Both the position numbers and the translations under genes were made by a program. From the NCBI GenBank assembly GCA_914767715.1, contig OU612071.1, positions 13,685,493 to 13,749,492 on the forward strand: a stretch of 64,000 nt of DNA. The letters run 5' to 3'. This stretch comes from Membranipora membranacea (Eukaryota > Bryozoa > Gymnolaemata > Cheilostomatida > Membraniporidae). Shown piece by piece: positions 1-64,000 of this stretch (position 1 is its first letter; each line of letters opens with the position of its first letter). The notes below the pieces were generated by a model. That model was not told the origin of the DNA and searched no databases. It saw nothing but the letters and a program-made list of their open reading frames with translations.

Positions 1-223
1 TCACAACTATAAAATGCAACGTGAGTTTTTTAGAAAAGTCAGGTGCCCTTAATCCTAGTACTCAAGGTTTGATGCATCATATTAACTAGTATTCATCCTA
101 GAGGTGAGGCTATAAAGAACCTCCTGAACTGTTTGTGCAGCAAGCTGCCAAAACTGTAAATAGAACCTCATCGTCCATCAGCAAGTATACTTTGATCTTA
201 GCCCATAGTGCGAGAAGCGTTAA
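1..223 (-). repeat. U2 snRNA-headed SINE-like repeat, copy B (cut by window edge)
   Basis: Read on the minus strand from about 223, the sequence starts with a close match to the 5' end of U2 snRNA, including GGCTAAGATCAAAGT. It then runs into a body shared with the plus-strand copy at 9,738-9,945: both have AGTTTTGGCAGCTTGCTGCA, then a GGAGGT..CT block, then CCTCACCTCTAGGATG. The U2 branch-site recognition segment is absent, so this is not a U2 gene. The 3' end lies off the window. The snRNA-derived origin is inferred from the head sequence. Confidence 0.75.
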
Positions 224-430
224 TCAGAAAAGCTCTAATCGATAGTAGCGTCTCCTCATATTTGGTATCCTTTCGCAGGTCTCCGTCTATCATCGTTATA
301 TTTTGTGTTGCCAGGTCAGAAGATTAGGTGGTAATATTCAAAGATATTCAGTACAATGTCTACTGTCGGTGAATCTGTTCAATGAGAAAGTGTTCCTCGT
401 CTTATGGTGGTGGCTTTGGTTCCTCGCAAT

Positions 431-595
431 CATCAGTATTGTAGGTAAGACTTAATCAATATCGCTGAAGGAATTTAGGCTATGATTTTGACGCGTCCAA
501 AAATTAAATATCCTCAGTATTGTGGGTAAGACCTTATAAATGTAGGTAATCAGTCTATAATATCGCTGAAGGAATTTGGGCTATAATCAACAAAT
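431..595. repeat. Two-unit tandem duplication
   Basis: Two imperfect copies of a block (431-487 and 512-595) share CAGTATTGT(A/G)GGTAAGAC and ATATCGCTGAAGGAATTT. The second copy carries extra bases in the middle. No coding potential is seen. Confidence 0.6.
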
Positions 596-599
596 GAAA

Positions 600-1480
600 T
601 ATCACTCTACTGTTTTACAGGCAGGTATGAGTTTCAAAATTAGGCATAAATTATGAATTAGCTTATTTAGTCTAATAAATTATTTACAATTATAATAAAA
701 AACAATTATAATAATAATTATAATTATTATAATATTATCATGATTATTATTATTAAAATAATTATAATAATGGTCTATATAATTATGATATATAATTGTA
801 ATTATCATAATATAAGCTTTCTTAGAATTTATAAATATAGCTCGTTAGCCTATTGGTAATCTGTTCTCTCAGTTTCTGACACTGTTTTGAGTAGCATCTA
901 GCTACGACGATATCACTTAAGTTTAACAGAGAACAAACTCTGAAAGCGGTTGGGGGGAGATAATACTGCTTATACTCTTCAGTTTATCTTATTGAATCAT
1001 GAGGAATTTTATTTTATTGTGCGAGAATGAAAACTTTTTATAGTCTAATTGTCGGATGATTAAATTCAACCCACTCCCTAATAGTCCCAAAGACCGAAGC
1101 ATGTTATAGTCAAGCAATTACCAATGATCAAGTTGTGTCAGATTTGCCTGGTAAAAATATTCAGAATACTCTTCTTGGCATGAAGGGAAGGTAACTCCCA
1201 CTCTCTGCATTATGATTTCACAATCTCCCGCCGCAAGTGATTGTTTCTTGTATTGCACATGTGGGATACTGTGACATCATAATGCAGAGAATGGTAGTCT
1301 TTAATTATCCGATATTGTATTGCATTCATATTCAGGCTCTCACAAGTCCAGTTTCTCCTGATTCCCATTTCTGTTTGATGGGGGTACTGCATCCACCCCC
1401 TATTGTAAGAAGTCCGGTACACAGGCCATTTTTTTCGGTAAAAAGCCAAGATAGTTGAAAGTAATAGACATGCATAATTT
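600..1480. other. AT-rich non-coding stretch
   Basis: Very AT-rich, with runs of AATAATTATAATTATT type at 680-800 that can fold on themselves. The short open frames at 1,210-1,460 lack recognisable domains and splice context. I see no gene here. Confidence 0.5.
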
Positions 1481-1612
1481 GTGTATATTTTGTGTTTATT
1501 TTTTGAATATTTTGTGTATACTTCCTGTATAATTCATGTAGATTTCCTGTAGATTTCCTGTAGATTTTGTGTAGATTTTGTGTATATTTCATGTATATTT
1601 CATATATATTTT
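1481..1612. repeat. Degenerate short-unit minisatellite
   Basis: A run of about ten imperfect 11-12 bp units of the type TGTAGATTT(C/T)NTG or TGTATATTT. The open frame on the minus strand across it, rich in Tyr, Lys and Thr, is a by-product of the repeat and not a gene. Confidence 0.7.
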
Positions 1613-1631
1613 GTATCCTTCACTGTTATAG

Positions 1632-2621
1632 GACTGCTGATCTGGCTCGTTCGTACACTAAGACCTAACAGCGCATTTGGGTTTTGCTCCAAATATCTCA
1701 GACTACTGAACGTAGTGAACATGAGCAGCCATTCAGACGAACAGGACGTCAGAACATTCGTTGGTGAGTCATTGATTTGATTCTTTATTTTCTACATCAT
1801 TATTTGATACTAATTTGATAATTTTCTTTATTTAAATATTAGATGGTTAAATATTTATATAGTTTTTATATCATTTAATTTAATATTATTTATTTATAAT
1901 TATAAATATTATTTCTCTTACTTCTCAATACTTCATTTTACATGAATTGAAATACATAGCAATAGATGTGACCTTTCACCTTTGACATCTGCATTATTGA
2001 CCTCAGCATTTGCTACCTCATTTCTCATTTATTGTTCCAAAATATCAGTGATCAGACCATTTCTATCAACACATTTATTGGCCGTGAAATCGACAAGTTC
2101 TCTCAACGCTCATGAGATATAATTGTGTATATGAAAATGTTGGATTTAATAGAACAAATATAGTTATAAATAATTGCCATTAACTTTACTGGCGATAACT
2201 TGGATATAATATAAAACTAAATAGAATCATAATTTGAAATATTATTTATTTCATGCGTATACATATGATATAATAAACATATAAAATGATAAATAATAGC
2301 AAAACATAACATAATAATTATATGTGAAATAATGATAAAATAAATGATATAATAAAAATATTAAATAATAATAATATAATATAACATAATAATTATATTT
2401 AAAATAATGATAAAATAAATAATATTATAAATATAATTTATTCTACAGGAGATTACCTGGGTTTGGACGGAGTTTTCTGTATGAGACTTTTGGCTAAGAA
2501 TACAGCAGACGTCACAGCCGCAGAGATCATCACTGAGCTCTTCAAGAAATGGAGAGTAGGTCGCGGAGATAAGAGCAGTCTGAGCGAGAGTAAACCTATG
2601 TTAGCAGAAGATAATGTGTGA
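1632..2621 (+). CDS. Innexin/pannexin-type gap-junction protein, last two exons
   Basis: Two exons, 1,632-1,763 and 2,449-2,621, join in phase 1 across a clean GT-AG intron (donor GTGAGT, acceptor TTCTACAG) and end at a TGA. The first starts mid-gene after TGTTATAG and encodes a hydrophobic end of a membrane segment followed by WLVRTLRPNSAFGFCSKYL. The second begins DYLGLDGVFCMRLLAKN and continues with an ITELFKKW helix. In innexins and pannexins, the fourth membrane segment is followed by a WxxRTLxP element, a YL helix, and a DGVFxLRxIxxN..D..xxE(I/L)xxxLW cytoplasmic block, and the order here matches. Innexins form gap-junction channels or hemichannels in the plasma membrane. The N-terminal exons with the paired extracellular cysteines are not seen and must lie upstream. 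The family call rests on my memory of conserved C-terminal motifs. Confidence 0.75.
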
Positions 2622-4826
2622 GAAGATTGTTCTAGAAACACTATATGAGGCAACCTTATATATATTTCGCGTATAATTTGCGTATATTTGTTTCGTATAT
2701 TTTACAAGTGACATCTAAATGTAAATTAGCTCTCCATTATACTAATACTTAAAATGTCATATCTTTTAAAGATGCCTTGCTCCCTCCTCTTATGCAAATT
2801 AAATCTGCAGTCTCTTGGGAAATTTCCTACCAGTTATCTGATTATTCTAAAAATTGCATTACTGGATACGTTAGAACAGACATGAGCCAACAGAAATGCT
2901 TCAACGACTTATTAATGGAATAACAGTAATGCGATGTAATACACTTATCACAACGATGTTCTATTATAGCCTTACCCTTTACAAATTGAATTAGCTTTAC
3001 ATGCAAAGTTTTTGTTTCTATGCAACCGAAAAAATGGTGATACCCTTTGTATATTGCTTTAGATTGAAGGTTTTTTTGAAATTTTATGATAGTAGCTACA
3101 ATCCATGACGTACAGATTACTTTATCTAATAATGAACCACAAATAAATGATTTTAAATGGTCCACTTTGTTTGTACATATGCCGTCTGATATGTTTGGCT
3201 GTTGGGTGGGAAAAGGCCAGCCACCAGCCAATCGGAGTCAACACATTGGCTATCAGTCTGTTGGCTATACTCATGCCAATATGTTAAATTCGTCGTAAGG
3301 CTTGTCTTCTATTTTGACTAAGAATTGTTATATATTGATTGATATGGGCAGTGTACTTGCACAGGTATAACACAACTAGCACTTACAGGGTATTGAAATA
3401 CATGCCAATAAAACCATCTTCACAGCATCAAGTTCATGATAATGCAAAGCCTAGGTGATCAGTGATAATAAAATTTAGGCAATAAACAAACTTCAAATAC
3501 AAATAATTGTTTGATAGGACTGCGGCTCTAGGCAAGTAAATGTTGAAGCCGTCCACCTGATGGCCTCCAGATGAGTGAAGGCAGGAGAACATAATGATCA
3601 GAGGATCTTACCTCTAATCAGAGGAGGGGGAGGTATATACCCACCCTCTTCTGATAAAATTTACCCTAACTCTAATCAGGGAGTTCGGGAGCAGAGGAGT
3701 GCGGCGGACAGGATTCTTGTCCATCAGCCTGTGTCCGGACACAGTTGGGCAGAGATATTCTGGACGGGCAATTTTTGCTGGACCGGCTTGGACGGGCAGA
3801 AAAATTCTGGGCAGAAAGTTGTTCATGGACGGGCCATTGACGGACGGACAATTCATTGAGTTCAATCAGAAGTCGCTATCGTCTGGCTCGTAGTGATTTG
3901 ACATTATTATTAGCATGGCGTGTCGTTGACATTATGTACGATATATATATAGGATTATGATAACCCAACACCGGCACTAACATTCATCAATATTTGTTGT
4001 ATAAAACTGCCAGCCAGTAAGTTAGTATATGTATGATTGATTCTGAAATATGTATCATGACTTCAGATTCAAGTTACTATTCAATTTTTGACAGTTTTTG
4101 AAATATTATAAATCTATAATGCTACAAGATATGATGTTGTTACTTTTGAGCGAATTTCAGAGCAGTTAAAAATGTCAGCCATTACAATTGCAATCCAAGT
4201 AAAATTCACATTTCCTGTGGGTGAAGAGTTTTACCCAGCACATGCAATCTTTTAATTTAATCTGAACATAGATATTTTCAGAGATGCACTGTATGGATGG
4301 TATTTTATTATCAGCAGTCGAAACAGTAAACAATTGCCTTTAGTTGATGAAACATAATAGGATTAAGGTGGGTAATTGTATTTGGCTTGAAAGAATTAAG
4401 TCACTGGCAGACAGGAATGTGTGTTTTCTCAAAGCAAATTCTTCTGATCTCATTTGCAAACACATTCCTACATGTGGGTCACAGTGGAAGGATTTGTTAC
4501 TGTTTACGCCTTCTTTATTTGTTTGGTTGCAAGTTCTTGGGGGAACCCCCAGCTTTCTTGTTAATCATTGAGGTAAGAAAAAAATTATACAATATTTGTA
4601 ATCCCACCTGATGATTCTGTGTATTGTACTTTTTATTTGCACAACTAGAAAGTCAATTGCTGACAGCAGTCCACATTTATTGCATTACTCTAACAAGTAT
4701 TATCCAACGTATGCTATAGATGGACTGGTGCAGGGCGCCTCACAATAATATCGCTACTTTGGTCCGCACAAGGAGATCAATATTTATTTTATATTAATAT
4801 TATGTTTTATTATTATATTATATTAG

Positions 4827-5037
4827 GAAAGCAAAAAACGACCATCAAAGCAATCCCAAAGCATTAAACAAAAATATTATCCAGAGCACTCCGTGATCCA
4901 TTTTTATTATCACATGGTCATATCGGAACTTAATAATATAACTAAACTAATCTAAATGTTTTATTGATTTCAAAGATCAAAAACCCAGGGTCTAGAGAAT
5001 GTTGTTGTGCCCTCTGTCACAGATTAACAAAAAAAAT
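4827..5037 (+). repeat. MITE-like repeat with AAAACCCAGGGTCTAGA end
   Basis: Begins AGGAAAGCAAAAA and ends in CAAAAACCCAGGGTCTAGAGA. The same ends occur at 24,609-24,785 and around 39,898-41,000. An inner segment (GTGATCCA..TTTATTATCACATGGT, about 4,890-4,930) recurs near 31,015-31,065. Confidence 0.6.
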
Positions 5038-6134
5038 AACTTTTTCGAACTAAAATCAACATAAATTGATTATTGACGCTATAATCTGCATTTTAGAATG
5101 TACCAGGTGGCACCAATGTATCGAAAGACAGTTCACGTTGATGATGGATCATACTAAGCTAGTGTTTATGGGGAAAGCATATTTGGTAATTAGGATGTAT
5201 GCTTTCCAAATTGAGAGCCGGTTGTCTAGCTTGTTGTTGGGATGCCAGTTTTTCAGTGTCTATTAATGGTAATAAAACATCCATCAACTATTCCTTAGAT
5301 TAATAGTAATTCTCAACTATAACACCATTGCAGGCTTTACCGGAGAGAGTAGAGACTGGGGCGTTGGAAAATAAACCGGGAGGCGCTAATGTGCGGAAGA
5401 GAATAGCCCTCTAATATTCCAGCTAACTATTCATTCATTGTCCCATGAACTTATAATTCATTGTTCTTTTGCAGTAATTAATGTCTGCTAAATACCAAAT
5501 CCTAATTGGTGCAGGCCCCTGGTGTTTTTTTAGATCCAGATTGCCCAGATATTTATAGTCCTGATAATAAATGGTGCAGATTTGGTGTATGTGTTGGACA
5601 AATAGGTTGCCAGATATTACCCAGACTCAGATGGTTTAGGAAGATTAGCCAGCTATCTATTGATATTGGGAGCTAAAGAGTTCTCTGGCTTTGCTCAGGT
5701 GCCAATAAGTGTGAGAAACTGTGCTAAAGAAGTTGCCTGCACCAAGGAGTTGCCTGCACAGGGCAGATGATACACAAGAGAAAACCTGACATAAAACTCT
5801 ATTTTGTTCCCTACCATCTCATTGGTCAATAAACAAACATATGGCCAATAGCATCCTAGGTGTCTAAAATAAGCAGACAGGTGTCGTCTGCAAAGTGGAG
5901 GGAAAGTTTCTTCTGGGTAAGTTGACATTTCTTCTGATGTATTTTTGGAATTTTTATGTCCAAAAGAAACTATTCTCTGACAGGCCAATATCATGCATGT
6001 GTAAAGCTAGCTAATTCAACATCCTAGATAGATTATTGAAAGCAACTGGCAGCTAGGGAGAAATAGCTCTCACTCATCAATTAAAAGAAGCTTTTCACTC
6101 ACTCACAGTCACTGCTGCACTCTCTCTGTCTCTC

Positions 6135-6135
<1 letters not shown>

Positions 6136-6173
<38 letters not shown>

Positions 6174-6174
6174 C
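6136..6174. repeat. CTAT tetranucleotide microsatellite
   Basis: About nine tandem CTAT units, upstream of the PRDM9-type gene. Confidence 0.95.
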
Positions 6175-6597
6175 TATGTCACTCTTCTCTACTCTAGCTA
6201 GTCTTCTCACTCCAATACTCACATTAAATTTTTAGTTAGTCCAATGATCACTCAGTCTCCAGTCACCAATGAAAAAGTCAAGCATTTGAATGATAGAATT
6301 GAACTGCATCTATAGGCTCTAGGTACTCACTGGCAGTAGGGTAGTAAACTTTGATTCCCTCTTCTCTTCTCCTCTGTTTCTTTGGTGCCTGTCTGTTGTC
6401 ACTTGAGACTTATCTTCAAGGTCAGGGCAGCAACAGTTACAATGCTTTAAAGCTAGTCAGACCACCATGACTTGACAACTGTAATTAACTTACTTAGGCT
6501 TGTTAGGACAGGACAATCCGGGGGCCAATAACAGATGGAACTTAATGATCTGATCCCATTAAAACTGCCGTTAAAATTGTATAAATATTTTTTAGTG

Positions 6598-9500
6598 ATG
6601 GCTGCAAACATGGATGTAGATTTGAGTCTTCACTTTACATCTGATCAGCTGAAGTGTATGAGCAGCTATGAGAGAACTAGAAACGAGAATCTCATCAGAA
6701 ATCATGAATTTATGAAATCTATAGGTGAGTGATAGCAAACTGCATGTTTTTCTGTAATAGTCTTTTTATGGCTTTTTAGACCTTGGTCCAACTATACTTG
6801 AACTGTGGTTCAGATGGCTGTTAGGAAATCTAAGTTGTTATACAATAATTTAATGCCAAGCTGACTTAATAATTGCAAAATAGAAAATTTTGAATTCAAT
6901 GAAATTCTCCACCTATCAGTGTATAATATGGTTGTTTTATTTCAGGTTTACCAGTGACAGAGCCCTCATTTCAAAAGAAGTCTTGTCAATCAGAAAAACC
7001 GGCAGCGTCTGGTGGTAAGAGGACCATCAAACTCGTTAAAACTAAAAATCAAACAAAGGATGAAGGCGTTCCAAAAATCACTCCAAAGAAGAGACCTGCC
7101 AGAGGTATAGTAAATTATATATACGGCATGTTGTCCATCTTTCTTTTTCAATGCTGTTTCATTTTTACACTCCATAAACTTTTGATCTAGCTGCTTTTGT
7201 TGAGAAGTATCCTGCCACACTGTCACTATTCATGAGACGGAGGAATAGGTCATTCTGAAAAACTCCTTTATGCTTGTGGACCCTGCTTACAAGGGCTAAC
7301 TTCGAAATGATATTATTCTACCTACAATAGCTGGTTTTCGCTACATCTGAACAGATAACTCGTTTAGTTGATTTTTTACCAGCAATATACATACTCACAT
7401 CATTTAAACTAGAAATTTTATATTTCCAATTGTAGAAAGAAAACAAGTCAAGAGGTTCCAGCCTCCACCAGTCAAACTTCAAATAGAGAAACAGATCGCT
7501 CAGCAATCAGTCAGTGCTAGTAAGGTGAGTACATGTATTTGCATAGTATTGTAACTAAAACTTCAATGATTCTTTTTCCTTGTCAGTAGACTGTAACCCA
7601 CATGAGCCATGCAAGCTAACAAAGAAGTCATCACTGAACAATTTGCTTCCACACTTTCAGTTTGTGACATATTGACACTGATGAACTTTCTCTTAATTTG
7701 AATAATGACTCATAGTTTATGTTGCTCCTTTATCTCCTTGGTTGCAGTCAGCCCGAGACTACATCATTCTTATACAAAAAGGCTTTAAATTTAAATTTTT
7801 CATCGAAATCGTTACAATTACCCTGAGTGTGTAGAATGAATCATTACTTACTATCCATCAGAATGCTACAGGATTCAATGATAGTTTTGAGGAATTCGCT
7901 AACAGAGTACAGTTTGATGGAACCTTAGCTGATGATGATTACGATCCAAAAGACTTTGAGTGGTCCTCGGATGAGAAAGAGTCTGACAAAGAGAATTTCT
8001 CGGAAGAAGAGGCTAAACCTGCTAAGTCTAGGAAGGTTAAAGTAGCAGGTAATATAGAACATGAGATCTTATCTGATTATTATAAATTGTAGCGTTTAGG
8101 TGTCAGGTCAGGTGAATTGGCATGCATAAAAACATACAGTCAGTATTTGCTTGACAGCCCAAAGGAGTTATCTACAATCAGTCACTGAGAAGGCAACTCT
8201 AAATTTGTGTTATCTGTATTCAGTGATTGCTAAAATTCATGGAGTTAAAATTATCTTGATTATCTTAATATTATGGAGCTATAAGAACCAGCAACCTGTT
8301 CAAATGCTGCCGTTGAGAAGACAATTGCATTAGCCAAAGCTTTTTTGTCCATCTGAGAGGATTTGATAATTTATAACTCTGATGCATAAGAGAAAGCTGA
8401 TACGTGATTCTGTATTACTAAGGTTACATTAAGTCTGGCATGCTTCTCTATAGCAGTATTTCTATAGTCGACTCGGATGGCAAAGTTGTCAACCATGACC
8501 CCTGATCTTCACAATCATGACCCATCCCACAATCAAGGGATGCCAATCGCTCACTTTCAATATCATATCTGCAGTCGAGTTCAACTCTTAGCCGATCCTG
8601 CCCGCCCAACTATGACAATTGATCAAAAAAGTTGTACCTAAAATAAAGCAAATACCTTGAATTACCCCTCTCAATATGAAAGGGCATAATGTTATAAAAA
8701 CCAATCCGTTCCAAATACAGTAGGTACAAATCATTTTTGCGTGTTTTAGGTGTGAAGAAAGCAAAGCCCAGACGTTCACCAGTCAGATTTGCACATAATA
8801 ATATAAAGATGCTGTTTGATCATAAGAAGATGTTACCTCGTAGGAAATGTGCTGCTTCTGTTCAGAGCTATAAAGAGGATGATGTCGAGACTGACGACTC
8901 ATTTATTTGTAAGTTGTAATTTTACTAGCTAATTTGTAGTTTTGTAAGTTTGATGTACCAATGATCTCCTAAATACTGTAGCTAAGATGAACTGTAAATA
9001 GTTTGACGCCTTGTTTTTTAGTAGAGTTGTAAAACTGCAGCTGGAAAAAGTATTTTGACCTAGTTTAAGTACTCAGACAGCTCCACTGCGAGTTAGTGTC
9101 ACTTACTCGCATTGCATCTGTCTGAGCACTTAGACTAATTTTGACCAAATCGAAAGCTGTCAGTCTATGTCAGAGACTCCTAAGTTGATGATTTTAATAT
9201 GATAACAGCTAGTTGATATGTTATTCTTTCTCTACCCCAAATATATAAATATATACATATATATGTTTATGGTCTCTACAGTTCAAATGCTAGTCTCTAG
9301 ATTACTCAGTTTCAAAAACTCGAGAGTACAGTGCTACCTTGTCTTAGGCAAAGAAAGGAAAGGAAAGCTAATGACCTTTGCCCAACATTAAATATCCTGA
9401 TATTCAGCCAATCAGAATTCAAAGTTGCTTCAACAACCAAGCTGTGAGGAAAGCCTCATTAACCATGAGAAGCCAACTCATAAATACACAAACAATTTTA

Positions 9501-12500
9501 ATCTAAAAAATCCATTTCTTACGAAATGGTAATTTTCTTACCATCTCTAGATTGTGAGGAGTGTCAGCTGGAGTATGTAGATAATTGTCTTATTCATCCT
9601 CTCATACCTCTGGGTGATTCTCAGGTAATGTGATATTATGTTGAACACACTGTTTACAACAAATGTGTTGTAATACTACTTCTGTAAAATTTGACAAATC
9701 ATTGCCATGGTACTGCAAACCCAAATAGGTTTGTCAGACTTCTCGGCCTATTGGCTAAGATCAAAGTGTCACTGCCAATGGCCGATTAGTGCCAGTTCAG
9801 TTTTGGCAGCTTGCTGCACACTTATGATTAGGAGGTCCTCTATGGCCTCACCTCTAGGATGCATTCTAGTTTTCTAGAATGTATCACATTCCCAGTATGA
9901 GGATTAGGGCATCTTGCGTCCCTCTTTAGGGGCAGCCCAATCTTCTGTTTTTTAGCAAACAGCAAGTTTGTCAGATGGAAAATTGCTACAATATTGGGAT
10001 GGGGATTTCGAATTTGTTTGTATGATAGTCGGCAGTTACAACTTTCTTAATTGAAAAATTGAAGAAATGTGGTGATTTCTGTTTGAGGATGTATTTAGTT
10101 TTTGTTGTAGATTTTCTACTCACTATCTATTTAAATATCACACAATATGTTGTAGGTTTTACTCGGGAAGGAAGACCGAGCTCGTAAAACCCTCCCTACA
10201 GGTCTTTCACTGTCTAAATCTAAGATAAAGGATGCAGGGAAGGGAGTTTGGACTGATATTAAGATTGCTCAGTTTACTAAATTTGGTCCGTATGAGGGAG
10301 TCAAACAACCTGTCAAGGATATAAAGCAGGACCAAGTATCTGGTTATGGCTGGCTGGTAAGTGCTATTCTTCTCCCTTTTCAACACAGTTCTAAATATGG
10401 AAATGAACGCAAAGGTGGAACCAGTCCCTGTGGAATGTTTTTTTTTGTATTTCTGCTGGTTGCAAGCAAAAAATTGAGACTGCCGAACCTATTTCGAGTA
10501 TCCACAAAATGAATCTATAACTATAACGATGCAATGATCAATTTAGCAGTTTAACTGTTGGAAATACAATTTTGATCAACATAGAACAAACTCGGGACAC
10601 GTCCAGGACATATCTATAAATGACACCATGGGAAATTGACTGCAGCAAAATTTGTAGTCGATTTGTCTTTGCATGTTGCAATCTATAGTGTATATTGTCA
10701 CTAAATACTGAAACTGAATAATGAACAACTTTGCTTTGTGTTTTAAAGGTATCAGATAAGTCGGACCCATTCTACATAGATGGTCAGGATGAGAAACAGT
10801 CTAACTGGTTACGTTATGTAAACTGTGCCAGAACTAAACAAGAACAGAACTGTGAAGCGTTTCAATATCGAGGACAGATATACTACAAAGCTCTGAGAGA
10901 AATTGGGATAGGTGGGTGGTCTCATGAATGTTAGTAATGTCAATGATGATGTTTGGGCTTGCACTGTCATTTCCTTGTCATTTTTATCAGAATGTGACAC
11001 TGTTGATCATATCAATTCTTGTTTTCAGGATGGTAGAGAAGAAATTGTCTTCACATACAAGAAGAGGACATAACTCAACCCATATAACTGGAATGAGCAG
11101 CAGCGAACAAACTCAGTTGTCCAACTAGCTTCTTCATCCATGTATAAGACTGTATTGATTCATTTCTTTTTACAGGACATGAGTTACTGGTGTGGTATGG
11201 AGATGATTATGCTGCTGATCTCGGTATCAGCAAAGATAACTTTTCGGCCTCTATTATACCAGGTATGTTTCATCCCAAATTTAGAAATGTGCACATATTA
11301 TTGTATAGGATTCAGTTTGTCATACCGCTGCAAATAATCACTAGCATAAAACACAACTATTATTATTTCCAACTCACTGCTATTTTCCCTTATTACAGCA
11401 AAACCTAAAGAATCAATGGTTCCAGAAGACACTGTGTTCTATGACTGTGAGATCTGCAAGGCAAAGTTTGTCAATAAGTGGACTGCAAAGAGACACATGA
11501 GATGGCATAATCTGAAACAAGGTGAGTACAAGAAAATTTAGCAAAATTCAGTGTATTAGATAGATCATCTTATTCACAAGCATCATCAAAGTTTGCCGAT
11601 AAGAATCTAGCCAGGTCAGTTCTTGTTATATACCTGTACAATTGAAGGACCGCCACTCCTCACCTACTTCTTCATATGTTTTAAAACAATCTTCAGTTGA
11701 GCAGTTATGCTACTCAAATCCTTTAGATTGGAACAGGGATCAGCAGTTTGGGAGATTGTGGTGCACTCATTGCCTGCAGGCTTGGTGGAAACTCAAACAT
11801 TAATACAATGTATGATGGATTATAAATCAATGATGATAGTATACAGGCGGACACAAATGCTCAACAGGTCATAACAAAAAGAATTTGGTGTATTATTATT
11901 TTGAAATGATTCAATTTTATTCATAATATTTTTTCTGTAAAGCCTTTTGTTGCCAGATACTTGGGCAGCTTTGTGTAATCACGTTGTAAATATGTCAATT
12001 TTGTAAACTGAATTATCATCTTTCCAACATTACAGAAGACAAGGAGTCAAAGGCTGTAAAGCCAGCTGATCCACCTCGTCTAATCAAATGTGACAAATGT
12101 GACTTCAGATGTGTCTATCAGAAGGAGCTTATTAAACACAGCAAGTATCACAATGAGAAGTACAAGTATACATGTGAGATATGCGAGGCTAAGTTTACAC
12201 GAGCTGCTCATCTACATACACACATTAGAACTCATACTGGTGAGAAGCCTTATGTATGTACTCAGTGTGAAGCTAGGTTTACACTAGATCAGACTCTACA
12301 GACACACATTAGAACTCATACTGGTGAGAAGCCTTATGCATGTACTCAGTGTGATGCTAGGTTTACAAAGTCTCATAATCTACAGACACACATTAGAACT
12401 CATACTGGTGAGAAGCCTTATGCATGTACTCAGTGTGATGCTAGGTTTACACAGCTTGCTCCTCTACAGACACACATGAGAACTCATACTGGTGAGAAGC

Positions 12501-13099
12501 CTTACGCATGTACTCAGTGTGATGCTAGGTTTACAATTTCTCAGAATCTAAAAACTCACATGAGAACTCATACTGGTGAGAAGCCTTACGCATGTATTCA
12601 GTGTGATGCTAGGTTTACACAGCCTGCTCATCTACAGTGTCACATGCGAACTCATACCGGTGAGAAGCCTTATGCATGTACTCAGTGCGATGCTAGGTTT
12701 ACAAAGTCTCATAATCTACAGACACACATTAGAACTCATACTGGTGAGAAGCCTTATGCATGTACTCAGTGTGATGCTAGGTTTACAAAGTCTCATAATC
12801 TACAGACACACATTAGAACTCATACTGGTGAGAAGCCTTATGCATGTACTCAGTGTGATGCTAGGTTTACACAGCTTGCTCCTCTACAGACACACATGAG
12901 AACTCATACTGGTGAGAAGCCTTACGCATGTACTCAGTGTGATGCTAGGTTTACAATTTCTCAGAATCTAAAAACTCACATGAGAACTCATACTGGTGAG
13001 AAGCCTTACGCATGTACTCAGTGTGATGCTAGGTATACACAAGCTCCTCATCTACAAACACACATGAGGACTCACACTGGTGAGAAGCCATATGCATAA
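6598..13099 (+). CDS. PRDM9: PRDM9/Meisetz-type histone methyltransferase with tandem zinc-finger array
   Basis: Eleven exons: 6598-6724, 6946-7104, 7436-7524, 7862-8048, 8750-8908, 9551-9624, 10156-10356, 10749-10911, 11176-11262, 11399-11521, 12036-13099. All junctions are GT-AG with matching phases; the product is 810 residues. Residues ~5-55 align with the KRAB domain of vertebrate PRDM9 ([33 protein letters not shown]). An acidic stretch, an SSXRD-like basic segment (~190-235) and a CCCH zinc knuckle (C242, C245, C253, H256) follow. The PR/SET domain (~265-405) keeps [19 protein letters not shown] and [11 protein letters not shown]372 and Y394 match the catalytic-pocket tyrosines. A lone C2H2 finger (~427-449) precedes 12 more (~466-808). 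In vertebrates PRDM9 binds DNA with its array, writes H3K4me3/H3K36me3 and places meiotic breaks; the same role here is inference. An in-frame ATG at 6,535 exists, but TTTTTTAG at 6,588-6,595 favours 6,598. The array ends early in a stop. Confidence 0.92.
9063..9140. repeat. Palindromic foldback repeat in PRDM9 intron 5
   Basis: The arms TAAGTACTCAGACAG..GCGAGTTAGTG and CACTTACTCGC..CTGTCTGAGCACTTAG are inverted copies with almost no spacer. A related, more open copy is at 37,229-37,330 with the same GTGCTCAGAC ends, so this is a dispersed foldback/MITE family. Confidence 0.75.
9738..9945 (+). repeat. U2 snRNA-headed SINE-like repeat, copy A
   Basis: Lies in the PRDM9 intron between 9,624 and 10,156, in sense orientation. 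The head CTTCTCGGCCTATTGGCTAA continues with GATCAAAGTGT, which is the U2 snRNA 5' end with one or two changes. The next 170 bases are not U2 but match the minus-strand copy at 1-223 in order and spacing. The boundary at the 3' end is approximate. Confidence 0.8.
12251..13090 (+). repeat. 84-bp zinc-finger minisatellite, ten units
   Basis: Ten head-to-tail 84-bp units starting at 12251, 12335, 12419, 12503, 12587, 12671, 12755, 12839, 12923 and 13007, each one C2H2 finger plus the TGEKP linker. Units 2-4 (12335-12586) and 7-9 (12755-13006) look identical base for base. Helix residues at -1, 2, 3, 6 by unit: LQTT, KHNT, QAPT, IQNT, QAHC, KHNT, KHNT, QAPT, IQNT, QPHT. Outside these positions the units hardly differ. 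This is the pattern of a PRDM9 array under concerted evolution with selection on DNA contacts. Confidence 0.95.
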
Positions 13100-13101
13100 A
13101 T

Positions 13102-13299
13102 ACTCAGTGTGATGCTAGGTTTGCACTAGCTCAAAACCTACAGTCACACATCAGAACTCTCGCTGGTGAGAAGCCTCATGCATGTAGTCATTGCGATGCT
13201 AGGTTTGCAGACTCAAGTAATTTACACAAACACATTAGAAAATCTCACATAATGCAGGGATATTTTCTATCATACAATTATTATAGCGGCTCTGATTAG
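13102..13299 (+). pseudogene. Out-of-frame remnant of two more PRDM9 fingers
   Basis: After the in-frame TAA (13,097-13,099) the repeat pattern resumes two bases out of frame. One finger keeps both cysteines and the first His but reads HIRTL where HIRTH is expected, so it has lost the second His. The next (CSHCDARFADSSNLHKHIRK followed by SH) looks complete. This frame ends at TAG 13,297-13,299. Where other units read GCATGTACTCAG, the sequence here is GCATAAATACTCAG, so a 2-base gain with substitution makes the stop. It could be a fixed truncation, a segregating allele, or an assembly error in a repeat. Confidence 0.8.
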
Positions 13300-13674
13300 T
13301 AAGGTGAACAATTCTTTTTGGTAACTCTTTTTATTCAAATCGACGTTTCAACATGTTTCTACCATCACTGCTCTACACATGTGCTAGTTACATATCCAGA
13401 TTCATTCTTCTGATCCAATTTCGTTCATTAATGATTGTTCTGACCCCCATAACAAGATATACTTGTTGCTCCAATTTCAATGCGCATCCTTGTGCTTGTT
13501 TGGATGGTAGGTTAAGGTTTTTTTAAATTTATAATTGACATTGTTTTTTCTTGTGAAAAATGTTAAGTTTATATATATTTTCATGCTTCGACGTTAAAAA
13601 TTTATAAAAATAAAAGCTGACGCTATATCTCAGGCCTTGTATTTCAATATACCACCCTCATGTTGTGCATATCT

Positions 13675-13742
13675 ACCATTGCACAATTTTCATGCACTGC
13701 ATAATTTTCGTGCACTGCATAATTTTCATGCACTGCATAGTC
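13675..13742. repeat. 17-bp tandem repeat
   Basis: About four copies of TGCACTGCATAATTTTC with single-base changes, in the 3' flank of the PRDM9-type gene. Confidence 0.85.
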
Positions 13743-14199
13743 AATGAAGATTAGATGTTACTCCATGGCATAAAAATAATAATAATAAAGAGATTAACTA
13801 TGGCAATTTTTGTCTTCTCCAAGCGGATTTGTCTGCTTTTGAGACATGGTTAGACAATTCCAAAGTAAAATACTTGTTTTCACACTAGGTTTTTTCAGCA
13901 GGCTCCAGATAGTGAATTGAATTGCTAGCTAACTTTGACTGACTAAACCTTAATATTTTATAACATAGTCTCCCATCTCTTACTAACTAATTGCTACTCC
14001 TCTATCACAATTGAATACCATGCAAGGTTAAAAATCTACATCATGACTGTGGCACACAAAAATTCTAAAACGTAGCTATCCCTAACAGCAAGATAGCTGT
14101 GCATACAGGTGAAAGAACTCTCTGAATAGCACACATCTAGCCTGGGAAGGATGTACCCCCTCCCACTCTAGAGAGCCTGCACAAGCTAGCACAAATCCA

Positions 14200-15535
14200 T
14201 GCATGATGTTCCTGTCACTGAACCACCGAAGCTTTGGCATTGTCTACAATATCTAAGGTATTTGAAAAGCTTCTGCTACAGTTTCTCAAACCATGTCTCA
14301 CCGATAATACTCAGTTTGCATATCAGCAGCACCGCTCCACTGAAGATGCACTAGCATCCCTACTAGACATAGTCACAGAACATCTTGACAATAATGCTAA
14401 GAATCATGCGAGATGTCTATTTATAGACTTCTCAAGTGCATTCAATACTATCAGCCCTACCACACTCTGCAACCAGCTGCAAGAAACCAGTCTGAATCCC
14501 GCAATACTCAACCTTGTATATGACTTTATGACAAACCGCTCTCAGAAGGTTCTCACTGAACAGGGCCTCTCATCCGCACTAGCTACCTCTGTCGGAACTC
14601 CACAAGGTTGTGTTATCAGTCCCCTTCTTTTTTCAATATATGTACAGCATATGCCTAAGCCTAGCTCTGGTAACTTTCATCTGATTAAATATGCTGACGA
14701 CACAGTATTGATTGAGCTTTTGTCGAGAAGTGATGTTTCATGTATGGGTAATGCTGCCCAAGATTTGGCTGGTTGGTGTCATGATAATGATCTATTTTTG
14801 AATGTGTCAAAGACAAAGGAGCTTGTATTGTGCAATTTTAGAGACAATCCTGTACATGATAGCTTAGTTATCAATGGTAATAATGTAGAGCAGGTTGACA
14901 GTTTTAAATACTTAGGCACTATTATTGACAAAAAGCTTAAGTTCCAAGAATATTCCATCGAAGTCATCAAGAAAGCCCGCAAGAGACTTTACATCATGAA
15001 GAAGCTGTATTCAATGCATATAGCTGTGCCTCTTAGAATGCAATGCTATACTACTTTTATTGAATGTATATTTTTGTACCACCTTAGCACTCTATATGGC
15101 CACTTATCCTCGTCATCTAGGAAATCGCTCAATAAAGTTATAAGCCTCGCAGGCTATCTAGGTAGCTGCAAGTTTGACACCATCGAGGCAATATACGAAA
15201 GAGTGATGAGAACAAGATGCCTCAGACTCGTAGCTACTGACCACGCTGACCCAGTATTTACATTCGATAAACTTCCGTCTGGTCGATACAGAGCAATCAA
15301 AACGAGGGTAAACATACGAACTGACTGTTTCCGATCCCTCTGTGTGCGGAAGTTAAATAGTATACTTTTTTAGCCAACTAGTGATAATTCTTACTGTTTA
15401 TTTATTTTTTTTTCAATTTTTACAACCAACCAGACCAAAACTTTTTAATGTTTACACCATAACTTTTATTGCTCAGCGAAAACAAAATATTTCTCAAACA
15501 TGAGACTGTAATAAACGATGAATGAATGAATTGCA
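14200..15535 (+). mobile_element. 5'-truncated non-LTR retrotransposon (LINE)
   Basis: Contains a reverse transcriptase frame with no upstream endonuclease. The 3' end is a short untranslated tail finishing in GATGAATGAATGAAT, a short tandem tail of the kind found on CR1/L2-like LINEs instead of a poly(A). The 5' edge is approximate. No target duplication was recognised. Confidence 0.75.
14234..15373 (+). CDS. LINE reverse transcriptase (partial, 5' truncated)
   Basis: The open frame of about 379 residues starts at a TTG, so its start is artificial and reflects truncation. Reverse-transcriptase blocks appear in order: SKVFEKLLL and QFAYQQHRSTEDAL (fingers), FIDFSSAFNTI (motif A, first catalytic Asp), GTPQGCVISPLLFSIY (motif B), KYADDTVLI (motif C with the catalytic Asp pair) and FKYLGTIID (motif D/E region). 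A C-terminal segment DKLPSGRYRAIKTR and a CFRSLCVRKLN stretch follow, then TAG. A second, diverged copy of this end is at 42,301-42,427. The catalytic core is uninterrupted, so the insertion is probably not old. Without the endonuclease it cannot move by itself. The clade is not certain; it is in the CR1/Rex/L2 range. Confidence 0.88.
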   Translation: MALSTISKVFEKLLLQFLKPCLTDNTQFAYQQHRSTEDALASLLDIVTEHLDNNAKNHARCLFIDFSSAFNTISPTTLCNQLQETSLNPAILNLVYDFMTNRSQKVLTEQGLSSALATSVGTPQGCVISPLLFSIYVQHMPKPSSGNFHLIKYADDTVLIELLSRSDVSCMGNAAQDLAGWCHDNDLFLNVSKTKELVLCNFRDNPVHDSLVINGNNVEQVDSFKYLGTIIDKKLKFQEYSIEVIKKARKRLYIMKKLYSMHIAVPLRMQCYTTFIECIFLYHLSTLYGHLSSSSRKSLNKVISLAGYLGSCKFDTIEAIYERVMRTRCLRLVATDHADPVFTFDKLPSGRYRAIKTRVNIRTDCFRSLCVRKLNSILF

Positions 15536-16853
15536 GCAGATGCTTTGTCCTCAATCATTGCTGATGGTGGTCAACAGATGGTACTATTTATTTATTAAAA
15601 TCCTAGTTCCACTGCAAACCTCTTTGAATCAACCTGTTGCGGAACATTATGTAATTGGATCATTTAAAAGCAGCAGCCTCACTCTTGACTATAAAGGATG
15701 TTTTATTCTTGTGTTACTTTATTTACTTTTTGAGAATGGGAATAAAAATATAAGAAAAAATACTAATACAAATTTACTTTGTACTCATTTAATTCAATTT
15801 GTTATAATTTCACAAATTTGAATTCTCCCAATGTGCCATCTCCTCTAAGTATAAATTATGTATATATCGCTGGATTTCCGAGACTCAAATTTGAATTGTT
15901 ATAATCGATTGATATGTTACATTAAATATAAAAAGCTGTAGCAGACAAAATAAAGGGGATAGCGGCAGTGCAAAGATATGATGAATTAAAAAAGGACATC
16001 AAACCAAGGAATTGGTTGGAGTGATAGGGCAACAATTGAGAACATCTTACCACTTCCTAAAAAATGTTTATAAAAAAGTGTGTATGTGGCTATACTCCTG
16101 AAAGCACTCCCTGACCAGAAAAACCCACTTGATATATGGCCAAGATAGCAATGGTTACTGTTACATCTTATTGTTGTGGCAGCGAGTTATATGTACATTA
16201 TAATAAAATAATATAATATAATAAAAAATGTTTACTCTTCAGGTCCCAATATGATGTAGTCTTCCTCAGTGCAGCATAACCAATTCTACAAACAAGATTT
16301 CAGCTGTAAGACCTTGATCAGCAGACAAGCCTGTATTTCTAGGGGAAGCAGGGAGACACTGCATCCCCTAAAATGCTGAGAACAGTGGCCTAAAAACACT
16401 ATAAGTGAACACAACATATCAGAATCAGCTCCTCTGGGACTCTTATTTGCTAATTACATGCTTGAATTGCTTGGAGAGGAGCTAACAGCACCCCTACTGG
16501 TGATGCTTCCGACTAGTCTCAGACTTTTGCTTCCCCTACCATTTTTTTCTAAACTCTACGGCCCTGGCGGAGGCCTACCACAATTGCGCTGCATGTTTTC
16601 TGCTGCATTTTAAATTGAATTGAGGGATGAATAGCTTTCAAATTGGTGAAATCCGGTCCTAATTTATCTAAGAGAGATATTGAGACATGCTAATGGCTGT
16701 GAAGCTGTAAGGCTCAATAATTCAAGCGCTCTAGATTCAACTTAAGTTTGTAGTGTCAAAAATTAAATTCAGCACTGACCCAAAGATACCTATCAAAATT
16801 AAACTAAAGCGCACAAAAATCAGCTAAATTATATTCGTAACGATGAACGCACC
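15536..16853. other. Intergenic, no supported gene
   Basis: AT-rich DNA with an open frame at 15,522-15,821 that lacks domain motifs, and a repeat of the GGGGAAGC/GCTTCCCC family at about 16,315-16,570. Nothing else is recognised. Confidence 0.5.
16315..16570. repeat. hAT-like MITE family, copy 1
   Basis: Inverted ends TTTCTAGGGGAAGCA and TGCTTCCCCTACC with a shared middle (CAGTGGCCTAAAAACACTAT, then TATCAGAATCAGCTC). The outer end reads CTAAACTCTACGGCCCTG, in the style of hAT CAGGGCC termini. Related copies lie at 39,411-39,590 and 58,722-58,985. Confidence 0.65.
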
Positions 16854-19800
16854 TTAATAAGAGTACCGTGATTCTAACATGCTGTCTTCCCCGAACACAA
16901 GCTTAAAACGCATGACAGATCTTTCCTCTTCAGTGAAAACAGCGAAGTTATCCTGGTTTGAGCAAATACCGCCTTCATCGCTACAATAATCTAGCATCTC
17001 ATGTGAGAAACTGGCCAAATGTTTACCTAAAAGAAAGAATATAACATGTTAGCAAAATGTAAGAAACATCTTTGAGGACAGAGAAATGACAAGTTATAAA
17101 CTGAAAGTGGAGTTATTTTCACTCCTAGTTGGGATGAGAAGGTACTAAAAAGGTACTATTTTCATGATTGTGTATATTGTGTCATCTCAAATTTGAGTGA
17201 AAATTAGTTGAAACTTGGCCACAGGCCAATTAAGAAATTAGAGCAGTATTCTAAATTAGACTGAGAACTCTAGAATGAAACAAAGAACCTGATTCTGTCA
17301 CACTCACACTCTTATTGACCATGTGGGATTGAAATGTGAGGACTGGCTTCTATGTATCATGAATTCGTTTGATAAATTGGCAGACCCTGTGAACTAGCTC
17401 AAGAGTGACAAGTTTATTACCCAGATCTGATAGTCAATTGCCTCAACTTGACCAATGACCTTCCTTGACCTAGAGGTAACTTGAATCAATCTTACAGATT
17501 TGCTCTGAGAAGCGAGACTACTTCACCATAGCAACAAGGCTACAAAGGGACACAATTGAGCTACAATGTAAGCTGGTTAATTCAAGCTTTAGAACTAAAA
17601 ACTCCTGTAAATTCAGACAAGGAAAATTGGTCCCTTCAGCCGTATCTCTATGCATTCTAATGTCACTTAATTCAGACTCTGCTTAATTAGAACAAGTTAT
17701 TGTGGTACCCAGAGGTTTGAATTAAGTGAACTGCACTATATTTATACGTTTTCTTTTGGAAGCTGACACTTTCCGAATGAGGGTGAGGTGACTTCTCAGT
17801 CTTGGAACTTAAGCATATCTGGTTTAGCTCCGCTGCTAAACTGTAAAGATAAACCACCACCAACCTGACAACCTGATCCAATTGCTTGCTCATGCTCAAA
17901 AGTAACTTTATCTGGTACCTGATGAACCCCGTATGCTCAGTCTAGCTGGTCCCTGATAAGGTTTGGAAAGGATCAGCATACCATCCTTCCATCGACACAC
18001 TCCATCGATATTCTTCGTTTTGATTACTGTATCTTCTTGGAGACTTTCACCAGTCAGATGGACGAGTTGACAGCCACCTTTAGTGATCCAATAATTGTTC
18101 TCGGACATGACATGTGGATAGGCGCTTAGCATAGCTCCACGGAACATTGATTTGGTACGTTGGCGATAGTTTTGGATGGCATCATGGTCAGTAGTTATTG
18201 TTTTGATACCGGTTTCCATATTATAACAAAGAACATTGTTACCAAATGTCACCAGACAAACATCAGCTGAGACCGAAATCGCAGGAAGTAAATACCTAGT
18301 TATAGGGCAAATATACTCAAATTGTAATATCACAGTTTTGTCTGGTGTGCCCTTTGAAGCAGCTTCTAGGAAGTTTTGGATGCACAATACAAAATGAGCT
18401 GGTACTGTCGTAACTTTGTTTGTCTCAATGAGGTAAAGATCATCACCATACAGAGAAATTCCGGTAATCATATTATCATCCTTGGTCCTATAGACTTTAA
18501 CCCATCCTTTCATATCAACTGTCTGAAGCAAAAGTCCTTTACCACAACAGCATATGATTCTACCGTCACTGGTCATAGAAATGCTCTCGGCAGACCAGCC
18601 TTCATCAAGGTCTACCACCGATTCAGATATGAACTGCACCCCTTCAACGCTCAGAGCATCATTCAAGTTCTGAAAAGCCAATAAAGTCCTGAGACTGGAA
18701 AACTATACAGAGAAGATATCATTCACTAAACCTATGTTCAATACAGGTTCAGTTACTGGCAGCAGCAGTCATTCCTAAATTAGGCATTGACACATCATAC
18801 ATCCTAGCCAGATACTTGCGAATTAGGAATATAATTACCAGAGGTCCACTGTGTGTTTCATTGGTTCAGGTAACCTTAGCCAATGTATTTTCTCTGATTG
18901 GTCATCGGATGGGTGGGTTGTCTCCCAACCATCAGCCAATAATAGCTGACATATTAGCTAATGTTGTGACTGTGTAGAGTGTAAAATGACCTACCTTGCA
19001 GGAATTTAAGTCGTCGGAAATTGACAGTTAATGTTGACCCACAACTCAGACTTTCCAACATGGATCTATTGTTCTCGACTATCTTTGTAACATGGCTGTC
19101 TCTCAAGAACTTCTCACATGTGGCCATCTTTGTTTCAAGTTGTTCTCTGGCACTTCTTAATTTCTCCATGTCTATCTCAGCCTTGACCTTTGCAGTCCGT
19201 TCAAAGCGTGCTATCCTCTCCTTAAAGTTCAGCTCCAGAGATTTGACAAGCGCAGTCTGAAAATATGTTGGGAAAATTAGTGCTGATCCTTGTTAAACTT
19301 CTTGATGCAATTGATTGATTTTTATATTTCATTCAGTGTCATGACTGGTAAAATCGAGCGCTCACATAAAAATGAAAAACTCATCATCAAAATGACTTAG
19401 TATATGTATATATGCTTTTGTTGGCAACCACAGTCATCTCATTGGAAATGTTTTGTACTCGGTAAGAAAGTTCTAAAAATAGGCCATGAAAAAATGAAAA
19501 ATATGTAAGACATTTCTTCATCTAAAATGAGTGCCGTTTCAAAGGGAAACTGCTAAAATTTCTTTTACACAGTTAAAAAGTCATGCTCATGAGCTATCTT
19601 AGTAAAATCAACTTGACGTACTGCTTAAACGAGCCAGCATTATAACATAAAAGCTGATAGACCAATTTGTCAATTAAACGATGCTGAATGATGATACTAT
19701 TCACTCACCAGCTCTTCAGCCTTTTTCTCGACCTGAATGGTCAGTGTTCTACAATCTTCCTCTATATCGTCTAGTTTTAGCCAGGCTTGCTTCTCCTCTA

Positions 19801-22800
19801 CACAAAGCTCAGCTACTTTCTTTGAAAGTTGTTTTATGGCATCAGAGAACTTTGATTTTATCTGAGTCTCCACGTCCTTCAATGTCTTGAATACATGAGA
19901 GTTTTCCCGAGAGTTCTCCTCAGAGTTTTCCCAAGAGTTTTCCTCTGTACTGTTTTCTACAAACAGTATAGAGCATTTTAAAAGGCTACATAAATTCAAA
20001 TGATATATAATATCAGGTGTGTAGCATTTCAAATGAAATACGCCCCATGATAGTCAACAGTTTGAAGGTAGTGATAGTAGATCAATCCTGAAATAATACT
20101 AAACGTTCCCCAATTTAGTGGGCACTAGATGGAAATATTCCCTCTAGACAAAATATTGTTTTCCACATGTGAATTAAAATGGGTGTTTTGGGCATTATCT
20201 TCTTGGCAACTGTTATCCAACACTCAGCCTTGATAACCACTTACCTTGACAATCATTCTCTGTTGGGCATTTGTGACACTTGATGACATAGCAGTTCTTA
20301 CAGCACACAGTTAGAATATCATTGTGTTCCTTACAGAGAGGCTTCACATATAAGTCGGGTTTCTCACAGAACTTCTGCATCGATATGATCTTGTGCTTGT
20401 CCCCACCATCAAATATTTCATTATGCCACTGAAAATCAACAGTAAATGATAAGCATACATTAGCTCCGTACACTAAATAACATGTATGATTAGCATATAG
20501 GAGAGGAATACATCTCGGGTTGCTGGGGGCTTAAACAATCAATCTTGAAAGCTCCCCCAGTGGGAGTCAAACCCACAACTCCTGCGGTACTAATAGCCTG
20601 GGAGTGATTAGCAAGCGCGCTAACCGATTGCGCCATCTCACCATCCACTCATGATCGCATCAGCATATATACATATATAGCATGGTCACAATGAGAAACA
20701 TGAACTTCCAACAATTTGTTTGAAACAAACAGTGCATGATATTGTGGGCCTAGCTTTGGCTTTGAATTGCTAGTCGCTCATGACTTAACGACAAGTTTTG
20801 AAATTATGGTATAATTAGTTTTGTAATAATACGGAGCATTTTCTTTGTACTTCGGAGTTGTCTTATGAATATCAATGAAAGGACAACTCTCATTATAACA
20901 AATTAATTTTCCATCTGTTTTCGACAATAAAATTTGACGGTTATCAGGGCTCTAAAACAACAATTTTGCGCACTATTTTCATCTCTGGGTACATATTTAG
21001 ATTGAGCATTCACATAAACGCTTTCGAAATCTTGCAGTCTTGAAGCTGTTTCATTAAGATTAAGGCAGTTTTAAATGCAAATGCGAATAGTTTGACATGG
21101 TTGCTCTTGAACTTCAGCCATATCTGTTCCCAAATTTTCACCGATAAGGATTAAAATTCTGTCCGGTAGTGATATATTGGGGAACAAGACCTTGTGCACG
21201 TATCGATCTCTCCCAGCGAGAGTCGAGCAGAGAATCTCTTGGACCATTATGTATATTCAAATCCAGACACATACCCGTTCATGATGTGAGCAGAGCTTTT
21301 TATCGCAGTTGATACAGTAACAGACAGACAAGACCACTTCCTGTTTACATGCCGCACATCTCTGTTCTGATTGGTTAACAGAGTCTGTAGCTTCGGCGCT
21401 AAAAACATTCAGTTTTTGAAAATATTGATAACACAGAATCTACAACACAGCCATCTTGATATTTGAAATACAAACAATTGATTTATGGTAAATCCACCGA
21501 ACAGCAGAAAAACAATAGAGTTCATATCAACTTCCTCTCACTGGCCGAGGTACGTTCTTTTCCCTTGAGGGTGGAGAGAGAGGAGAGGGACAAAACTTCC
21601 AAATAGGTAAGATGATAATGAGGCCAACTCCAGAAAGTATTGATCAATCTCACCGGGATATGTCTGAACAAAAAGCCTGGCAATGTTGTCATCATTAACC
21701 ATTCATCATCAAAAAAGTATCATTTACTCTCAATACACCAGAATTACCCTACAGAGATATAAAGTATTTGCAGGAGCAAAACTTTGCTATATTGCACAGG
21801 CTTGGTATAGCTAAGTTTATGGCTAACAACATCGATGCTTTTTATGAGCTAGAACCCCAGCCAGTGAAAATTATGTGCTAATATCAAGTCATTCCAAAAC
21901 TAGCTAATAGCTTATAGTTACTCCTATAGGGTACAACAACATCAATTGGAATAAATTCACAGGTAGCTTGTCTTGTTTTGTGAACACCAATATGAACGGA
22001 TAGATCCCACTGATCACGTGATATACTATCGCAAGTATATCTCTAATCGATAGAGAGTGAATTAATTCACTTAGCATGAGTACCATCACAAGGATATTGG
22101 TGTGACGACCTGTGTTTGATTGTATTATTTAGGAGTGGGTATATGTTAGGTACTCGCACTAAATCGTTTCTAACGGTCAGAGATACACATGTTAATAGTG
22201 TAATCTCGATGTCAGTGTGTGGATAGATTGTAACATAACTATACCTGTTTATAATGGGGTTACTGAGTTTGACACGCTTAGCATCAGGTTCTGCGTCTGT
22301 AGATAAATCTGTTATCTGTACATCAGGTAAGGAATTCACCATGTCTACCTCATGTTCCACGCTAAGATCCACACAATAACCGTAGTTAAATGAGATAGGA
22401 ACAGTTTGTTTGGTAGCAGAATGAAATTCTGTTGCCGTAACTTAATTAGCCTAATCCTACTCTTGCCATCAATGTAATAAAGGTAGTAAAACAAGTGGGT
22501 GACGCCAGGCAGGGGGGGGGGGCTCAGACTAGGGGAAAAAAGCACTGAAGTTGTCTTGTAGTTAATATGGTAGGACAAAAGTGTGAAATATTCTGTTAGT
22601 TTATTTTTATCTGTGAAAATGAGTGATTATATTGTGTTTGTTTTGAGCAGCACATTTACTCTCACAAGCAAATTGAATAAAAAGCTCTCCCTCAACCTAA
22701 CTATGCAGAGCAAAGGATATTTGAGTATACCTTGACTTAATTGCATATAGATCTGATGCATACTGCTATAAACAAAGGAATATCCCCTTTGTTACGAAAC

Positions 22801-23033
22801 ATGATGAATATTCTTTAGGGATTGGCTACATGTAAACTATCAAAACTAATGATGTGTGCTTACCTGCAAATGGGACATTTAAAGAAAGTTGTGCATTGTG
22901 GCGTGATCTGGACATGTCCTTCCAAACAGGGTAGACAGGTTATATGGTTACATTTCAACTGTTTCGGTTTCTCAAGGTACTGAACCTCCTCCAGACAGAA
23001 AGGACATCGTAGTCTATCGAGACGCTCAGCCAT
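16854..23033 (-). CDS. TRIM-type RING/B-box/coiled-coil/propeller-like protein, copy 1
   Basis: Eight exons on the minus strand: 23033-22864, 22361-22245, 21398-21275, 20428-20245, 19956-19709, 19256-18995, 18669-17919, 17026-16854. The first holds a C3HC4 RING (CPFC, KCNH, CLPC, CPIC) of the kind that recruits E2 ubiquitin-conjugating enzymes. Exons 3-4 carry Cys/His-rich B-box-like modules (CAAC, CINC, CSHHE; CKEH, CCKNC). Exons 5-6 are charged coiled coil, exon 7 is propeller-like (GRIICCC, CRWKDGML), and exon 8 is a conserved tail. An ATG just after the acceptor TTGTTACAG implies a non-coding first exon. Exon 5 is 36 bases longer than in the other copies, owing to ENSTEENSWENSEENSREN-type repeats. 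Oddity: exon 6 ends in phase 1, but the only good acceptor for exon 7 starts in phase 0 and gives TGA. The other copies have about 20 more bases there. So this copy may be damaged or use a weak in-exon acceptor. E3 ligase function is inferred. Confidence 0.78.
18669..18670 (-). other. Frame-breaking exon 6/7 junction in TRIM copy 1
   Basis: In copies 2-4 the exon after the coiled coil starts with (G)ATGATNTTGAGAAATTTG before AATTTGAA. Copy 1 lacks that part and starts AACTTGAATG right after TTTTCAG. With the phase-1 donor this reads into TGA. An AAG within the exon (before GGGTGCAG) would restore frame but has a poor acceptor context. Confidence 0.7.
20508..20655 (-). repeat. tRNA-derived SINE or degenerate tRNA-like sequence
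   Basis: On the minus strand an A box (TGGCGCAATCGGTTAGCGCG) is followed about 60 bases later by a B box (GGGTTTGACTCCC) inside a 5-bp T-stem GTGGG/CCCAC. The bases where acceptor strands should pair (GGTGAGA and TGGGGGA) do not pair, so this is not a functional tRNA gene. It sits in the intron between exons 3 and 4 of TRIM copy 1. Confidence 0.7.
20857..20894. repeat. Short foldback with AGTTGTC/GACAACT ends
   Basis: GGAGTTGTCTT..AAAGGACAACTCT with about 15 bases between arms. The same ends occur at 46,351-46,395, 60,467-60,674 and, as single ends, near 30,014, 50,690 and 52,890. This is a family of small palindromic elements. Confidence 0.65.
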
Positions 23034-23046
23034 TGTGCTCTGTAAC

Positions 23047-24826
23047 AAAATCAGCGATCACAATCTCAAGCTGTTAAATTTCTCAATCAAATCCTGATCT
23101 TTGAACAACATAAATGTGATTGTCCAATAGCTCACTCGAGTTGTATGTGCAAAAATGCTGTAAAGGTTTAACAAACACTACATTATAACTCAAACACCAA
23201 TGAAAAAGTACTGTTTGCATATTCACTGTATTTCCATGATTCAAACTGAGTCTTTTTTTGGGGTAGTACGAACCATGGAAATACCTCCCATGCACAGTTC
23301 GCTCTCAAAGGTTCAGTTCGCGCTGAGCTGTGCAAGCTACACCGAGCTAGCGTGGTCGAGGGGTTAACAACAATGACTTTGTCTAGAGTGGCCCTGGGGT
23401 CCCGGCAGATTTTTTTTTAAGTTTCAGCTCGATCCAAGGGAAAGGATGTATATTTCAAGGGCAAACCAAGAGGTGACAACTCAGCTCAATCTACACCGAC
23501 CTCAGAATCAACATGGAAACAGGGAGGGTGGGAGGGTATATCCCACCCTCCCTGATGGAAACATGGTGATTGTGCTCAACATCCCACAACACGGGAGCCA
23601 CTCTTATGTCTTTCTTAGACATGTGAGTAGTTTCATTTACGGAAAGCATCAGGGCAAGGTGTCAATTCCTAGACGACTCTTCGGCTTTCTGATACTATAA
23701 AAGCTCATTACGCAACTCATTCATTCAGACTCCAGTGTCACTAATTGGCTCTACAGCTTTTCAACCAACAGAGTATGAAGAACAATAGTGAATAGAAAAT
23801 ACCAAAGCCAATCATAACAAACACTGAAAATTCCCAGGGACGTTGCTTATCTGTTTTGTACTAAAAATGTTTAATCCCCAACCCTTGTACTCATTGGTCT
23901 ATGGCAATGTTTGGCTCACCAACCCTGACCAGTGAAACATTGCCATAGGCCAATGAGTTGCAGTATGTATCTCTGCCTTAGGCCTGTTATTTATTGGTAA
24001 GCCATGGCCCTACCACTTATTCAACAGTTGAATTTTGAAAAGCCTTAAAATTGCCATCAGTATCATGAATACAATGGGCCCTATTTATGTTTATCAGTAT
24101 CATGTGCTCAGGGGCCCATTGTGTTCTTAGAAGGGGATTATGAAGGGATTATTCTGATGCAGCTGTTTTCATGAGCAAATTTCTACATGATATAAGGTTC
24201 AGAGTTATTCATTTGAAACTGAAACATGTCAGCTTTCCTTCAGCGCCATGGCCTACCCCAAAACTGCCTCCGCACCAATATGGGACAGGCTCGAACAAAC
24301 AGCCCCTGCCTCTGTTGTCTGCATGACTATGGTATTACATCCCATAGGTACACATCTCTCTTAATTTGTCGTTAATATGGTCACAAAAAATACCAAAATT
24401 ACACACACAAAACAACCATTAGTAAATTATCAACTCCATCCATTGTTAACCAAAGGACACCTGGGGCCGATTACTTGCCAAGTTTCTTCCCAAATAGGGA
24501 TGGTGAAGCAGTAAAAGTTGCCTGTATTATTTCTGTGGGAGGTTCCCATACCCAGGTTCAGTCACATGTCAATGTGCACTGTAATACAGTCATTGCATAA
24601 AAGTGACTAGGAAAGCAAAAATCAACCGCTGTTCATATCAAAGCTTTGCCATAGCAATGAACAAAAAAGTAATTTTTTTCACAGAAGGTCATTATTGAAT
24701 GATGTAACCTTATTTGAAGTTCAAAAACCCAGGGTCCTGAAGGGTCTAGACTCTAGAGTATGTTATCGTTATGTTACGGATTAGCACTTAAAGGGCAGTC
24801 AAGGTTTCGCAGCATTGCATTAATGG
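23047..24826. other. Intergenic between TRIM copy 1 and LTR element
   Basis: Contains the presumed promoter and non-coding first exon of TRIM copy 1, a GGGAGGG..CCCTCCC palindrome at about 23,523-23,560 and a MITE-like repeat at 24,609-24,785. No convincing protein-coding exon was seen. Confidence 0.5.
24609..24785 (+). repeat. MITE-like repeat (GGAAAGCAAAAA family)
   Basis: Starts AGGAAAGCAAAAATC, continues TCATATCAAAGCTTTGCCAT and ends CAAAAACCCAGGGTCC..GGGTCTAGA. Both segments are shared with 39,898-39,968 plus 40,885-41,000 and partly with 4,827-5,037. Confidence 0.7.
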
Positions 24827-26153
24827 TGTAGAGGATTTTGAGGGGGTTACCCTAAGGCGGCGATACCCGCCACTGCAACCACGCCCATTGCCTATTTCTA
24901 CTGAGTACGCCGACTCTCTAAAGCGAGTACGCCGACTCTATCTGCCTGGAATATACCGAGTACGACGACTCTAACTGGGGGGGGGGGGTGACGAGTACGA
25001 CGACTCTAACTCAGGGGGGGGGGGTGACGAGTACGACGACTCTAACTGAGGGGGGGTGACGAGTACGACGACTCTAACTGAGGGGGGAGTGACGAGTACG
25101 ACGACTCTAACTGAGGGGGGGGTGACGAGTACGACGACTCTAACTGAGGGGGGGGTGACGAGTACGACGACTCTAACTGAGGGGGGGGGGGTAACAAGTA
25201 AGGCGACTCTATCTGGGCTGGGAATATAATTGACCTGACTTTGGGGCTGGCTTTGGGGGTGGGGGGGGGAATATGTGGACAAAGATAGTAGGCTTATTTA
25301 TCTGGCAAGATTAATTTGGGAGGGAAGGGATATGGACAAACTATTAACATATTTATCAGGCAAAATAAATTGGGGAGGGAAGGGATATGGACAAACTATT
25401 AACATTTTTTATTGGGCAATATAAATTCGGGTAGGAAGGGATATAGATAATATGATTACTACTTATTTGTCGGGCGAGACAAAAGGAAGCAAATGGGCCA
25501 GGGGAAGAGGGTTGGACAATATAATCAATGGGAAGGGGAATAGATAAATAAATAACCAAATGGGACTGGAACTGGACTAGATTGAACTGGACTGGAACTG
25601 GACTGGCAATCAGGTCAATGGATGCAGTGGTGCAATGGGGGGTTTTCACTTGGCCTCTACCTACTACCCAAGGGAGGCTACAGTCTAACAACAGAGTACA
25701 AACAAGGCAACATCATGTCAAGGCAGGGAGGTCTGCCAGCAGGCAGAACTCAAGAAACTTACTTGAATAGGTTGTGTTCAGTAAGGCACTTTATTTGTTG
25801 CTGACTGGTTTAAAAATAAAAGGTCTTATTACCTCAGCTGCTGGATATTAACTGACTAGACTCAACTCATGTACAGTGATTAAAAGCATAATGTAATATG
25901 ATACTGGCTGATGCAACAGCAGGAAACAGGGAACATTCTGGATGGGTGTGTAAGAGTTAAAATCAGTAATTAAAAGCATTATTATAATACTGGCTGATGA
26001 AATATTTTAGATGGATTGTTATAGTTAAATTCAGTTATTAAAAGCATATTATTATTAAAATTAGAAAAGTTATAAAAGTGATGAAAGGGGAAGACAACTC
26101 ATGATTCATGAATTTATTTTTGAATGTTCAGCTGTGGAGGAAAATCCACCACA
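24827..26153 (-). repeat. LTR (3' LTR in element orientation)
   Basis: 1,327 bp. It includes a minisatellite of about seven units with G-tracts (24,957-25,195) and purine-rich GGGAGGGAAGGGATATGG repeats at 25,317-25,445. The open frames inside (such as 25,356-25,691) recur unchanged in the other LTR and are not genes. Confidence 0.9.
24957..25195 (+). repeat. G-tract minisatellite in the LTR
   Basis: About seven units of GTGACGAGTACGACGACTCT plus AACTGAG followed by 5-10 Gs. Four or more long G-runs on one strand could form G-quadruplexes between runs, and the other strand is matching C-rich. The run lengths differ between the two LTRs. The homologous block is at 28,038-28,272. Confidence 0.9.
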
Positions 26154-27902
26154 CTCTCCCTTCTAACTTTTCTTATTTTCATCGTCTTTGTCTTGTATCT
26201 GTGGGTATTGTCCTTCTAACTGTCGTAAGGTGTCCTCTGCCATTTTACGCTATCGTTCTGTATGTACATAGAGCTGTCTGGGGGTCAGGGGGTACGGGCG
26301 GTATTGGGTTTTGGACAGGCAATCAGCAGTACGGGAAGTGGTAGGGGCTTTGGGAAGGTCTATGAATGGGACAGGGAAACTGGGGGTGAGCACATAGAGA
26401 TAATTAGTGCCTAACAGGGGACAATAATGCTGATTTTAACTTGGCTTCTTGCAGCCAGGGTGGGTAACAGGGAGTATGGTAATGGAGTGTTGGTATATTT
26501 ATATTCCGGCTAAACACATCAGTGTATTGGGACAGGATTTCAGCGTCGGGGATCTGTCTAGGGGGTCAGAGAGTACGGGCGGTATGGGGTTTTGGACAGG
26601 CAATCAGCAGTACGGGCGGTGGTAGGGGCTCTGGGAAGGGCTATGAATGGGACAGGGAAGTGGAGGCAAGCACATTGAGATAAATGGGGGCCTGACAGGT
26701 GACAATAATGCTGATTTTAACTTTGCCTCTTGCAGACAGGGTTTTTGTATATTTTCATTCCGGCAAAACGCATCTGCGAATTGGGACAGGATTTTAGGGT
26801 CTTGGAGCTAATCACTTGGGCTTTGACAAACTCCACGACCTCATTGTATAAGGGTTGGACAAGTGTGAGCTTGTGGGCAGTAGGGGATGTTGGAGTTAGA
26901 CACCGCCTACATGTTTGGATCAGGCTGTTAGTGTCTTGGATCTTCACGCTTTGGCTTAGGCAAACTCCTTAGGCTTTATTGTATAAGGGCTGGACATGTG
27001 AGGGGATTGTGGGTAGCATGATGGACTGGAGTTGGACAACTCCTACTTGTTTTGTTCCAGGATGTGGTATAGGTAAGGTTTTAAGGTCAAGGACTGGACT
27101 GGACAAGGACTGGACAAGGACTGGGCAAGGACTGTACAAGGACTGGAACGGTGAAGGGTTGGGAGTGGCCAAATAATGGTAACGGTTTCATGAGTCAAAT
27201 TATACATCTCACTAGACCTGGATATGTTGGGGGGGGGGGGGGGGGGGGGGTTTAGAGAATGACATTTCTGGTCTCAATTCCTACATTCATCAGACTGAAA
27301 ATTTAGTGAATATCGGGGAGCTGTGAAGTCTCCCTTCCAGCATAAGCTCATCCTGTTTATGAAGCAAACTAGCCTGAGGGGTCTTACTTTATTCGGGGGG
27401 TTGGGCTTGGTCAATCAGGTTCTTAACATTTGGGGAGGGAGGGATGGCTGAATAGGGATAGTGGGGTTTTGCTGGATAGGGATAGTGGGGTGTGGCGGAC
27501 TAGGGCAGCTTCTGTTGTAATTTTTGTGACAGGGGGTGGGCTTCCATTTTCCACTTCTTATTTATTCAATCTGGGCCTGTTGCGTTGTTTGACCAAAACT
27601 GACCGAGTCCAACTGAGATTTTATCACCAGTTGATCCTCTTCCAATTTCAGCAGCGCTCCCTTCCAGCATGGAGCGTAGTTATCAGAGAGAAGCTTGGTT
27701 GGCCATGGTACATGGGGCTTTGTACCAGTTACTTGGATACGGATTATCAATAAGTGGCTCACCCTGAAGGGCAACGAGTCTGTCGACGGCCTTGTCGACC
27801 CCTGCGACCTGTTGGCTCCCTCCCCCACCTTTAACACAGTTGCCATGTACCCTGTTTTGTTAGACTGCGCGTTTCCCCAGCAGATCCCACTGCTGCCACC
27901 AT
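26154..27902 (-). other. Interior of the LTR element, non-coding
   Basis: No long domain-bearing frame. A segment containing AGTACGGG(C/A).GGTAGGGGCT, with a GGTTTTGGACAGGCAATCAG core, occurs twice (about 26,280-26,480 and 26,568-26,760), so part is a tandem duplication of about 290 bp. Short units of GGACTGGACAA occur at 27,089-27,155, and a G-run of about 20 lies at 27,230-27,250. Confidence 0.7.
27883..27901 (-). other. Primer binding site of the LTR element
   Basis: Minus-strand TGGTGGCAGCAGTGGGATC, two bases inside the LTR. It starts with TGG, complementary to the CCA end of a tRNA, and its continuation resembles PBSs of the TGGTGTCAGAAGTGGGAT class attributed to tRNA-Leu. The tRNA identity is inferred. 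Confidence 0.7.
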
Positions 27903-29235
27903 TGTAGAGGATTTTGAGGGGGTTACCCTAAGGCGGCGATACCCGCCACTGCAACCACGCCCATTGCCTATTTCTACTGAGTACGCCGACTCTCTAAAGC
28001 GAGTACGCCGACTCTATCTGCCTGGAATATACCGAGTACGACGACTCTAACTGGGGGGGGGGGGGGGTGACGAGTACGACGACTCTAACTCAGGGGGGGG
28101 GGGGTGACGAGTACGACGACTCTAACTGAGGGGGGGGTGACGAGTACGACGACTCTAACTGAGGGGGGAGTGACGAGTACGACGACTCTAACTGAGGGGG
28201 GGGTGACGAGTACGACGACTCTAACTGAGGGGGGGGGTGACGAGTACGACGACTCTAACTGAGGGGGGGGGGTAACAAGTAAGGCAACTCTATCTGGGCT
28301 GGGAATATAATTGACCTGACTTTGGGGCTGGCTTTGGGGGTGGGGGGGGGGAATATGTGGACAAAGATAGTAGGCTTATTTATCTGGCAAGATTAATTTG
28401 GGAGGGAAGGGATATGGACAAACTATTAACATATTTATCAGGCAAAATAAATTGGGGAGGGAAGGGATATGGACAAACTATTAACATTTTTTATTGGGCA
28501 ATATAAATTCGGGTAGGAAGGGATATAGATAATATGATTACTACTTATTTGTCGGGCGAGACAAAAGGAAGCAAATGGGCCAGGGGAAGAGGGTTGGACA
28601 ATATAATCAATGGGAAGGGGAATAGATAAATAAATAACCAAATGGGACTGGAACTGGACTAGATTGAACTGGACTGGAACTGGACTGGCAATCAGGTCAA
28701 TGGATGCAGTGGTGCAATGGGGGGTTTTCACTTGGCCTCTACCTACTACCCAAGGGAGGCTACAGTCTAACAACAGAGTACAAACAAGGCAACATTATGT
28801 CAAGGCAGGGAGGTCTGCCAGCAGGCAGAACTCAAGAAACTTACTTGAATAGGTTGTGTTCAGTAAGGCACTTTATTTGTTGCTGACTGGTTTAAAAATA
28901 AAAGGTCTTATTACCTCAGCTGCTGGATATTAACTGACTAGACTCAACTCATGTACAGTGATTAAAAGCATAATGTAATATGATACTGGCTGATGCAACA
29001 GCAGGAAACAGGGAACATTCTGGATGGGTGTGTAAGAGTTAAAATCAGTAATTAAAAGCATTATTATAATACTGGCTGATGAAATATTTTAGATGGATTG
29101 TTATAGTTAAATTCAGTTATTAAAAGCATATTATTATTAAAATTAGAAAAGTTATAAAAGTGATGAAAGGGGAAGACAACTCATGATTCATGAATTTATT
29201 TTTGAATGTTCAGCTGTGGAGGAAAATCCACCACA
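27903..29235 (-). repeat. LTR (5' LTR in element orientation)
   Basis: 1,333 bp, aligning with 24,827-26,153 almost throughout. Differences seen: G-tract lengths, GGCAACTC versus GGCGACTC, and CATTATGTC versus CATCATGTC. Confidence 0.9.
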
Positions 29236-29879
29236 CTGGGTAGGAAATAATGTGCTGGGCAGCATTAGCTTTGTGCATTACGCGATGCAAAACTCAAAGT
29301 AGTTGCTGACTCTAAGCTGGGTAACACTTCAGTTTAGGGGTGGTTCCAAGACTTTGCTGTAATAATTATAGAGCACAGGCTAAATAATAACAGGAACAGG
29401 AAACTGCTATGTGGTATTCTCTTTTAGCTGAGTTTGAGTGCCTGATGGAAGAAATGTTTCACAAGAATTCTGGCTGAATAATCATCCGAATTATATTTTG
29501 TCTTTTTCCCCATGCAGAAGGTGCAATCTGCTATTAATCAATGGCCATCAATGAGAAGTTGTTTGAAACCTTGGTTGCCCTTTAAATGACTCTGACTATG
29601 CTACCTTTGTCCAATGCTGATTTTTGATCATTTCTAGTGTAAGTAGAGTACAACAATAAAAATATACATAATAACACAAATCTTCAACTCATGAGTGTGA
29701 TAGCATCAATAATTTTTAAAAAAATGACGAATCCTTCTATGCTGGTATCCTTCTCATAGTCCAGTGTACATAATGACTTACATGCTCTAAAATTTTCAGT
29801 CTCTATTCTCTGGTTTTCAAAAGTCTATTTTTGTTATGATGTAGTGAAGTGAATGCTGGACATGATCCCACATTGTTAT

Positions 29880-30033
29880 ATACCCCTTTTCTCAATGATT
29901 CGATTTAATACCCACTGTGACATTGTGGGTACAAGGCACATTAGGTTTTCCCCATGACAGCCAATCAAACCCTGGGTAGAACACTTTAGTTATTGCCCTT
30001 CTTGATTGCTTAGGAGAGACAACTCCAATATAC
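29880..30033 (-). repeat. Foldback MITE family member
   Basis: Read on the minus strand it contains GACAACTC/GAGTTGTC-type ends, then TTTGATTGGCT..CATGGGGAAAACC, then TACCCACAATGT and GGGTATTAAAT. The same order is found on the plus strand at 50,690-50,830 and in part at 60,467-60,674. Confidence 0.65.
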
Positions 30034-31631
30034 AGTCAAACAGAGTAAAATCAAGTCATATCAGATAGTTCGAAACAAATGTCATATCAGGATTCAGGGA
30101 CTTTCTCCCTGGTCACAGCAAGGAGTAGGAGGCCTAACTCATTGGTCACATGTACCTGTAACTCCATTGTCAAAATTAATGCTGGGCTCATGATGAGAGC
30201 AAATAACTCCCTCCGGGGAGAGGGAGTTCATTGATGAGAGTATACGTAGCTTTTATTAAGAGGGAGTAACACCAATGAACTCCCTCTTCAGTTCATTTGG
30301 TAACACCACTACACTAACATATGCCGCACTTGCTGCAGTTGCTGTTTTCAAAACTCACTTATGGAGGCTGTGAAAAGGTGAATATGTACTAGCAGCTGTG
30401 CTTACAGGTAATACTTTCCCATTTAGCCAACACCCATATAGACATAATAAATTGAGCGATGTGGAGACAATTTGAGACCATCTTGACACACTTTGTCTAC
30501 TGTGGCAGAGCATCAGCCCATGGCGGCAAAACCATACGCTTCACATGAAGATTCCATCACTCATACGATGCAAACATATAAGCCATGCATGTAACATACA
30601 TTCATGTTTACTAGGCAGTCGGTAGGATGTGCTCCGTATAGTGATATATAACGTAAGTTATGAGTGGTTTAAGTTATATGATATAAGTTATTTGTGCTAA
30701 AAATACTGCAATATACAAAATAAAAGGGATATCTTTAGTAACTCTTGATATGCCATCTATCAATGAATTTTTATTTCCACTCGCTGATTCCCACTTAATA
30801 AAGTTTTAAATGATCGTAACCACCCTGTACCTAATAGTACTATCTTTAATGACGTCACTCGAACATCGTACATTGTACATTCAGCAATTTCAAACCAAAG
30901 CAATGGTGCACTGAGAAGAGAGTCGTCGTAGTTTTTTTTAATTTTTTTATGTCATACCGTGACAACAATTTTTATGTAAGCTAAAATATTTTTAGTTTCC
31001 TCTTTCCCAGAGCACCCAGTGATCCACATTTATTATCACATGGTTATATCGGATCTTATATCGGATTTTATCACAGGCGATATTTTTACTACGTTTCTAT
31101 AACTTTTTATACAAAAAAAATCAAACAACAAAAAAACAACAAACTCAGCCTGAGACGGTCCCAAGCCCGGTTGCATGAATGAGGAGGGGTTGTTACAATT
31201 GTCATCAAACGTCAACGTAATTTCATATCTTTTGCAATTATACAAATGTCTTACATTACTCTGACAAATTAACTAATTCAACTACATTGATCTGAACAGC
31301 TATGCGTCTTTTCGGTGGGGTCTCTGATCGTATCAGTTCTAGTAATAAAACTAAACTATACTGAATACCTCAGAAAGAGGCATGATGTGAAATGAGAGAA
31401 TGACGTTGACACCTGTGAATAAGTGTTATACCATGCTGTTACTGCAGGTCATAATATGCACTATGGGATGAGTGCAGGTTTCAATTTATTGAATGTTGGA
31501 GCTGAAAGTATGACAGATAGATATGTTCTAGTTTGTCGTCGTTCACATCGTAAAATAGTAATCTAAAAGTGGGTGCCAATAATGTTTTTGGTCTTAGAGA
31601 CAAGCGGTGTCATTATCAAATTGTTGTCAAA

Positions 31632-32187
31632 TCTGGGGACAACAAAACATGCCGCCTCTAATCCTATAATTTTGTTTGCCTGTCTATATTATTTTACTAA
31701 TCTTTTCTGCTTAATATGTCATAAGACCCGCTCATATATTATTCATGGTGTTTGAATCAAGAATTAAGTGTTTTACTCCTTGTTTGAATAATACTGACAC
31801 AATTTATCACATTGCAGAAAAGTATACATTGTTACACAGGCACATGGTGTCCTAACTAATCACCCTGGCTTCTTGTTTTGGCTGGACATGTAATATGATT
31901 CTTTGCTCAACACAGAATTTTAAACCACTCCAATTTAAGCATTATTTCAGTATTTTATTAAATTAAATCGTATCTTTACAAGTGCTGAAGGCAGCAAGAA
32001 AAAAGACTCTCCGAACAAATATTATAAAATTACTTATGGCAGCATGTTTTCTCATCAGCTTATCAAGGGTCCTATGCAAATTTGAGTTATATATAACCAA
32101 TGGTAGACAAACATCCCAGCAGTTACCAAATATCTTCAACTCAGGTAAGTCGGGTTTGTAAGTTTTTATTCGAAAAAAACTTCCAGT
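31632..32187 (+). repeat. Direct repeat A of a 2-kb spaced pair
   Basis: About 550 bases match 33,659-34,205 (estimated near 90 percent): a ATGTCATAAGACCCGCTCAT stretch, then ATTATTCATGGTGTTTGAAT, and an exon-like stretch encoding SAEGSKKKDSPNKYY followed by TYGSMFSHQLI and later a CAGGTAAGT. Either a segmental duplication or parts of an unrecognised element. The coding status is unknown. Confidence 0.75.
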
Positions 32188-33658
32188 TTTTTACCTTCAG
32201 TGAGGAGACAACTATCATACTATTATTTGAGTCTTGTCCAAGACTCCCCGGGTAAGCTGAGATATATACCTGAAATTTTTTAACTACTGTCTAATAAGAA
32301 TAGTGATGATAATTGTGCAAATTATCAAACTTGACTATGAGTTGCGTTTAATTGATTTAGAAAGAGTTTTTCATGTTGCAAGAAAGACTGTTGAAATTTG
32401 TTGTTTTTTCATCTAAGAGAGCATTGCAATTGATGTTGGAGTCTTGCCTATTTTGAACGGCGTATCTAAGTAGCAATTTTTTTCAAGAACCACAGTGTGT
32501 TTTCGAGGGCAGGAAAAAAACATGAGTACTGGGTTATCACTGTATTTCTGATGTTTTCTCTTGTTCTCGATGATGAAGTCTCTATCGGGGTTACATCTTG
32601 TGTGAGCCCCAGCAACAGTTCATAAATGTCCAGACACTGCAGTCTCCTCCTTTGGACCTTATCACAGACCTTGTGACCTGTCGAAAGACATTAGCGCAAG
32701 ACCGGTAGCTTACCGCAGACTGTCTGCCTGTTTTACCACCTCATATTAGGAATCATATTCTCAGTTAGATAGTAACAGAGTCTTCCGCTTATGTAAGCAT
32801 CTAACATTGTCATACATCACATCACCCTCCCTAATCACAATAAACTGGATAAATGGGGCAGTCTAGTCTTCTTTAAGCGGGGTTGTCTCCTTTTGTGACA
32901 TGGTCAAACAAATCAAAAAATTGAAAGTGGTTAAATATTTCCCTAAACACTAGCAAAGTAGCTGTGTTTTTGAGTAGAGTTGAGTATCCGCAGGGGATAA
33001 GTTCAAGCAGGTTCCAAATACAACAAATTTTGTGGCTAGCTTTAGCCCATCTAAACTCTCGCTAATAGTTAAAGCGTAGGCTACAAACTGGATGGCATGG
33101 GCCAAGGATCTGCATGATTAGTTCCATAAATTATTAATCCCTTACAGCAACTTACTTATGTGAAAGAAACCTCAGCATGGCAAAAATCTAGCCTTGACAA
33201 CCATCCTGGTCTGAAAGGTTGCTACATGCTAAAAAAATTAGCCTGAGTCCTTCAATATGATATCAAATATGGGGAGGCGCTACTACAGATTTAAGTTTTG
33301 TATCCTGAAAATACACACAAAATACTCGTGCAGGGGACCAGCATTCCTACAGTTTACATCTGGAGATGGTTTAGTGGCCCAATCAACTGTTGATCGTTCC
33401 AGCCCGTAGCTCCCTCGGGTGTATCTATCTCCAAACCAATGTATGAAGCTGTAAATATGTAACTGTGAGAGAAATCACTTATCTCCCAGAATCCCTCAGG
33501 CTTTTAAGCCTGCTATTCTTCTCGGCTCAATAATTTCAACTGTAAGACTTTCCACTCGAGCGGAAGAGAGACAAACAAATAAAACTTGAATTCCAAAAGT
33601 TGGCGTCCGAGCTAAAATAGAAGTTCTGTTGACCCCAGATTACCGATATGTGACACTA

Positions 33659-34205
33659 ATCTTGGGACAATAAAACGTGCCGCCTTTAACTCTGTTTGTC
33701 TGTCTATGTTTTTTTACCAATCCTTTCTGCTTAATATGTCATAAGACCCGCTCATATATTATTCATGGTGTTTGAATCAAGAATTAAGTTTTATACTCCT
33801 TGTTTGAATAATACTGACACAATTTATCACATTTCAAAAAAGCATACATTGTTACGCAGGCACATGGTGTCCTATTTTATCACACTGGCTTGTTTTGGCT
33901 AGACATGTAATATGATTCTTTACTTAACACAGAATTTTAAACCACTCCAATTAAAAATATCATTTCAATATTTTATTAAATTAAATCGTATCTTTACAAG
34001 TGCTGAAGGCAGCAAGAAAAAAGACTCTCCGAACAAATATTATAATATTACTTATGGCAGCATGTTTTCTCACCAGCTTATCGAGGGTCCTATGTACTTT
34101 TGAGTAATATATAGCCATGGTAGACAGACAAACATCCCAGCAGTTACAGAATACCTTCAATCAGGTAAGTTGGGTTTTTAAGTTTTTTTTCGACAAAAAA
34201 CTTAG
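33659..34205 (+). repeat. Direct repeat B of a 2-kb spaced pair
   Basis: Counterpart of 31,632-32,187. The open frame at 33,912-34,103 keeps the same KKKDSPNKYY.ITYGSMF sequence as copy A, with mostly single-base changes. It ends at a TGA one residue after GPMYF, while copy A ends in GPMQI. Confidence 0.75.
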
Positions 34206-34587
34206 AAAAAATTCGTAAATTTTCAATAATCTCTTAAATTTGTAGCTGGATGATGCTTTTCCTTTAATTGTATAGCCACAAAAATCACTAAACACCAATA
34301 TTTTTTTTCATCACAAAAATAACAAAGCCGATTGATCCCTTGATTTCAGCTGTTAACGTCTTGTATGAAATAAACCTTGAAATCGTCAGAGGTGCTTCTA
34401 CAGCCAATAAAATGAGCTTAAGAACTGCCCAATTGGGCAAATAGAACTGAAGTTACGACTTAGCAAAATAAGGCCTCGCTGACGCTTGTGAGACTTGGGG
34501 AAGGTGCATTAGAATAAAAGAAGACGATCCAATTCCAAAATTATCAGTACTTACACTAAAATTTCAGATATTATACAGACGATAATA

Positions 34588-37500
34588 ATGGTCATACAGA
34601 AGAGAGCATGGATATCTGTCTACGCGCTGTTTACTGTATGGCTTTTGAGGGTAAGTTGTACCTTCAGCAAGGAGACGACTTTCAATTATAATTTGTCCTT
34701 CGATCTGAATTTGAGATAACAAGACAAAATGGAGTCCTCTTCCCTATGGTGGTGGAAAGCGACCTGATATTGTTCACTATTATCTCTCCTACTAACAGTA
34801 AACAATTTTAAAAAAGATTTGATGTTGATTTGGTTGCAGTAATAACAGGATACGCTCATAATACTCAAATCTAATTACAAATTACATAACAATTTAGAAA
34901 GGTGAACTTCACATTTTGGTTATTTTCTTTTAGGGATTGAACACAGTGCCGCCCTAGATTGATGTATGCTCGTTTCTGTTCAATTGCTGCTGTGTTACCG
35001 GTGATAAATATCATTGCTGATGCTGATGCTGACATGTTCCCAGCATGCCACAGTTGTAATATATTATTTAGCAATCATATATTATTTTTACAGGAAGTTC
35101 TAGCCATTGTGATGCCTGATGGTACGCATTTCATAAAAGTGAACTACTGCATCCAGTCGAGCAGCTTGATAAAGTCACTGAAAGTAAAGAAACTATTTTC
35201 ATGTGCTGTCGAATGCTCGTCAACAGCAGAGTGTAGAGCGTTCAGTTACTCGTCCTCAAACAAAACCTGCCAACTCAGCAGTGATGTCGGTACGGATGAC
35301 TGCTGCGCTGATGTGGGAGATGTATATATCGCTCGTAAGTGCTTACTCCACAAGGCTGCAGTTTAGGAAAAATGGTAGGGGAAGCGAAAATCATAGAGAG
35401 TGTGAAATAACACCAGGTTAGGTATTGTGAGCTCCTTCTGAGTCCCTGGTCCCCAGCGTCCGAAGCGTTTCGATGATATAAATAGCAAATGGAAGTTCCA
35501 AATGAGCTGATTGTGACATGGAATATTTGATTATAGCATTTTAGGTCACTCTAGGAGAGGCAGAGCGTGCCTGCCTCCCCTTGAACTACTGGTTTTGCTC
35601 CACTCGCTTCAGACCAGAGCTTGATTCACCTTTGATTCTAGTCAACTTGTAGAGCAATCTAAGTAAATATTATTTTATGTCTAGTCATAGGGAGTTAACG
35701 TGATATATCGCTTTTTAAAACTTTTTAATATTGTATTGGTGATCATGTCTAATAGTTATTTTCACAGTTGAAACCTCCCAAATATTTGACGTTGAGTCGC
35801 AGTGACCTCTGGAAGTATATTTTAGGGCAAAAAGTCCCCTTTTTAAACTGAGCCCTCTAGCCTCTGTGCCTTGTTTTTTGAGATATTTGATTAGTTTATG
35901 CTTTCACCATATAGAGGAGGCATGGCACTGACTGCAGGAGTGAAATTTTAGTGAAACTTTACGATTTAAGGCCTCCTATCTTTGAGACTTGAAATTGATT
36001 TTTGCAATAGTAATAGGGCCATTTCTGACCCCTCATTACATGCGACCCCAATAATGCAGAAACTAAAATTTCCAATTTATTACACCATTTTGGTCTTGTA
36101 CTGTCACTTTCATCAATAATCTTACCAGCTGACAGATCCTGGTTGTCACAACTGTATCAGATAAAAGCCCAAATTTCAATTAATTAGGTCAACATTTTCC
36201 AGCCAAAATTCAGAAAGATGTCAGTCAAATTTGTTGGCAGCATGATGAGCAGCAGGAGATTGTCTAGGTTTTGATGGAAGCAATTGTTGATTATGGTTTT
36301 ACATCTTGAGATATTTGGATTTCTGTGGCTAAACCAGCTTTACTTGGTTCAAAACATGCACTCCTCTCCAGCCAAAAAGCTGAAAATATGTTACAGAACA
36401 TGTTATACACATTAGCTTCCATTAAACTAGAGAGTATTTTGGTTTTGTTTTGTTTTGTCAGTGGCGTTTGATGACAAATTTAATGGTTGAGAAGTTTTGA
36501 GCATAAACATTTCACGTTCGATGCTAAACAATCACCCAAAAAAGGTGATCCATTGTTGTACACAATTTGCTTTGCATGTAACACTGCATAGATTTTCATC
36601 ACGCTCTTGCATAACGTAATTTACTTATCAAGTTAAAAACATGCGGTGTAAAAAAGTTTGCAATATGAAACATAAGCCAGACTACTGGCAATGTGTCAGG
36701 GAAGGAATTTTTGAGTTGGGACAAGTAGTTCCTGAGAAACTGAACAGGCGATATATCACGTTAAATTGCAATTTGACTCATTAAAATTTCTATACCTCTT
36801 GAACGTTGCAATTTTCTAAAACCATTGTGTGGTTAAAATGCATTCACAAGAATCTTCCTATCATTTTTAGAAGATGTGATTTCTAATGGTTGCGATGACC
36901 TTGAAACAAGTGGAGTAACTGATATTATAATCAATTTATCCCACACTGTGACGGTAAGTGTCTGAGTTTGAAGCCTTCACCTTCACCTTCAGTGCAGCAT
37001 TATATGCATCATTCAAGTCAGGGTTTCGCTGTGACTTATAGAGTGGACTTGCCTATTCCTCATCGGTAATTTCATTGTTTAGTAGTATTTCATTGGTCAA
37101 CTGTAATATTACAACATCGAACATGGGAAGAAAACTCTCCAAAAATGTCAGAAAATTGTCAATATTGCTAAAGTTTGCCTAAGAATCATAAATATAAACT
37201 CACGGCATCATCTCATGACCATGTATAGTCATGTGCTCAGACGGCTGCAATGCGAGTTAGTGGCAGCCGAAATTGAGTGTTTCATAATGTAATGCCACTT
37301 ACTTCATTTCAACCCTCTGAGCACTTAGAATAGACTGTGTAGGAAGAGACTTTACTCAATCTACTTGTACTAGTGTACGACCAATACTTGATTCTGCTCT
37401 TGCCTGACATGATATAGAGAAAACATCATCCAGGATGAAAATATTCATTAGATAAAATTTTTTTCCATACTTACCAAACTGAACTTCGCTGAGTACTAAG

Positions 37501-38772
37501 TCCACTAGTCATTCATGACTTTTAGTAGGCAAAAAGATAGATAATGTTTTTAAAAGAATTTCAAATTAAAAAAATTTAAACCTGTGAGTCCATAAAATCT
37601 TGGCCAGGTTTCAAGTTTTCAAGTTCGTGGGTTCGAATTCCACTGACTATACTGGAGTTTGGTAGAACCCCAGGTTTGCTCCGACATGCCTACAAACTGA
37701 GAGTAAATTGGGGCAGATATTGCCGCCTTTCCCTTAAGGCACCCCTATTCCACCCCCCATTCTTCGGGATGCGGTGAATGACAAAAACTTACGATTATAC
37801 CAACAGATGTGATACGATGTCAAATTTTTCCACGCTTTGTTTTTTAGGTTTGGTGTGATCTGGATTCCCCAGGAGGACCTTGGATAGTCTTCTTAAATAG
37901 ATTCGACGGCTCTGTTCAGTTTGACAGAGAATTTTCTGAGTACGAATCTGGATTTGGTGATGTGATGGGAGAGTATTGGCTAGGTAAGTGATAATATTAC
38001 CTAGTATAGCCTTGTCATTTCAAATAAATAAAAATACCCTCACAAAAATGACAAAAATTGATTCCTCTCCACCTAGCCAGCAAGTGTTTTTAGGACCATA
38101 GACTTACTAATAAATCTGATCATTAAGTCTTTGTTAAGTCTATGGAAATATACATGCGACTGTAAAAATATATATATATTGTTTATGGTGGGGGGGGGGG
38201 TACCACCCACCCAGACAAAGTTTTCAAGAACGGCAAGGTGTTGGAACCCTTTGGGAGAGGTGGGGTCACTGAGATCATTGTATTTTCTAGGGCCTACTTT
38301 TATTCATAGTTGTGCTGTGCTATGTTGCTGGAGGGGGGGGGGGGTTCACGGAGACCTCAGTTTTGAAATTTACCTATACTCTTTGTGTTGAGGTCTCGAA
38401 GCTCTCTATTTGTTGACGAGGAATAAAGGGGCGGAGCTAAGAATAGATTTAGAAGCATATGAGGCACCTGCAGGGAAAGGAGTAACAGCCCACGCTTTAT
38501 ATCAAACATTCTGGATTGGTGACAGAACCTCAAGCTATACTCTGCAGGAACTCTCAGGCTATAGTGGTGAGATATATTGACACTGACATCAAGACAACAC
38601 TATTAACATCTGTATCTCTAATCGTTAAAGTCAATTTAGTATGAGTACCTAACATGTACCTGCCTCAAATTAGTAAAATTGAACTCGGGGTGTTACATCA
38701 AATTCCTTGTGATGGTAACCATGCTCATGAATTAGTTCACTCTCTAACGATTGGCTATATACATGCAATAGC

Positions 38773-38808
<36 letters not shown>

Positions 38809-41635
38809 TTTTATTGTCAGCAACAATTCATTATTACTAATGTTTTCATGATATCACGTGAGCAGTGTAGGATATACTTAAAAAATAACAGACTTTCTCA
38901 TATTAACTGAAGTTCAGAATTCGTTTGACACCAGGGGCCCTGTTTGACACCCCTCGATCCAAGGTTTCTGCGCACCTAGCACGCCTGTTGAGACTAGTAA
39001 TATTGGGTGGAATGAAGTGGATAGTAACAAAGAATGCTAACTAGTGCTTCGAACTGTTAAGAAGAGAGTGGCGTCAGGATCTTACTGTCTCTGATTACTT
39101 TCTCCCATTCTAGAGTTATGAAATGTCGTAACAAGGTTAAGATAAATGTGGAAACCATTCACATCTTCATGATCATAGTTTTACCCTGTTTTTGAAGAGG
39201 ACAACTCCCTTTTCTTGCCAGTTCAAAGCAGGAGTTTTTCAGGAGTCTTGGTATAATTTTGGTTTTATAAAATAAAGGTAATGCTGGAGATATGGAAGCC
39301 TACCAAAGCACACAAAGAGGCCAACAATTCACAACCAAGGACAATGACTTGGATCAGAAAATACACGGAAACTGTGCAGGTATGAGCTGAGCACTTTATT
39401 TAGTTCATAAACCAGGCTGTTTTAGGGGAGGCAGGGAGGCACTGCCTCCCATAGAAAGTTAAATACCGTGGCCTGAATTGAATAATATCATGTCAGAATC
39501 ACCCCCTCGGTGAGAAGCTTACTGGTACTGATGCTTCTGACATGCCTCAGAATTTTGCCTCCCCTACCATTTTTTAAATTACAGCCCTGTAAACTCGGAT
39601 GTCAATGATATGAGGATCATTTATCAGTATTTGGGAAAGTGCAAAATAATTCCAATGATATCTTCAGAGATAAAGACTGCATAGGTATGCTTGATTCTCT
39701 TGAACGAAGAGATAACTCAAAAAATCAGCGGCAGCCTGGATTAATTAAGGGTTGACATACCTTACCCTCCCTGCTGGAAACCAGGCTAGATATATTGAAA
39801 TCTAGGCTAGATACAAGTGTTGTTTGAGCTCCCAGAATAACATTTGTTCCACGTTCACCATTTATGGGCAAGAAGGTATGACCAAATTCATGCAATAATC
39901 TGGAAAGCAAAAAACAAGTACTGTTCATATCAAAGCTTTGACATAGCAGGGTCTAGAAGCGTCTAGAGCATGGGTGGGCAACCTTTTCTTGAAGAAGGCC
40001 ACATTTTACGCAGGCTCAACTCAAAAGGCCGCAGCATATCTTTCAGGGATAAAATTGGAACTGGAGTGACAATTTTAACGCTTCCTATTTTTTAAATACT
40101 AAACATATTTGTGCAAAGACTGCATTATGTTGCAAGAACTCAACAGAAATACTGGTTCATCTAATCTTCTGGAGTTTTGTGACGTCATTTTACCTCATGA
40201 TTTGATTTTATGCGTGTCTGTATCTCTGTGTTTCATGTGTATGACAAAGGGCAGGGCGGGTGTGGGAGGGGTGCTGTAGTGCCATCCCAGGGGTTGAAGT
40301 ATAAAAGGATCATGACGGGACTGTTGTGATGGAGAATAAAGTATTTTTGCGGAGCGAAAAAATTTTTGAGATTTTTCGCGCCCTGTCATAATTTTCATCT
40401 TACAGCGCCCACCCTCATGCAAGGGAGAATTCTTTTGCAAATGGTTGTGAAATGAAAGGCAATATTGAACATTTCAAGCATAATGCAGGAGCACTTGTAA
40501 CAAAGAGACTTTTTGATACAAATCTGCCTTTCGTCCAAAATGACTGTTTTGCAAAAAATACTAATAACTATTATGGTAGAGAACTTTGTAATTTTAACAT
40601 CCAAAGGTCACTGTTTTGTGCTATTTTTGAAAGAAACACCAGTGCTACAGTTATGATGATTTTGTGTAGAGTGGCTGGGGAAGTTTTGCTATTTGCATCG
40701 TACAGAATTGCCACTATTTTTGAAACATATTGTACAGGCGCTATACATACTTAGTTCTCCACATAACGAAAGAGGAATCAAAATTGATGCGTAATAACTT
40801 TTCTAGGCATGAGGCCACAATTAGGCCGCCAAATATTACCCATTAGGCCGCACTGGCAAAAAGGCCGCAGGTTGCCCACAGCTGCTCTAGACCCTTCTAG
40901 ACCCTGGGTTTTCGCACTTCTGTAAACAAATTTGGTTTTTTGTTCATTGCTATGGTAAAGCTTTAACGTCAATGGTCATTGTTTTTGCTTTCTTAAACAC
41001 TTTAAAGGGTCAGTCCTATTAGAAAAGTGGATATATTTGATATACCCCAGTAAATCAAATATTGTGAGTTCATAGGGCAAATTAAAATAACAAAAAAATG
41101 AAAATTGTGGAAAAAAGCAGTTAATTTTTTTTTTCAATTATTTAAGCAAGGATCATAATATAGTGGATCATAGTCAGGTCAGGGGGAGGCAATAAATCAC
41201 TATCAGCCACAATGATCCCAATTTTCAGACTTTGCAGCAGTTTTACCAGAGACTATAGATATACTATACTATATACTATATCTATAGTCTCTGGTTTTAC
41301 TGCAATTAGGTTCACAGACTGTTTTATCTCATATGCCCTAATGACTTTTCAGCCTGAACAAACATGGCCTAGTAGGACTGTCACTTGAACAATCATCCTT
41401 TCATAATAAATGATACATAAATTATTATCAACAAAAATAATTGCAGTTTTATATTTTAAATTTGACAGTATCGTTCAAAGGCGGGTGGTGGTTTGATAAC
41501 TGCTATGGGGCCTGTCTGACCTGCGGACCATGGAGAGCGTTCCCAAATAACACAGGAGAGGCAATCGTCTACTATCCATTCACTGAGACAATAACAGCAC
41601 TGAAGGCAGCGGAGATGAAACTGAAACTTCATTGA
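34588..41635 (+). CDS. Secreted PAN/apple plus fibrinogen-like domain protein
   Basis: Seven exons whose phases all fit: 34588-34650, 35094-35334, 36871-36953, 37848-37983, 38393-38566, 39278-39379, 41469-41635; 321 residues. Exon 1 encodes a signal-peptide-like start (MVIQKRAWISVYALFTVWLL) before a perfect GTAAGT donor. Residues ~24-100 are a PAN/apple-like module with paired cysteines (NYC, FSCAVECSSTAECRAFSY, CQL, DDCC). From ~120 comes a fibrinogen C-terminal-like domain: VWCDLDSPGGPW, VFLNRFDGSVQF, EYWLGLEALYLLT, LRIDLEAYE, ELSGYSGNAGD, then NCA and GGWWFDNCYGACL and a final AAEMKLKL before TGA. Such FReD proteins bind sugars or acetyl groups and act in recognition or defence in invertebrates; this role is family knowledge. 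The acceptor before exon 6 (AATAAAG) is weak. Large introns hold a nested hAT and MITEs. Confidence 0.87.
37229..37330. repeat. Foldback repeat, second copy of 9,063-9,140 family
   Basis: GTGCTCAGACGGCTGCAATGC..GAGTTAGTGGCAGCC at the left and GCCACTTACTTCATT..CTCTGAGCACTTAGA at the right form inverted arms in the intron before exon 4 of the PAN/fibrinogen gene. Confidence 0.65.
37615..37790 (+). repeat. Possible tRNA-derived SINE fragment
   Basis: A B-box-like GTGGGTTCGAATTCCAC at 37,626-37,642 is followed by about 140 bases of unique body. I could not see a matching A box upstream, so this is a guess at a SINE end. Confidence 0.4.
38776..38808. repeat. AT dinucleotide microsatellite
   Basis: About 16 tandem AT units in an intron of the PAN/fibrinogen gene. 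Confidence 0.95.
39411..39590. repeat. hAT-like MITE family, copy 2
   Basis: CCAGGCTGTTTTAGGGGAGG at the left and GCCTCCCCTACC..CAGCCCTG at the right are inverted. The middle shares CGTGGCCTGAA and ATCATGTCAGAATCA with copies at 16,315 and 58,722. Confidence 0.7.
39969..40884. mobile_element. Non-autonomous hAT-like element nested in a MITE
   Basis: Ends CATGGGTGGGCAACCT and, inverted, CAGCTGTGGGCAACCT agree at 13 of 16 bases. GGCCGCA/GGCCACA-rich sub-termini (AAAGGCCGCAG) are typical of hAT elements. It is flanked by 8-bp near-duplications GTCTAGAG (39,961-39,968) and CTCTAGAC (40,885-40,892), fitting the nTnnnnAn hAT target form. The 916-bp interior has no transposase. It lies within a copy of the GGAAAGCAAAAA..CCCAGGGTCTAGA repeat (39,898 to about 41,000), inside an intron of the PAN/fibrinogen gene. 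Confidence 0.8.
41006..41385 (-). repeat. TTAA-flanked MITE, copy beta, with internal insertion
   Basis: Inverted copy of the MITE at 55,634-55,960, with TIR AG(T/G)G(A/T)CAGTCCTA(T/C)TAG. Flanks are TTAA at the left and TGAA (one change) at the right. It is interrupted by a 47-bp palindrome at 41,247-41,293. Confidence 0.82.
41247..41293. mobile_element. 47-bp palindromic insertion with target duplication
   Basis: Arms CAGAGACTATAGATATA and TATATCTATAGTCTCTG are exact inverted copies around about a dozen bases. GTTTTAC occurs directly on both sides (41,240-41,246 and 41,294-41,300). The undisturbed copy of the host MITE (55,634-55,960) has only one such sequence (GCAGTTTTACTGC on the complementary strand). 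So 47 bp plus a 7-bp duplication were inserted. Confidence 0.85.
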
Positions 41636-42971
41636 ATCGGACTAACTTATTTATGCTTTCTCTTTCATGATATTCCTTTATTATATTATCCCTGAGGAGT
41701 TAGGTATACACAGAAGAAAAAGTTGGTTATTTGATACACATGCTTGAGATAGTTTGAAGTTTGTTTATTGCCTAAATTCTAATATCCATCCTGTGATAGG
41801 TTGATAGCATCGAAAAAAAATTAAATAAAAAGAGTCTGACTTTTACGTCAGCTAACATTTAACAACTCTTTTTACTTGACATAGACTCACACCCAAACTA
41901 GCAAAGATAAAGTGCTAGCTAACATTAAGTCGCCCACAAACAGCTAAACTAAACTAGAACTAACATTTGCTCCTCTTGGTTTGATTTTCAAATTTTTTAA
42001 CCATTGACAAACACAAGTTAATAATCAGGAGCTTATTTATCATCTAATTATTTTGTTCTTCTTCTCCGATTAGATAAAAGCTTTTCCTCTCAGTTATTAG
42101 GTATTACATAAAATCAGACTTGTTCCATTTTACTAAAATTGATTAATAATAATCAACGTAAAATCCCATACACAGTTGCTACATCTCCAGCAGCTGACAA
42201 AAACTGCAAAAAATCTTTGTGGCAATATTTTTAGAATGTAAAGCTGTCCAGACTCTATAAGAACAATATTTTAAACAAGAGCTCTACGCATGATTTCGAT
42301 TACTGACCCCATTTTTGAGCTGGACAAACTTCCATCCGGCAGGTCTAGAATCCCCAAACAGCAAGTGAACTGCCGGAAGTTCTGTTTTAGAACACTCTGT
42401 GCCAAGTTTTATAATGAGGCATTTTTTTAGATACATATACTTTTTATTTTTTAACAGTTTTTTAGAAACCATCTTTTATTTGTAAATCTGCAGAGCACAT
42501 TTTACAACATGAATTTTATCTGCAAAGAAACATCAAACGCTAAACATACATACACAGCATTTACATTGATTATTAATAATCCCATTTTGCCATGTATAAA
42601 CAAGATCACACCTCTGTCATAGTTATCTTGATCATGATGATAAGTTATGTTTAATTTTACTAATTTGATTTTCGCTTTACATATTCTTCTTGTGAAGACA
42701 TTCTGATATGATATTCTCATTGAAATATATGGAATATAAATCAGTGGGTATACTGATCAATCCTACAAACAAGATATTTACTTTTCTACCTTCTTTTTTT
42801 TTCTTTTTTTTTAATACTTTATTTATTTTAATTTTTTAATACTTTATTACTTTAAAATACTTTAATACTTTTTACTTTATTTCTACCCACTTTTGCAGCA
42901 ATTTCTTTGGCACGTGATGATATTTTCTACAAAGTAAAAAGTATATATATATATTTTGCCTGGTTTTTTAC
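41636..42971. other. Intergenic with LINE 3' fragment
   Basis: AT-rich. The only recognisable content is a LINE tail at 42,301-42,427. The minus-strand open frame at 42,284-42,472 is the shadow of that fragment. Confidence 0.5.
42301..42427 (+). mobile_element. LINE 3'-end fragment related to the 14.2-kb LINE
   Basis: The plus-strand frame reads TDPIFELDKLPSGRSRIPK, then a CFRTLCAKFYNEAFF end and a stop. It aligns with the ADPVFTFDKLPSGRYRAIK and CFRSLCVRKLNSILF end of the element at 14,234-15,373. The rest of the reverse transcriptase is missing. Confidence 0.8.
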
Positions 42972-43083
42972 CTAAATATTCATAGACAAGGGATGTGTTC
43001 AGAGCATAATGGATGTCAAGTTTGAAATCTCCATGCTCCATTGCATCTGTTAACCAATCTGCAAGGCTATCAGAGAACCTTTC
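42972..43083 (-). other. Exon-like open segment of unknown origin
   Basis: Between a TATACTTAG acceptor-like and a TTTAG|GTAAAA donor-like site, the minus strand is open in one frame (begins ERFSDSLADWLTDAMEHG, continues DFKLDIHYALNTSLVYEYLG). It abuts the broken end of the gag frame but is in a different frame. I do not recognise the protein. It could be a host exon or the other side of a recombination junction. Confidence 0.35.
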
Positions 43084-43487
43084 CTAAGTATACTTACGAA
43101 TTGAGCTATCGTCTCACCTGCAGTCTGACGCATTTGCCTAAACACATGACGCATGAACCTTTTATCTGGTTTTACCAAAAAATGCGCGCTCGAGATTTGA
43201 ATTGTGCCATCATAATCATCGGGCTGACATTTTTCAGTAACTTCCTCGATTGAATCGTTATGATTCTTAAGCACCTCCCGAACACGTGGTCCACCAGAGA
43301 ACAACAACAATGCCTGGCATTGTCTCTTAAGCGATGTTTCCTTAGCGGAAGTTCCAGTGGGGTTGAACAAACCCTTACAATCAGCATAGCAATCGAACTC
43401 CTCGATCCATGCCAACCAAGCTGTAGCTACTACACTTGCCTCACCTTCTACCTCAAAATTACCTGGGCGTCCTATATCTAGACTCAT
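43050..43487 (-). CDS. Ty3/gypsy gag fragment
   Basis: 145 residues from an ATG at 43,487. It contains AWLAWIEEFDCYADCKGL, RQCQALLLFSGGPRVREVL and FRQMRQTAGETIAQFVSILR, typical of the capsid region of gypsy-type Gag (the FRQ..Q..ETI.QFV..LR block). It lies 244 bases downstream of a gypsy-type primer binding site and LTR. Homology seems to stop near residue 135, so capsid end, zinc knuckle and pol are lost. The residues beyond are non-homologous. Confidence 0.82.
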   Translation of the reverse strand: MSLDIGRPGNFEVEGEASVVATAWLAWIEEFDCYADCKGLFNPTGTSAKETSLKRQCQALLLFSGGPRVREVLKNHNDSIEEVTEKCQPDDYDGTIQISSAHFLVKPDKRFMRHVFRQMRQTAGETIAQFVSILRKGSLIALQIG

Positions 43488-43730
43488 CTTTTATGATCTG
43501 ATATGCGCTATTCAGCGAAAATTTTCTAATGGATAAAGGTTTACAATTAGTACTACAAGTAATCAGAAATCAACTTATCTTATTCTGATAGTCTTTTCTG
43601 TCTCCGTCACTGTCATGGGCTTCTGTTCTTCGCTTAGTCTGTGTCTGTGTTTGGCTGCGCACCGTCTGTTTATGGATTTATCACCCTCTTTGGCATAGTC
43701 TCCTTCTCCACCTCAATCTTTTTTAGTTTT

Positions 43731-43744
43731 ATCCTCGTCGCCAA
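43731..43744 (-). other. Primer binding site of the gypsy remnant
   Basis: Minus-strand TTGGCGACGAGGAT directly after the LTR end AATAAACA, the usual form of PBS in many animal Ty3/gypsy elements. Confidence 0.8.
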
Positions 43745-43965
43745 TGTTTATTTTGTGTTTTGTTGGTTGTATATAAATCAAGCTGTTTGATTTGTTGTTG
43801 GAGCATGTACATTTATTATGTGACCATTGTGTCAATGACTTATAAATGACTAATAACAACCATATATATACTGTATATCAACTGATTATAATTGTGATGC
43901 GCATGTCTATTTATACTATCGGCAGCATGCTAAATGAGCACGTGGCTTAAATAGTGGTCACAACA
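43745..43965 (-). repeat. LTR of a Ty3/gypsy element
   Basis: About 221 bp from TGTTGTGACC to AATAAACA on the minus strand, with a TATAAATAGACATG promoter-like box inside. No second LTR was found, so the element is cut off after gag. Confidence 0.75.
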
Positions 43966-45416
43966 CCATAGTCAGTGCTCAGGAGAGTTTTTTTCATTAT
44001 TTATTACAGATTCAGATTGAGATAGATAGAACCAGAGGAATTCTCTCTGATAAAACTTATCATTGAGGTCTGTTGGATAAGTGTATTCTAACCATATCTT
44101 AACGGCCTCAAAGACAAAAATCAGGCCTTTGAGATGAGGCTAACTAGTGCGCAGACACAAGCGCAGGCAAGTCCAGCATGTCGTCGAATGGTCCCCCAAA
44201 CCTGGTAGAAAAGTATGCATGTAATGAACAACAAAGCGCAGGTACGAAATGTAGCCCGCTCTATGCATAGAAAGATTTGAAGCATGCTAAGATGTCTAGC
44301 AAATTCTTGATACTTCTTTGTTACAGAACACAATGGCCAAACATCTGGATAGACTACGATGTCCTTTCTGACTGGAGGAGGTTCAGTACCTTGAGACACC
44401 GAAACAGGAAAAATGTAACCATATAACCTGTCTACCCTGTCTGGAAGGACATGTTAAGGTCATGACACAAGGCAAAACTTTCTTCAAATGTCCAATTTGC
44501 AGGTGAGCACACATTGTTAGTAGCCAGATCATAAAGAAGCGTAGGGAAAGTCTGTTTGTTATGGTTCTGTGATGTGAACATAAATTTGCAGGAACACAAA
44601 TAAAAGTCTAATTTTATAATTGTTTCTATCACAGTAGGTGAGAGTTACGCCTTACCTTGAACATTTTCTTTCTTACAAGGAGAGGGAGACAATTTATTAG
44701 TATAGTGTTTTTGCTTGTGTTAGCCATGGCAGGCACTCTGAGATAGTTTAACTGTTGTTAAACACATGGTATTCTCATCTTTAAAGACCAATGTCATTTT
44801 TTATTCCAGCGAGCACCATGAGGTAGACACGCTGGATTCCCTGCCTGATGCACAGATATCAGATGTGTCTCCAGACGGGGAGCCTGGTGCCAAGCGTGTC
44901 AAACTCAACAACCCCAAAATAAACGGGTATGGATACATCATAAGTCTTGCATGCATAAGCCTGTCTTTTTGTCATTAATCAATGCACACACTATTCAAGA
45001 AGAGAATAGTGACAGAAGTACGCACTAGAGTCTAGACAATTTGCTATTATCCAACACATTTGATCTTCAACCATCAGAAACTGCACCAGACTAGCCAATA
45101 TATAAGCTCTTAAATCAAGGTTAAACCAATTGCCTGCATTCCACTTGCTCCCTTCCGCTGACGTGACTGACCAGTGGATCAGAACAACTCCGATTGCAGG
45201 CGAATGGACAAAACTCTGTCCAGTGAGCTCCTATCTGACTATGCAATCACATTTGCTTCAAAATTTCCATTATGTTTCTGTATAAGGTGTAACAAACATA
45301 TTTTCAGCACTGCAGATGCTGTTGACCAATCAGAACACAGATGTACGGCTTGTAAACAGGAAGTGGTCTTGTCTGTCTGTTACTGTATCAACTGTGATAA
45401 AACACTCTGCTCCCAT

Positions 45417-45873
45417 TGTGGGGAATTTCAGTCTTTGACTGTTGTATATATTAAGCACTGAGGACACATTCTATTCATACATTCTAATCATACACATGTT
45501 TTGTCTGTTATAATAATCCTTTATTAATGCTACGACTGTAACTATTTTTAGCAAGCTTACACTCTTCCCTCTTACAACTTGACACTTCATGTTTGCTAGG
45601 GGACGACACTAAACGCACTGATTAATTTTACTGATTTATACATTAAATCTTTGTAACTCTGTTAGTTTTAGTTAGATAGTTAGTACACAATGAAATCATA
45701 GTATAGTTGATAAGCAACACATTTTTATGCCTGGCTGGTAGCCTTGATTTAAACAGACTTTTCGTCTGGCAGGTTGCCGTTAAGCCTTACGCGTTCATCA
45801 GAATAAGTTGGAGATCGGGAATAATTATGCCAAGCCCATGCTGGCTATCCTGACAAGATAGAATTTCCCGACA
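45417..45873. mobile_element. 457-bp MITE inserted in a TRIM B-box exon
   Basis: Inverted ends TGTGGGGAATTTC and TGTCGGGAAATTC (as read inward) differ at two or three bases. The element is flanked by direct CCAT (45,413-45,416 and 45,874-45,877). Removing the element and one CCAT restores the exon exactly as in copies 1 and 3 (CTCCCATCATGAACAG). No transposase frame is present. Confidence 0.88.
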
Positions 45874-46908
45874 CCATCATGAACAGGTATGTGTTTGAAA
45901 TAAGCTTGAATAGAAAAAAGTTAACCTGCTGGCTGATAATTCCTTCAAATGTTTTTCCACTTTCATTCGCTGCTTGATGGAATTGCATAGATGCTGTTCA
46001 AAATATTTGGGATAACCAAGAAGGAAAAGAAGATTTGAGGGTAGTGATTGTGTGGCTTTAATTGCAACATGGGTTGTAAAAATGCCAACTGCAGCATTAA
46101 GGTACATTATAATAGAAGGGTAACATCTACTACAGCAAATTGGCAACCACTTCTTTCTCTTGGACTAAAAGTCACTATCCCTGCAGCACCAATAGCCTTG
46201 ATGTGAATAGCAAACTCCTGACCATTAAGGTCATCTCTCATTCCAAAATAAAAGGAAAGGTTGATGGTGTCGATCAGTCGTCATATATTAGCTCATTTTT
46301 TATCAATTATTTACCTGCAAGGGTGTGGTCTTCAGTACATCAATAAAGGATTTGATGGAAGTGTGAAGAGTTGTCCCCTCATTGATGTTAAGAGGACAAC
46401 TCTCAAGTATTACCGAAATGTAAATAATACTGATATTACACATTATAAACTAGTTGACTGATGCCGATTCAATAAACAGAGCTGTGTGTCGAGACAACTA
46501 TACCTATCCATGATTTGTTGCTAACAAATTTGATGTCACACTATTGAATGTTAACAGGGAGATATATGATACCTAATTTATTGTATTATGTGATTCGATC
46601 TCAATAGGCTACACTCTCTTCTGCAGTCATCTCCAATTTTAGATTGCTCTGTTTTTTGTGTGTCTGATCGTATAGGGTTAGTACAGAACTGGTTCGAATT
46701 GAGTTTTCTGCTATTTTCAGTCACATAATGATCTATTCGATGGGCAAGATAAACACAAGATCATATCGATACAGAAGTATTCTGAGAAACCCGACCTATA
46801 TGTGAAGCCTCTCTGTGAAGAGCATAATGAGATCATGGCTATGTGCTGAAAGAACTGCTATGTCATCAAATGTCCAAGCTGCCCCACACAGAATGATTGT
46901 CTAGGTAA

Positions 46909-47012
46909 GTGGGAAAAACCAGCAGGTGGGAAAAACCATCTGGTGGGAAAAACCATCTGGTGGGAAAAACCGTCAGGTGGGAAAAACCATCTGGTGGGAA
47001 AAACCATCTGAA
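46909..47012. repeat. 17-bp minisatellite in TRIM copy 2 intron
   Basis: Six units of GGTGGGAAAAACCATCT with minor changes, starting at the exon 4 donor GTAAGTGGG. The unit looks to have grown from the donor-proximal intron sequence. Confidence 0.92.
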
Positions 47013-47124
47013 TTTCAGTGTTAGCAAACATTGAGTCAACCTCTAGCTAGCTTAAGTAAATTCCTTATTCCTCTAGGGTTCATCATTTGAAATTCTAATA
47101 GTGTGCCAGACTCCTAATAGGCAC

Positions 47125-47190
47125 TAGCTCTGAGGGAAATACTCATGTTTTCAAAATACTGAGGACACTGAGACACAAATGAAATTAAAG
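47125..47190 (+). pseudogene. Partial duplicate of TRIM exon 5
   Basis: CTCTGAGGGAAATACTCATG followed by TTTTCAAAATACTGAGGACACTG-type sequence repeats the first part of exon 5 (47,300-47,360) just upstream of the full one. It then ends in unrelated sequence. Its spelling is nearer to copy 3's exon 5 than to that of its own gene. Confidence 0.75.
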
Positions 47191-49990
47191 CCCTTGCTTA
47201 TTATACTATATATTTTATTTGTTTTTATTACATGCTTTTTTTTATATCCTTCCTTTTAGCAAAATAACAAAATGGAAAAATACAAATATTGTAGATATTT
47301 GCTCTGAGGAAAATGCTCATGTTTTCAAAACGCTGAAAGACACTGAGACAGAAATTAAATCCAAGTTCTCTGAGGCTATAAAAGAACTTTCAACAAAAGT
47401 AGCTGAGCTTTGTGTAGAGGAGAAGCGAGCCTGGCTAAAACTAGACGATATAGAGGAAGATTGTAGAACACTGACCATTCAGGTCGAGAAAAAGGCTGAA
47501 GAGCTGGTGAGTAAATAGTATCACCATGCAGCATCGTTTAATTGACAAATTGGTCTATCAGCTTTTATATTATAATGTAGGCTCGCTTTAGCAGTACGTC
47601 AAGTTGATTTTACTAAGATAGCTGATGAGCACTTTTTAACATACATTTTTTTCCATTTTTCATGGCCTATTTTTACAACCTTCAGACTGAGTGCCAAACA
47701 TTTCCAATGAGATGACTTCGGTTGCCAATAAAAAGTATATATATATATACTTAGTCATTTTGATGATGAGCTTTTCATTCTACCAGTCATGACACTGAAT
47801 GCAATAATATGATCAATCAGTCAATTGCATCGAGGATTTAACAAGGATCAGCACTAATTTTCCAACATATTTTCAGACGGCGCTCGTCAAATCTCTGGAA
47901 CTGAACTTTAAGGAGAGGATAGTACGCTTTGAACGGACTGCAAAGGTCAAGGCTGAGATAGACATGGAGAAATTAAGAAGTGCCAGAGAAGAACTTGAAA
48001 CAAAGATGGCCTCGTGTGAGAAGTTCTTGAGGGACAGCCATGTTACAAAGATAGTCGAGAACAATAGATCAATGTTGAGTATTTTGAGCTATAGCATGGA
48101 AGAAGCTGTCGGTTTCCCAGAGATGAAATATCTCAAAGGTAGGTCATCGTTACCCTTTACGTTACATTTCACTACACCACATGACACCATATACTCCACA
48201 CGTCACATAACGACAATTATCTGATATTTTAAATAAAAAAAAACCAAAGTGACGCCAATGTAAATAAAGTAAAGTAATAAGTCATCCCTAACTATTGATA
48301 ATATGGATTGATGTATTGGTGACAAAATAAACAGTATGGCTATTTGCGGAGAACGTATATAACTTTGTGTCAGTTATTGGATCTAGCTAAAAGTTTGGCA
48401 GCTTTAATGTTATGCATTGTCTGACGTCCAAGTAACAACTTTAAAAACTTAGGCAAGCCATGTGACAAAAGTTAACAAAGAGGTCGGCTGTAGCATTACT
48501 GAACTTTTGGACCAATCAAAGATGGGAATGTATTGAGTAACCATACATAAATTGCGATATGCTTGTTCAAGGTTAGATAATTTCCACTAATCCATGAATA
48601 TATATCAGTGGCCCTACCTCAAGTTCGTTCTTCATATATCAACTCTACTTTTCTCAGATGTAACACTCGAATTGCTATTCAGTTGTTGGTCTCAGTTCAC
48701 CATGTGATGAGTTTGATACACATTTTATCGCATAGCAAAAAAAATGCTAGCCAGATGTAATAACTCCAATCTTGTGCATTCGCAATGTATGACCTGTTTT
48801 GAATTTTCAGATGATATTGAGAAATTTGGAAATTTGAATTACACAATGAGTGTAGATGGCGTTCAGTTCATATCAGAATCCGTGATTGACCTCGATGGAG
48901 ACTGGGAGGCGCTTAGCATTTCAATGACCAGTGATGGCAGAATCATTTGCTGCTGTGCTGATGGGCTGTTGCTTCAGACAGTTGATGTGAAAGGCTGGAC
49001 TGAACTATATAGGACCAAGGGTGGTAATATCATTGTGGGAATATCTTTTTATGGTGATGACCTATACCTCATTGAAAGAAATGTAATCAAACCAGCTCAT
49101 GTCGTTTCGTGCGTTGCAAACTTCCTGGAAGCTGTTTCAAAGGGCACACCAACCAAAACTGTGATATTTAAGTTTGCGTATGCTTGGTGGTCTAGAACTA
49201 GTTTTCCAACTAGTTATAGACCACCTGCTATTTCAGTCTCTGCTGAAATTTGTCTAGTGACTTTTGGCAACAGTGTCGTCTGTTATAATATAAGAACTGG
49301 TATCAAAACATTCACCAAAGACAAAGATGTCAGGCAATATGCCCACCCAAACATTATGTCCGCAGACAATTATTGGATCTCTAAAAACGGAAGGTATCTT
49401 GTTAAACAGAGTAATAAAAGATGAGGACATTGATGGAATATGTCGTTGGAAGGAGGGTTTGTTGGTTCTTTCCAGTCCTTATGAGGCACCAGCTACACTG
49501 AGGATACTGGAGCCTTCATGTACTAGATATAGTAAAAATTCAAATTAATAACCAGGTCAAGGTCATTGTTCAAGGTTGCACAGGCTTCACAGGTTTGGAC
49601 TATTTTTAAAACATGATTCCGAAGCCTTCACTTATAAGACCTTGCTAACTGGCATCCGACATAGAATAAACGCCTCAAACAGGCTTGCTAATTTTTCAAT
49701 TTTTCTGACAGCTGTTTACACTGCAGTGATATGGAATTATTTTCTATGATGGCGCGACATCAAGGTGAGGACTGGTTATGTTACATTGTGTCCATGTTGT
49801 TTACCTTGTTATATTCTTTGTTTTAGGTTAAGTTAAGTCCAGTTTCTCACATGAGATGCTAGATTATTGTAGCGATGAAGGTGGTATTTGCTCAAACCAG
49901 GATAACTTTGCTGTTTTCGGTGCTGAACAGAAATCAGTCTTGCGGTTCAAACTTGTATTTGGGAAACGCAGCATGTTGGAAACGGAGTAA

Positions 49991-51537
49991 TAGCATTACT
50001 CTGGTCTGAAGGTGCCTTCATTATTACTTATATCATTAAGCTGCTCTGCTTCATCATGATAGCTATTGTTAGGTCAGCACAGAATCGTGTTCAGATACGC
50101 TGCATTCCATCGCCACAACCGTCAGACATTAGGAACCAACAGAATATCTATGGTGCTGGCGTGGTTTAATAAGCACTTCCAATGACTTCTTTCCCTAGAT
50201 GAGTAACAAACAGGATAAAAAAGCTAAATCTATACCCCTATACTTCTATTACCTATTTTATAGCATTGACTATGCTGACACCGAGTCTAACACTGTCATG
50301 TCATCCCATTCATATTCTAATGATAATCAAAGTTAACATATACGTTTCAAGCTTTTACCATAGACTTAACGATATTAATTCTATGGCTTTTACTGTCTGG
50401 GAATGATTGCAGGCACTTAGCCACAACAGCATTTTTTTACCAATATTATCTCATAGTAAAATATAGTTTGAATTTTCAATTTTCATCGTTGTTCTCCCTT
50501 TTATTATAGCTGTTACACATTTATCATAGATGTTTGGCATTGGTACTTGAACAAACACCAATTAATGGTAGACATGGTTTTCATTTGGCCATTTTCCTAG
50601 CATCTGTGTCTGAACATGGAGTTGGGGACTCCCTGATCTGAACAGGGAGGGTGATCTCAACGTGTCAATACTCTGACGATACCATACATCAGAGTTGTCT
50701 TTCCAACTGATCAAGAACAAAATAAATAGTTTTTTGATTGGCTCTCATGGGAAAACTCATTGTGTCTCTTACCCACAATGTGACAGCGGGTATTAAATTG
50801 AATCATCAAGGTAACGGATATATAACACTGTCTGGTCATGTCCTACCTCTAATATCAAAATAAACATCCCATCCACCTATCTGAAGAGAAGAAATATCCC
50901 TCTACTACCTTTGAGGATATCGAAAACTTAGGAACGTAACACTAAAATTGGCGAAGTTTGGCTTCCAGTGCGTGAAGGTGAGCTGGTGAGCTTGTCTTAC
51001 TATAGCTTCTCTTATAACAATACAAGGTGAGTGAATATTCTAATCGACTCGGATGTTATACATAGGCTAGGACCCTAGGAGTAGGTAGGTAGGTAGGTAC
51101 TCTCATTCTCTCTGGACTGGTAGTGATGATTGGTATGGGGCTATGGTATGCTAAGCTAAGATAGGCCTCTATTTCACCCTCTTACTCCTTGCGTATCTGC
51201 ATAATATATACACACTTGTAGAAGTGGATGCATTTTTCTGGTTTGGTAATTTGGTTGCTCTCTGAATTTGTAGGTTTGCTGACAGGGAGAAAGAAACCAG
51301 GTGAGGAGGCACTCCAACCAATGAACTCCCTCTCATTGCCTTCATTGCTCCAACTATAGGGTGAATCCTTTGAGACAAAATCGGGAATCGAACCCAGGAT
51401 ATTTCTCGTGATAGCAAGTTAAAGATCTTTCCTTGTTATTAGTTTATTATATTTTAGCTTTTTTATGTATTGACTAGATTGCTTGTGAAAGGCTCAAGAC
51501 TGCTGCTGATCACAATACTTCTTTGTTACAGAACACA
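49991..51537. other. Intergenic between TRIM copies 2 and 3
   Basis: Shared with the flank of copy 4 (61,000-61,320): for example ATATTCTGTTGGTTCCTAATGTCTGA-type sequence occurs inverted, so the duplication unit extends past the genes. Also holds a foldback MITE (50,690-50,830) and a GTAG microsatellite (51,082-51,101). Confidence 0.6.
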
Positions 51538-54500
51538 ATGGCTGAAAATCTAGATAGACTGCGATGTCCCTTCTGTTTGGAGGAGGTTCAGTACCTTGAG
51601 AAACCGAAACAGTTAAAATGTAACCATATAATCTGTCTATCCTGTCTGGAGGGACATGTCAAGGTCGATTCATCCGGCAAGAATTCCTTTAGATGTTCAA
51701 TTTGCAGGTAGGCACAATCGTTAGTAGCTAGATCATCAAGCAGCACAGTGACATGTCAACTAATGTAAGAAATTTCCCATGTCATGTCCTCACAGTAGAC
51801 GAAAAAGCTACGCACAACCTCGAAAAGTCCATTTCCTCACACACGGAGATGATTTGTATGGTTTGTCACTTTGCTTGTGTTGGCCAATCAGTTACTCTTG
51901 CAATAAAAACAGCCAAAATCACAATCTTATCACTCACTCATTGACCGATGACCCATTGAGCGATTTGGAAATTAACTTGTCTAATTGAAAGAGCAAGTGG
52001 GTGATAATCTTCAACGATGTTATGATAATTTGCTTTAGTAAAACATCACTCATTCTAGTTGTGGAATACTTTTGTGATTTAACATGACCTCATCTGTATA
52101 AGTCATCTTTATAATCTATATAACTGTAATGCTTTAATTGTAGTGAGGATTACAAGGTAGACACATTGGATTCCTTGCCTAATGCACAGAAAGCAGATGT
52201 ATCTCCAGACGGGGAGCCTGATGCTAAGCGTGTCAAACTCAATAACCCCGAAATAAACGGGTACGGATAAATCCTAATCCATGCATGCATTAGCCTGTCC
52301 TTTTGTCCTCACTCGACCCACACTCTCAAAGGGAGTGATAATGACATTCATATGAACCATAACGCTGTTTTTGTACAAGGCATTTGTGCTTGAGCCATCG
52401 AAAAATTGTATGCGTGCCACTGACCAGTTACTGAGTCAGCTCGCAACTGCATAGCCAATAAAGTTGACTACAACCATCATGTTTTTTACTGAATTAATTG
52501 AATAATGGGTGAGAAATATATTTTCAGCACTGAGGCTGCACATTCTGTGGACCAATCAGAGCACAGATGTGTGGCCTGCACACAGGAAGTAGTCTTGTCT
52601 GTCTGTTACTGTATCAGCTGTGATAAAAAACTCTGCTCTCATCATGAACAGGTTTGTGTCTGAATAAGGCTTTCAAGAAAATTCACACAGTAGGAAATTT
52701 GGATTGTAGGGAGTAAAAAGTTTGTTGGTGGAATTAATCTCCAATGCTCAAAATTCACTGCTTGGTAATAATACACTTCCTTTTTTATTTTAGCTCCCAA
52801 GCTAGCTAAATCAAGTCAACTGTAACCATCTGAACTAAAAACATGCAGTTGTTGCATTGATGAGATTTGCCTTCTCATTGATGTTTAGAAGACAACTCTA
52901 ATGTGAAAAGATAAATGCTGATTGTGAATAATATAGCTTGTTTTTAAAAGCAGGTAAAAGGTGATAGATAATGAGCATTATAACTCAATATTTTATGGGT
53001 AAATGTCCCTGGCCTGTGTGTTTGAAATGTGCAAGTGTAGGACCACTCTAAAGTTTTCCGCTATTTTCAGTCGCATAATGAAATATTTAATGGCGGGGAT
53101 AAGCACAAGATTATATCGATGCAGAAGTTCTCTGAGAAACCCGACTTATATGTTAAGCCTCTCTGTAAGGAACACAATGAGATTCTAGCTGTTTGCTGTA
53201 AGAACTGCTACGCTATCAAGTGTCCAAGTTGCCCAACAGAGAATGATTGCCAAGGTAAGTGGGTATTACTAGGCCAGAAGCAGCTATAGCATAAGTTGTT
53301 ATGGCACGGACAATATTTGTTGGCGGGATACTGATCACGTTTTATACTTCATTGGTGTATGTTCTGTAAAATTCACCGGGTGTACCCAGTTGTAATGGTC
53401 ATATTTAGAAATTAAAAGGTGTTTTGTTTTGGCATCATATGTGTGGGGAAATAACTCCTAATTCTGTGTTATCTCACCAATCTAATCATCAGGGAATTCC
53501 AGGTTGAAATTGCATTGTGGGATTTTGTTGACATGGCAATTAATTCACCAAGTAAACTTGGAGAGAAGGCTGCTTGTATCAGACCAGCACAAATTGAAAA
53601 ATTTCAATTGAATTATGTCAAACTTCTTATGGGACTAGTATCAAAGATTATAAATACTTGATGGCAGGATACTTGATGCTAGTATGATATTGTATGGTCT
53701 TAAGACCGCTGTCTTGGGGCAATTACAAACAACATTTCTGACGTTTCAATTGCCTCTTATGTCACTTTTTGGCTGGATATCTTTTGCATAACACATGAGC
53801 AAAGAGTTCAATGAGTGCCTCACTTTTCAGAAAGAAACCAAACTGTCAGAGTATGAAAAACTTAGATATGCCAGCTTCGCATACTTTCCTAACATGCTAA
53901 TGACATGATATGGGGATATGCGGTAGCGCTGTCTCTCATCAACCATCTCATGCAATGATAAAACATATACAATGTAGAACCCAGTACTATAGTCTTGACT
54001 TGTGCCAACTGCATCAAACTCTTGACTTCCCACTGATCACATATCGATAGTGTGAATATTTGGGATATGCAGTAGTGCTGCGGCTGACCTCTTCAACTGG
54101 GTACACACTTTTTTCCTACATCAAATTTGTCTCACGCTATCATGTTTTGAGCAGTCTTATGTCTAGGCTGCTTTTTGTCTTGTTCTCGTTGAGATGTAGT
54201 GCTGTTGCTGACCACCTTTTAAAATGATGTGATATAATATCTTGTTAAAATCATACATATAGTCGTGTTTCCTGCTGACCATATTAATCACTTGACATTT
54301 CACTTACCTAGCCGATTGTGAAGAAAATTGCAGGGATGCTGCCGCTGACATGATTGCTACAACCGGGTACACTCTCAGTTTTGGATTCAGCACGTTGTTC
54401 TACCCTAGATATACCCTTGTTTTAAACTCGTAACATTTCACTTATTATTAGCGATTTTGAGAAAAATTGCAATATGCTGCCGCGCTGCCGATCTTCTGCT

Positions 54501-57500
54501 GACATGATTGCTACGACTGGGTACACTAGACCAAGTTTGGTCCATTTGCCGGCATTCCGAGCTGTGGCTCCCGATCCACTGGTCACGCCGCGGCGTGACC
54601 AGTGGATTGGGAGCAACAGGCATGAAGGCAATTGGATAAAACTTGTTCTAGGTTACACCCTAATTCTTTATATTCAGCATGTTGTTATACCCCTGAAACA
54701 CCTTATATTCAAACTCTTAATATTTCGCTCATTAAAAGCAATTTTTAGAAGAAATGAGGATATGCTGCCGCGCTGCCGCTGACATGATCGCTACAACTGC
54801 GTACAACCTTAAGTTTGGATTCACCACGTTGTTCCACCCTAGAAACACCTTTTTTTTTAATTCTTAACATTTCACTTATTATATGCAATTGTGAGAAATA
54901 TTGCAGATATGCTGACGCAGGACAGCATCATACTAACCTCATAAAGATCTGACATTATACTTACTGAAAATTTTAACTTTGTCCTAATCTAACACGAGCA
55001 GACTTCTGCAAGTTTACTTGGTCAATAAATTGGCAAGTCAACAAAATTCCCACAATGCAGTTTCAACCTGGAATTCCCCGAAGATTAGATTAGTAAGATT
55101 ACACCGAATAGGAGTTATGTCCCCACACATATAATGCAAAAACAAAACACCTTTTAATTTCTAAATATGACCACTACAACTGGGTACAACCGGTGAATTT
55201 TACAGAAGAAACATCAATGAAGTATAATATGCGATCAGTTTCCTGCCATCAAAAATTGTCTGTGCCATTATTTTATAGAGCAGTTAGAGCTAGGCTGCTT
55301 CTGGGCTATACCGTCTTTTGTCTCGTAAAAATCTCAGGACAGTCTGGATATCAATTAATAAAGGTTAAAAGCATTTGAAACTAAGAAATTATGCAAAAGT
55401 CTATGTAGATACTAGTTACAACTACTCCTCTAAGGTTAATCATTTGAAATTCCGATATTTTGCCATACTCCTAACAGGGAGAATGCTGCTGCTCCTACTA
55501 GGCACTAGTTCTGAAGTAAGCTCAAACTAGCTAACAATAAATCATCAAGAGTATATTATATGAAATTCTGATATTGTGCCCTACTTTTTGTAGATACTAG
55601 ATCGATGACTTTTCTTGTGCCAGCTAACATTAAAGTGACAGTCCTACTAGGCCATGTTTGGTATGGTTTGAAAGATCTCAGGCTGAAAAGTCATTGGGGC
55701 ATATGAAATAAAACAGCCTGTGATCCTAGTTGCAGTAAAACTGCTGCAAAGTCTGAAAATTGAGATCATAGTGGATCATAGTGATTAATTGCCTCCCCCT
55801 GACCACTATGATCCACTATGATCTTTGCTAAAATATTTAAAAAAAATTAAAATGCTATTTTCCACAATTTTAATTTTTTTATTATTTTTATTTGCCCTAT
55901 GAACCCACAATATTTGATTTACTGGGTTTATATATCCACTTTTCTAATAGGACTGTCACTTTAAGTCAACCTGAAACTAGCTAAAGTAAAATCTAGCCAA
56001 CAATTATACCTCTAGGGTTCATCATTTGAAATTCTGATATTGTGCCCTACTTTTGTAGATACTAACTCTGAGGGAAATACTCATGTTTTCAAAACGCTCA
56101 AGGACACTGAGACACAAATAAAATCAAAGTTCTCTGAGGCTATAAAAGAACTTTCAACGAAAGTAGCTGAGCTCTGTGTCGAGGAAAAACGAGCCTGGCT
56201 CAAACTGGACGATATAGAGGAAGATTGTAGGGCACTGACCATTCAAGTCGAGAAAAAGGCTGAAGAGCTGGTGAGTGATTATTATCATCATACAAAATTT
56301 ATAGCTAGCCAATGTTAAGTCCCCTCAAACTAGCTAAACTATACTGTAGCTAACATTTACTCCTCTGTTTCTATCCAGTCCTCCTGAGTTTTAATAGAAC
56401 GGTTTAGCGAGCCAAGTGGTCTATGTCTAACCATCTATGGTTTGTCTGAATGATTGCCTGATTCTTGTTGTTGCATGACATTGGTTATAACACCAATGGA
56501 AATCCTCGCCGAAAACCTTCAGAGTTCACCACCTCAACCCAATATATTCATTTTCTAATAATTTAATAGTTGATTTCCACACTGATCACATGGTGTACTA
56601 TCTCTTATCCATAGAGAGTGAATTAGTTTTAATCTTCATAGAATTGATCTACTCATTTAGCTTGAGTACCATAACTAGAAATTTGGAGTAGTGGCCCAAA
56701 GTCTATTTCCAGAATTTGGGACGAGCACTCAGACCAAATCGCCTCTAACAATCACAGATAAAATTCACGTTTATTTATAGTATTGATACCCTGTGATACT
56801 GTGTGAGAAACCTTTATGTTGAGTTTGATTTGTTTCCGGTATCATCAGTATGGGTCGACGGATTGTATATACTAATGTGGCACAGGAGTATTTGAGGTCA
56901 GATGCCCTTCTTGACACCACCGCGATTGAAAGACCCATGCCCTATCCATTGCCGCACGGCTGCTCTAACAATCACAGATACATATATGTAATCTTGTTGT
57001 CAGTGTGAAGCATTTCAGTGAAAAAGACAAAATTAAACCCTAGTTGTCCATCCAATGACATACCTTGGTATGAATGTGCTCTGTTCAGATTGGTTTGTGC
57101 TTTCAAGTGTCAGCAGAACGGCAGAATCCTTACCATACTTGAATACACCCGCCTATTAGGTGAAATAATGATTTAATTATGTGTGTGTATTTAGTTCCGG
57201 CAGAACAATGCAATTCTTTATTTTCCGAACCGAGATTTTCATCAAGCTTGTGGTGTGTATAAAAATTTGATTAAAAATTTGTATAAAAATTTGTGGTGTG
57301 TATAAAAATTTGATTACGAGTTTGAGAACATGGACTAGGAAAATTTTCTTACAAATTTTCAGACTGCGCTTGTCAAATCTCTGGAGCTGAACTTTAAGGA
57401 GAGGATAGCACGCTTTGAGCAGACTGCAAAGGCCAAGGCTGAGATAGACATGGAGAAATTAAGAGGCACTAGAGAAGAACTTGAAACAAAGATGGCCTCA

Positions 57501-59216
57501 TGTGAGAAGTTCTTGAGAGACAGCCATGTTACAAAGATAGTCGAGAACAATAGCTCTATGTTGGAAAGTCTGAGTTGTGTGTCAAAATTAACTGTCGATT
57601 TCCCGCCGATTAAATTTCTACAAGGTATGTCATCAGTACCCTTTACACCACATGACACCATATACTCCATGTAACGACCATTATCTGAATTTTTGACGAC
57701 AACAAAAATATATTAGACATCCCTAACTTATCTTCGATCAATATCAATGCCACTTTTGTAAGAAGTAACACTCAATTTTCATTTGCTATTCAGCTGTTGG
57801 CATGTTAGGATATTTTTAGAGATTAATTACTTAGCAATGAAAGATCTAGCCAGATGTTACCCTAGTTATTTGCTTTCATAATGTATGATCTGTTTTGATT
57901 TTCCAGATGATGTTGAGAAATTTGATAATTTGAATCATGCTCTGAGTGTAGATGGAGTTCAGTTCATATCGGTGGTAGATCTCGATACAGACTGGTACGC
58001 GCAAAGCATCGCCATGACCAGTGATGGTAGAATAATATGCTGTTGTGAAGAAGGAATTCTGCTACAGACAGACGATATGAAAGGATGGGCTGAAGTTTAT
58101 AGGTCCAATGATGGTTATATCATTGTGGGAATATCTTTGTATGGTGTTGACCTGTACATCATTGAGACAAAAAGGAAGGTATCAATTCCAGATCATGTCG
58201 TCGTTTGCTTTCGAAACTTTCTAGAAGCTGCTTCAGATGGCAAACTAGACAAAAAGGAGATATTTCAATTTCAGTATGCTGTTCTGCCCACCCAGTATAG
58301 CCCACCAGGTTTTTCTGTCTCAGCTGATGTTTGTTTGGTGACTTTTGCCAACAATGTTCTTTGTTATAATATGGAAACCGGTGTTAAAACTTTAACCACA
58401 GAAAATGATAGCAGACAATGCGCCCACCCACATATAATGTCACCAGACAGTTATTGGATTGCTCAAGAAGAAATGGATCTTGTTCATCTGGCCGGTGAAA
58501 GTCTGGATGAAAATAACGTAATAGAAAGTGAGGATATCGATGGAATATGTCGGTGGAAGGACGGTATGCTGATCCTTTCCGATGCTCGAGGGACCAAACT
58601 GACCAAACTGAAGCTATGGGGGTCATCAGGTACTAGATACATCAAAGCTATAGTTGCGCCTCCCGTATTTGGTTTCATATTGAAGGTCTCAGTCTAATTA
58701 AGAGCACCATAGCAACCTTTTGAATAGCCTATAGGGGAGGCAGGGATACTCTCCCTCCCCTAGAATGCGCAACACAGTGGCCTAAAAATACTATCATTGA
58801 ATATATCATGTCAGAATCAGCTCATTTGGGTCTAAAATTTGCTATTTATATAATTTAAACGCATTTGAGGCTGAGAGTTAACCCCAGACTCCACAGGAGG
58901 CTTACAATATCCAACCTTGGTACACTTCACAGCCTCAAAGTTTGTTCACCTCCCCTAAGATTTTTCCTAAACTATGGGCCTGTAAGTTGAAGGATGTGTA
59001 TGTAACATTGTGCTATTGAAATGTTGTTACCGTGTTATATTCTATGTTTTAGGTAAACATTTGGCCAGTTTCTCACATGAGATGCTAGATTATTGTAGCG
59101 ATGAAGGTGGTATTTGCTCAAACCAGGATAATTTTGCTGTTTTCGGTGCCAAAAGGAAATCAGTCTTGCGGTTCAAACTTGTATACGGGAAGGACAGCAT
59201 ATTGGAAACGCAGTAA
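51538..59216 (+). CDS. TRIM-type RING/B-box/coiled-coil/propeller-like protein, copy 3 (intact)
   Basis: Eight exons: 51538-51707, 52144-52260, 52528-52651, 53071-53254, 56059-56270, 57363-57624, 57907-58629, 59053-59216; phases agree throughout; 651 residues. RING at residues ~8-56 (CPFC, KCNH, CLSC, CSIC). A linker with a possible nuclear signal AKRVKL follows. Two Cys/His modules span ~105-198 (CVAC, CISC, CSHHE; CKEH, CCKNC, CPSC). Charged coiled coil covers ~200-350 (KVAELCVEEKRAWLKLDDI, FLRDSHVTKIVENN). A propeller-like region of about 240 residues (DGVQFIS, TSDGRIICCC, YGVDLYIIE, ICRWKDGML) and a conserved tail (FSHEMLDYCSDEGGICSNQD) end the protein. The donor before the tail exon is CAG|GTACTA. 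RING/B-box/coiled-coil proteins are usually E3 ubiquitin ligases that form antiparallel dimers; the target would be bound by the C-terminal part. The first exon is preceded by TTGTTACAG, implying a non-coding exon upstream. Confidence 0.88.
53273..55305. mobile_element. 2-kb foldback transposon in intron 4 of TRIM copy 3
   Basis: Arms of about 330 bases (53,273-53,600 and 54,975-55,305) are inverted copies: CCAGAAGCAGC ends, then GGCACGGACAATATTTG versus GGCACAGACAATTTTTG, TGTAAAATTCACCGG, CCCAGTTGTA, TTTAGAAATTAAAAGGTGTT and CCTGGAATTCCC are all mirrored. The middle contains tandem units with a GCTGCCGCGCTGCCG core and GACATGATTGCTACAAC(T/C)GGGTACAC at about 54,335, 54,475, 54,760 and (cut short) 54,905. 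No transposase frame. Foldback (long-TIR) elements have this structure. Confidence 0.8.
54567..54614. repeat. 48-bp near-perfect palindrome
   Basis: GCTCCCGATCCACTGGTCAC..GTGACCAGTGGATTGGGAGC around GCCGCGGC, with one mismatch in 24 pairs. Weaker complementarity continues outward to about 54,525 and 54,655. It lies in one tandem unit of the foldback element and is absent from the others, so it is probably a separate small insertion. Confidence 0.9.
55634..55960 (+). mobile_element. TTAA-flanked MITE, copy alpha
   Basis: Perfect TTAA on both sides (55,630-55,633 and 55,961-55,964), with inverted ends AGTGACAGTCCTA(C/T)TAG. Inside is an exact 20-bp inverted repeat GATCATAGTGGATCATAGTG with a short spacer (55,767-55,826). 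TTAA targets are typical of piggyBac-type transposition. The related copy at 41,006-41,385 is inverted. Confidence 0.82.
56740..56990 (-). repeat. tRNA-derived SINE, copy 1
   Basis: On the minus strand a tRNA-Arg-like head (GCCGTGCGGCAATGGATAGG) is followed by GGTGGTGTCAAGAAGGGCAT, a core resembling one common in mollusc and other marine invertebrate SINEs, then CTCCTGTGCCAC and a tail with TTTCTCACACAG and GGGTATC. The second copy is at 59,735-59,892. Confidence 0.72.
58722..58985. repeat. hAT-like MITE family, copy 3
   Basis: TATAGGGGAGGCAGGGA at the left, CACCTCCCCTAAGATTTTT..GGGCCTG at the right. Shares AACACAGTGGCCTAAAAA and TCAGAATCAGCTC with the copy at 16,315. It lies in the last intron of TRIM copy 3. 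Confidence 0.7.
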
Positions 59217-59734
59217 TGGCATTACTCTGAAGGTGCGTTCATTATCAATATTATTATTTAGCTGCTCCGCGTCATCATGAGAGCTATTTTTAGGTCAGCC
59301 AGGAATCTTGTTTATGACACCAACACAGGCATTCCAGCGTATTTTAGGAGTGATAATCTTTGTGCCACTCATGATGTATGGTAATTAAGTAAGATTGTCA
59401 TCTGGTATTTTTGTTTTTAGGATTCAGCTTCTGACTGATAAAGATTGAGGAATAATCATGCGATGTAGAAGGAAAACATTTTGTACATGTAACTGCCACA
59501 GCCGTTAGTGCAACATCGCTCAATTTTTATTCTCCAATAGATATAAATCAAAAATTATTATCTTCATACACAGGTTTTCTTGCCAGCAATCGCCCAGTCT
59601 CATAGACAGGTTTTTGTCATTTTTTTAATGTGAAAGTAATATATATTTTCTTATATCTCATCATCCATGGCTGCAACAGTTGCTCTCAGTCCACTGTGAT
59701 GCCCCATTATAAGGTTTCCTTCCATGTACTACTC

Positions 59735-59892
59735 ACGTCTATTTATAGTCCCGATACCCTGTGTTAACGTGTGAGAAACCATAGTGTTGCTCGGTTATTC
59801 TGTCTCGGTATCAGTACAGGTCTGGATCCTGATGGGGCACAGGAGCATTTGAGGTTTGGATGCTCTTCCTGACACCACCGTGTCACGCTGGC
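59735..59892 (-). repeat. tRNA-derived SINE, copy 2 (5' part missing)
   Basis: On the minus strand: GGTGGTGTCAGGAAGAGCAT, CTCAAATGCTCCTGTGCCCC, TGATACCGAGACAG, TTTCTCACACGTTAACACAG and GGGTATCGGGACTATAAATA, matching the copy at 56,740-56,990. The tRNA-like head is replaced by other sequence. Confidence 0.75.
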
Positions 59893-60466
59893 ACAAATAA
59901 CTTATATTATATATCATTATATGGAGCGCATAATACAAGTAAGATAAATCAAGACATCAATTTGGCTTATATGTACGCAATCCATGAGTCGATTATAGAC
60001 TACAGAAATCGCTGGAATAGCAATCTTGATCTTAAGTTTTTGGTTTTGATGTAAAGTCTGTTCCATCATTGGCCACGGGTAGTCAATATCGTTTCGCACA
60101 TTGGTGTGTAGCACAGACAGAGTGTTGAGATGGACTTGAATTGTCTCCAAATCGCTCATTTCATGGCGTGTATGAGTTTCGATGCGATTGGAAAACACAG
60201 CTGCAGTTTCATCTCCTACTTTTCACGGTTTCATTAGTGTGTTGTGGAAACCAGCATGGTCCTGCACGTGTTAGTAGTAGGCTTATCGCAAAGGCCTTTG
60301 AATGAAGGCTAGTTGTAGTGGTGTTACTTCTGTTTTGTTAAACATATGCACACTCTCATCATTCCAAGCTTTCCTGCCCCATTCCCCAACCAATCATGAG
60401 CCCAGAATCGGATTTGACTAAGGAGTTCGGGATATATGTGTCCGGTGATTTGACGACTTGCCTGTA

Positions 60467-60674
60467 TATTGGAGTTGTCTTTTCCGAGAAAACGAGAAGG
60501 GCAATTACAATGTTATATACTCCGGGATTCGATTGGCTGCCTAGAGGGAAAACCCATTGTGTCTTATACCCAAAATTGTAGGTATAAGACACGGTGAGTA
60601 TATTCCCCAAGAGAGCCAATCAAACAACTAATATATTTTGGTTCTTGATCACTTTGAAGAGACAACTCCAATGT
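60467..60674. repeat. Foldback MITE with GGAGTTGTCTTTTC ends
   Basis: Ends TATTGGAGTTGTCTTTTC and GAAGAGACAACTCCAATGTA are inverted. The middle is itself palindromic (GTGTCTTATACC..GGTATAAGACAC, GATTGGCT..AGCCAATC). This is the most complete copy of a family also seen at 29,880-30,033, 50,690-50,830 and, as miniature forms, at 20,857 and 46,351. Confidence 0.78.
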
Positions 60675-61320
60675 AGAGTACTGTTAAAGTAATGTCATGT
60701 TCAGGCCAGGGAGATACATATGCTAGGAAAATGGCCTAATGAATACCATCTACCATGAATAGGTGATTGTTTAAGCGCTAAACAGTTATGACAATGTGTA
60801 GCAGACAAAATATAACAGAGAACAACGATAAAAATTGTAAAATTGAACTATATTTTACTATAAAATAATATTTCCAAAAAAAACTTTTTTGGCTATGCGC
60901 CTATAATCATTCCCTGGCAGTAAAAGGCTGAAATGCAGATGGTAACTTTGATATATAAAAAGGATATGAATAGAGTTACATCAGATCGTTAGATTCAGCG
61001 TCAGCATAGTCGATGCTATAAAATAGGTAATAGAGGTAGGGGCATAGATTTCACTTTTTCATCCCTGTACTTTACTCATCTAGGGAAAGTTATGTAGTCA
61101 TTGGAAGCGCATATTTAACCAGTCCAGCACCACAGATATTCTGTTGGTTCCTAATGTCTGACGGTTGGCGCTGGAATGCCTGGAAATGCAGCGCTCCATA
61201 CTTGACATAAGTGCTGGTCTCATAAACAAGATTCTGTGCTGACCAAACCATAGCTCTCATGATGATGCGGAGCTACTAAATGATGTGAGTAATAATGAAG
61301 ACACCTTCAGAGTGATGCCA

Positions 61321-63782
61321 TTACTCCGTTTCCAACATGCTGTGTTTCCCAAATACAAGTTTGAACCGCAAGACTGATTCGTGTTCAGCACCGAAGACAG
61401 CAAAGTTATCCTGGTTTGAGCAAATACCACCTTCATCGTCGCTACAATAATCTAGCATCTCATGTGAGAAACTGGCCAAATGTTTACCTAAAACAAAGAA
61501 TTTAACAAGGTAAAAAGCGTTGACACCATTAAATGTAACATTCATCCAAGCTCATGCCTTTCATCAAAGCTTGCTAACATGATTTAACACATTAAAACAG
61601 CAACATGTGGCGCCATCATCGCAAACAACTACCTTACATTACAAAATGGAAATAGCTCTCAGCAAAATGGGAGAATTAGCAAGCCTGTTTGAAACGTTTA
61701 TATTAGGTCAGATGACAGTTAGTAAGTCAGTCTTATAAGAGATGTTCTGAAAAGAGTTCAAAACTTTTAAGCCTGTGCGACCTTGAACAATGACCTTGAA
61801 CTGGCAATTGGATTGAATTTACTATATCTAGTACCTGAAGACCCCAGTATCCTCAGTGTAGCTGGTCCCCTAAAAGGTTTGGAAAGAACCAACATACCGT
61901 CCTTCCATCGACATATTCCGTCTATGTACTTATTTTTTGTTGCTCTATCCACTTGCAGACTTTCACCAGCCAGATTAACAAGATACCTTCCGTTTTGAGA
62001 GATCCAATAATTGCCTGTGGACATAATATTTGGGTCGGCACAGCGCCTGACACCATTGTCTTTGGTGAATGTTTTGTTACCAGTTTCCATATTATAACAA
62101 GCGACACTGTCGCCAAAAGTCACTAGACAAATTTCAGCAGAGACTGCAATGTCAGGATGTCGATACATAGGGGCAAAACAAGCATACTCGAATTGAAATA
62201 TCATATTTTTGTTAAGTCTGCCCTTTGAAACAGCTTCTAGAAAGTTTTGAACGCACAAAACAACATGAGCTGATTTTGATGTATCTTCATTTGTCTCAAT
62301 GATGTAAAGATCGTCGCCGTACAAAGATATTCCTGTTATCATAATATTCTTCTCGGTGCTATATACTTTAATCCAGCCTTTCATATCAGGCGTCTGGAGC
62401 AGAAGTCCGTTATGACAACAGCATATGATTATGCCATCGCTGGTCATAGCAAGGCTATGTGCATACCAGTCGTTATCGAGGTCTATCACAGATTCTGATA
62501 TGAACTGAACCCCATCTACACTCAGAGCATAATTCAAATTCTCAAATTTCTCGACATCATCTGAAAAGTGAAAACAGATTATACATCATGAATGTACAAG
62601 ATTGAGGTCACATCTGGCTAGAATCTTTATGGCTTTGCGATAAGTTCTCTAACATACTCATCACATGGTGAACTGAGACCAGCAACTCAATAGCAAATTA
62701 AGTGCTACTTCTGAGAAAAGTAGAATAGATATACATGTACCTAGATCGAACTTGAGCTAGATCCAATAACTGACACAGAATTATATACTGATGTAATTTA
62801 TCAACCAATAGCCACACTACTTTTTTTTTATCACCAATCCAACAATTCATATCATCAGTTAGGGATGGCTTATCACTTCATTTATATTGATGTCACTTTG
62901 GTTTTTGTTATTTGGTCCACTCAAAAATCATATAATGTAGGTGGTGTAGTGAAATGTAGCGTAAAGGGTAACGATGACCTACCTTTAAGATATTCCATCT
63001 TTGGGAAACCGACAGCATATTCTCTATAATACCTCAAACTACTCAACATGGAGCTACTGTTCTCGACTATCTTTGTAACATGGCTGTCTCTCAAGAACTT
63101 CTCACATGAGGCCATCTTTGTTTCAAGTTCTTCTCTGGTGCCTCTTAATTTCTCCATGTCTATCTCAGCCTTGGCCTTTGCAGTCCGTTCAAAGCGTGCT
63201 ATCCTCTCCTTAAAGTTCAGCTCCAGGGATTTGACAAGTGCAGTCTGAAAATATGTTTAAACATCTTTACTAGCCAATGCTCTCAAACTCCCTTTCATAT
63301 TTTCATACAGACCACAAACTTGATAAAATTCTCGGTTCGGAAAATAAAGAATCCAGTAATTCTACCAAAGCTATATTCACAAAAACATATTTCTCTCCAA
63401 AACTTTGTTTTCACAAATAATGAAAATAAAATTAAACCATGATATCTTGGTTTTGCTGACACAACTGAATTCAACCTATATCGATCAGAGGTATAGAGCC
63501 AATAGAACATGACGTGATCAGTTTGGAAATAGCTAGCAATAAATTTTGCATGATGGTACTATTCACTCACCAGCTCTTGAGCCTTTTTCTCAACTTGAAT
63601 GGTCATCGCTCTACAATCTTCTTCTATATCGTCCAGTTTTAGCCAGGCTTGCTTTTCCTCGACACAGAGCTCAGCTACTTCTGTCGACAGTTGTTTTATG
63701 GCGTCAGAGAACTTGGATTTTATTTGTGTCTCAGTGTCCTTGAGCGTTTTGAAAACGTGAGTATTTCCGTCAGAGCTAGTGT
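61321..63782 (-). CDS. TRIM-type RING/B-box/coiled-coil/propeller-like protein, copy 4 (3' part)
   Basis: Exons 63782-63571, 63244-62983, 62560-61835 and 61487-61321, equivalent to exons 5-8 of copy 3. All frames are open and all phases conserved. They encode the charged coiled coil (KVAELCVEEK-like, KIVENSSSM), the propeller-like region (DGVQFISESVIDLD, GLLLQTPDMKGW, YGDDLYIIE, CRWKDGMLVLS) and the tail with one extra Asp (CSDDEGGICSNQ). The RING and B-box exons should lie beyond the right edge, since the gene runs leftward. With copy 3 it forms a convergent pair. Confidence 0.85.
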
Positions 63783-64000
63783 CTATGAAGAGTACGGACA
63801 AATTTCAAAGTTTCAAATTATGAACCTAAGAGGAATAATTGTTAGCTAGAGTTGACTTCAGCTAGTTTGAGGTTGCTTCAGAACTAGTTCCTATGAGCAT
63901 GGCAACATATTAGAGTTTAGTTTACGTAATGTTAGCTAGCGCTGAAATTCAACCGAACTACAAAGAGTTTGGCATGATATCTGAATTTCAAATTCTTTTG

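What the first reader, a model, noticed from the sequence alone, without database searches (positions are those of the whole stretch)
6598..13099. Full-length PRDM9/Meisetz gene with KRAB-like, SSXRD-like, PR/SET and long finger array in an invertebrate
Seen: eleven exons in frame, ordered as in vertebrate PRDM9, including the rarely kept N-terminal KRAB-like part ([22 protein letters not shown]) and the CCCH knuckle. Known: PRDM9 places meiotic recombination hotspots in mammals, has been lost many times, and Meisetz-like genes with KRAB-related sequence have been reported outside vertebrates. Inference: this species may specify hotspots by PRDM9, which would make it a useful system outside vertebrates.
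Basis: partly seen in the sequence, partly recalled or inferred. Interest (0 to 1): 0.93.

Follow-up and report, generated by a model that had tools for sequence, protein, structure and literature searches.

The report
Full-length PRDM9 gene in a bryozoan
A moss animal (bryozoan) appears to carry an intact, nearly complete version of PRDM9, the gene that decides where chromosomes recombine in mammals; such genes are already known from molluscs, corals and sponges, so this is a good new example of a known gene rather than a new kind of thing.

Summary
Eleven GT-AG exons (6598-13099, + strand) join into one 810-residue frame: ancestral-KRAB-like motif, doubtful SSXRD-like stretch, CCCH knuckle, PR/SET with the three PRDM9 active-site tyrosines, two separate C2H2 fingers and 11 tandem ones. 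The N-terminal 415 residues match solved PRDM9 (151 bits) well above PRDM11 (100), PRDM14 (76) and the ten other listed chains (about 66 or less). The closest protein is from the bryozoan Watersipora subatra (67% identity over knuckle plus PR/SET; 50% or less for the other 11 of the 12 best printed), so the window is probably bryozoan DNA. A KRAB profile made only from vertebrate PRDM9s scores the N-terminus at 38.4 bits, best of 1000 shuffles 7.7, although Pfam's KRAB and SSXRD models do not fire. The array carries a 302-bp exact internal duplication, and its variation is concentrated in the DNA-reading helices, but only moderately (0.37-0.43; 42nd of 51 arrays). Whether it sets recombination hotspots is untested. 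Full-length PRDM9 outside vertebrates is in print; a bryozoan one I did not find. New member of a known kind.

The parts
6598..6724 (+). Exon 1: start codon and first part of the KRAB-like motif (residues 1-43)
   Evidence: Splice model; vertebrate-only KRAB profile 38.4 bits vs best of 1000 shuffles 7.7. An acceptor-like tract ends just before the ATG, so an upstream non-coding exon is possible (by eye).
6946..7104 (+). Exon 2: end of KRAB-like motif (to residue about 54) and basic linker
   Evidence: profile alignment residues 8-54
7436..7524 (+). Exon 3: linker with RKxxxRFQPPxxxLQ
   Evidence: aligns with Watersipora P0113 RKRAQRFQPPATNLQ (no tblastn hit at 1e-3)
7862..8048 (+). Exon 4: acidic linker
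   Evidence: aligned with P0113, weakly
8750..8908 (+). Exon 5: SSXRD-like stretch (LPRRKC..Y.EDD)
   Evidence: Watersipora P0001 tblastn E 1.7e-5; anchored shuffle test 10 of 2000; unanchored search negative
9551..9624 (+). Exon 6: CCCH knuckle [16 protein letters not shown]
   Evidence: Aligned to the knuckle of PRDM9 chains 4c1q and 6nm4
10156..10356 (+). Exon 7: first part of PR/SET (PR from about 10207), includes Y329 (SGYGWL)
   Evidence: tblastn Watersipora 72% identity
10749..10911 (+). Exon 8: [15 protein letters not shown] and Y378 (QIYYK)
   Evidence: tblastn Watersipora 67%
11176..11262 (+). Exon 9: end of PR/SET (to about 11228), Y394 (LVWYGD)
11399..11521 (+). Exon 10: single C2H2 finger (11446-11508) before the array
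   Evidence: no clear Watersipora counterpart
12036..13099 (+). Exon 11: one irregular finger (12089-12151) and 11 tandem 84-bp C2H2 fingers (12167-13090), TAA stop
   Evidence: TRF 84-bp period, 12.1 copies 12188-13206
12295..12596 (+). First copy of a 302-bp exact internal repeat (fingers 3-5 identical to 8-10)
   Evidence: fingers 3-5 vs 8-10, 0 of 252 mismatches; longest exact repeat 302 bp, offset 420 bp = 5 units
12715..13016 (+). Second copy of the 302-bp exact repeat
13102..13239 (+). Two further finger remnants beyond the stop, in a shifted frame
   Evidence: frame TQCDARFALAQNLQSH...; tblastn hits of Watersipora fingers at 13045-13239

Best explanation
An intact PRDM9-type gene (pro-orthologue of vertebrate PRDM9/7 and PRDM11) of a bryozoan. 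Shown by sequence: KRAB-like N-terminus, knuckle plus PR/SET with the active-site tyrosines, long C2H2 array with recent internal duplication. Inferred: in meiotic germ cells the array binds its DNA motif, the PR/SET domain puts H3K4me3 and H3K36me3 on nearby nucleosomes, and the KRAB-like part links the site to the break machinery, so that crossovers gather at these motifs. Identity as a PRDM9-type gene about 0.95; hotspot role about 0.5.
For: Open frame over 11 exons; solved PRDM9 is the best match by 51 bits over PRDM11; three active-site tyrosines and the knuckle residues aligned; nearest protein bryozoan, 100/100; KRAB-like motif by vertebrate-only profile; array: between fingers, nucleotide identity 92% in backbone codons and 70% in helix positions -2 to 6, pN/pS 1.5 in the helix and 0.33 in the backbone; diversity at -1,2,3,6 is reached by only 39 of all 7315 sets of four non-zinc codons; 302-bp exact duplication. 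From papers: oyster Prdm9 and Zcwpw2 are high in male gonad (PMC12111275, passages); KRAB plus SET, without SSXRD, is the definition of complete in Cavassim et al. (PMC8892340, passages).
Against: No expression, splice or recombination data. Pfam KRAB and SSXRD not detected at E up to 10. SSXRD only weak. Position 6 of the fingers is T in 10 of 11, while position 1, not counted as a contact, varies strongly. The diversity share (0.372 on 12 fingers, 0.429 on 11, 0.387 on the 7 distinct ones) is low: 0.372 is 42nd of 51 arrays by my own statistic, and 0.429 would be 34th; it is at the low end of 0.331-1.0 printed for complete vertebrate orthologues. pN/pS at the four contact positions alone is 1.2. 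The reading frame ends before the last two fingers.
Confidence: 0.55

Rival explanations
1. A working PRDM9-type histone methyltransferase with another job (gene regulation in germ line or embryo), not setting hotspots, like the partial PRDM9 genes of many fish.
For: SSXRD doubtful; moderate diversity share, 41 of the 50 other arrays higher; Mulinia prdm9 is high in blastula (PMC10451705, passages).
Against: KRAB-like part kept, which partial fish genes usually lack; recent exact duplication in the array; helix codons more variable than backbone; share above every SET-only row in the table of Baker et al. (at most 0.331), though by a slightly different calculation.
Confidence: 0.36
2. A decaying copy: the last two fingers are cut off by a frameshift and the gene is no longer used; another copy does the work.
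For: Frameshift and stop inside the array with two fingers beyond; Watersipora has at least two related models, P0001 and P0113, listed with the same 77-Mb contig length.
Against: No stop or broken splice site in the 456 codons before exon 11 nor in the 11 fingers; catalytic and zinc residues kept. That PRDM9 arrays shorten and lengthen often is general knowledge.
Confidence: 0.07
3. A gene of another PRDM class (PRDM11, 14, 12, 1).
For: Deep forks of the PR/SET tree are weak (56/47 between the two sides of the drawn root; cnidarian and sponge PRDM9-like rows fall loosely with PRDM14/12/1).
Against: Bits 151 PRDM9, 100 PRDM11, 76 PRDM14, about 66 or less for the others; knuckle; KRAB-like part; PRDM11 itself nests among vertebrate PRDM9 rows.
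Confidence: 0.02

Closest known systems
Watersipora subatra 'gastrula zinc finger protein XlCGF57.1-like' (P0001, P0113)
   Same: Knuckle and PR/SET (P0001: 67% identity over 168 residues), LPRRKC stretch (P0001), RKxxxRFQPP stretch (P0113), long tandem array
   Different: The annotated models lack the KRAB-like start; P0113 lacks the exon 7 part of PR/SET and the LPRRKC stretch; different fingers
Molluscan PRDM9-like (Argopecten, Solemya, Pecten, Liolophura, Haliotis)
   Same: KRAB-like N-terminus, SSXRD-like stretch, knuckle, PR/SET, fingers; Pfam KRAB is not listed for these five either
   Different: KRAB-like part closer to vertebrates (51-62 bits against 38 for the window on the vertebrate profile)
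Vertebrate PRDM9 (human, mouse, other mammals, coelacanth)
   Same: Order of parts, tyrosines, knuckle, finger array
   Different: Pfam KRAB and SSXRD are listed for many mammalian rows, not found here; mammals vary at finger positions -1, 3 and 6 (PMC2779102, passages), here 6 hardly varies
Oculina (coral, P0062) and Ephydatia (sponge, P0056) PRDM9-like
   Same: KRAB-like start (24 and 12 bits; the sponge value is barely above the shuffles), knuckle, PR/SET
   Different: About 30% identity overall; the retrieved models show few fingers

Membership tests
PRDM9 | PR/SET domain closest to PRDM9 among PRDM classes | tested here: met
   (15 distinct chains), tree of 44 rows: window with Watersipora 100/100, apart from PRDM1/12/14 at 90/87, deeper forks weak; PRDM2, 4, 5, 10, 16 and MECOM compared by score only
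PRDM9 | Three active-site tyrosines (human Y276, Y341, Y357; numbers recalled) | tested here: met
   Alignment to 4c1q and 6nm4: Y329, Y378, Y394 of the joined protein
PRDM9 | CCCH knuckle before PR/SET (shared with PRDM11) | tested here: met
   alignments
PRDM9 | KRAB-like (aKRAB) N-terminus | tested here: met
   Vertebrate-only profile 38.4 bits, best of 1000 shuffles 7.7; Pfam PF01352 not detected
PRDM9 | SSXRD motif | tested here: inconclusive
   Pfam PF09514 not detected; unanchored profiles negative, but the vertebrate one also scores some molluscs near the shuffles; anchored test 10 of 2000 shuffles
PRDM9 | Long C2H2 array in one terminal exon with concerted evolution | tested here: met
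   11 tandem 84-bp fingers, 302-bp exact duplication
PRDM9 | Excess diversity at finger positions -1, 3, 6 | tested here: inconclusive
   -1 and 3 diverse, 6 nearly fixed; share at -1,2,3,6 0.37-0.43, 42nd of 51
PRDM9 | Meiotic germline expression and hotspot placement | not testable with these tools
   No reads or recombination maps at hand
PRDM11 | Knuckle plus PR closest to PRDM11, no C2H2 array (the latter recalled) | tested here: not met
   51 bits below PRDM9; array present

The most novel reading that the evidence does not exclude
A bryozoan places its crossovers by PRDM9 binding, which would carry PRDM9-directed recombination from bony vertebrates back to the common ancestor of protostomes and deuterostomes, here with a degenerate SSXRD and a finger code in which positions -1 to 3 but not 6 evolve.
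Probability: 0.42. Interest if true: 0.8.

Novelty: new member of a known kind. Interest (0 to 1): 0.42.

Why it matters
Whether PRDM9 directs recombination outside vertebrates is open (the review PMC13186367, passages seen, calls it still unknown whether the function has been kept since the animal ancestor, and traces it to Euteleostomi). A complete, recently reshuffled copy in what is probably a bryozoan adds a phylum in which the question can be asked, with a concrete array to test. It also shows that automatic annotation (Watersipora 'gastrula zinc finger protein') can hide such genes.

Tried and rejected
A sponge origin was my first guess, made before any search; dropped when Watersipora scored 303 bits and Ephydatia 169. 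Other PRDM classes disfavoured by score and tree. Other PRDM copies in the window: tblastn of four proteins, 69 hits, none outside 6500-13400. Related loci: in genome contigs and in viral contigs 2 stretches each matched a pattern, none confirmed by tblastn. Species from a neighbouring gene: 408 candidates, none with E <= 0.001. The bacterial-type promoter and terminator scan after the stop says nothing about an animal gene. No structure prediction was run: by its description the tool takes proteins read letter for letter from the DNA, and this one is spliced.

Paper searches (open-licence PMC only): PRDM9 with sponge, coral, Amphimedon, bryozoa, KRAB/invertebrate/SSXRD, mollusc, cnidarian, bivalve. 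PRDM9 plus bryozoa gave one paper, unrelated by title.

Full report
What is there. Eleven exons on the + strand from 6598 to 13099 join through ten GT-AG introns into 2433 bp, 810 residues and a stop. Pfam finds PR (PF21549, E 4.1e-38), SET (1.5e-9) and 13 C2H2 stretches, but neither KRAB nor SSXRD at E up to 10 in 2 of 2 queries. Against solved structures the N-terminal 415 residues match PRDM9 at 151, 143 and 142 bits, PRDM11 at 100, PRDM14 at 76 and the other ten listed chains at about 66 or less. The alignment keeps the CCCH knuckle and the tyrosines in SGYGWL, QIYYK and LVWYGD (that these are the catalytic ones in human PRDM9 is recalled).

Whose gene it is. The first protein search (143 hits, 120 listed) puts Watersipora subatra P0001 first at 61% identity and 303 bits; next in bits is a fish protein, P0002, 298 bits at 39% identity, in which two PR copies can be seen. 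In the second search (126 hits, 120 listed) a partial deer protein, P0121, comes first in bits (310 at 45% identity) and Watersipora second (302 at 63%); P0121 was not looked at further. By one BLASTP alignment of knuckle plus PR/SET among the 153 proteins, P0001 has 247 bits and 67% identity; the other 11 of the 12 printed have 157-168 bits and 45-50%. In a tree of 44 rows (37 of the 153 proteins, chosen by me, six solved chains, the window) the window pairs with Watersipora at 100/100 and lies apart from the eight PRDM1/12/14 rows (90/87); deeper forks are weak, the bootstrap had not settled, and coral and sponge rows fall loosely on the other side. PRDM11, a long branch, falls among the vertebrate PRDM9 rows, in line with Baker et al., who derive PRDM11 from PRDM9 (PMC5519329, passages). 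The window's species is thus probably a bryozoan; it is not named here.

The N-terminus. A profile from 12 vertebrate PRDM9 KRAB regions gives the window 38.4 bits, five molluscs 51-62, a coral 24, a sponge 12, and the best of 1000 shuffles 7.7; three further unnamed full-length relatives (P0107-P0109) do not rise above the shuffles on it. With molluscs added the window has 50 bits, over residues 8-54. The SSXRD-like stretch LPRRKC..Y.EDD is shared with Watersipora. A profile search for it without anchor fails: on the vertebrate and on the molluscan profile the window lies among the shuffles, and on the joint one it is not reported; the vertebrate profile is itself weak, scoring some molluscs near the shuffles. 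With the knuckle fixed, 0 of 2000 shuffles of 28 residues score as high, but part of that comes from the acidic end; with 20 residues shuffled it is 10 of 2000, and 2 of 2000 for Watersipora. I call SSXRD unproven. Cavassim et al. leave SSXRD out of their definition because its short length makes detection unreliable (PMC8892340, passages).

Support for the exons. By tblastn at 1e-3, Watersipora proteins hit exons 5, 6, 7, 8, 9 and 11; exons 3 and 4 are matched only in a MAFFT alignment, exon 3 by RKxxxRFQPPxxxLQ; exon 10 has no clear counterpart. P0113 lacks exactly the residues of exon 7 that P0001 has, which fits the two borders.

The array. Eleven tandem 84-bp fingers, 7 distinct in protein. 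Between fingers, nucleotide identity is 92% in backbone codons and 70% in helix codons -2 to 6; pN/pS is 1.5 in the helix, 1.2 at -1,2,3,6 alone and 0.33 in the backbone. Fingers 3-5 equal fingers 8-10 in 252 of 252 bases, within a 302-bp exact repeat five units apart: recent unequal exchange or, less likely, an assembly effect. Against a strong PRDM9 signature: position 6 is T in 10 of 11; the share of diversity at -1,2,3,6 is 0.43 (11 fingers), 0.37 (12) or 0.39 (7 distinct); and 41 of the 50 other arrays of four or more fingers, found among 120 proteins, score higher than 0.372. Only 39 of all 7315 sets of four non-zinc codons reach the share seen at -1,2,3,6. Baker et al. print 0.331-1.0 for complete orthologues and at most 0.331 for SET-only ones (section 10, part 1 of 2), so the value is at the low end of the former; my calculation is not identical to theirs. 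After the stop two more fingers follow in another frame.

What is known. Oliver et al. report concerted evolution of Prdm9 fingers in Nematostella, Lottia and Capitella, with positive selection at -1, 3 and 6 in Nematostella and at one codon in Capitella (PMC2779102, passages). A 2026 review says full-length homologues occur in cnidarians and sponges and that it is unknown whether the function has been kept (PMC13186367, passages). KRAB-A models with the central helix reach from bivalves to humans (PMC8835667, passages). Oyster Prdm9 and Zcwpw2 are high in male gonad (PMC12111275, passages); Mulinia prdm9 is high in blastula (PMC10451705, passages). Loss of aKRAB is suggested to have changed PRDM9 function in teleosts (PMC11600626, passages). 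PMC11577847 (passages) mentions PRDM9 as a speciation gene. I found no paper on PRDM9 in bryozoans in the open-licence library; most subscription journals are not in it.

Verdict. A real, apparently intact PRDM9-type gene with its parts in order, SSXRD doubtful; a new phylum record at most, of a known kind. Hotspot function is a fair inference that the sequence cannot settle.

Noticed in passing
17914-18702 (-), 48717-49421 (+), 57882-58694 (+), 61773-62585 (-): Four related open frames, 58-67% identical to each other, with coiled-coil and B-box-like pieces near by (e.g. 20219-20530 -, 57339-57671 +; by eye, no Pfam match): TRIM-like. The one copy searched had no relative at E <= 0.001 in the large protein search; Pfam gave 0 families for three copies and one below-cut-off match for the fourth. 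Perhaps a lineage-specific multigene family.
   Followed up: partly
24827-26155 and 27903-29237: About 1.3 kb direct duplication, 99.25% identical, in the most G+C-rich part of the window, holding 33-bp and 55-bp tandem repeats.
   Followed up: partly
14222-15373: Open reverse transcriptase frame (RVT_1, E 7.7e-28) just downstream of the gene, same strand; probably a LINE-type element.
   Followed up: partly
Watersipora P0113: Annotated as a gastrula zinc finger protein; the model lacks the exon 7 part of the PR/SET domain and the LPRRKC stretch, so its methyltransferase domain is incomplete in the annotation.
   Followed up: partly
34941-35363 (+): Open frame with a PAN domain (PF00024, E 4.4e-7).
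   Followed up: no
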